The notes beneath the pieces were generated by a model that was not told the origin of the DNA, did not search any database, and saw only the letters and a list, made by a program, of their open reading frames with translations. A program made the translations under genes and the position numbers. A stretch of 36,247 nt of DNA from a virus: positions 1 to 36,247 of IMG/VR virus record IMGVR_UViG_3300013006_000073; one strand, 5' to 3'. This document shows, one piece after another, positions 1 to 36,247 of the stretch; position 1 is the first letter of the stretch; each line of letters opens with the position of its first letter.

Positions 1-636
1 AATGTAGAAAAGCCTTTAATTAAATCTACAAAAAATTTTGATATATCTATTCTAGATAGGTTAGAGAGTTGTCATGACTACTGGATCAATAGGAACATAA
101 CTCAAGAAACTGTATCTCAATTTAAAGGTGGCCTAGCTAATGCTGGTAAAATGAAAAATAGATATGTTTTTCCTATTTTCAATTTAAAGAATAATATTAT
201 AGGTTTTTCTGGTAGAGATGTTACGAATATATCTAAGATCAAATGGAAACATCTTGGAGAAAAGAGTGATTTTTTATATCCATTATTTTTAAATCATTCT
301 ATATTGCAAGAGCAAAGAGAAGTTATTCTGGTAGAGAGCATAGGAGATATGTTAAATTTATGGCAAAATGGCATTAAAAATGTTTTAGTTACTTTCGGTA
401 CTAGCCTTAGTCTACCCATATTAAATCAGATGCTAAAATTAGATATTAAAAAGATATACATTAGTTTAAATAATGATTCAAATAAAAATATGGCAGGAAA
501 TATTGGAGCAGACAAAATTTACTCCAGACTTAAAAGATATTTTGACCAACGACAACTTAAAATTACTTTACCTATTAAAAAAGATTTCGGAGAGATGACA
601 AATGAGGAAATACTTCAATGGAAAAAAGCTCTTTAA
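1..636 (+). CDS. DnaG-like DNA primase, C-terminal part (5' end outside window)
   Basis: The frame is open from base 1, so the true start lies upstream and only the last 211 residues or so are visible. The visible part matches the DnaG catalytic core: a 'FPIFN...IIGFSGRD' stretch (nt 169-219) equivalent to the FPI/GFGGR segment before the TOPRIM domain, a 'VESIGD' TOPRIM glutamate motif (nt 331-348) and 'LNNDSNKNMAG' (nt 466-498) in place of the usual DGDxAG motif. The first aspartate of the DxD pair is replaced by asparagine, as best I can align it. The family makes RNA primers for lagging-strand synthesis. The gene overlaps the downstream nuclease gene by 19 nt, so the two are probably translated from one message. 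The family call is firm; whether it is fully catalytic is uncertain because of the altered DxD. Confidence 0.8.
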   Translation, partial: NVEKPLIKSTKNFDISILDRLESCHDYWINRNITQETVSQFKGGLANAGKMKNRYVFPIFNLKNNIIGFSGRDVTNISKIKWKHLGEKSDFLYPLFLNHSILQEQREVILVESIGDMLNLWQNGIKNVLVTFGTSLSLPILNQMLKLDIKKIYISLNNDSNKNMAGNIGADKIYSRLKRYFDQRQLKITLPIKKDFGEMTNEEILQWKKAL

Positions 637-1568
637 AAGTTTTATCAGCCTCTAGAATTAAGACCCTTGAAACTTGTTCTTGGGTTTACTGGAATAATTA
701 TCATGATAAAATTCCTCAAACCCAAAACGAAGGAGCTTTGAGAGGTACCATTTGCCATACAGTTTTTGAATTACTATTAAAAGAAAGACATAAAAGACAT
801 TACGATATTATAATTAAAAATAGTTCAATTAATGCTAGCAAAGGTATATCTAAATTAGTTAAAAAACTATCATTAAAAGTAGGTCTTGCTGAATCTAATT
901 ATGAATTGTTAGATGAAATGATATTAGTCGGCCTTAAAGAAGATTTTTTTGGAGAAAATGGAAAGATAGTAAAACCAGAATATGCCTTTAATATTCAAAA
1001 TGATAATCCTAAATATCATATTCGCGGATTCATGGATAAACCCATTAAAATCAAAAAAGAAATGCATATAATCGACTACAAGAGCTCCAAATATAAATTC
1101 AGAGGAGACGAGCTAGAAGCCAATATTCAAGCTATGATGTATAGTCTAGCCAGTAAAAAGCTTTGGCCCAAATTGAAACCTATAATCAAATTTCTTTTTC
1201 TTAGATTTCCTAAAAAGCCCACTCAAGAGCTTTCATTTAATGACGAACAAATCAAAGGTTTTGAATACTATTTAGAACATATTAATGAATATATAAATAA
1301 TTTTGATGAAAATAGTGCAAAGGCTAATTTTGCAGTAGATAGTCAAAAGAATAAATGGATGTGTGGGATAGGGTCTTGGGTTTGTCCATACAAAGCTCCT
1401 TATGATTATTATGTTAAAATAAATGAAGGCGGAGAAGTCACAGAGACAAGTCTAAAGAATGATTTTAAAAGTATTGATGGATTTAAAATAGAAACAAGAA
1501 AATATGAAGGATGCCCAAAATTCAATAATAAAGAAGAGAATCCAAAAAAAGATAGTTTTTTAGATTGA
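618..1568 (+). CDS. Cas4/RecB-like PD-(D/E)XK nuclease with probable 4Fe-4S cluster
   Basis: The 316-residue product has the layout of Cas4/AddB-type exonucleases. Residues 9-20 ('LSASRIKTLETC') are the usual N-terminal motif ending in the first cluster cysteine, C20. H47 lies in 'GTICHTVFE', the active-site acidic and lysine residues are D140, D153 and K155 ('IIDYKSS'), and Q171/Y175 form the QxxxY motif. C249 and C256 ('CGIGSWVC') and C299 ('EGCPKF') supply the C-terminal cysteines. The spacing of the last two is wider than in Cas4 proper. The ATG at 618 follows a GAGG element about 10 nt upstream, within the end of the primase gene. No CRISPR array or other cas gene is present, so a role in phage recombination or end-processing with the replication genes is more likely than adaptation. 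This role is inferred from context. Confidence 0.8.
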   Translation: MEKSSLKVLSASRIKTLETCSWVYWNNYHDKIPQTQNEGALRGTICHTVFELLLKERHKRHYDIIIKNSSINASKGISKLVKKLSLKVGLAESNYELLDEMILVGLKEDFFGENGKIVKPEYAFNIQNDNPKYHIRGFMDKPIKIKKEMHIIDYKSSKYKFRGDELEANIQAMMYSLASKKLWPKLKPIIKFLFLRFPKKPTQELSFNDEQIKGFEYYLEHINEYINNFDENSAKANFAVDSQKNKWMCGIGSWVCPYKAPYDYYVKINEGGEVTETSLKNDFKSIDGFKIETRKYEGCPKFNNKEENPKKDSFLD

Positions 1569-1593
1569 TTTTTTATAAAATTATTGTTAATCT
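1565..1593 (+). promoter_or_regulatory. Sigma70-like early promoter, leaderless start for the PHP gene
   Basis: TTGATT (1565-1570) and TAATCT (1588-1593) are separated by exactly 17 bp. The -10 box ends 6 nt before the ATG at 1600, which puts the expected transcription start at or next to the A of the start codon. No Shine-Dalgarno sequence precedes the ATG. The same geometry is seen before the genes starting at 5825 and 9488, which raises confidence above that of an isolated match in A+T-rich DNA. Confidence 0.6.
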
Positions 1594-1599
1594 ATATAC

Positions 1600-2346
1600 A
1601 TGATACCGCTATTTAAATCTCACTATTCTTTAGGTAGATCCATTTTAACCCTTGAAGATAAAGATGAAAAAGACGACTATCCAGATTCTATTATACAAAT
1701 TTGCAAAGAAAACAAAATGAAAGAACTTTATCTAGTAGAAGATAATATGTCTTCATTCCTTGAAGCTTATTCTAATTGTCGTAAAAACAATATCAAATTA
1801 AACTATGGATTAAGAATATCGGTTACCGAATCAATGACTGATAAATCCGAAGAATCAAAGACAAAGTCTTCAAAGATAATATTGTTCTTTAAAAATAAAA
1901 AAGGATATCAACAATTAACAAAACTCTATAGTATCGCAGCAAAAGAAGGCTTTTATTACGAACCACGATTAGATTACGAAACAATTTCTAAAAATTGGAC
2001 TGATGATTTGATTCTATGTATACCTTTTTATGATTCTTTTATATTTAATAATACTCTTAAAAATAGCCTTTGTATTCCTCAGTTTGATTTTACAAAACCT
2101 ATCTTTTTTATAGAAGATAATGATCTACCATTTGATTCACTTGTAAAACAAAAAGCTTTATCTTTTGCGGAAAAGAATGATCTCAAAATATATAAAGCGC
2201 AAAGCATCTTTTACAAAGAGAGAAAAGATTTTAAAGCTTACTTAACCTTTAGGTGCATTAATAATAGAAGCGTCTTAAATAAGCCTAATTTAGATCATAT
2301 GTCAAGTAATGAATTCTGCTTCGAAAGCGTTCATCAAAGGAATTAA
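1600..2346 (+). CDS. Stand-alone, degenerate PHP domain of DNA polymerase III alpha
   Basis: This 248-residue protein aligns by eye with the N-terminal PHP domain of DnaE: 'LFKSHYSL' for HVHSEYSL, a region around 'VEDNMSSF' for the TDHGNM segment, 'INKLNYGL'-like sequence for the KPIIGCE strand, and 'KKGYQQLTKLYSIA..GFYYEPR' for the typical EGYxNLxKLxSxAxxEGFYYKPR. Both histidines of the HxH metal motif are replaced (L and K), and DHG is missing, so metal-dependent PHP catalysis is not expected. In cellular DnaE the domain is fused to the polymerase; here it stops where the palm would begin and the catalytic part is encoded separately from 3203. It probably works as a structural partner of that polymerase. 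The start has a leaderless-type promoter, and the stop overlaps the exonuclease start (TAATG). Confidence 0.75.
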   Translation: MIPLFKSHYSLGRSILTLEDKDEKDDYPDSIIQICKENKMKELYLVEDNMSSFLEAYSNCRKNNIKLNYGLRISVTESMTDKSEESKTKSSKIILFFKNKKGYQQLTKLYSIAAKEGFYYEPRLDYETISKNWTDDLILCIPFYDSFIFNNTLKNSLCIPQFDFTKPIFFIEDNDLPFDSLVKQKALSFAEKNDLKIYKAQSIFYKERKDFKAYLTFRCINNRSVLNKPNLDHMSSNEFCFESVHQRN

Positions 2347-2984
2347 TGGACGAACATCTTTTAAGATACGACAAAGATAAGACTATCGTGTTTATAGATT
2401 GCGAGACATTTAATCTTTGTCTTAATTTTTGCCATAATATACCTTGGCAGATAGCGATGATAAAAGTAAAAGGAGACAAAAAAATAGATCAAAAGAATTT
2501 TTATTTGAAATGGAATACAGATTTAAAGATAAGTGAAGATGCTGCGAGAATAACAAGATACGACCACAGAAAAGTTCAAAAAGAAGGCTTTGATCCAAAA
2601 GAAGTGTTCCCCACTATAAAAGATTGGCTCGATAACGCAGATTATATTATCGGCCATAATATTTTAGGATTTGACATTTACCTCATAAAAGAATACTATA
2701 AAACTATGGAATCGAATTGGAAAGGATTAATGAATAAAATTATAGATACTAATGCAGTGGCAAGAGGCATAAAGTATAATTCTATCTATACTCCCCAAGA
2801 TGATTTACTTGAATATCAATATAAAATTCTTAACACCAGAAAGAAAAATGTTAAAAGCTCTTTGACTTTTCTTGGCAAAGAGAATGGCATAGAACATGAT
2901 TATGAAAGTCTTCACGATGCAATAAATGATCTTGATTTAAATTTGAAAGTATGGAATAAATTAAAATGGCAGATAGAGGTATAA
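2346..2984 (+). CDS. DnaQ-like 3'-5' exonuclease (DEDDh family), probable proofreader
   Basis: The 212-residue product shows all three exonuclease motifs. ExoI is 'FIDCET' with D18 and E20, ExoII is 'GHNILGFD' with D110, and ExoIII is 'HDAINDLD' with H190 and D195, which places it in the DEDDh group. DnaQ/epsilon-type enzymes remove misincorporated nucleotides for polymerase III. Its position between the PHP gene and the DnaE gene, with a 1-nt overlap upstream, implies co-translation with the polymerase parts. The AAAGGA sequence just before 2346 is a reasonable ribosome-binding site. Because the neighbouring PHP domain has lost its metal ligands, this protein is the likely source of proofreading. 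A clamp-binding motif is not obvious. Confidence 0.85.
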   Translation: MDEHLLRYDKDKTIVFIDCETFNLCLNFCHNIPWQIAMIKVKGDKKIDQKNFYLKWNTDLKISEDAARITRYDHRKVQKEGFDPKEVFPTIKDWLDNADYIIGHNILGFDIYLIKEYYKTMESNWKGLMNKIIDTNAVARGIKYNSIYTPQDDLLEYQYKILNTRKKNVKSSLTFLGKENGIEHDYESLHDAINDLDLNLKVWNKLKWQIEV

Positions 2985-2985
2985 A

Positions 2986-3213
2986 ATGGGCTCATTAGAT
3001 AACGTTTATGATACTATACAGAAGTTAGAAGATCATGGTATAGAGTATCTTCTTATAACCATAGATAAAGGAAAGAAACAAGGCAAAGCCGATGTATTTT
3101 ATAGTTTGAAAGATAGGACTTCTATGAAAATCTTATCAAGAGGACTAGAGATTTTTAATCAAGAAATAGATAAAATTGAAAAAGAGCAAGAGGAAGATGA
3201 AAATGAAGACTGA
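2986..3213 (+). CDS. Small hypothetical protein in the polymerase operon
   Basis: This is a 75-residue, charged protein I do not recognise. It begins 'MGSLDNVYDTIQKLEDHG' and ends in a very acidic tail ('EKEQEEDENED'). An AGAGGT element 5 nt upstream of the ATG supports the start. The end overlaps the DnaE gene by 11 nt, and it sits between the exonuclease and the polymerase, so it may be a small accessory or bridging factor for the split polymerase. That role is inference from position only. No known domain is seen. Confidence 0.6.
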   Translation: MGSLDNVYDTIQKLEDHGIEYLLITIDKGKKQGKADVFYSLKDRTSMKILSRGLEIFNQEIDKIEKEQEEDENED

Positions 3214-5791
3214 TAATTACTCTAACAAGAAGGACTTTTCTGATAAATTTGAAGACACAGAGTTGGATATTCATGGAGTTAGATTGCCCGAGTTTAAAAT
3301 TGATTTAGCATCCAAAAGACATTTAGGAATAAGTGAAGATGCATCAAATTATGATTTTTTAAAAGCTTTAGCGTTAAATGGATTTAAGACTTTAAATATT
3401 AATAAATCCCATAAGGATTATAAGAAATATGTTGATAGGGCAAAGTATGAATTAGAGACTTTAAAGGAATTAGACTTTATTGATTATATATTACTTGTAT
3501 GGGATGTTATCCATTTTTGCAAAACTAGTGATATTCCAATAGGTCTAGGCAGAGGTTCAGCTGCTGGATCTTTAATATTATACTTGGTAGGCGTTACCAG
3601 AATCGACCCAGTTAAATACGACCTGTATTTCGAAAGATTTATATCCAAGATTCGTGCTAAAAAGCAGGTTATTGATGGAGTAACGTATCTAGATGGCAGT
3701 TTGATGTGCGACGTAGATTTAGATATTTGTTATTATAATCGTCAAAAAGTACTTCAATATTTAGAGAACAAATTCAAAGGTAAAACTAGTAAGATATTAA
3801 CCTTTAATAGCTTAAGTGGAAAATTGCTTATTAAAGAATGTGGTAAAATCATCGCAGAAAAACCAGAGCAAGAAATGACAATGATTTCCTCTTTAATCCC
3901 TAAAACTTATGGTCAAGTTAAGGATATTTCAGAAGCTTATCAAGAAGTTGAACAATTTAAAGAATGGTGTGATCAAAATAAAGAAGCATATCAAATTGCA
4001 CTTAAATTAAGAGACTTGATCAAGAATAAAGGAGTTCATCCTTCTGGAGTATTACTTTCTTATTACGATCTAGAAACTATATGTCCAACAGAATTTTCTT
4101 CAGATAAAGAAGTAGTATCTAGTTTTGACATGAACTGGGCAAGTGTTTTTAATATAAAGTTAGATATTCTTGGCTTAAGAAGCGTTTCTGTAGTAGACAA
4201 CGTTTGCAAGAGCATTAATCTAAAAATAGAAGATATAGATTTAAATCATGAATCTATTTATAGAAATTTGCAGGATTTGAAATCTCCACATGGCTTATTC
4301 CAAATTGAAGCAGAAACTAATTTTAGAGTATGTCAAAAAGTTAAACCAAAAAATCTAGAAGAACTTAGCGGGGTTCTTGCTTTAGCTAGACCTGGAGCGC
4401 TTCAATTCGTAGATAAATACGCAGCTCATACAAATTATCAGCAATCAGAAAGTATTCATCCGTTCTTTGATGAAATTTTAAAAGAAACTGGCGGAGTTGC
4501 TTTATACCAAGAGCAATTAATGAAAATGGCCCATAAGATTGGGTTTACTTTAGATGAAGCAGAAATATTAAGAAGAATTGTAGGCAAAAAGAAAACGGAA
4601 GAGATTAAAGCTTGGCAACAAAAGATTGAACAAAAATGCAAACAAAATAAAATTCCAAAAGAAGTTAGTGAAATTCTTTGGAAAATTCTAGAAGATTCTG
4701 CTAACTACTCATTTAATAAATCACATTCTATAGCTTACGCTGGACTAGCAGCAATCACAATTTATCTTAAGTTTAATTATCCTCAACAATTCTTTTTATC
4801 ATTATTAAAAATGAGCAGGAATGAACCAGACCCAATTGGAGAAATATCTAAGATTCAAAAAGAGATGCATAATTTTGGTATCAAGCTTCTTCCCCCGCAT
4901 ATTATTAAATCAGAAATGGATTTCTCAATCGAAGACAAGGACATTAGATTTGGTTTATTATCAATCAAAGGTATTAGCGATAAGTCAATAGAAAAATTAA
5001 ATAGCTTCAGAAATAAATACTCAAATAAATTTGAAATATTTGAAGCCGCAGAAGAAGCTGGATTAAATATTGGAGCATTATCTGCATTAATTCAAGCTGG
5101 AGCACTTAGCGGATTTAATCAATCAAGAAGCAAAATAGTATTAGAGGTTCAATTATGGAACATGTTAACCTCTAAGGAGAAAAAGTATTCAATATTATTT
5201 GCAGATAAGTTTGATTATGATCTAATTAAAATCATTAAACATCTCAATAAATTTACGGATGAGAAAAATAAAGTAGTCATTAAAGATAATAGACTTACTA
5301 CAATTAAAGAAAAGTATACTCCGTACTTGAGTATATATGAACAAAACAATAAAAGCGAAAGTTTTGCTAACTGGTATTATGAAAAGAAACTTCTAGGATA
5401 TACTTATAATAAAAATCTAAAAGATATCTTTGCCGAAAAAAGAGAAAATCTTAAATATGTATCTGATATATTAGACGAACCAGTTAACTCTAAAGTAGCT
5501 TTAGTTGGTCAAATAGAAGAAGTATTCTCTGGCATATCTAAAAACGCAAAGAAGACAAGGTATGTTAGGCTAAAGATATCAGATGAAACAAGTACAATTA
5601 GCGTATTAATATTTAATGATAATATTGAGACAAATAAACTATTAAATGATAAGAATTTTGAAGAAGGAAATATCGTAATAGTCAAAGGCTCCAAAAGAGA
5701 TGATTGTATATTTGGTGATTTAATAGCTATTCAAGATCATGAGATATATATGAAATTAAATGATTTAAAAAAGATAGATAAAAATAATTGA
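3203..5791 (+). CDS. DNA polymerase III alpha subunit, catalytic part without PHP domain
   Basis: This is a C-family replicative polymerase lacking the N-terminal PHP domain. The palm carries 'GLGRGSAAG' (about residues 114-122) and 'CDVDLD' (catalytic D170 and D172, for the usual PDIDLD). The third aspartate lies in 'KLDILGL' near residue 321. 'GVHPSGVLLS', 'RPGALQFVDKY', 'LYQEQLMKMA', 'RRIVGKKK' and 'FNKSHSIAYA' follow as in DnaE fingers. A helix-hairpin-helix region ('IKGISDKSIEKL') and a C-terminal OB fold ('VALVGQIEEVFSG') complete the layout. Open frame extends to a TTG at 3176 and an ATG at 3197; I chose ATG 3203 because AGGA at 3191-3194 is then 8 nt away. The PHP part is encoded separately upstream at 1600. 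Phages more often carry family A or B polymerases. Confidence 0.9.
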   Translation: MKTDNYSNKKDFSDKFEDTELDIHGVRLPEFKIDLASKRHLGISEDASNYDFLKALALNGFKTLNINKSHKDYKKYVDRAKYELETLKELDFIDYILLVWDVIHFCKTSDIPIGLGRGSAAGSLILYLVGVTRIDPVKYDLYFERFISKIRAKKQVIDGVTYLDGSLMCDVDLDICYYNRQKVLQYLENKFKGKTSKILTFNSLSGKLLIKECGKIIAEKPEQEMTMISSLIPKTYGQVKDISEAYQEVEQFKEWCDQNKEAYQIALKLRDLIKNKGVHPSGVLLSYYDLETICPTEFSSDKEVVSSFDMNWASVFNIKLDILGLRSVSVVDNVCKSINLKIEDIDLNHESIYRNLQDLKSPHGLFQIEAETNFRVCQKVKPKNLEELSGVLALARPGALQFVDKYAAHTNYQQSESIHPFFDEILKETGGVALYQEQLMKMAHKIGFTLDEAEILRRIVGKKKTEEIKAWQQKIEQKCKQNKIPKEVSEILWKILEDSANYSFNKSHSIAYAGLAAITIYLKFNYPQQFFLSLLKMSRNEPDPIGEISKIQKEMHNFGIKLLPPHIIKSEMDFSIEDKDIRFGLLSIKGISDKSIEKLNSFRNKYSNKFEIFEAAEEAGLNIGALSALIQAGALSGFNQSRSKIVLEVQLWNMLTSKEKKYSILFADKFDYDLIKIIKHLNKFTDEKNKVVIKDNRLTTIKEKYTPYLSIYEQNNKSESFANWYYEKKLLGYTYNKNLKDIFAEKRENLKYVSDILDEPVNSKVALVGQIEEVFSGISKNAKKTRYVRLKISDETSTISVLIFNDNIETNKLLNDKNFEEGNIVIVKGSKRDDCIFGDLIAIQDHEIYMKLNDLKKIDKNN

Positions 5792-5816
5792 CATTTTAAA
5801 ATATAAGCAGTAATAT
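5788..5816 (+). promoter_or_regulatory. Near-consensus sigma70 promoter, leaderless start for the ssDNA-binding gene
   Basis: A perfect TTGACA (5788-5793) overlaps the dnaE-like stop codon and is followed after 17 bp by TAATAT (5811-5816). The ATG at 5825 begins 8 nt after the -10 box, so the transcript would start one or two bases before the start codon or at it. Only a weak AAAG precedes the ATG. This is the best-matching promoter in the window and would give strong host-polymerase transcription early in infection. Confidence 0.7.
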
Positions 5817-5824
5817 AAAGAAAT

Positions 5825-6379
5825 ATGATATCATTTTATAAACCAAATAGTAAAAACACAGGCACAGCTTGTAGTTTTAGCGTAAATTCAAAAGATAATT
5901 CGGTATGGGGTTCATTAATCAAACAAAGCTCTTGGAATGAGACAAAAAAGATTGGGTCTTTCTCCGAGAATCAAAATAATCCCAATAAAAGTGTTAAGGT
6001 TAAATTTTCACTCACAGAAGCAGCTGGACTTCTTGACTCTTTAGAAAGAAATACTGAATTTTCAGCTTACCATACTTCAGAAAAACAAATTACAAAAATT
6101 AGGCTAGCTCCTTATATCAGAGACGATAAGCAAGTTGGTTTTTCGTATAGCGTAAATAAAGAAGACAAGCAGAACATAGAAAATAAACAATCATATTTAA
6201 TTGGCTTTTATTTTAATGAAGCAAGACTATTAAAAGAGTTTTTGAGCTATTCTTTAAATTCTGTCTTTGAAACTCAACGAATAGAAGCTATTAAGAAAGC
6301 AAAAAATTTCACAAAAGAAACCAAAGAAGAAGTTAAAGAAGTTACAGAAAGTAGTCAAGAAGATAGCGAACTCTGGTAA
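5825..6379 (+). CDS. Probable single-stranded-DNA-binding protein (PC4/Whirly-like)
   Basis: The 184-residue protein starts 'MISFYKPNSKNTGTACSF' and shows strand-rich sequence with 'KVKFSLTEAAGLLDSLE' followed by 'EFSAYHTSEK'. This pattern resembles PC4/Whirly-type ssDNA-binding proteins of phages. The last 35 residues are lysine/glutamate-rich and end in an acidic tip with a final aromatic ('SSQEDSELW'), like the partner-binding tails of SSB proteins. It lies directly after the polymerase and has its own strong promoter, as expected for a protein needed in quantity. The stop overlaps the next start (TAATG). The fold is assigned by eye; the SSB role is likely but not proven. Confidence 0.55.
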   Translation: MISFYKPNSKNTGTACSFSVNSKDNSVWGSLIKQSSWNETKKIGSFSENQNNPNKSVKVKFSLTEAAGLLDSLERNTEFSAYHTSEKQITKIRLAPYIRDDKQVGFSYSVNKEDKQNIENKQSYLIGFYFNEARLLKEFLSYSLNSVFETQRIEAIKKAKNFTKETKEEVKEVTESSQEDSELW

Positions 6380-8295
6380 TGGAACGGAAAAAGAAAGTTT
6401 TAATACAAACAGATTTTTCTTTAGCCAAAACTGGCTTTGGAAGAAATGCTAAAACTTTACTTAAACATTTATATTCCACAAATAAATATGATCTAGTTCA
6501 TTACTCATGTGGAATGACTTATGATCATCCAGAGTTCAAGAAGACCCCTTGGAAGTCAGTAGGTTCCCTACCCAATACTCAGCAAGAACTTGACCAATTA
6601 AACAGAGATCCTAATTTAGCTAGAATGGCAAGCTACGGGGCGCATCTTTTGGATAAAGTCATTAATGAGGAAAAGCCAGATATTTATATTGGCGTTCAAG
6701 ATATTTGGGGAGTAGATTTTGCTATAGAAAAACCATGGTTTAATAAAATTGCATCTGTGATTTGGACCACATTAGACTCCCTTCCTATTCTTCAATCTGC
6801 TATTACTAACGCTCCAAAAATTAAGAATTATTGGATTTGGAGTAACTTCGCCACGAAAGCTTTGCATAAACTTGGACATGGTCATGTTAAGACTATGCAT
6901 GGCTCTCTTGAAGATAAAGAATTTTATCGTTTATCAGATTTTGATAGAAATCAACTTAGAAAAAAGCATAGTATTCCACAGGATGCATTCATAATTGGAT
7001 TCGTTTTTAGGAATCAATTAAGAAAAAGTGTTCCAAATTTATTACAAGGTTACGCTTTATGGAAAAAGAATAATCCAGAAGTTAAAAATACATATCTTCT
7101 TTTGCATACCCATTGGGGTGAAGGATGGAACATTCATAAGCTTGCTGTTGAATTTGGAGTAAATCATAATGAAATATTGACTACTCATATTTGTAAAAAC
7201 TGTGGAGAATATGAAATTAAACCCTTCGCTGGGCCAGATACTAATTGCAAATTTTGTAATGCACAAAAAAGCCAAACCACAACAAATGTATCACTTGGAG
7301 TTACAGAGGATCAATTAAATGAAGTTTATAATTTTATGGACGTTTATTGTCATCCATTTACAAGTGGTGGACAAGAAATACCGATCCAAGAGGCAAAATT
7401 AACCGAACTTATTACTCTTGTTACAAATTATAGCTGTGGCGAAGAAATGTGTGAGACAGAAGCAAACTCTCTTCCCTTAGAATGGAATGAATATAGAGAG
7501 CATGGTACAGAATTTATTAAAGCTTCTACTTATCCAGAATCAATAGCTAAACAATTAAGTATTGTATATAAAATGCCACAACACAAAAGACTTGAAATGG
7601 GCAAGAAAGCTAGGGAATGGACTATTAAAAATTTTGGTATTCAAAACGTAGGAAAATCTATAGAAGAATTTATAGATAAACAAGAATTCGCTGATTGGGC
7701 CAAAGTGCTAGATAATCCCCAAGATAAGAAAGATCCATACTTTCAAATACCAAATATTGTAGACGATGGTGATTGGGTGTTGTGCATGTATAATAATATT
7801 CTTAAAATGAAGAGTGTTGATAAAAATGATTCTGGTTACCAATATTGGATGGGCGAATTATCTAAAGGCGCAAAAAGACAAGATATAGAAAACTATTTCA
7901 GAAATGTAGCTTTAAAAGAAAGCGGAGAAGACAAACAGGTAAAATTCGAAGATGTTTTAGATAAAAATGACAAAGGTAGAGTAATCTATGTTATGCCAGA
8001 AAGTGCTGGAGATGTCTTTCTTAGTACGGCATTATTCAAATCTATTAAGAATAGATATCCAGATTATAGCTTGTATGTGGCAACGAAACCTCAATATAAA
8101 GACATACTAGATGGAAATGAATATGTACACAAATGGATAGAATACAACCCAATCATGGATAATATAATTTGGCTAGAAGGTAACAATCAACATGATGGAT
8201 ATTTTGATATTGCTTACTTGCCGTATACTTGCACTCAAAGAAATTTGAATTATCTTCACAACGGTTTAGATAAAGTAGAATTTCAATTAACTTGA
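6379..8295 (+). CDS. Multidomain glycosyltransferase: GT4 with zinc ribbon, DUF4214-like linker, N-terminal half of GT9
   Basis: Residues 5-450 look like a GT-B retaining glycosyltransferase (GT4): 'KVLIQTDFSLAKTGFGRNA' at the N-terminus and 'CHPFTSGGQEIPIQEAKL' (324-341) with the acidic donor-site region. A four-cysteine zinc ribbon (C272, C275, C290, C293) is inserted between the two Rossmann domains, which is unusual. Residues near 485-515 ('YQYWMGELSKGAKRQDIENY') resemble the short DUF4214 repeat. From about residue 528, 'GRVIYVMPESAGDVFLSTAL' is the start of a GT9 (heptosyltransferase-type) N-terminal domain, but the protein stops at residue 638, before the GT9 C-terminal domain, which is found in the next gene. 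The substrate is unknown: DNA bases, virion proteins or host glycans are all possible. Confidence 0.75.
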   Translation: MERKKKVLIQTDFSLAKTGFGRNAKTLLKHLYSTNKYDLVHYSCGMTYDHPEFKKTPWKSVGSLPNTQQELDQLNRDPNLARMASYGAHLLDKVINEEKPDIYIGVQDIWGVDFAIEKPWFNKIASVIWTTLDSLPILQSAITNAPKIKNYWIWSNFATKALHKLGHGHVKTMHGSLEDKEFYRLSDFDRNQLRKKHSIPQDAFIIGFVFRNQLRKSVPNLLQGYALWKKNNPEVKNTYLLLHTHWGEGWNIHKLAVEFGVNHNEILTTHICKNCGEYEIKPFAGPDTNCKFCNAQKSQTTTNVSLGVTEDQLNEVYNFMDVYCHPFTSGGQEIPIQEAKLTELITLVTNYSCGEEMCETEANSLPLEWNEYREHGTEFIKASTYPESIAKQLSIVYKMPQHKRLEMGKKAREWTIKNFGIQNVGKSIEEFIDKQEFADWAKVLDNPQDKKDPYFQIPNIVDDGDWVLCMYNNILKMKSVDKNDSGYQYWMGELSKGAKRQDIENYFRNVALKESGEDKQVKFEDVLDKNDKGRVIYVMPESAGDVFLSTALFKSIKNRYPDYSLYVATKPQYKDILDGNEYVHKWIEYNPIMDNIIWLEGNNQHDGYFDIAYLPYTCTQRNLNYLHNGLDKVEFQLT

Positions 8296-8297
8296 TA

Positions 8298-8303
8298 TAT
8301 CAT
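8298..8303 (+). promoter_or_regulatory. Candidate -10 box, leaderless start for the GT9 C-terminal gene
   Basis: TATCAT lies 6 nt before the ATG at 8310, the same sequence and spacing as before the gene at 9488. No convincing -35 is found 17-18 bp upstream, and there is no Shine-Dalgarno sequence. The call rests on its similarity to the other leaderless starts in this region. Confidence 0.35.
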
Positions 8304-8309
8304 AAATAA

Positions 8310-9461
8310 ATGAGACTTCTAGATACATACGCAACAAATACAGGGTCGAAGATAGATAAACCGTTTATATACACAAAATATTTTCCACTTCCTTTAAAAC
8401 CATATATAACAATTCAAAATCAAACTCCTTATGATTCTAGAAATTATTCGTATTGGCAAGAAGTTATTAATTTAATACAGCCATTTTTATCAAAAGCTGA
8501 CATCTATATAGTTCAAGTAGGTACAAAAGACGAAAAACAATTGGGCGGAGTAATCAATTTATTAGGGCAAACCAATATAAATCAATTAGCTTATCTTATT
8601 CAAAATTCTAAATTACACTTTGGTGCAGATAGTCTTTGTGTACATTTAGCTTCAAGTTTTGATATTCCTATTGTTTCATTATATAGTATCAGTAATCCTA
8701 ATGTTGCTGGTCCACATTTTGGAAATAAAGACAAGCATATTCTATTAAAAGGATACGAAAGAATTGGAAATAAAAAACCATCTTATTCTCAAGTAGAGAC
8801 TCCTAAATCTATTGATACTATCAAACCAGAAGAAATCGCAGAAGGTGTATTAAAATTATTGAATATTGAATTTCCAAAAATGCCAGAAACAGTATTTATT
8901 GGTCAAGATTTTAATCTTAAGAGTTTCGAAATTATACCAGATCAAGTATTAGATCTTAGCTCAATACAAGTTGAAAATCCTATTATAAGACTAGACTATT
9001 GTTTTAATGAAGAAGCCTTAGTATCCATTCTATCTCAAAGAAAAAGCATAATTTTTACCAATAAGCCTATTAAAAAAGATATAATTGAAAAACACAAGCG
9101 TAATATAAACCAATTAATCTACATAATTGAAGAAAACAATAGCGTAAATTTTGTTAAATTATTAAAGAGTAATTCTATTAGCTATACTTTACTATCATTC
9201 TTACCAGAAGAAATTTTAAATAAATTTAAAATCGATTATATGGATTATAATTTAATCGTTAATAGAAAGCATAAAACCAAAGAAGAGACTAAAATATCAA
9301 ATGTTGATAATCTTTATTATAACTCTTCGAGAACTTTATATTCATCAAAGGGTAAAAGTGTCTCTAAATATGATTGGTTAAATGGAAGCGGTAGTAAAGT
9401 AGTTGATGATATTGAATTTTGGAAAGAAGCTGATAATTTTTATATTTTTAAGTTGACTTAA
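8310..9461 (+). CDS. GT9 C-terminal domain (heptosyltransferase-like) with unknown C-terminal extension
   Basis: Residues 20-180 match the donor-binding C-terminal half of GT9 glycosyltransferases: 'KPYITIQNQ', 'YIVQVGTKDE', 'GQTNINQLAYLIQNSKLHF', 'GADSLCVHLASSF' and 'IPIVSLYSISNP'. The N-terminal half is at the end of the preceding protein, so the two polypeptides would have to associate to make a complete GT9 enzyme, or this half serves only for binding. Residues 190-383 are not recognised; the end ('WKEADNFYIFKL') is aromatic-rich. It has a candidate leaderless start 15 nt after the previous stop. Function is likely in the same glycan or modification pathway as its neighbour; the target is unknown. 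Confidence 0.7.
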   Translation: MRLLDTYATNTGSKIDKPFIYTKYFPLPLKPYITIQNQTPYDSRNYSYWQEVINLIQPFLSKADIYIVQVGTKDEKQLGGVINLLGQTNINQLAYLIQNSKLHFGADSLCVHLASSFDIPIVSLYSISNPNVAGPHFGNKDKHILLKGYERIGNKKPSYSQVETPKSIDTIKPEEIAEGVLKLLNIEFPKMPETVFIGQDFNLKSFEIIPDQVLDLSSIQVENPIIRLDYCFNEEALVSILSQRKSIIFTNKPIKKDIIEKHKRNINQLIYIIEENNSVNFVKLLKSNSISYTLLSFLPEEILNKFKIDYMDYNLIVNRKHKTKEETKISNVDNLYYNSSRTLYSSKGKSVSKYDWLNGSGSKVVDDIEFWKEADNFYIFKLT

Positions 9462-9481
9462 AGTTTAATATAGGGTATCAT
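9453..9481 (+). promoter_or_regulatory. Sigma70-like early promoter, leaderless start for the gene at 9488
   Basis: TTGACT (9453-9458), a 17-bp spacer and TATCAT (9476-9481) are followed after 6 nt by the ATG at 9488. The predicted transcription start coincides with the start codon, and no Shine-Dalgarno sequence exists upstream of it. Confidence 0.6.
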
Positions 9482-9487
9482 TCTTAA

Positions 9488-10294
9488 ATGAGCCCTAAAA
9501 TTAAAGCAGAAGAAAATACAGTTTCAGTAGCTAGTTCTGAACTTTTTAACATGCCAATACAACAGCAGAATAAAGACTTAGCTATCCAAGTAGTTCCACC
9601 AAAACTAATAACAAGAAACAAATATGGCTTAATTGAAGATGCAAATATAAATTATATTTATAATGAAGACGGAACAATTAATTGGCGTAAAATGGTAAAA
9701 ACAGAATATCTTGTTAATAATAGACAGAAAACTCAAGAAACAGATGTATCCAAGCTAGAAGATAAAGATCTCCTTATACTATTGGGTGGAATAAAAGAGC
9801 TTGCTCAAATAAGAGGATATTCTAAAGTAGAGTACAATGTCGTATCTGCAAATGATACATATTTCGCTACAAGCTGTAGAATCACTTGGCTACCGAATTA
9901 TGAAACAGATGGCAGAGAGATCGTTTTTGAATCCTTAGCTGATGCTACAGTAAATAATACCAAGAGCTTTGCTAAATTCTTCTTGGCTGCAATTGCTGAG
10001 AATAGAGCCTTTGTAAGATGTGTTCGTAATTTCTTAAAAATCAATATCGTATCTCAAGAGGAGCTAGGAGAAGCAAAATTATTTGATTTTGCTCAACCAA
10101 CTAACGAAAATCCCACTTCGCCTCAATCTGTTTTAGAGAAAACCATGAAAGAAAAAGGAGTGAATTTTGAGTCACTTAAAAAAAGATTAATTAAAGATAA
10201 TTTTGAAAATGCAGAAAATTTAAACTCTATCTCAGATATACCTAAAGTTAAACTATTTGAATTAATAGACCGAATTAAGAAAATCAAAGATTAA
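9488..10294 (+). CDS. Hypothetical protein, possible Rad52-like single-strand annealing protein
   Basis: The 268-residue protein has a central domain (about residues 65-195) with 'LGGIKELAQIRGYSKVEY', a strand pair 'YFATSCRITWLP', 'EIVFESLADATVNN' and an arginine-rich helix 'AENRAFVRCVRNFL'. The last motif resembles the ETRAxxRALR helix of Rad52/DdrA-type annealing proteins, and the domain size would fit a small Rad52 core. The C-terminal 70 residues ('SVLEKTMKEKGVNFESLK', then a run ending 'KVKLFELIDRIKKIK') look like a separate helical domain. The replication and recombination genes upstream are compatible with this, but the match is one motif by eye. It may have another function. It is the last + strand gene before the tail region. 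Confidence 0.4.
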   Translation: MSPKIKAEENTVSVASSELFNMPIQQQNKDLAIQVVPPKLITRNKYGLIEDANINYIYNEDGTINWRKMVKTEYLVNNRQKTQETDVSKLEDKDLLILLGGIKELAQIRGYSKVEYNVVSANDTYFATSCRITWLPNYETDGREIVFESLADATVNNTKSFAKFFLAAIAENRAFVRCVRNFLKINIVSQEELGEAKLFDFAQPTNENPTSPQSVLEKTMKEKGVNFESLKKRLIKDNFENAENLNSISDIPKVKLFELIDRIKKIKD

Positions 10295-10323
10295 TAGTCT
10301 TTATATTTTACTTATTTTAATTT

Positions 10324-11130
10324 TTACGAGCCGCTTAATATATATGTTTGAAAGTTGAGATTCAATTTAGCATCATCAGAAATACCATAATTTAACTGTG
10401 TTTGATTATTGATTAGATTAGATAAGTCGAAAGATAAAATTGATGCGCTGGTGTTATATTTTCTAAAAGATAGATTTAAATTTCTTTTAGTTATTCCAGT
10501 TAATATATTTGTAACCTTTTCCTGATTATAATTGCTCATAGAAAATTGAAAATTTAAAGATATAGAAATAGGATATTTTATAAATACGTTTGTTGGCAAA
10601 TAATTACCAATAGTATAAACAGTTTCTCTTGGAATATCTATATTTATATTAAAGGCTTCTAATCTATTAAAATTTGCTTGGTCTAAATTTAGATCAACAT
10701 AACAATTATCTCCAATATCAAAATTATTTAAAATTTTAGGAGCATAAGAAAAAGTTCCAGATGTATTTCCAAGCTCACCAAAAATTAAGCTTTTAGTTTC
10801 GACTTTAGGATAATTTCCTAATTTATAATCCAAAGAGTAGCTAGCTAAATATCCACTAGAAAATGTAAAATAATTATTGCCATATTCAATTCTACCACTA
10901 AATGGGCTAGAGCCAGTATAACTTATAAATCTATCATTAGAGCTCAATAGATAATTTAAATCAATATTTGCGACAACAGGTTGAGGTACAAAATAATTTA
11001 AATCAGAGCTATCTATCGCTAAGGAAGTATTTATATTATTTTGATAACTAACACCTAAACTTTGTACTCCGCTTATTAAAGAATCATTTAGATAAAAGTT
11101 TTGATTTTCTATAGAATATACGTTAAACAT
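10324..11130 (-). CDS. Major-tail-protein paralogue (tail tube-like structural protein)
   Basis: The 268-residue product aligns by eye along most of its length with the major tail protein at 28484-29632. Matched pairs are 'SYSLDYKLGNYPKVETKSL' with 'SYSTEGSVGNFPTTTINVE', and 'FNINIDIPRETVYTIGN' with 'YTLSFDLSRTPIQRLGN'. Both are then followed by a strand pattern 'YPISISLNFQF' / 'FPLTVTLSV'. It is shorter by about 110 residues. This suggests a duplicated tube-fold protein used elsewhere in the tail, for example at the tip or the neck end. It is on the minus strand, diverging from the gpM homologue, with a GTGTAAT element 8 nt before its ATG and no Shine-Dalgarno. Its stop faces the + strand gene ending at 10294 across 29 nt with no hairpin. 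Confidence 0.6.
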   Translation of the reverse strand: MFNVYSIENQNFYLNDSLISGVQSLGVSYQNNINTSLAIDSSDLNYFVPQPVVANIDLNYLLSSNDRFISYTGSSPFSGRIEYGNNYFTFSSGYLASYSLDYKLGNYPKVETKSLIFGELGNTSGTFSYAPKILNNFDIGDNCYVDLNLDQANFNRLEAFNINIDIPRETVYTIGNYLPTNVFIKYPISISLNFQFSMSNYNQEKVTNILTGITKRNLNLSFRKYNTSASILSFDLSNLINNQTQLNYGISDDAKLNLNFQTYILSGS

Positions 11131-11138
11131 TAACTATA

Positions 11139-11145
11139 ATTACAC
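11139..11145 (-). promoter_or_regulatory. GTGTAAT late-promoter-like element for the gene at 11130
   Basis: GTGTAAT on the minus strand (ATTACAC on the + strand), 8 nt before the ATG whose first base is 11130. If it acts as a -10 box the transcript is leaderless. It belongs to a set of six such elements in front of structural genes. Confidence 0.5.
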
Positions 11146-11154
11146 CTCTTTTAA

Positions 11155-11161
11155 GTGTAAA
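11155..11161 (+). promoter_or_regulatory. GTGTAAA late-promoter-like element for the tail-tip operon
   Basis: GTGTAAA on the + strand, 20 nt before the ATG at 11182. It is followed by a strong Shine-Dalgarno AGGAGG (11166-11171), 10 nt from the start codon. It forms an inverted pair with the minus-strand element at 11139-11145, making a compact divergent control region. Confidence 0.5.
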
Positions 11162-11181
11162 ATATAGGAGGTAAAAGGCAT

Positions 11182-11730
11182 ATGGCAAGTATTTATGATA
11201 CAGTTCCAACTTGGAACGCTGGAAGTACTTATAACAAGTACGATATAGTACTAGGTAGCGATAGTAAATACTATTATTCCATTATAGATTCAAATACTGG
11301 AGCTGGTAATAATCCAGTGACAACCAGTAATCTTCAAGTTGATTGGGATGGATATATCTCTTTAAATGGAGTATTATATCCAAATTTCTGGTGGAAGCCA
11401 TCTTATAATGCTAATATAAATAATAAGCCAAGGGTAAAGATAAATCAATTCGGAAACGGTTATCAACAAAGAATAACTGACGGTCTAAATACAAGCTTAG
11501 TAGAATTTACATTAAATCTTGATAACCGAAACGAAAAAGAAACGGTTTCAATTTTACATTTTTTACAACAAATGAACGGTAAACAAAGTTTTATTTATAA
11601 TTTACCTACAATTTATGCAAAATCCAACTCAAATTTAAATACGATGTTTATCTGTCCAGAGTGGGGCGCTAACTTTATTTCTTATAATAATTATTCTGTG
11701 GAAGCTTCATTTATAGAAGTAGCAAAATAA
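11182..11730 (+). CDS. Minor tail protein, lambda gpM family, with N-terminal carbohydrate-binding-like module
   Basis: The C-terminal 120 residues carry the gpM-family pattern 'INQFGNGYQQRITDGLNT' and a closing strand pair before 'YSVEASFIEVAK'. This family connects the tape-measure and tube end to the tail tip. Residues 10-57 ('WNAGSTYNKYDIV', 'YYYSIIDSNTGAGNNP', then 'W') look like a small aromatic CBM5/12-type module, a common add-on in phage tails for glycan contact. It is the first gene of the tail-tip operon, with the only strong Shine-Dalgarno (AGGAGG) of the cluster and a GTGTAAA element upstream. The next gene starts 1 nt after its stop. Confidence 0.75.
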   Translation: MASIYDTVPTWNAGSTYNKYDIVLGSDSKYYYSIIDSNTGAGNNPVTTSNLQVDWDGYISLNGVLYPNFWWKPSYNANINNKPRVKINQFGNGYQQRITDGLNTSLVEFTLNLDNRNEKETVSILHFLQQMNGKQSFIYNLPTIYAKSNSNLNTMFICPEWGANFISYNNYSVEASFIEVAK

Positions 11731-11731
11731 T

Positions 11732-13096
11732 ATGCGCACACCTTCAACTTTTAATACAGTAGTTAGTGGTAGCTTGGATGTTAATACAGAAATAACTTCA
11801 CTAACGCCATCTTCATTAGTTCAACTGTACGAAATAGATTTATCAGAAGTTTCTCCTGCTACAATAAATTTTGATTACGATGGAAATCAACCAATGAATC
11901 GTGGAGTTTTACGCGTTTATAATGATTATAATTTATATAAAATAACATCAGATTCTTTTGGAAGAATTAAATGGCAGAATAATTTTTATTATCCATTTCC
12001 TATATTCGCAGAAGGGTTTGAATATAGTTCAGCTGGAACATTACCAACACCAAGAGTTTCGATATCTAATTTATCACCAGACCAATCAATAAATTCTTTT
12101 TATTCTTATATTAGAATGCAGATACAATCTCTAGGTGATATTGTTGGTAGTAAATTCACAAGAATTAAAACTTTTTTAAAATATTTAGATGGTGCAAATT
12201 TTTCTGGAGGATACAATATATTTGCAACAAATAGCGGAATTTACGAAGTAGAATTACCTAAAGATATATATTATATAGATAGAAAAACTACAGAAAATCC
12301 ATCTGTAATAGAATATCAATTAAATACTATATTAGACGTAGAAAATTTAACACTTCCAGGAAGAACAATTTTAGCAAAAAAATGTCCATTTCAATATAGA
12401 GGAGAAGGATGCTGCTATGAATACAATAGTAGATTAACATATTTGCATAGTGGAATTTATGCTAATATAGATAATTCACCAATTACCGTAAGAGGTCTTC
12501 AAACCGCACCCCCAGTTGCTACCGATAATGATCAATTATTTGTTGGAGGAGTTTTTGGTACAGGAGTAGTTGGAACAGCGGTAAATACTGCTACATTTAG
12601 ATTAACTGGTACTCTTGGCAATTCTGGATATTGGAGGGAAAATGCAGATTATGTTTCTGGAGATTTTGTTCATCTAGAGGGTAGAGGATTAAAATTTTAT
12701 TTTGTTTGTATCAATAATAATAAATCAGATGTTTTTAATGCCCCACCGAACACAAACTTTTGGATCTCAGATTCTTGTTCAAAAAGCATAAGTGCTTGTA
12801 GGTTAAGATGGTTAAAAAATCCCGCATTTAGACCTGTTATTTGGCCAATCAATAGAAATGGGGAAGATTTTAAAACTACAGATACTAGAATTTATTGGCA
12901 ATATTTTACTGACAATATAAACGCAAGCTGGTTAACTGGAATTAATGGTCAACCAGTTTATTTCCCAAGAAGACCTGGAGCCGAAAATCCAATTTCAGAA
13001 CAATCCCATGGTATACCTAAAGATGCAGATGGAAATTATTTAAATGGATTTTTACCATTTGGTGGATTTCCTGGAACAAACAAACCCCAAATTTAA
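11732..13096 (+). CDS. Minor tail protein, lambda gpL family, iron-sulfur cysteines split by an inserted module
   Basis: The 454-residue protein fits gpL of lambda: a beta-rich N-terminal part ('ELPKDIYYIDRK', 'TLPGRTILAKKC') and a C-terminal cysteine domain. Cysteines C218 and C227 ('CPFQYRGEGC', C-x8-C) and C349 and C356 ('CSKSISAC', C-x6-C) reproduce the spacing I recall for the four ligands of the lambda gpL [4Fe-4S] cluster. An additional C228 is adjacent. Between the two pairs are about 120 residues instead of about 22, and residues 297-345 ('YWRENADYVSGDFVHLE', 'FYFVCINNNKSD', 'NTNFWISD') look like a carbohydrate-binding-type module. The gene lies in canonical order between the M and K homologues. 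No Shine-Dalgarno is visible, so it is probably translated by coupling. Confidence 0.8.
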   Translation: MRTPSTFNTVVSGSLDVNTEITSLTPSSLVQLYEIDLSEVSPATINFDYDGNQPMNRGVLRVYNDYNLYKITSDSFGRIKWQNNFYYPFPIFAEGFEYSSAGTLPTPRVSISNLSPDQSINSFYSYIRMQIQSLGDIVGSKFTRIKTFLKYLDGANFSGGYNIFATNSGIYEVELPKDIYYIDRKTTENPSVIEYQLNTILDVENLTLPGRTILAKKCPFQYRGEGCCYEYNSRLTYLHSGIYANIDNSPITVRGLQTAPPVATDNDQLFVGGVFGTGVVGTAVNTATFRLTGTLGNSGYWRENADYVSGDFVHLEGRGLKFYFVCINNNKSDVFNAPPNTNFWISDSCSKSISACRLRWLKNPAFRPVIWPINRNGEDFKTTDTRIYWQYFTDNINASWLTGINGQPVYFPRRPGAENPISEQSHGIPKDADGNYLNGFLPFGGFPGTNKPQI

Positions 13097-13097
13097 A

Positions 13098-13802
13098 ATG
13101 ATTGACAAAAAAATAAAAAATTTTATTATAAAACAATCTGTTCAAGATTCTCCAAAAGAAACTTGTGGATTTATAGTTTTTAAAGATAATTTTATTTGTA
13201 TTCCATGTGAAAATACCTCTAAAGATCCAGAACAATTTTTTAAAATTTCTTCTATTGATTTTTTAAAAATTAAAAAAATGTATAATAAAATATATTATAT
13301 ATATCATAGCCATACAAATGAAAATTGTGATTTTTCTGAAACAGATAAAACTTGTGCCGAAAATTTAAATTTACCAATTATATTGTATAATATAAAGAAA
13401 AATATATTCAAAATTCATAATCCAGTTAGGGTTCAAGATGATTTAATTGGAAGATTTTATGAATATAAAAAATATGATTGCTTCACTCTAATAAAAGATT
13501 TTTATTATAAACAAATGAATATTGATTTATCTGTAGAATACGGAGATTTAGATAAAATTAATATTAAAAAATTATTTCTTGAAAATTATACTAATAAAAA
13601 TTTTATATTAATTGATGATATTAAAAATATTTGCAATCATGATATATTACTTATTGATGGCATAAAAGATTCAAGTCATTGTGCAATTTATTTGAGAGAT
13701 AATAAAATACTACATCAGCCAATCAATACTTTCTCAAAGATTGAAAATTATTGTAATTTTTATAAAAGACATACAAAACTAGCATTTAGAGTAAAGATAT
13801 GA
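13098..13802 (+). CDS. Tail assembly protein, lambda gpK family: JAMM protease plus NlpC/P60 domain
   Basis: Starting at the ATG at 13098, 1 nt after the gpL stop, the protein has 234 residues. An in-frame ATG at 13044 inside the gpL gene is less likely. Residues 1-110 are a JAB/JAMM domain with E21 ('ETCGF'), H70-x-H72, S80 and D83 (HxHx7SxxD zinc site). Residues 110-234 are an NlpC/P60 cysteine peptidase with C128 ('YDCFTLIKDFYY') and H194 ('SSHCAIYL'). Both active sites look intact. In lambda this protein is needed for tail assembly; its enzymatic role in the peptidoglycan layer at entry is assumed for the family. The stop overlaps the next start (ATGA). Confidence 0.85.
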   Translation: MIDKKIKNFIIKQSVQDSPKETCGFIVFKDNFICIPCENTSKDPEQFFKISSIDFLKIKKMYNKIYYIYHSHTNENCDFSETDKTCAENLNLPIILYNIKKNIFKIHNPVRVQDDLIGRFYEYKKYDCFTLIKDFYYKQMNIDLSVEYGDLDKINIKKLFLENYTNKNFILIDDIKNICNHDILLIDGIKDSSHCAIYLRDNKILHQPINTFSKIENYCNFYKRHTKLAFRVKI

Positions 13803-14569
13803 TAAAAATTAATTTACATGGTAAGTTAGGAGAAGATATAGGAGAATCTTGGGAACTTGAAGTTTCTAGTGTTGCTGAAGCTTTTAGAGCAATTGAATCT
13901 AATACCAGAAAATTTAGAAGATGGATATTAAAATATGCAGATGAATATGAATATGAAATATTAGTAGATAAAAGTAATTTATTTTCTGAAAAACCTGATT
14001 TTAAATCTATACAAGAAATTAAAAATTCTGAACTATTTGTTAATCTAGACAATAAAATTCAAGTTATAGATGTGGTTCCCTGCATAATTGGTGGAGGAGG
14101 CGTAAGTAAAATAATAACTGGAGTAATAGCTGTTGCAGCCGCTGTCGTTATAGGGGTATTTTTTCCTCCTTTAATACCACTTGCAATTGGAATTGCAATA
14201 GCTGGTTTAGGTTTAATTGCTGCTGGAACTAGTGAATTACTATCTAAGCCTCCGCCAAATATTCCATTTACAGCCCAACAAGTTAATCCAATTGGTGGTG
14301 AAGGTGAAAGTGGAGGCCCAACTTCTTATCTTTTTAACGGTCCAGTAAATACAGTTGGAGAAGGTGGGCCTGTCCCAGTTGGTTATGGTAGATTGCTCAT
14401 AGGAGGAAACAATGTATACGCAAATTATGATATTATATATAGAGCATATAACGCTAGTAAATCAACAACAACAAATCAAGTAGTAAATGAAATCCAAGGA
14501 GATCAATTCACTTTTAATTCTAGATGCTATTTGATTAATCAAAGCCCTTTAACTACTTTGCCTTTTTAA
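13799..14569 (+). CDS. Tail assembly protein, lambda gpI family
   Basis: The 256-residue product begins with a ubiquitin-like domain ('MIKINLHGKLGEDIGESW', residues 1-90) as in gpI. Two glycine/alanine-rich hydrophobic segments follow (about residues 100-145, 'IITGVIAVAAAVVIGVFF' and 'LAIGIAIAGLGLIAAG'), then the typical 'SYLFNGPVNTVGEGGPVP' and 'VGYGRLLIGG'. The family acts with gpK in tail-tip assembly and contains membrane-active helices. It overlaps the K homologue by 4 nt and is followed after 4 nt by the J homologue, matching the lambda order. Confidence 0.8.
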   Translation: MIKINLHGKLGEDIGESWELEVSSVAEAFRAIESNTRKFRRWILKYADEYEYEILVDKSNLFSEKPDFKSIQEIKNSELFVNLDNKIQVIDVVPCIIGGGGVSKIITGVIAVAAAVVIGVFFPPLIPLAIGIAIAGLGLIAAGTSELLSKPPPNIPFTAQQVNPIGGEGESGGPTSYLFNGPVNTVGEGGPVPVGYGRLLIGGNNVYANYDIIYRAYNASKSTTTNQVVNEIQGDQFTFNSRCYLINQSPLTTLPF

Positions 14570-14573
14570 TTTT

Positions 14574-17500
14574 ATGGGAAATGCAAATAAATTCGCAGAC
14601 GGTTTAGCTTATCTTTTATTTCCTGGAAATATAGGATATGGTTTTGCATCTTATAATTTTCCAGAAAGTACCGCGCAAGATGATGGTGGAGGACCAGGAG
14701 CAATTTCTTTATCATTTAGTGGTTCGCAAATACCATATTCTACAGAAAGTCCTATTTCTTGGGGAGGTGGTCCAAGTGGATTTGAGTCAGCTTATACTCC
14801 ATTAGCAGGATTAAATAGTTTTGATTATTTCGATTGGAGAGCAAATAATTTTGCTGGAGATTATATTGTATATAAAAATGTTGACGCGAACACTCCCGAT
14901 TTAATGAGTATTTATAAGGTAAGCACTAGCAAAGCAACAGAAGCTGGTTATGGAGCTATAAAAAATCAATCAGCATTTAATTCAATTTCTCAAATTAATA
15001 TATTAGATTTGATTTGCGAAGGACCCATAGAAGGTTTCGTTACTGGAATTTATATTCCAAATTTAAGTGGAAAAACTACTGGAAGCATTGGGTTTAATAG
15101 TGTAACTTTCCAACCATTTAGTTCAACTTTTAGTAACCCAGAATCAAGATCAATATATTGGAATGATGTTCCAATTTCAGATCTTCAAGGTTATTATAAT
15201 TTTCAATCTTCAGATTATAAATTTACATATGGAGAAAAAACCAATGATCACACAGTCTATAATCCATATTTAAATCTTTATGAAGATAGAAGAAATTATT
15301 TTGGTAAACAAGTTGATAAAAATAAATATCCAATACAAACTTCTACTACCACTTCTATTGGTGAAACTTTATACGGTTATTATGTTATAACTGGAAATAA
15401 TGAAGTTCTTACTCCAAAAACTTATTATATATATAATACAGAAATTTCATCATTAAAAATAAATTTTAAAATTAATTCGCTTTATGAGCAGATTGTTACT
15501 GGTTCAAATGCGGGAGATGTAGAACGTCAATTTTTACAATTAAGACTTAACGTTTACAGAGTATTAAATAATGGAAATGTTATTATTTTAGATACTTCAA
15601 AATATCCACCGTTTCAACAAGCATATTGGTCAAGTGATATCATAACTATCGAAGGAAAAGTGGCTACTTCTCCAGTGATTTGGACTTATGAATTTTGCTT
15701 TAGGCCTTTTGCAGAAAATAAACCATTTTTTACTTTATTTCCAAATCAAATAGGATGGGCAGTAGATATCACAAAAATATCTAGAGAATTTACAAGCGCT
15801 TCTTTAAGTAGTACCACAGAAGTACATAGTATAACAGAAGTTTATTCTGATCGATTTACATATCCAGATTCGGCTTTAGTATTTTCAAATTTTGATGCAA
15901 GATACTTTAATGATGTGCCAACTAGATCTTACTTAATGAATCTTTTAAAAGTTAAAATTCCAGTTAATTATGACCCTATAGCTAAAACTTATACTGGTCC
16001 TTGGAATGGAAAATTTAAAATTGCTTGGACGGATAATCCTGCTTGGTGTTTTTATGATTTAATAACAAATAATAGATTTGGTTTAGGCAAATATATTAAC
16101 GCAGATTTAGCAGATAAATGGAACTTATATGAAATTGCTCAATATTGTGATCAATTAGTTACCGATGGAGTTGGAGGTTTAGAGCCAAGATTTAGATGCA
16201 ATCTGTACCTTTCTTCAAAAGAAGAAGCTTATAAAGTATTAAATGATATGGCTAGTATATTTTTAGCAATTACTTATTATTCAGCTGGACAAATAACTGT
16301 AACTCAAGATTCCCCTAAAGACCCTATATATCTTTTTAACAATAGTAACGTTATAGATGGTTCATTTAATTACTCTGATGCTTCTAAAAAATCTAGAAAA
16401 ACCGTAGCTCTAGTTAGATTTAATGATGAAACCGATAATTATAAACCTGGAATTGAATATGTAGAAGACAAATCTTCAATTTTAAAATTTGGCATAAGAG
16501 AAACAGAAATAGTAGCGTTCGGATGCACAAGTAAAAATCAAGCAAGAAGAGTTGGAAAATGGCTACTTACAACTCAAAATAGTGAAACAGAAATTGTGGA
16601 TTTTAAATTAGGTTTAGAAGGTAATTATTTAAGACCAGGAGATGTTGTTTCTGTTTACGATCAATATAGAAGAAATGCAGCATATGCGGGTAGAACTTTA
16701 GAATTAACAACTGGATATGCGGTATTAGATCTTCCCTATAATTTTACAAATACATATGCAATTACTGGAGTCAATGCAAATAATTCATTTATGTTTAATG
16801 TGTTGACCCCAACTTATAATTTAAATTTTGGCACACAACTTGGGGACTCATACGCTACAGGTAACGCTGGGATAAATTCTTCTGGAATTTCTGGATTAAA
16901 TAGCTCTTTTTTAAGAAGAAGTCAATTACAATCAATTACAATAAATAATCCTAAAAATTGTTTGACAAGTGGGTCTGGAATATATAGTAATAACATAAGA
17001 ATTAATTTTCCATATATAAATAATATTCCTGAAAATATAAGCTCGGTAGGTATGACGAGAGTAGGAAACGTATTTACAAAAACTGTAGCCGATGGTTGGA
17101 ACAAACACGCTTATTCTTCGTTAGCATATAGTAAAAATATGTTTGCTGAAGCGACTTCAAACTTTACAGACAAATACGTTATGTTTGGTTTAAATACTGA
17201 TCAAACAACAGATGAAAGTTATGGTAGTTTAGATTATGCTTGGTATTTTGCTGCCGATACTAACACTTATATTTATGAAGATGGCAATAACATGGGCTCT
17301 TATGGATCTTATACTACTTCAACAAAATTAAGAATAGAGTATAATGGATCATGGATCAATTATCTTAAAGATGGCGTTATTGTGCGTTCTAGACCAGCAA
17401 AAACCCAAAATGAAACTCTATATTTTGATTCATCTTTCTATAGCAATGGAGCATCAATAAATGCTAATTATGGGACTTTTGCTTTAGACAGTTATTTAAC

Positions 17501-18254
17501 TACATTGCCTCAAAATACAGTTTGGAATATAGACATTAATACTTCTGGTTATGCAACCGCGGGAATCAATACTAGGTCTGAGATGAACAACAACGGTAGA
17601 GCCTTGTATCCAGGATATTATCTAGAATCTTATTTAAACAAACCCAAGAAATATAGAGTATTAAATATTACAGAAAGTGAACCATCAATTTTTTATGTAA
17701 ACGCATTAGAATATAATGAAAATAAATTTAAAGATATAGACAATGTCGCAACTTTAGTTAATGTTCCAAATCGTCCAGCAGCTCCAAATACTCCAGGATT
17801 AAAATTGAGTGGCCTATTTAGAGATTCTAATGGATACTTTCTTAAAGATCCATATGATTTCACAAAAGGACATTATACATCTAATCAAGGCGGAATTAAT
17901 AGTATAATTTATTCTATAATTCCATCAACCTCAACATCGCCTTCTTCTAATAGCTTGTACTATACATATATTAATTCTGGAGTTAACTTTGGAGCAACTA
18001 CTCCTCAAAGCGCTCTTGTAAATACTTTTTCTTTAAATAATTTACGGACTGGAATAACTTATTCTTATAATGATGTAATTTATACTCCAATATTTCCACC
18101 ATTCTCTACTCCTGTTTATACTGGTGATTACTATTTTAGAATTTTTGAGGAAAATAGTATAGGAGAAAGATCTAATCCTGCCACTGGAGTTTTTAGACTT
18201 CAAAACCAAGTTTCTTCATTTACTGTAATAGCATCTGGAATTAATGTATATTAA
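14574..18254 (+). CDS. Tail tip attachment protein / central fibre, lambda gpJ family
   Basis: The 1226-residue protein has the marks of gpJ: 'QINILDLICEGPIEGFVTG' (about residues 140-160) near the hub start, and 'WTDNPAWCFYDLITNNRFGL' (about 484-505). Residues near 822-972 form a SPRY/ConA-like jelly-roll module ('GWNKHAYSSLAYS', 'YVMFGLNTD', 'YIYEDGNN', 'LYFDSSFYS'), probably glycan-binding. The last 150 residues look like a fibronectin-III-type domain ('NRPAAPNTPGL'). It forms the trimeric tip that contacts the receptor and closes the tube. There is no Shine-Dalgarno at the start; spacing to the I homologue is 4 nt. The gene is large but within the family range. Confidence 0.85.
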   Translation: MGNANKFADGLAYLLFPGNIGYGFASYNFPESTAQDDGGGPGAISLSFSGSQIPYSTESPISWGGGPSGFESAYTPLAGLNSFDYFDWRANNFAGDYIVYKNVDANTPDLMSIYKVSTSKATEAGYGAIKNQSAFNSISQINILDLICEGPIEGFVTGIYIPNLSGKTTGSIGFNSVTFQPFSSTFSNPESRSIYWNDVPISDLQGYYNFQSSDYKFTYGEKTNDHTVYNPYLNLYEDRRNYFGKQVDKNKYPIQTSTTTSIGETLYGYYVITGNNEVLTPKTYYIYNTEISSLKINFKINSLYEQIVTGSNAGDVERQFLQLRLNVYRVLNNGNVIILDTSKYPPFQQAYWSSDIITIEGKVATSPVIWTYEFCFRPFAENKPFFTLFPNQIGWAVDITKISREFTSASLSSTTEVHSITEVYSDRFTYPDSALVFSNFDARYFNDVPTRSYLMNLLKVKIPVNYDPIAKTYTGPWNGKFKIAWTDNPAWCFYDLITNNRFGLGKYINADLADKWNLYEIAQYCDQLVTDGVGGLEPRFRCNLYLSSKEEAYKVLNDMASIFLAITYYSAGQITVTQDSPKDPIYLFNNSNVIDGSFNYSDASKKSRKTVALVRFNDETDNYKPGIEYVEDKSSILKFGIRETEIVAFGCTSKNQARRVGKWLLTTQNSETEIVDFKLGLEGNYLRPGDVVSVYDQYRRNAAYAGRTLELTTGYAVLDLPYNFTNTYAITGVNANNSFMFNVLTPTYNLNFGTQLGDSYATGNAGINSSGISGLNSSFLRRSQLQSITINNPKNCLTSGSGIYSNNIRINFPYINNIPENISSVGMTRVGNVFTKTVADGWNKHAYSSLAYSKNMFAEATSNFTDKYVMFGLNTDQTTDESYGSLDYAWYFAADTNTYIYEDGNNMGSYGSYTTSTKLRIEYNGSWINYLKDGVIVRSRPAKTQNETLYFDSSFYSNGASINANYGTFALDSYLTTLPQNTVWNIDINTSGYATAGINTRSEMNNNGRALYPGYYLESYLNKPKKYRVLNITESEPSIFYVNALEYNENKFKDIDNVATLVNVPNRPAAPNTPGLKLSGLFRDSNGYFLKDPYDFTKGHYTSNQGGINSIIYSIIPSTSTSPSSNSLYYTYINSGVNFGATTPQSALVNTFSLNNLRTGITYSYNDVIYTPIFPPFSTPVYTGDYYFRIFEENSIGERSNPATGVFRLQNQVSSFTVIASGINVY

Positions 18255-18256
18255 TT

Positions 18257-19672
18257 ATGAAAATTAATAATTTGAATTTAACATTAGAATGGGACACTTT
18301 AAGAGATATCCCCGATTATTTAGAAATTTCTAAAGAATTTCCTTCATATAACATATGCGTAAAAGACAAAAATAATATCTTAATAGAAAAATATTTTAAT
18401 ATTAAAAACAATGAATCAATTTTACAAATAAAATCTGAAAGAATAAAAAGAACTCCAAAGGTCAAATATTTTGTTAATTTCTCAAAAAATAAAGTTAAAA
18501 GTAATTTTAAATACAATTTTGAAAATAATTATAATAAATTTAAAGAATTAAATAATAAATTAGGATTTTTTAAAGAAATATTTTTTTCTATAGATTTCAA
18601 TAATGATGGGAAAGGTGATTTTAATATAAATATTGAGTATGATCAAATTGAAGATTTAAATAAAAATATTTTATTCAATAAAGTCTATAGAAGCAGCGAT
18701 TATGTTAGCATAAAATTATTAATTAATAAAGAATATTTTAATCAAAAAAATATTCATTCTTTCTTAATTCTAAGCGAAGTCTCTAATAAAGTTTTAAAAA
18801 ACAAACAGTTAAGTAATTTATTTATAGAAAACATAAAAGAAAAATGGTTAGATGTAAATGAATCAACTACTTTACTTACAGTGCCATTTATTGAAACTGA
18901 TATAGTAGAAATATCAGAAAATTTAAACGTTAAAATTATTCCGCTTAATTATTTTCAATCTGAATTATATAATTTCTTAAAACAAAAAGAAGCTCAAGAA
19001 GATATTAATAACCTATATGAAGAATATTTTCCTAATCAAACATTTAATATTGGCAAAATATATAAGCAATCCATAAATAATGAAACTGTAATATTTTATC
19101 AAAATTACTTATACTTATTTAATAATCAAAGTTTAAATTCAAATAGCTTAACCTCAGATTTATCAATCAATGATATAGTATTTAATACTTATTTTCCACT
19201 GTTAAATAAAGATCAAGCCAATAAAACTATATGCTTATCCAATGATTTGAATACAGACGACGTACTTGACAATAATTATAACCTACAAAAGGGATATTTA
19301 GGCTTTTATGGTAGAGATTCTAACTCCTATGAAGATGTAGCGATTGACCTAGATTATCTTCAAAGCCAAGGGGTACTTCAAGCCAAAATCATCGAAATCG
19401 AAGAAAACAACGATACTTGCAATATTTATATCGAATATATAACCACTTTTTATAACAATGAGAAGTTCTATATAGAGACTAGTAATAATCTCAAATATAA
19501 TGAAAAATATAAGACAAATATTGATGGAAAAGATTATATTACTTTATTGTTTAAATATTCTTATGATTTACAAGGTTTAAATGAATACTTAAATGAAAAT
19601 CCTTCTATAAGTAAATCCCAAATTATATCAGATAAAGATTTAATTAATTTTTCTGCAAAACTTATATTATAA
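18257..19672 (+). CDS. Hypothetical distal tail-tip gene with EF-hand/dockerin-like calcium loop
   Basis: I do not recognise this 471-residue protein. It starts 2 nt after the gpJ-like stop and is the last gene of the tail-tip operon, so a tip or fibre accessory role is likely. Residues 113-121 read 'DFNNDGKGD', a DxNxDGxGD loop typical of calcium-binding EF-hand and dockerin-type sites. The sequence is mainly strand-forming and rich in asparagine, lysine and isoleucine; the C-terminal third ('LGFYGRDSNSYEDVAIDLDY' to the end) may be a separate domain. Its stop is one base from the stop of the convergent tape-measure gene, with no terminator between. Confidence 0.6.
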   Translation: MKINNLNLTLEWDTLRDIPDYLEISKEFPSYNICVKDKNNILIEKYFNIKNNESILQIKSERIKRTPKVKYFVNFSKNKVKSNFKYNFENNYNKFKELNNKLGFFKEIFFSIDFNNDGKGDFNINIEYDQIEDLNKNILFNKVYRSSDYVSIKLLINKEYFNQKNIHSFLILSEVSNKVLKNKQLSNLFIENIKEKWLDVNESTTLLTVPFIETDIVEISENLNVKIIPLNYFQSELYNFLKQKEAQEDINNLYEEYFPNQTFNIGKIYKQSINNETVIFYQNYLYLFNNQSLNSNSLTSDLSINDIVFNTYFPLLNKDQANKTICLSNDLNTDDVLDNNYNLQKGYLGFYGRDSNSYEDVAIDLDYLQSQGVLQAKIIEIEENNDTCNIYIEYITTFYNNEKFYIETSNNLKYNEKYKTNIDGKDYITLLFKYSYDLQGLNEYLNENPSISKSQIISDKDLINFSAKLIL

Positions 19673-19673
19673 A

Positions 19674-22600
19674 TTATCGTTTCCTATATACGTTAGAACC
19701 TAATAATCCACCTGGTCTTTGTTGTTGGGTGATTACTAGCAGAACCTGATCTTTAACCTTTGCGGCTAATTGTTTTGTTCTTTCATTTTCTGCTCTTCTA
19801 TCTTCGTTTGTAGATGATTCTTCGTCTTTCTTTTCAGAAACTACTTTTTCTTGATTTAAATTTACTGTGACATTAACATTATTAGTTGGAGAATAATTAC
19901 TATTATTCGACATGTTATCATTACCAACTGCTCCACCTTCTGCAAATTTTCTTGCTCTTCCAGAATTAAGATCATCAAAGAATTTTTTACCATACATATT
20001 AACAGCATCTTTCTTCATTACAAATTCTCCACCCATTAAAAGAGCTGGAATATCATCTTTACCACTAGAACCACCATTTGCAAAACCTTTAATATAACCA
20101 CCATTTGCTCTTGGCGTTGGAGTGCTGTAACGAAGCGGGGAGCTATTGGCATAATTTTGTCTTGCAGCAGATCCACCTCCTAAAGCTGCTGATGCTCCAT
20201 ATTTTGATGCGCTACCACCAATACCCCCAAACCCTCCCATTGATGAAAATTGACTTGCTCCTGCTCCAAGAAGACCAAGACCAAAACTCATCCAAGCGCC
20301 TCTACTTTTTGCACTTTTTTGCTTATTATATTCGTCTTGTATCTGCTGATTCATTCTTATATTTTCTTCAAGAGCCTCTCTATTAGACTGCATAACGCTT
20401 TCCACATAATTTAAATAATCATACAATGCCATTTCTCTATCTTGCCTTATTTTATTTTGAGGATTATTTGGATCAATAAGGGCTCTTGCGCTTAAATTTG
20501 AACTAAAAACTTCTTTTCCAGCGGTTGGATAAAGAGGATCATTGTATCTATAAACATTTGTTCCAAGATAAGAAGTTTCTCCACCAGCCGCAAATCTTTG
20601 GACTCTTCCACCGTATTTAAAATAATTATCTTCTCTGTCGCTCTGTCTTGCGCGCATGCCTACGCTAGAAGTTGGAGAAGTATAAGTTGGAGAAGTGTTG
20701 GTAGAAACATTTTGATTACTTCCTTTGCTGTTGCCTAGATTTATACCAAATGCTGGAGCTATATTTTGAAACATAGAAGGATTGCCTTGCGCAAGTCCTG
20801 CCATAGCTAAACCAGCAGCTCCTCCCAAAAAGCGTTTTTCAACTTTTCCTTCATTTAACATTTGCAAATATTCTGGACCATACTTATTAACAGCGCTCTT
20901 TCTTACAACATATTCTCCACCACTTAACATAGCTGGAACATCATCTTTATTTCCAGATCCACCAACTACATTACCTCCAGTAGAATAACCCTTTATCATT
21001 CCCCCTTTTGATTTAAATAATGAACCAAAGAAACCTCCAATACCTCCACCGCCACCTCCACCTCCAAATATGTTACTAGTGGTACCAAAAAGAGAACCAA
21101 AAATTTGATTTGTTGCGAATTCTAAGGCCAATTGTTGTATTTTATCACTTATATTATTCGCCATTCTTGTAAAAGCGTCACTAGCAGTTTCTGTTCCATT
21201 CGCAAAAGATAAAAAGGCATTATTAAATTCACTTTTGATTGTATTTGCAGTATCTTTCGCACCTAGTTGAGCTTGACGGAATGAATCTGCAGCGCTATTA
21301 TCAAATTCATCAAAAAATGCACCAGCGAAATCTTCTAATTGTGTTTGGCCAGCTAGAGCCTTATTTTCTCTTGCGGTTTGTCTTCCGCCTCTAAAATCCT
21401 CTGCAAATATTGTTCCACCTCTTCTTTGTTCAAGAATTATTTTATCTTTTAATCCTTCAAGGGCTTTAGCATATTGATCTTCTGTTATTTGTCTATTTGC
21501 TAATTTTGCTCTTAATGTATCTTCTGCCTCAGTCAATTTCTTAAGCACTCTATTTCTACTATCTTCATTAAGTATAGTAGTTGCAACAGACATATTAAGA
21601 TCATTTTGACTTCTACCCAACATTTTTAATGGATCGTTTTGTAATGCAAATGTTTTCTTATAAAATTCTTGAGCATCTTTTGAATTTAATGTATTATTTT
21701 TAAATCCTAGAATATATTGGTCTACTGTTGAGATTCCGCTTTTCATAAGAGATTCAATTTTTTGTTGATGATCACGAATATTATCTAAATATTGTTTTGT
21801 ATCTTTAATTACTTTATCTGCTGCTTCCTCGCTTAAAGTAGCGCTTTCAGCAGCTTTACTTAATTTTTCAAATTGAATTCTTCCTTCATCTGTAGCTTGG
21901 AATAAAGGCTCTACTGTAGTTAAAATATTTCCTAAATTTGTTTTCAATAAAACTGAACTTTTCTCAATTTCTTCTCTTGCTTTTTTAGACTCTTCTGATT
22001 CAAGTCCTGCATCTCCACCAAAAAGATTTCCAATTCCAGTACTTACTGTAGTACTTATCTGCTTCATGAGGCTTTGTTGTTTGCTTTGATTTTCTTTTAA
22101 AGTCCCTCTTAATGTATATAAAGAATTCAATTGATCAGACACTGCTGAAATTTTTTCTTTCCCGCCTGGTTTATTCGCTAATTCTTGTATTATATTTTTA
22201 CCTTCTGGAGTTTGTAGTCCAGTTATCGCTCTTGAAATACCTCCTGCTGTAGCCTTATTCTCTACTTTATTTCCTTCTGCTTTTATCGATTCAAATACAG
22301 CTTCTGAGGTTAAATTTGATATTTTAGAATTTGCTTGAATTAAAGCCTTACTTAAAGTATTAGAAAATACAGTATAGTCTCCAGTTTTTACAGCATCTTC
22401 TAAAGCCTTGAATAGAGCGTCTGAAAATTCTGGTCCAATTTTTCCTATGTTTTCAGTAATTTGACTTTGAACCCTTAATGAGGCTTCAGCTTTATCAGCA
22501 TCAGGCAAGCTAGAACCTTGAATCTCTTTATATTTTTCTATTAATGGTATAATTTGATTTACAGACGTTGAGGTATTATTAAATTCATCTTGAAGCGCTT

Positions 22601-25600
22601 GAATATCATTTTTAAGTTTATCAAGATCCAGTCCTTCTAACCCTTTAAAATATTGATATAAACCTAATCCTGTTCCAACAGCCGCACCTCCAGCTGCGCC
22701 AGCAGGACCAAAAATAGCTCCAGCGGCAGTAAGACTCAATGCTGTACTTGCTGCATTTATTCCTAATTGTAATTTTTTATTTCCTTCGTTAAATTGACTA
22801 ACTGTTTGTAAAATCATTGGTATAACAAAGGAAGCAGCTAAAGCCGCACCACCAAATTTTTCAAAACCTTTTTTACTGTTATCTAATGCTAAAGTCGCAG
22901 ATCTTGCGCTACTTGCAAATTGAGATCCTCTGCTTTGTAAAATTTGATTAAATCTATTTTGACTACTTGCAGCGAGTCCATATTCTGAGGTTAATTGTTT
23001 AAGATTTGCGTTTGCTTGGTCAAGTGTATATTCTTGAGTTTTTAATTTGGCTACTATCTTTGAAAACCTCGCACCTACTTCTCTACTTGCAATAGACGGA
23101 TCAAGTGCACCTAAACTTCCAGGATTAAATGATAATGCTGCAAAATTAGGAATAAATCCAGCAGCTGCTCCTGCGGTTTTAGCTTTTGATCCATATCTTT
23201 CAACCCCTTGGCTAAGACCTCTAGGTTCATCTTTTGTATTATAAACTCCTAAGCCGAGAGGATTTGCTAAAGATGTTAGTCTTGAATCTTTACCAACTCT
23301 TATTTTAGAAGTAGCTGTACCAGATGCTACTTCTCTTCCAATAGCATTATCTAATGCTGTAAAACTAGGGATAAAACCTGAAGCAGCTATTCTTGGTTTT
23401 GGTAGTAAAGGATCTTTGCTGGCTATAGGATCTCTATAGGCTTTATCAATTATTTCTCTTGCTTGTGTACTTGAGATTGTTCTTTTTGCATCTGCACGCA
23501 AAACTGCTGGCTTAAACCCAAATTTACTATTAAAAGCTGTAGCTGGGGGAGAGGCTTCTTCAAAATCAAATGGTTTTTGAGCCGTATTTTGATCGAAAGC
23601 TTTTTCTAAAGCTCCCCCGCGTTTTGTACCTAAATTTACAGCTGCTTCGAAAATTGATCCTTCTGTGCCTGCTGGAAAAAGATTAATGCCCTCTTTTCTA
23701 GTATTAGAAGCAAGTGTAGATTTAAATTTTGGATCTGGACTTAATGGCCCAAAAATATTATTAGCTAGTTGAGCAAGAGGACCAACAAATAATTTATTGA
23801 CCTCTGTAGAAAAAGAATTTTTATCTTGAATTGTACTACCTTTTAAATCTTCAAGCGTTCTGGCTTGTATTCCTTGGAATCTTACGAATCTTGGGTCTTT
23901 TGTATAACCCAACGTTTTAAATGAAGTTTCGGGATTTACTGTGCCTCTTATTCCACCTACACCAACTATACCTAATTTACTAGCATCATAAGTAATTACT
24001 TCTCCTTTTGTTTGTGCGGTTTTTTTAGGATCTATTTTAATGCTTTCTATTTCTTTTCTTACTTCTGGAGTTATTGCATAATTTCTTTTTATAATTAAAT
24101 CTTCAATATCTATTTTTGAACTTTTTGCTTCTGTAAAAAGTTTTTGAGCCCTTTGGAATGGACTTATAGCGAAATTAGGAACAAAACCTTCACTTGCGTA
24201 AGGATTAAATCCATGAGCGCTAGAAAATTGTTTTTGATAATTTTTTCCAGCTTTGCTATCTTGAGGTGGCATAATAGCTGGCTGGCTCATTCCTGGAAAA
24301 TTCTTAACTGTTTCTGCGCTATTATAAGTTACATTTCCTTTTCCAGGAATATTCATTTGTCGAATATTTCCTGGCATATATCCTCCAGCTAATGCGCCAT
24401 AGATTTCTGAAGCGCTAAAATTAGGTATAAATCCTGAGCTGGCTTTTAAAGATCCACCTTTAGTACTTACTCCTCGTTTAGTTAATCCTCCAGCAATACT
24501 AGCTGAAACAGCAGCAGCCTTTTCTCTTTCTATAGTCTGCAATCTAATTATATTAAGAATTTGATTTTCTACTTCTAAGACACTTATTTGTTTGCTATAT
24601 ATTGCAGCTACCAAAGATGGTTCTTGAGCTAATACTTCGTTAATTTTAGCTTGTATTTGCGCTCTTTGTTCAGATTGAGTATTTATATTTAAAAGTACGC
24701 CTAATGATTGAGCAGCAAATTTTCCTAAATTTAAAAGTAATTTTCCAAAAACAGCAGTAATTAATATAACTCCTGGCCCACTTATAAATGTGCCAATACC
24801 CTCTAATATTCCTTTACCAATTTTTCCACCAGTAGAACTACTATCAGTAGATAACGACTCTAATCCTTTGTTCAATATCTCTAAAGTATTTTTAAATGTT
24901 GGTCCCAAAGATATTTCTCCGACGTCAGAAGAAACACGAATTAAATTTTGAAAAGTTTGATTAATTAAAGCAGAGAGAGTTTGATTTAAAGCTTCGTTTC
25001 TTTGGATAGCTTGATCAGTACTATTCGCTGATGTTTGTAAGGCTCTATCGTAAACAGAATACTCTTTTCCTAAATCTCCTAACGCTGCTTTTAAAATATT
25101 AATTTGAAATATACCACCAACAGTTTCAGCTACTTGAGCCTTTTGAGAACTAGCTAAAGTATTAAAAGTATTAGATAAATTAGAAAGAATTTGAATTGCT
25201 GGTAATGCATCTCCTTGCAAATCTCTTACTTTAATACCTAGTTCTTCAAGTTGGTCTAAGGTCTCGGTTCTTTCTATTCTTGTAAATATTGTTTTTAAAG
25301 AATTTCCAATTACTGCACCGCCTCTAGCTGTAGTTTGTTGTACGCTAGTTACGATTGCTAATAGTTCATCAAAATCAACCCCTGCATCTGATGCAGAAGA
25401 TCCAACTCGTTTAATAGCTTCTGCAAGATCACCACTACTAACAGCAAAAGCCGCATCAACATTTGCTAATTTATTAATAATAGTTGTTGAATCTAAGCCA
25501 GCTTTATTAAAACTATTGATTGTAGCTGTTAAAGCTTCTACAGCACTTGCTGTATCAAGGCCACTTAAACGAGTTAATATTAATGCATCTTGAGTTCTTC

Positions 25601-26045
25601 TAAGAGTTTCTTCTAGGCCAAGACCTTGACGAGAAAGTTCAGTAGCAGCCACAGCAACCACATCAAAAGATTGACCAGTATTTTTAGCTATATCAAATAA
25701 GCTATTACCAAATTTATCTAAAGTCCCAGCACTCGCGTTCAATATTACATTAATATCAGTTAATGATTTTTGAACATCTATAGTGCTTTTAACCAATGAA
25801 GTAAATGCTTTTTCTACAGTAAATATCAATCCAGCACTTGCTCCGAAGGCTATAACGCGAGCATTAGATGCATCTAATGATTTTTGAAATTCATTTGCTG
25901 AACCAGTGATTCTACCCAAAGGTTGAGTAAAGGCCTTTTCATTCAATCCTTTTAATTTAAAATCACGGCTTAAAGCGCCTTGAATATCTCTTTCAAGCTG
26001 CCTAGTATCCGCACCTACGCTAATTGTAGCTGATGTTCTTGCCAT
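19674..26045 (-). CDS. Tail tape-measure protein, 2123 residues
   Basis: Residues 1-360 are a TP901-type tape-measure domain ('NARVIAFGASAGLIFTVEKA', 'ELSRQGLGLEETLRRTQDAL', 'TTARGGAVIGNSLKTIFTRI'). A hydrophobic stretch follows near residues 405-450, then an insert region with four GFIPNF-type repeats (about residues 536-965). Further hydrophobic segments lie near 1060-1140, followed by long helical coiled-coil sequence. The C-terminal part has a glycine run and two copies of the 'KDDVPAMLSGGEYVV' motif known from tape-measure C-termini. It sets tail length and is ejected with the DNA. The start (ATG, first base 26045) has AAGGA close by and a GTGTAAT element 24 nt upstream. The length predicts an unusually long tail, about 300 nm at 0.15 nm per residue. 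Confidence 0.92.
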   Translation of the reverse strand: MARTSATISVGADTRQLERDIQGALSRDFKLKGLNEKAFTQPLGRITGSANEFQKSLDASNARVIAFGASAGLIFTVEKAFTSLVKSTIDVQKSLTDINVILNASAGTLDKFGNSLFDIAKNTGQSFDVVAVAATELSRQGLGLEETLRRTQDALILTRLSGLDTASAVEALTATINSFNKAGLDSTTIINKLANVDAAFAVSSGDLAEAIKRVGSSASDAGVDFDELLAIVTSVQQTTARGGAVIGNSLKTIFTRIERTETLDQLEELGIKVRDLQGDALPAIQILSNLSNTFNTLASSQKAQVAETVGGIFQINILKAALGDLGKEYSVYDRALQTSANSTDQAIQRNEALNQTLSALINQTFQNLIRVSSDVGEISLGPTFKNTLEILNKGLESLSTDSSSTGGKIGKGILEGIGTFISGPGVILITAVFGKLLLNLGKFAAQSLGVLLNINTQSEQRAQIQAKINEVLAQEPSLVAAIYSKQISVLEVENQILNIIRLQTIEREKAAAVSASIAGGLTKRGVSTKGGSLKASSGFIPNFSASEIYGALAGGYMPGNIRQMNIPGKGNVTYNSAETVKNFPGMSQPAIMPPQDSKAGKNYQKQFSSAHGFNPYASEGFVPNFAISPFQRAQKLFTEAKSSKIDIEDLIIKRNYAITPEVRKEIESIKIDPKKTAQTKGEVITYDASKLGIVGVGGIRGTVNPETSFKTLGYTKDPRFVRFQGIQARTLEDLKGSTIQDKNSFSTEVNKLFVGPLAQLANNIFGPLSPDPKFKSTLASNTRKEGINLFPAGTEGSIFEAAVNLGTKRGGALEKAFDQNTAQKPFDFEEASPPATAFNSKFGFKPAVLRADAKRTISSTQAREIIDKAYRDPIASKDPLLPKPRIAASGFIPSFTALDNAIGREVASGTATSKIRVGKDSRLTSLANPLGLGVYNTKDEPRGLSQGVERYGSKAKTAGAAAGFIPNFAALSFNPGSLGALDPSIASREVGARFSKIVAKLKTQEYTLDQANANLKQLTSEYGLAASSQNRFNQILQSRGSQFASSARSATLALDNSKKGFEKFGGAALAASFVIPMILQTVSQFNEGNKKLQLGINAASTALSLTAAGAIFGPAGAAGGAAVGTGLGLYQYFKGLEGLDLDKLKNDIQALQDEFNNTSTSVNQIIPLIEKYKEIQGSSLPDADKAEASLRVQSQITENIGKIGPEFSDALFKALEDAVKTGDYTVFSNTLSKALIQANSKISNLTSEAVFESIKAEGNKVENKATAGGISRAITGLQTPEGKNIIQELANKPGGKEKISAVSDQLNSLYTLRGTLKENQSKQQSLMKQISTTVSTGIGNLFGGDAGLESEESKKAREEIEKSSVLLKTNLGNILTTVEPLFQATDEGRIQFEKLSKAAESATLSEEAADKVIKDTKQYLDNIRDHQQKIESLMKSGISTVDQYILGFKNNTLNSKDAQEFYKKTFALQNDPLKMLGRSQNDLNMSVATTILNEDSRNRVLKKLTEAEDTLRAKLANRQITEDQYAKALEGLKDKIILEQRRGGTIFAEDFRGGRQTARENKALAGQTQLEDFAGAFFDEFDNSAADSFRQAQLGAKDTANTIKSEFNNAFLSFANGTETASDAFTRMANNISDKIQQLALEFATNQIFGSLFGTTSNIFGGGGGGGGIGGFFGSLFKSKGGMIKGYSTGGNVVGGSGNKDDVPAMLSGGEYVVRKSAVNKYGPEYLQMLNEGKVEKRFLGGAAGLAMAGLAQGNPSMFQNIAPAFGINLGNSKGSNQNVSTNTSPTYTSPTSSVGMRARQSDREDNYFKYGGRVQRFAAGGETSYLGTNVYRYNDPLYPTAGKEVFSSNLSARALIDPNNPQNKIRQDREMALYDYLNYVESVMQSNREALEENIRMNQQIQDEYNKQKSAKSRGAWMSFGLGLLGAGASQFSSMGGFGGIGGSASKYGASAALGGGSAARQNYANSSPLRYSTPTPRANGGYIKGFANGGSSGKDDIPALLMGGEFVMKKDAVNMYGKKFFDDLNSGRARKFAEGGAVGNDNMSNNSNYSPTNNVNVTVNLNQEKVVSEKKDEESSTNEDRRAENERTKQLAAKVKDQVLLVITQQQRPGGLLGSNVYRKR
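19975..21000 (-). repeat. Duplicated C-terminal tape-measure module (KDDVPAMLSGGEYVV type)
   Basis: Two copies lie within the tape-measure gene: 'NKDDVPAMLSGGEYVVRKSA' with 'VNKYGPEYLQMLNEG' near nt 20850-20960, and 'GKDDIPALLMGGEFVMKKDA' with 'VNMYGKKFFDDLNSG' near nt 19960-20065. Each is preceded by a glycine-rich turn. They are diverged, so this is an old internal duplication. Confidence 0.75.
23141..24443 (-). repeat. Four GFIPNF-type motifs bounding insert modules in the tape measure
   Basis: 'SSGFIPNFSAS', 'SEGFVPNFAIS', 'ASGFIPSFTAL' and 'AAGFIPNFAAL' occur at about residues 536, 618, 889 and 961. Sequence between copies is unrelated, so the motif looks like a linker or boundary signal. 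The third interval holds a segment with 'GSIFEAAV' and 'ADAKRT' that resembles a PD-(D/E)XK nuclease core. Confidence 0.65.
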
Positions 26046-26060
26046 TCCTTAATCCTTTTG

Positions 26061-26098
26061 CTATCATAAATTACACAAAATATGATTAATTATGATAG
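26061..26098. promoter_or_regulatory. Inverted repeat flanking the late-promoter-like element of the tape-measure gene
   Basis: CTATCATA (26061-26068) and TATGATAG (26091-26098) are a perfect 8-bp inverted repeat separated by 22 bp. The minus-strand GTGTAAT element (26070-26076) lies in the loop. The 63-nt gap between the two genes holds nothing else recognisable. It could be an operator pair or a 5' hairpin. Confidence 0.35.
26070..26076 (-). promoter_or_regulatory. GTGTAAT late-promoter-like element for the tape-measure gene
   Basis: GTGTAAT on the minus strand, 24 nt before the tape-measure ATG, with AAGGA between. It allows the very large tape-measure gene to be transcribed separately from the genes upstream of it. 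Confidence 0.5.
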
Positions 26099-26108
26099 TA
26101 TTAGATAT

Positions 26109-27119
26109 TTAAGCTTTATGCATCTTTATTAGATCATCCATATTCAAAACACCACCCTTTTTCTGAGCTTCTTTATGTAGACTTATGCTATTTTCATCTT
26201 TGCCTATTTTAGCTAGATCTTCTTTTTTAGCCCCTATAATAGAAGTAGCTATTGCACCCTCTGTTTTTCTATGACCCTCTTCTGTTTTATTAAGAAGTTC
26301 TTGTGCATTTCGACTACTCTCTAACCATTCTATAAGTTTTTCTGGATCTTCATATAATTCATCACTTGGTTTATGCTTCGCTTGCTCTAATGCACTCTTG
26401 AAATATCTAGCATATCCAAACACTTCCATTTGATAAAAAGTTAAATATATTATAGGTTTACCATATAAATTATACGCGCTCTCATCACAAATATTAAATA
26501 AGCTAAGATAATAAGAAGAAAGAGCTATTTTTTTAAGATTATTTTCTGCAAAATTTTTATTGATATCATTATATATTTGCAATATTTCAGATATATCTTT
26601 ATTTTCTAATTCGTCAAATTCTTGTTCAGAAAAAAATTTATCTTTTAAGTTCTTATCCTTGAATAATGAGTTAAACATATAATATTCATTAATTTTTTTG
26701 TTTGCGTAGTCTTCTACAGTAAAACCTAAAAGTTCTTTTCTTTCAGAAATTAAATTAATTAATTCTAATTTCTTCGCATCAATTTGTTTATTGAATTCAT
26801 TAATATCTTCATTTTTAAATAGCTTTGATTTGGTTGTCCTTAAGTTAGATATATCAAATTTTAAATCTTTAATTTCTTTATTCTTATCTTTTGACCAAAG
26901 ATCTTCTAGTATTATATAGTCTTCTTTTTGATCTTCAGTTGGAAGCCCCTTTTTTTGGGCTATTTCTATAAACTCTTGTCTAAGGTGATCTATATCTCCA
27001 GAATCAAGACTTGTATTATGTTTAAAATATAATTTATTATTTTTATAATAGGATAGGCTATATCCTTTTAATATATCAACAAATGAAAGCCTTAATTTGT
27101 TCTTTTCTAACGTTTGCAA
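26109..27119 (-). CDS. Hypothetical protein in the tail-assembly-chaperone position, TTG start
   Basis: The 336-residue, mostly helical, charged protein has no recognised domain. It lies between the major tail protein and the tape measure, where siphophages encode chaperones that coat the tape measure during assembly, so it is probably a chaperone or tape-measure partner. It begins with TTG (first base 27119); no in-frame ATG exists until residue 148. An AGGGA element 6 nt before the TTG serves as ribosome-binding site. The upstream gene ends in the same frame with TAA, immediately followed by TGA and then this TTG. The C-terminus ('GGVLNMDDLIKMHKA') may be a partner-binding tail. Confidence 0.6.
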   Translation of the reverse strand: MQTLEKNKLRLSFVDILKGYSLSYYKNNKLYFKHNTSLDSGDIDHLRQEFIEIAQKKGLPTEDQKEDYIILEDLWSKDKNKEIKDLKFDISNLRTTKSKLFKNEDINEFNKQIDAKKLELINLISERKELLGFTVEDYANKKINEYYMFNSLFKDKNLKDKFFSEQEFDELENKDISEILQIYNDINKNFAENNLKKIALSSYYLSLFNICDESAYNLYGKPIIYLTFYQMEVFGYARYFKSALEQAKHKPSDELYEDPEKLIEWLESSRNAQELLNKTEEGHRKTEGAIATSIIGAKKEDLAKIGKDENSISLHKEAQKKGGVLNMDDLIKMHKA

Positions 27120-27122
27120 TCA

Positions 27123-27887
27123 TTATCCCTTTGATTCTTTTGTTTCATCTTTTTGCATGACATTCAAAAGTTTCTCAAATTCTTCTTGGGATGCTGCTCT
27201 ACCAATATACCAGAAACTAATTAGATAAAGAAGTTTTTGCAAAGCTATTTTCTCTACTCCAGATTCAGACTCTTCAATTTCGTCATATACTTTAAGCTTA
27301 GCATCATAAGGGCCTTCTTTGAAAAGTTCTTTAAATTTTTTATCTTCACCTTGTATCAAACTAAGTTGAAGAACCCACCACATAATGGTTTTATTTCTAG
27401 CTCTATTTTCTGCGGTTTGTTCAAAAAGATTAGCTTGCGCCATTTCATATCTTTGAAGCTTTTCTCTAGAAAGGTTTATTTTTACAATTACATTTTGAAC
27501 CTCTTGCTTTTCTTCTTCTGTTCTTATGGCTTCATCTTTAATAGATAATTTTTGAAATTCATTTTGTAAATTAAAAAATTCCAGATATAGCTCATTGTAT
27601 TCTTTTTGTTCATCGTCACTTAATACTCCACCGTCATTACTAAATCTTTTAGCTAGTAATGCTCTAGTTAATAATCCAGCTTTAATTCCTTCTGAAAGCC
27701 TAACCCCATAAAATAATTCAGCTTCATCGAACAGAGTTCTTGTAGGTTTTTTAATAGCTAACTTCACTGGAACAGCAGTTTTAACCTTAGAGGTAGTCTT
27801 TACTTCTTCGCCTTTTTCATTAGTAGATACTTCTATTTTTTCTATTTCTTTTTCGTGATATATATCGAATTCAAACATTGTTTTCAT
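27123..27887 (-). CDS. Probable tail assembly chaperone
   Basis: The 254-residue acidic, helical protein ('LFDEAELFYGVRLSEGIKAG', 'TRALLAKRFSNDGG', 'TIMWWVLQLSLIQGED') lies in the gpG/gpT chaperone position between the major tail protein and the tape measure. I recognise no catalytic motif; the assignment depends on position and composition. GGAG before the ATG (first base 27887) is a good ribosome-binding site, and the start overlaps the previous stop (ATGA). The classical G/GT frameshift is not supported here, since the next long frame is in the same phase after two stops. Confidence 0.5.
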   Translation of the reverse strand: MKTMFEFDIYHEKEIEKIEVSTNEKGEEVKTTSKVKTAVPVKLAIKKPTRTLFDEAELFYGVRLSEGIKAGLLTRALLAKRFSNDGGVLSDDEQKEYNELYLEFFNLQNEFQKLSIKDEAIRTEEEKQEVQNVIVKINLSREKLQRYEMAQANLFEQTAENRARNKTIMWWVLQLSLIQGEDKKFKELFKEGPYDAKLKVYDEIEESESGVEKIALQKLLYLISFWYIGRAASQEEFEKLLNVMQKDETKESKG

Positions 27888-28159
27888 ATTTTTTCTCCAT
27901 TACCGTCAATTAATTCCTGTAGATAGTTTTTGATTTTACCATAGTAAACTACTCCACCAATTGTTTTAATAAATTGATGTTTTTTATTGTCATCCCAGTT
28001 CTGATAATTTTTAATAAAATTAGGATTCTTAAATGTTGTTAAACTTGGTTTTAAAATTCCAAAGTTATCCTTCAAACTCTTTTGTATGCTTTGTGTCGAA
28101 AGATTACCCTCTATTATTTCACTTATAGGAAAATTATAGTTTAATTTTTTAGATTTCAT
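27884..28159 (-). CDS. Small hypothetical protein, tail-assembly region
   Basis: The 91-residue basic protein ('MKSKKLNYNFPISEIIEGNL', then 'GGVVYYGKIKNYLQELI') overlaps both neighbours by 4 nt (ATGA), so it is certainly part of the operon between the major tail protein and the tape measure. No known domain is recognised; a role in tail assembly is inferred from position. Confidence 0.6.
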   Translation of the reverse strand: MKSKKLNYNFPISEIIEGNLSTQSIQKSLKDNFGILKPSLTTFKNPNFIKNYQNWDDNKKHQFIKTIGGVVYYGKIKNYLQELIDGNGEKI

Positions 28160-28380
28160 TTTAATGTTATGTTCAGTTTAGTAAAGTTCTCTTCTATCTC
28201 TCTTACTGCATCATTAGCATTATCAAGTATTCTTTTGCGCATTTTTTGATAAGTTTCATCATTTATATTATATCCAGAATCAGTCAAGTCTTCAAGAATA
28301 AAAAAGAAATTCTTGTATATATTTGTGATCTTTCTCTTTATCTGAAAAAGAGTCATGTCTTTAATAGGATCGTTTTCCAT
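28156..28380 (-). CDS. Small hypothetical protein, first gene of the chaperone operon
   Basis: The 74-residue helical protein ('MENDPIKDMTLFQIKRKI', then 'KMRKRILDNANDAVREIEEN') is the first gene after the major-tail-protein terminator. A GTGTAAT element lies 37 nt before the ATG and AAAGG about 10 nt before it. The stop overlaps the next start. No domain is recognised. Confidence 0.6.
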   Translation of the reverse strand: MENDPIKDMTLFQIKRKITNIYKNFFFILEDLTDSGYNINDETYQKMRKRILDNANDAVREIEENFTKLNITLK

Positions 28381-28417
28381 AATCTTTTACCTTTATCTAA
28401 CCCTCTGCCTAACTTCA

Positions 28418-28424
28418 ATTACAC
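28418..28424 (-). promoter_or_regulatory. GTGTAAT late-promoter-like element for the chaperone operon
   Basis: GTGTAAT on the minus strand, directly after the T-tract of the upstream terminator and 37 nt before the ATG whose first base is 28380. The placement immediately after a terminator supports a transcription start here. Confidence 0.55.
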
Positions 28425-28426
28425 AA

Positions 28427-28460
28427 AAAATAACCCCTACGAGAACGTAGGGGTTATTTT
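28427..28460 (-). terminator. Strong intrinsic terminator after the major tail protein gene
   Basis: A perfect 15-bp stem (28427-28441 with 28446-28460) around core ACCCCTACG, with the 4-nt loop AGAA, is followed on the minus strand by a T-run. It is the only clear intrinsic terminator in the window and lies 24 nt after the major-tail-protein stop. The sequence is symmetric enough to work on both strands, but no + strand transcript is expected here. Confidence 0.9.
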
Positions 28461-28483
28461 ATAACTTAATTATGTATTATTTA

Positions 28484-29632
28484 TTAGAACTGTCCGTTGA
28501 TAAATAATCCGTTAGCTGTATCTTGTGGGCCACCAACTTGAGCACTGAACGTAAGGGAGACAGATTTATTGCTACCTACATCAGAGCTATATTCTTGACT
28601 ATCTAATTTTGCACCCTTAAGGATGTATTTTGCCATAGTTAGATTAGAGTCAGAAGGACTCTTGATTGTGATTGATGGATTATAAGTAGCAGAATCATCA
28701 ACTACAAGATTTGCTAAATTTCCTGCATTCATTGCTGTGACTTGAGCATCAACACTTAATGTTACTGTTAATGGGAAGTCAATTTCTCTTGTGAATGCGA
28801 ATTTATTTCCTAGTCTTTGAATTGGTGTACGACTTAGATCAAAGCTCAATGTATAACTCTGAATATTCATTGTGTCTACATCAACTCCGCTAGCCAATGT
28901 ATTACTTAATGATAATGTAATATCTCCTGGGCGTAAAGCACTAATTGCGCTTCCACTTCCAATTCCAACATTTTGAACAGCTTGAGCTAATTGATAATAA
29001 TTACTTAGAGCTAAACCGTTTACTGGATTAACTGCTGGAACAAAATTTCCACTAATTCCGTTTTGGAAATTCATATTCAAGCCTTCAACATTAATAGTTG
29101 TTGTTGGGAAATTACCAACAGAGCCTTCTGTTGAGTAGGATGTTAAGAATGCATTACCAATTCCAATAACTCCGTTATTTGTAGCAGATCCATCTGTAAA
29201 GCCTACTGCATCTGTACCTTCTGGAGTTGTGCGAATAAAGTAATTTCTTTCGTCTGAAGTTTTATTTAAGAATCCAGAAATAGCAGAAACAGTTGAATCA
29301 CTACTTCCAGAAGCAATTGTGAATCCTAGATCGTTTTCATTAGTAAGACTCGAGTTAATATAACTAAAATCTAATGAAACTGTTGGATTGGTTAAAATTA
29401 CACGATCAATAGCTGCTAATTGTCCGAATTGATTAACATCTGTGCGATCTACTGTAAAGCTATAATTAGCTGTTTGAATTCTTTGTAGCTGTTGAACTAG
29501 GTTACGATTTTGGTCTGGTACATTACTATTTCCACCGATTCCAGGTGTGTATGTTCCGTAGTGGTAACCTGTTGCTGGAGCGGGTCCAGCATAAACAGCT
29601 TCTGATTGATAAATTATACGATTTCTTGCCAT
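28484..29632 (-). CDS. Major tail protein (tail tube subunit)
   Basis: The 382-residue product is a strand-rich, low-lysine structural protein located before the chaperone and tape-measure genes, as is usual for the siphophage tube protein. It has its own GTGTAAT element (24 nt upstream), a GGAG ribosome-binding site and a strong terminator just after the stop, as expected for the most abundant tail protein expressed as a single-gene transcript. 'SYSTEGSVGNFPTTTINVE' and 'YTLSFDLSRTPIQRLGN' have counterparts in the shorter protein at 10324-11130. The N-terminus ('MARNRIIYQSEAVYAGPAPA') is probably the extended arm. The tube assignment is inferred from context and expression design, not from a recognised motif. 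Confidence 0.7.
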   Translation of the reverse strand: MARNRIIYQSEAVYAGPAPATGYHYGTYTPGIGGNSNVPDQNRNLVQQLQRIQTANYSFTVDRTDVNQFGQLAAIDRVILTNPTVSLDFSYINSSLTNENDLGFTIASGSSDSTVSAISGFLNKTSDERNYFIRTTPEGTDAVGFTDGSATNNGVIGIGNAFLTSYSTEGSVGNFPTTTINVEGLNMNFQNGISGNFVPAVNPVNGLALSNYYQLAQAVQNVGIGSGSAISALRPGDITLSLSNTLASGVDVDTMNIQSYTLSFDLSRTPIQRLGNKFAFTREIDFPLTVTLSVDAQVTAMNAGNLANLVVDDSATYNPSITIKSPSDSNLTMAKYILKGAKLDSQEYSSDVGSNKSVSLTFSAQVGGPQDTANGLFINGQF

Positions 29633-29656
29633 ATTAGTATTTCTCCATTTATAGTT

Positions 29657-29663
29657 ATTACAC
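29657..29663 (-). promoter_or_regulatory. GTGTAAT late-promoter-like element for the major tail protein
   Basis: GTGTAAT on the minus strand, 24 nt before the ATG whose first base is 29632, preceded by a long A/T-only tract and followed by GGAG. The 58-nt gap holds no other signal and no hairpin. Confidence 0.5.
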
Positions 29664-29690
29664 CATTTTTTTTATTTATTTTCTATTTTT

Positions 29691-30560
29691 TTATTGTCTT
29701 GGATATCTATTCTTAATTACCTCAAAGTCAACAAAAGCGGAATATACATTCCTATTTAAGCTATTTGTAGCATTAAGTATTCTAGTATCAGTTTTAGTCA
29801 CATTAACTTCATTAATATATAGATAATCATCGGTATTAGCTTTATTTGCTGTAAAATTAATATAATTAAAATTATTATTTGGCGTACTCACTGATCCTAA
29901 TGAATTAAATGGCATTTCATTTGGATATATTAATGGTATTAGCTCCCTAGCAGTATCTCTCATTATGCTTGTTACAGCGTCTAAACTAAATACGCTATCA
30001 GATAATATGATTGCTCTAACATTACCAACTGTTTGATCAAACCCACCAAATGCAAGAGGCTTGTTCTTTCCTCCTTGATATTTTAAATATATAACAGGAT
30101 ATGTCTCTGAACCAACTGGTAATCCAGTAGGATTTTGATATGTTTTAGGGTTAATTTGATATTGAGTTTCAAATAATAAATTTTCTTCAGTTTTGCTAGT
30201 CAAATAGATGTTGAAATCTTTAACAGCATAATTGCCGCTTAAAGCTGTGCTAGGATTATTTACGGGTTGACTAAAATACAATTGGCCTTCTGAAGCGTTA
30301 ATTCCACTTAAATTATTTTGTCCAGGAATTGTAAAAACTCCATTAAGATAAACTCCACTTATGATATTTGCGCCACTTATTGAAGAGTCTATAACCATTT
30401 GTTTTAATGGTGCGCCATATGTATAATATCCATAATACATATTAGTAACAGGATAAAATACGCTCTGATAATTGGTATAAGCTTGTCCATTAGTTGATAC
30501 TTTGTTGTCTAACCAAAGTAACATGCTAGTCATTAAAATATTATCAAATTGTGGGATCAT
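29691..30560 (-). CDS. Structural protein, possible tail terminator/completion protein
   Basis: The 289-residue protein ('MIPQFDNILMTSMLLWLDNK', then tyrosine-rich 'NMYYGYYTYGAP' and 'YPVIYLKYQGGKNKPLAFGG') has no recognised motif. It is the last gene of the neck series and directly precedes the major tail protein, the place of the tail terminator in many siphophages. It is larger than typical terminators, so a fusion or a different completion role is possible. It starts 1 nt after the preceding stop. Confidence 0.45.
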   Translation of the reverse strand: MIPQFDNILMTSMLLWLDNKVSTNGQAYTNYQSVFYPVTNMYYGYYTYGAPLKQMVIDSSISGANIISGVYLNGVFTIPGQNNLSGINASEGQLYFSQPVNNPSTALSGNYAVKDFNIYLTSKTEENLLFETQYQINPKTYQNPTGLPVGSETYPVIYLKYQGGKNKPLAFGGFDQTVGNVRAIILSDSVFSLDAVTSIMRDTARELIPLIYPNEMPFNSLGSVSTPNNNFNYINFTANKANTDDYLYINEVNVTKTDTRILNATNSLNRNVYSAFVDFEVIKNRYPRQ

Positions 30561-30561
30561 A

Positions 30562-31152
30562 TTATCTTAAATTTTTTATAAAATTAGTATAAAGTTCTGA
30601 CATATATCTTACAGGTTTATAAGCGGCAACTCTAACTTTATTTTTAGATTGAATTCCTCTACCAGATCTGCTAGAGGGAAATAACTTTCCATAAACATAA
30701 TATCCAAATCCAGAAATACCATCTTCTACACCCTTAACCCAACTTCTTCCTCTTTCAAAAGGCAAAGGAGTGACAGATTTAATTTCTTCTATTGATGGAG
30801 TGAATATATTAAATTTTAATTGAAAGTTTTTCTTATCAAAAGTAGATTTTTTATCTAAAAATGTATTTTGTTTTATGAGTTGAGTAAGATCATCAACTGG
30901 TTTATCTTCACTATCAAATCCAATAAAAGCAAAAAGATTTTCTTTTCCATTTAGAGTATTACTAACATTTTCACCGTCTGGACCGCTATCTAATTCTTTA
31001 GATACTGGATGATTTTTAATTTCATTTATATATTTATCTAAATTTTCTTGTAAAATTTCTTCAGCAAAAATAATTCCTTCTTTTTTTAAGGTTTTTTCAT
31101 ATGAAGATGCGACTTCACTTCGGATTTGATTAAGGTTAATTTTAGCAGCCAT
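30562..31152 (-). CDS. Neck or tail-completion protein, HK97 gp10-like
   Basis: The 196-residue protein starts with a helical segment ('KINLNQIRSEVASSYEKTLK') and carries a basic C-terminal half ('PLPFERGRSWVKGVEDGIS', 'GKLFPSSRSGRGIQSKNK'). This is reminiscent of the HK97 gp10-like tail-component family. Its place between two neck genes and the tail terminator candidate fits. The family match is by general layout, so it is tentative. It is spaced 1 nt from both neighbours. Confidence 0.45.
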   Translation of the reverse strand: MAAKINLNQIRSEVASSYEKTLKKEGIIFAEEILQENLDKYINEIKNHPVSKELDSGPDGENVSNTLNGKENLFAFIGFDSEDKPVDDLTQLIKQNTFLDKKSTFDKKNFQLKFNIFTPSIEEIKSVTPLPFERGRSWVKGVEDGISGFGYYVYGKLFPSSRSGRGIQSKNKVRVAAYKPVRYMSELYTNFIKNLR

Positions 31153-31153
31153 A

Positions 31154-31594
31154 TTATTTAGTTTGTTCTAATCCGTATACATAATATGTATTATTAAGAT
31201 ATTTCTTAACAATATCTTCTGTGATAACATTCCAAGTTTTTCCATCAAATTCAAGTTTTATAGTTCTTCCATTAGCAATAAAATCTCTTGCATCTTGTTT
31301 AACTTTCAAAGTGACATCTCCTTTTACAAAAACTAATTTTAATTCACTATTAACAGCATCTGCGTCGTTGGAATTGTTATAATAAATTCTTCCATTAAAA
31401 ATTCCAGTTACAGGAATATAGGTAAAATTCACTGCATCTGAAGATTGTCCATAACCATATAATGGCGCACTTTGAACTTGTTCTACAATTCTTACTGGGT
31501 CTTTATGAACGATAAAAGGTCTGGAAAAATAAGTAAAAAAATTATCATAATCTTGCGAAAATTCTGCCGCAGCTGTTGAGTTTATAAAGCTCAT
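31154..31594 (-). CDS. Neck protein, probable head closure/stopper
   Basis: The 146-residue protein is strand-rich ('NFFTYFSRPFIVHKDPVRIV', 'LKLVFVKGDVTLKVKQDARD', 'TIKLEFDGKTWNVITEDIVK'). The last segments resemble the small beta-barrel stopper proteins in which a D-x-I-x-x-G-strand-W-x-V unit closes the fold. Position after the connector candidate supports this. The call is moderate because no diagnostic residue is known to me. Confidence 0.45.
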   Translation of the reverse strand: MSFINSTAAAEFSQDYDNFFTYFSRPFIVHKDPVRIVEQVQSAPLYGYGQSSDAVNFTYIPVTGIFNGRIYYNNSNDADAVNSELKLVFVKGDVTLKVKQDARDFIANGRTIKLEFDGKTWNVITEDIVKKYLNNTYYVYGLEQTK

Positions 31595-31598
31595 AGTG

Positions 31599-32111
31599 TT
31601 ATGCTGAGTACCAAATTGTTCTTATATTGCGAAAGGCATTCCTTCCAACTGGATCATAAACTCCTGGAATAGTATCATCTCCAGCAACTTGTAAAGGAGT
31701 AACTTCATTAAGTTCATATTTATTAACAAAATCTTGCAACTCATCATATTCTTGTTTTCTAACTGATATGTAACTTTTTAAGATTTCATTTTTATTAGCT
31801 TTTTGAACGCTACCAATATCATCTTTAATTGTAATAAAGTCTGTTGAGGCTAGACTTCCTGTGCTTTTGATTCTAAGGTCGAAAAAATATACAGAATACA
31901 TTTTTTTGAATATATATTTTTCAGCGTCACCAAGATTGGGATTAATCTCCAAAGTAGCACTATTAACTTCGAATTGTCTATTTATTAAATTACCAAGTCC
32001 ACCAATATTTCTTCTTACCCAAGCAGCTATAGCTGCAATACTAAGATCACTAGGTTCACCCAATTCTTCGTATATTTCTTGGGCAATAGATGTTACTGTA
32101 TTTATAATCAT
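31599..32111 (-). CDS. Head-tail connector/adaptor protein
   Basis: The 170-residue, helix-rich protein has an N-terminal pattern ('IAQEIYEELGEPSDLSIAAI', 'AAWVRRNIGGLGNLINRQF') often seen in head-tail adaptors, followed by a basic middle and a C-terminal arm. It opens the neck operon. A GTGTAAT element ends 7 nt before the ATG (first base 32111), with no Shine-Dalgarno, so the transcript would be leaderless if the element is a -10 box. Confidence 0.5.
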   Translation of the reverse strand: MIINTVTSIAQEIYEELGEPSDLSIAAIAAWVRRNIGGLGNLINRQFEVNSATLEINPNLGDAEKYIFKKMYSVYFFDLRIKSTGSLASTDFITIKDDIGSVQKANKNEILKSYISVRKQEYDELQDFVNKYELNEVTPLQVAGDDTIPGVYDPVGRNAFRNIRTIWYSA

Positions 32112-32118
32112 ATATTAA

Positions 32119-32125
32119 ATTACAC
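32119..32125 (-). promoter_or_regulatory. GTGTAAT late-promoter-like element for the neck operon
   Basis: GTGTAAT on the minus strand in the 27-nt gap after the fibre gene, 7 nt before the ATG at first base 32111. It is set in an A/T-only context. Confidence 0.45.
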
Positions 32126-32138
32126 TTTATTTAAAATA

Positions 32139-35100
32139 TTAATTATAGCAATATAATATGACTGTGTCTCTTATTGCTAATGGAGCAATTGTGAATCCAC
32201 TAATGCCTAAAGCAGCTACTATTAGATCTCCAGAAGTTACATTAATTGGCGGAGAGAAATTTGTTATATAATGAGCTGGGATAGTTTCACTTATACTACT
32301 AATAAGCGTGCTTACTATTCCTATTTGAGGTGGAGTTGATGATGTATTAATAACGTATCCAGTTGAAAGTAGATTATTTGGTGATCCAGTTGTACCAACT
32401 AAATGCGACCACGAGGCTTTTCTAATTTGGCAAGTTTCAGCAATTGGTATTCTTCTTCTTATACCTAGAGAAGCGGAACTATATCCAACATCATTCATTC
32501 CAAAGTAATTTAAACCAACACCAGGAGTAGCTGATGAATGCGTTAATGTAATTGTAAAAGTGTTACTTGGTATATCATTAACTCTATAGGTGCCACTAAG
32601 TATATTTATTCCAGAAGAATCTATTCTTGCTATAGCTCTATTGGCTGTAGTACCCCCGATATGGAATTCTACAGCGGTATTTGGAGTTTGAGTTCCAATG
32701 TCTAAACTTCCGCCATTTACAAATAGATATCCGTCTAATCCACTTCCATTACTAAATGCAGGATCGTTATATCCACTATTATTAATTCCAAGGTTAATAT
32801 AATTAGCATTATCTGTTCCATTGTTAGCTGTGATAACTAAATCTGCTGTGGCATTTGTGCCAGTTGCTCTATTTTGAATATTAAGTTGTAAGTAATTATT
32901 TCCGCTACCAACTATTGATAATGGATTATTTAATAATGGTACAGCTGGTACTGCTTCATTCGAAAAGACTCCAGAATCAAGGAATGTTTTTCTGCCAGAA
33001 ATAGTTTGATTTCCAGTTGTATATACAACATTTGAATCAAGAGCTAAAGTTCCATTATCATTTGGTAAACGAATTGTTATATTTGTTGAAGCCGTACCAC
33101 TAAGAGTTGTTCTTGTTTGTAAAACTCCTATTGATGTTCCAAATTCGATAAAACCTTTCCCCGTCAAGTTAATCGAACCACCTCCGTTAGAAGTATTGAT
33201 TGAACCACCTTCGCCAAGGTCTCCGCCATGGGTGTAGATTGAACCACCTGGGCCATTATCTCCGCCATAGGTGTAGATTGAACCACCATGAAAGTCATTA
33301 CCCCTAGTATCAATATCACCACCAGCTGAGCCTCCTCCAATAGTAATAATAGAACCTCCATGATTACCTTCATTACCTCCACCATAAGTAAGAATATCTC
33401 CTCCTTCACTCTCGCCGAATGCTGAAGTATTAATATTTCCTGCGCCATTTGGTGCATTATTTGCAATTCCTCCAACCATAATAATGCTACCACCTTTGCT
33501 GCCATCAGACCCATCTTGTGCTATACCTCCTCTTAAATCAATACTTCCACCAGCCCCGCCAAATTGGATTCCATCATTTGCTCCGCTAGAAAAAACTATT
33601 GGAGAAACGAAAGTTTTACTTCCAGAAATAATTTGAGATCCAGTTGTATAAACCATATTTTTTACAAAATTTGCTTCTGTTGTCAGAAGAGTCCCATTTA
33701 GGTCTGGTAAGTAAATTGTTCTATTTGTTGTGGCAGTGCCAGAGAGTGTTGTGCGAGTTCCATCTATACCAAACTGTATTTGTCCTTGACCTCTTGTGTC
33801 TATTGATCCACCTCCAATCGAAGTATTGATCGACCCACCAGATCTTCCATTACTTCCAGCACCCTCCTCACTACCACCCTCGCCACGCATATCAAGCGTA
33901 CCACCAGAACCACCATCCCAGCTCTCATAGCCAGCCCCAGCACTTGCTAATATAGATCCACCAAAAGCTGGATTGTCGCCATTAGTGTTTCCGCTAAGAT
34001 CAATCGAGCCTCCACCATTTGAGGTATTGATTGAGCCTCCATCCTCATCTCCGCCAGAAGTGTTTATTGAACCACCACCACTATCACCACCTTGTGTATT
34101 GATTGAACCACCTTGCGAAGTATTGATTGAACCGCCACCATTTGAGGTGTCGATTGAACCACCATCATTTGAAGTTGTTATATTTCCACCACTATCAGAC
34201 ATGTTTAAAGTTCCACCTGGACTACCATCATCCACGCCACCTATAGATATTATTGACCCACCAGGGCTTGAATCTCCAGGTCCTGCGCTTAAATCTATAC
34301 TTCCTCCATTCGAAGAATTGCCATTGCCTGCTGTATCAAGTAGTCCTCTGCTAATAATATTTCCACCTCTTCCACCTCCACCTCCTCTTAAATCAATATA
34401 CCCACCAGAAGTATTTACAAACTCACCATAAGTATTTATTCCGCTACTAAAATATATTGGAGAAGCGAAAGTTTTAACTCCGCTGATAGTTTGATCGCCA
34501 GTAGTATAAACTAAAGTAGTTGGTAAAACTATAGATTTAGCATCAATATAACCGCTCAAACTATTAATTTTACTATCTAGAATACTTCCAGTTAAAGCTA
34601 AATTAGCTGAAGTTGCATAAGAACCAAGTTGTACAGATCCAGTTACTACTGGGTTTCCATTAATGTATATTTGATTATATACATTAATCGAAGAATTACC
34701 TGTTATGACAATATCTATCCCAGATAAGAATAACTTGTCGATGCTTGAAACTTTAACAGCATTGAAGTTTCCAGTACCAGAAACATTTACGTTATTTGCA
34801 AAAGTTTTAACTCCACTAATAGTTTGATCTCCAGTATTATAAACTAAATTATTAGCATAAAGATTATCAACATAAAGATTTCCATCTATCTGTTCGTCTG
34901 TTTTAGAAATATAAATTTGCCCACCATAAACAACCGCAGTTTGATATTTTCCATCACTACTGATTGAAATACTATACCAAGTCCTACTACTTTCTTTAGC
35001 AGCCCAAGTATTACCATAATCTGAGGATACATAAATTTGCCCACCATAAACGACTGCGCTTTGATATTTTCCATCGCTGCTAATTGATATGGTATACCAT

Positions 35101-36247
35101 AGTCTACTACTTTCTTTAGCAGCCCAAGTATTACCATAATCTGAGGAAACATAAATTCGTCCATTATTTCGAACTAATGCAGTTTGATATTTACCATCGC
35201 TACTGATTGAAATATCACCCCAGTTTCTGCTACTCTCTTTTGCAACCCAAGTGTTGCCATAGTCTGAGGATACATAAATTTGCCCATTATTAACAGTAGC
35301 ACTTTGATATTTTCCATCACTACTAATAGCAATACCTTGCCAATTCCTACTACTTTCTTTAGCAACCCAAGTGTTGCCATAGTCTGAGGATACATAAATT
35401 TGTCCACTATAAGCAACAACCGCACTTTGATATTTTCCATCGCTGCTAATTGATATGCTGACCCATGATCTACTACTTTCTTTAGCAGTCCAAGTGTTAC
35501 CATAATCTGAGGAAATATAAATTTGTCCATCAAGAACAATCGTACTTTGATATTTTCCATCGCTGCTTATTGAAATACTATACCAATTCCTACTACTTTC
35601 TTTAGCAGCCCAAGTATTACCATAATCTGAGGATACATAAATTTGCCCACCATAAACAAATGTGCTTTGATATTTTCCATCGCTGCTAATTGATATGCCG
35701 CGCCATAGTCTACTACTTTCTTTAGCGGTCCAAGTATTACCAAAACTGCTATCAACTAATCTGCTTGTATTTTGTGAAAGCTTTGTTCTTCCTAAGAAAT
35801 ATCCGCCATCATAATTTCCAGAGTATCCTATTCCAGTAAGATATCCACTTGGTTGAGAACTAAATAAAATATTATCTTGGAGAACTAAATTGTTAGTGAA
35901 ATTTTTAATTCCAGAAATAGTTTGGTCTCCTGTGGTATAGACAACGTTTGATATAATTTGTGCTGTTGGAATTGTTCCAGTAAGCACTGCGTTTCCACTG
36001 ATATAAATATTTCCATTTAAAACGTTAATTCCGCTAGATCCAATTATAACTTTATCTTTTGCTGTACTATCACCAATATTAGTTGATCTAAATAAAATGT
36101 ATGTTCCTTGGCCATTATAGCCACCTCCTCCAACCCAATCTTCTGCTGCAATTAATCTTATTGCTGCTCTGCTATTTGTAGAATATGCATTTAATCCAGA
36201 AACATAACCTCTTGCTTGCAAATTGAACAAAACATCATCTTTTAATA
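32139..36247 (-). CDS. Modular tail fibre / receptor-binding protein with Asp-box propeller (5' end outside window)
   Basis: The frame is open to base 36245, so the start lies beyond the window; about 1369 residues are visible. Five 'VYTTGDQTISG' hinge repeats divide the chain. Between the first and second are seven tandem Asp-box repeats ('SSDYGNTW'), which would make a seven-bladed propeller. Between hinges 3-4 and 4-5 are long glycine-rich 'GGSINTSGG' repeats likely to form a thin beta-solenoid. A C-terminal globular domain (about the last 140 residues, 'RIPIAETCQIRKASWSHLVG') is probably the receptor-binding or trimerising head. No catalytic sialidase residues are evident. It precedes the neck genes, which is an unusual place for a fibre gene. 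Confidence 0.8.
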   Translation of the reverse strand, partial: LKDDVLFNLQARGYVSGLNAYSTNSRAAIRLIAAEDWVGGGGYNGQGTYILFRSTNIGDSTAKDKVIIGSSGINVLNGNIYISGNAVLTGTIPTAQIISNVVYTTGDQTISGIKNFTNNLVLQDNILFSSQPSGYLTGIGYSGNYDGGYFLGRTKLSQNTSRLVDSSFGNTWTAKESSRLWRGISISSDGKYQSTFVYGGQIYVSSDYGNTWAAKESSRNWYSISISSDGKYQSTIVLDGQIYISSDYGNTWTAKESSRSWVSISISSDGKYQSAVVAYSGQIYVSSDYGNTWVAKESSRNWQGIAISSDGKYQSATVNNGQIYVSSDYGNTWVAKESSRNWGDISISSDGKYQTALVRNNGRIYVSSDYGNTWAAKESSRLWYTISISSDGKYQSAVVYGGQIYVSSDYGNTWAAKESSRTWYSISISSDGKYQTAVVYGGQIYISKTDEQIDGNLYVDNLYANNLVYNTGDQTISGVKTFANNVNVSGTGNFNAVKVSSIDKLFLSGIDIVITGNSSINVYNQIYINGNPVVTGSVQLGSYATSANLALTGSILDSKINSLSGYIDAKSIVLPTTLVYTTGDQTISGVKTFASPIYFSSGINTYGEFVNTSGGYIDLRGGGGGRGGNIISRGLLDTAGNGNSSNGGSIDLSAGPGDSSPGGSIISIGGVDDGSPGGTLNMSDSGGNITTSNDGGSIDTSNGGGSINTSQGGSINTQGGDSGGGSINTSGGDEDGGSINTSNGGGSIDLSGNTNGDNPAFGGSILASAGAGYESWDGGSGGTLDMRGEGGSEEGAGSNGRSGGSINTSIGGGSIDTRGQGQIQFGIDGTRTTLSGTATTNRTIYLPDLNGTLLTTEANFVKNMVYTTGSQIISGSKTFVSPIVFSSGANDGIQFGGAGGSIDLRGGIAQDGSDGSKGGSIIMVGGIANNAPNGAGNINTSAFGESEGGDILTYGGGNEGNHGGSIITIGGGSAGGDIDTRGNDFHGGSIYTYGGDNGPGGSIYTHGGDLGEGGSINTSNGGGSINLTGKGFIEFGTSIGVLQTRTTLSGTASTNITIRLPNDNGTLALDSNVVYTTGNQTISGRKTFLDSGVFSNEAVPAVPLLNNPLSIVGSGNNYLQLNIQNRATGTNATADLVITANNGTDNANYINLGINNSGYNDPAFSNGSGLDGYLFVNGGSLDIGTQTPNTAVEFHIGGTTANRAIARIDSSGINILSGTYRVNDIPSNTFTITLTHSSATPGVGLNYFGMNDVGYSSASLGIRRRIPIAETCQIRKASWSHLVGTTGSPNNLLSTGYVINTSSTPPQIGIVSTLISSISETIPAHYITNFSPPINVTSGDLIVAALGISGFTIAPLAIRDTVILYCYN
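33160..34400 (-). repeat. Glycine-rich GGSIxT repeat blocks in the fibre
   Basis: Two blocks (about nt 33790-34400 and 33160-33560) consist of irregular 'GGSINTSGG', 'GGSIDTS', 'GGSIDLRGG' units, about 6-20 residues per unit. The regular glycine pairs with alternating S-I-x-T suggest stacked short strands or a polyglycine-type bundle. Hinge repeat 4 lies between the blocks. Confidence 0.7.
34906..35745 (-). repeat. Seven tandem 120-bp Asp-box (BNR-like) repeats
   Basis: Seven units of about 40 residues (120 bp), each with 'SSDYGNTW', 'AKESSR', 'ISISSDGKYQ' and 'GGQIYVS'. The first copy has 'SSFGNTW'. DNA is nearly identical between copies except at two short positions: the two residues after the W that follows AKESSR, and the 2-5 residues before GQIY. 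Two units carry one extra residue. Confidence 0.9.

Follow-up and report, generated by a model that had tools for sequence, protein, structure and literature searches.

In solved DnaE structures, the PHP domain packs against the polymerase core, and to our knowledge this domain is always joined to the polymerase in bacteria. The DnaE of cyanobacteria is also encoded by two genes, with the split lying in the catalytic part and the two products rejoined by protein splicing. PHP has been described as universal in C-family polymerases, although often inactivated, with HHDHEH[C/H]DH as the canonical ligands at the nine positions of an active site (PMC12926913). Polymerases that work with a separate proofreader are known to tend to lose the PHP metal site (PMC3919608, PMC12926913), and the PHP domain of E. 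coli is the epsilon-binding site (PMC3919608).

Split DnaE has already been reported in phages. The Microbacterium cluster EF phages Krampus and AnnaSerena possess two DNA polymerase III alpha genes (PMC7302621). Their DnaE is split between PHP and palm, as in the locus described here, into the adjacent genes gp56 (345 aa, PHP) and gp57 (767 aa, palm, fingers and HhH); no exonuclease gene lies between the parts, however, and the PHP keeps all nine ligands, as it does in many fused phage DnaEs. Group 2.2 jumbo phages have a split minimal Pol III alpha, the C-family catalytic module being carried by separate proteins thought to reassemble, but there the split is inside the catalytic module, the genes are far apart, PHP is absent and a B-family polymerase is present alongside (PMC7824862). 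The E. coli DNA polymerase III core (DnaE, DnaQ and HolE) resembles the present system in its degenerate PHP, separate DEDDh proofreader and polymerase fold, and differs in having the PHP within the polymerase chain, four of the nine ligands kept, and an epsilon with a C-terminal alpha-binding tail. Fused phage DnaEs of the phrog_405 type (Bacillus, Streptomyces and gut phages) and those of PB1-like phages (E217) have a homologous polymerase with the PHP still attached; E217 also shares an exonuclease gene directly ahead of the polymerase gene. The present family differs from these by its detached, metal-free and basic PHP, by the exonuclease gene that separates the two halves, and by the fixation of the fission throughout a wide clade.

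The window, i.e. the whole 36,247-nt stretch analysed (IMG/VR record IMGVR_UViG_3300013006_000073), encodes a PHP protein, an exonuclease (EXO), a 75-aa protein and a polymerase catalytic part (POL) in succession (Table 1). These four ORFs were recovered as first annotated, with a 1-nt overlap between PHP and EXO, a 1-nt gap between EXO and the 75-aa gene, and an 11-nt overlap between the latter and POL. Shine-Dalgarno-like stretches were present for EXO (AAGGAA), the 75-aa gene (AGAGGT) and POL (AGAGGAAG), and the same start-site inspection found no clear one for the PHP gene. As such a stretch stands ahead of POL, its start is most likely the ATG at 3203 rather than the mechanically assigned TTG at 3176. 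The Cas4-like gene is also the next gene upstream in most relatives, indicating a conserved order. Directly 3' of POL, a 184-aa protein conserved in most main-family relatives had no Pfam family match above cut-off and, by position only, is possibly a single-strand DNA-binding protein. Further downstream, one protein aligned with just the C-terminal region of the Pfam family 9 glycosyltransferases (164-229 of 247), while the end of the preceding GT4-type protein resembles, by eye, the N-terminal half; the two may be another split gene. A lambda-like tail gene set, together with a 2123-aa tape-measure-like protein, makes a long non-contractile tail probable for this phage.

Table 1. Features of the window (positions in nt; strand in brackets where given).
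Feature	Position	Description
Primase TOPRIM part	1..636 (+)	Cut off by window edge; Pfam DNAG_N, Toprim_4; phrog_47 9e-29
Cas4-like PD-(D/E)XK nuclease	618..1568 (+)	Pfam PDDEXK_1 8.3e-17
PHP protein	1600..2346 (+)	248 aa; detached N-terminal DnaE PHP domain; nine metal ligands all replaced
EXO	2346..2984 (+)	212 aa; DnaQ-like DEDDh 3'-5' exonuclease
75-aa protein	2986..3213 (+)	Acidic C-terminus
POL	3203..5791 (+)	862 aa; C-family DNA polymerase catalytic part: palm, thumb, fingers, HhH, OB
184-aa protein	5825..6379	
GT4-type protein	6379..8295	
Glycosyltransferase C-terminal part	8310..9461	
Lambda-like tail genes	11182..26045	Minor tail proteins, tail assembly, central fibre J

PHP and POL were found to be complementary parts of one DnaE. 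The PHP protein matched Pfam PHP (2.4e-15), and POL matched DNA_pol3_alpha (1.7e-55), finger (5.8e-34), HHH_6 (1.5e-17) and, weakly, OB. On the fused phage profile phrog_405 (PHROGs), their matches adjoin, covering 62-290 and 307-1088, respectively. AlphaFold2 models built from family alignments (mean pLDDT of 87 for PHP and 82 for POL) gave the same picture: the PHP model aligned with E. coli DnaE 6-247 (Z 21.4) and Taq DnaE 7-258 (Z 22.5), and the POL model with E. coli DnaE 268-910 (residues 20-657, Z 32.3) and, through the OB fold, with Taq DnaE 287-1123 (residues 20-846, Z 34.3). The fold of the PHP protein is of the DnaE subtype, with Z scores of 21-22 over 226-230 residues against the Taq, E. 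coli and M. tuberculosis enzymes. About 20 linker residues at the junction (E. coli DnaE 248-267) had no clear counterpart in either protein, and most of the first ~27 POL residues are modelled as disordered. Since the two proteins cover DnaE without overlap and adjoin each other, the fission sits at the PHP/palm boundary, in agreement with the early reading that the PHP part ends where the palm should begin. Neither the window POL nor that of any testable relative among the matches listed carries a PHP domain at the N-terminus of its own chain.

The catalytic aspartates of POL (D170, D172 and D321) are conserved, as are the DEDDh residues of the exonuclease encoded between the halves (D18, E20, D110, H190 and D195). 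EXO matched Pfam RNase_T (2.3e-13) and, in PHROGs, phrog_192, DNA polymerase exonuclease subunit. With both sets kept, polymerisation is expected from POL and proofreading from EXO. As EXO ends ~17 residues past the last catalytic Asp, it lacks the long epsilon-type C-terminal tail that binds alpha.

None of the nine PHP ligands is kept in the window, where the corresponding residues are L4, K6, R13, D48, R72, K92, F143, S202 and F204 (LKRDRKFSF); the first-pass annotation had correctly noted LxK in place of HxH and a missing DHG. Among the matches listed, 146 of the 148 distinct PHPs likewise keep no ligand, and a single one is left in the other two. What took the place of the ligands is not random, and charge is conserved: in E. 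coli numbering, D19 and H83 are replaced by K/R and E69 by R/K in 148/148, H12 by K in 138/148, and the Cys by F in all 148. We know of no earlier description of such a uniform basic replacement in a detached PHP. Median dN/dS was 0.051 for PHP, against 0.032 (EXO), 0.031 (POL) and 0.10 (75-aa protein), pointing to strong purifying selection on the PHP gene. The proposal that this part lost its metal site while being retained as a separate protein is thus borne out, and the PHP protein is expected to be non-catalytic and structural.

Relatives were gathered by polymerase and PHP scans (best 80 loci per scan) and consisted of viral contigs and one Flavobacteriaceae metagenome bin. The main family comprised 96 distinct polymerases with an intact N-terminus, of which 92 had enough upstream DNA; the other four POL genes stand so near the start of their contigs that no upstream gene order can be read. 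Among the matches listed, a separate PHP just upstream, in the order PHP-EXO-POL, was found in 91 of the 92 (a few of the 91 being partial copies of one contig), and for the remaining one (L120) PHP and EXO occur at another place of that contig (locus L034). A sister clade (about 49% identical) included 72 polymerases, six of them on contigs beginning within 730 nt of POL, and showed the same order in 66/66 testable cases among the matches listed. The search for this gene order in other phages, suggested at first annotation, hence found it constant for these three genes. The order is kept even where cargo genes separate PHP from EXO: many relatives have at least one unrelated gene there (by eye cupin-like, glycosyltransferase-like, nuclease-like and others). 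No fused PHP-POL member was found within the family among the best 80 loci of each polymerase or PHP scan, and PHP and POL in one ORF occurred in outgroups only, among the matches listed.

In the polymerase-core tree, the family and its deepest member (L165) formed one clade (SH-aLRT 100), set off by a long stem from the fused DnaEs of phages and bacteria. Krampus gp57 grouped beside a fused mycobacteriophage DnaE, away from the window family; its fission is therefore independent, and fission has occurred at least twice. Against 50,697 annotated phage records, a collection that may omit records very near the window, matches were weak, the best full-length POL being ~28% and the best PHP ~30% identical. 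The beta clamp family PF00712, the only clamp family searched, was not found in 13 long relatives, which are possibly fragments. Overall, the group consists of uncultured, mostly aquatic tailed phages in which the split is ancient and widespread, and the division of DnaE into a PHP protein without metal site and a catalytic protein, with the exonuclease gene in between, is real and conserved.

On a 6.7-kb contig (L158:4649-5159), the PHP gene carries a ~90-residue internal deletion and a frame change beside an intact POL start, which is either an assembly fault or a natural loss. In L322 (5194-8532), the POL frame is open for ~240 residues further upstream. An EXO-POL fusion, suspected from this 1113-aa ORF, was rejected, as the extra part matches neither EXO nor PHP and is an unrelated protein, fused or read through.

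No intein match (Pfam) was detected in PHP, EXO, the 75-aa protein or POL of the window, in line with the earlier statement that no intein signature is present, and none lies at the PHP/palm gene junction. The contrast first drawn with the split-intein DnaE of cyanobacteria holds in this respect, but it missed the closer phage precedents (PMC7302621, PMC7824862). In two relatives from one metagenome (L164:6995-9953 and L159:6950-10491), a split intein breaks POL itself at NK|SHS (K506|S507 in the window POL), so that three pieces together encode the polymerase. The Int-N/Int-C pair of L164 is bare and spread over two ORFs, and L159 additionally carries a NUMOD4-HNH endonuclease after Int-N.

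The proposed status of the 75-residue protein as a fourth core component was not upheld. Among the matches listed, its gene lies between EXO and POL in 58 of 91 main-family sequences and is absent there in 33, and it was not found in the sister clade (66 loci with PHP-EXO-POL). In L102, L104, L109 and L144 it has moved several kb downstream. As the gene is often missing or moved, the ancestral core likely consisted of PHP-EXO-POL, to which the 75-aa protein was added, as a lineage-specific accessory at most. No Pfam or PHROGs family match was found above cut-off, and a HolE-like identity, suggested by size and gene position alone, gained no support from a sequence or fold link to HolE.

The reading that accounts best for these observations, and that is considered probable, is a replicase module derived from a one-piece DnaE by gene fission at the PHP-palm junction, with the EXO gene now between the halves and the 75-aa protein as an accessory at most. 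The PHP protein would retain its fold without hydrolysing anything, and, serving as a structural subunit, would dock in trans on the POL palm/thumb, much like the inactive PHP within E. coli DnaE in cis. The basic cluster in place of the metals would probably either stabilise the fold through salt bridges or bind a phosphate group or DNA. Proofreading would be done by EXO, possibly positioned by PHP. Binding of PHP to POL in trans is the most likely arrangement, given their homology to DnaE, their constant co-occurrence and the evolutionary history they share. Among close relatives, PHP sequence distances correlated with those of EXO (r 0.91) and POL (r 0.90), compared to r 0.45 for the adjacent Cas4-like gene; this shows co-inheritance and is not proof of contact. 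On the opposing side, one natural recombinant pair (L008 and the window) is almost identical in POL (distance 0.03) but differs in PHP (0.26) and EXO (0.16), which means that exchange is tolerated by any PHP-POL interface. When PHP and POL were compared for residue covariation, no signal rose consistently above controls within clades; an apparent excess over the whole set came from positions that only tell one clade from the other, and it did not recur consistently inside each clade. Further points against this reading are that EXO is devoid of the C-terminal stretch through which epsilon contacts PHP in E. coli, and that the L158 PHP deletion lies beside an intact POL start.

A bolder version, for which there is some but limited expectation, would make PHP an obligate separate subunit in which a conserved basic pocket (K6, R13, R72 and K92) has replaced the three-metal site and taken on a new replication function, e.g. 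holding on to the primer strand, to a nucleotide or to pyrophosphate, or handing DNA to the exonuclease, within a modular enzyme of three to five gene products.

It is unlikely that PHP is chiefly the partner of EXO, in a proofreading subcomplex that visits the polymerase with little PHP-POL contact. The two genes are adjacent (<100 nt) in 40/91 main-family and 57/66 sister-clade sequences among the matches listed, the L008 PHP and EXO differ together from those of the window while POL does not, and PHP is the epsilon-binding domain in E. coli (PMC3919608); yet PHP tracks POL as closely as it does EXO, EXO has no epsilon-like tail, and cargo genes often stand between the two. Less probable again is that PHP left the replicase and was exapted elsewhere, e.g. 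for binding host factors or DNA via its basic cluster. Such a change would fit the conserved new residues at the former metal site and a separate gene under its own selection, but PHP always accompanies POL and EXO in the replication gene block among the matches listed, and along its full length its closest folds are DnaE/PolC PHP domains (Z 17-22), other PHP enzymes reaching Z <=12. An assembly or sequencing artefact, a pseudogene, or a gene rejoined by splicing or frameshifting can be dismissed, as nothing observed speaks for it: fused family members, first named as a sign of error, were not found among the best 80 loci of each scan, about 157 other distinct polymerases from many metagenomes share the split, which excludes error, a complete EXO gene lies between the halves, dN/dS is 0.03-0.05, and no intein was found at the junction.

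With docking of PHP on POL as the preferred reading, the locus bears on why cells keep PHP after metal loss, which is an open question in the field. As PHP is here already a separate, metal-free protein, its structural role is directly testable in a polymerase assay with or without PHP. The split marks a common aquatic phage lineage without close relative among the annotated phage records searched, and it indicates that domain fission of a replicative polymerase can stay stable across a wide phage clade.
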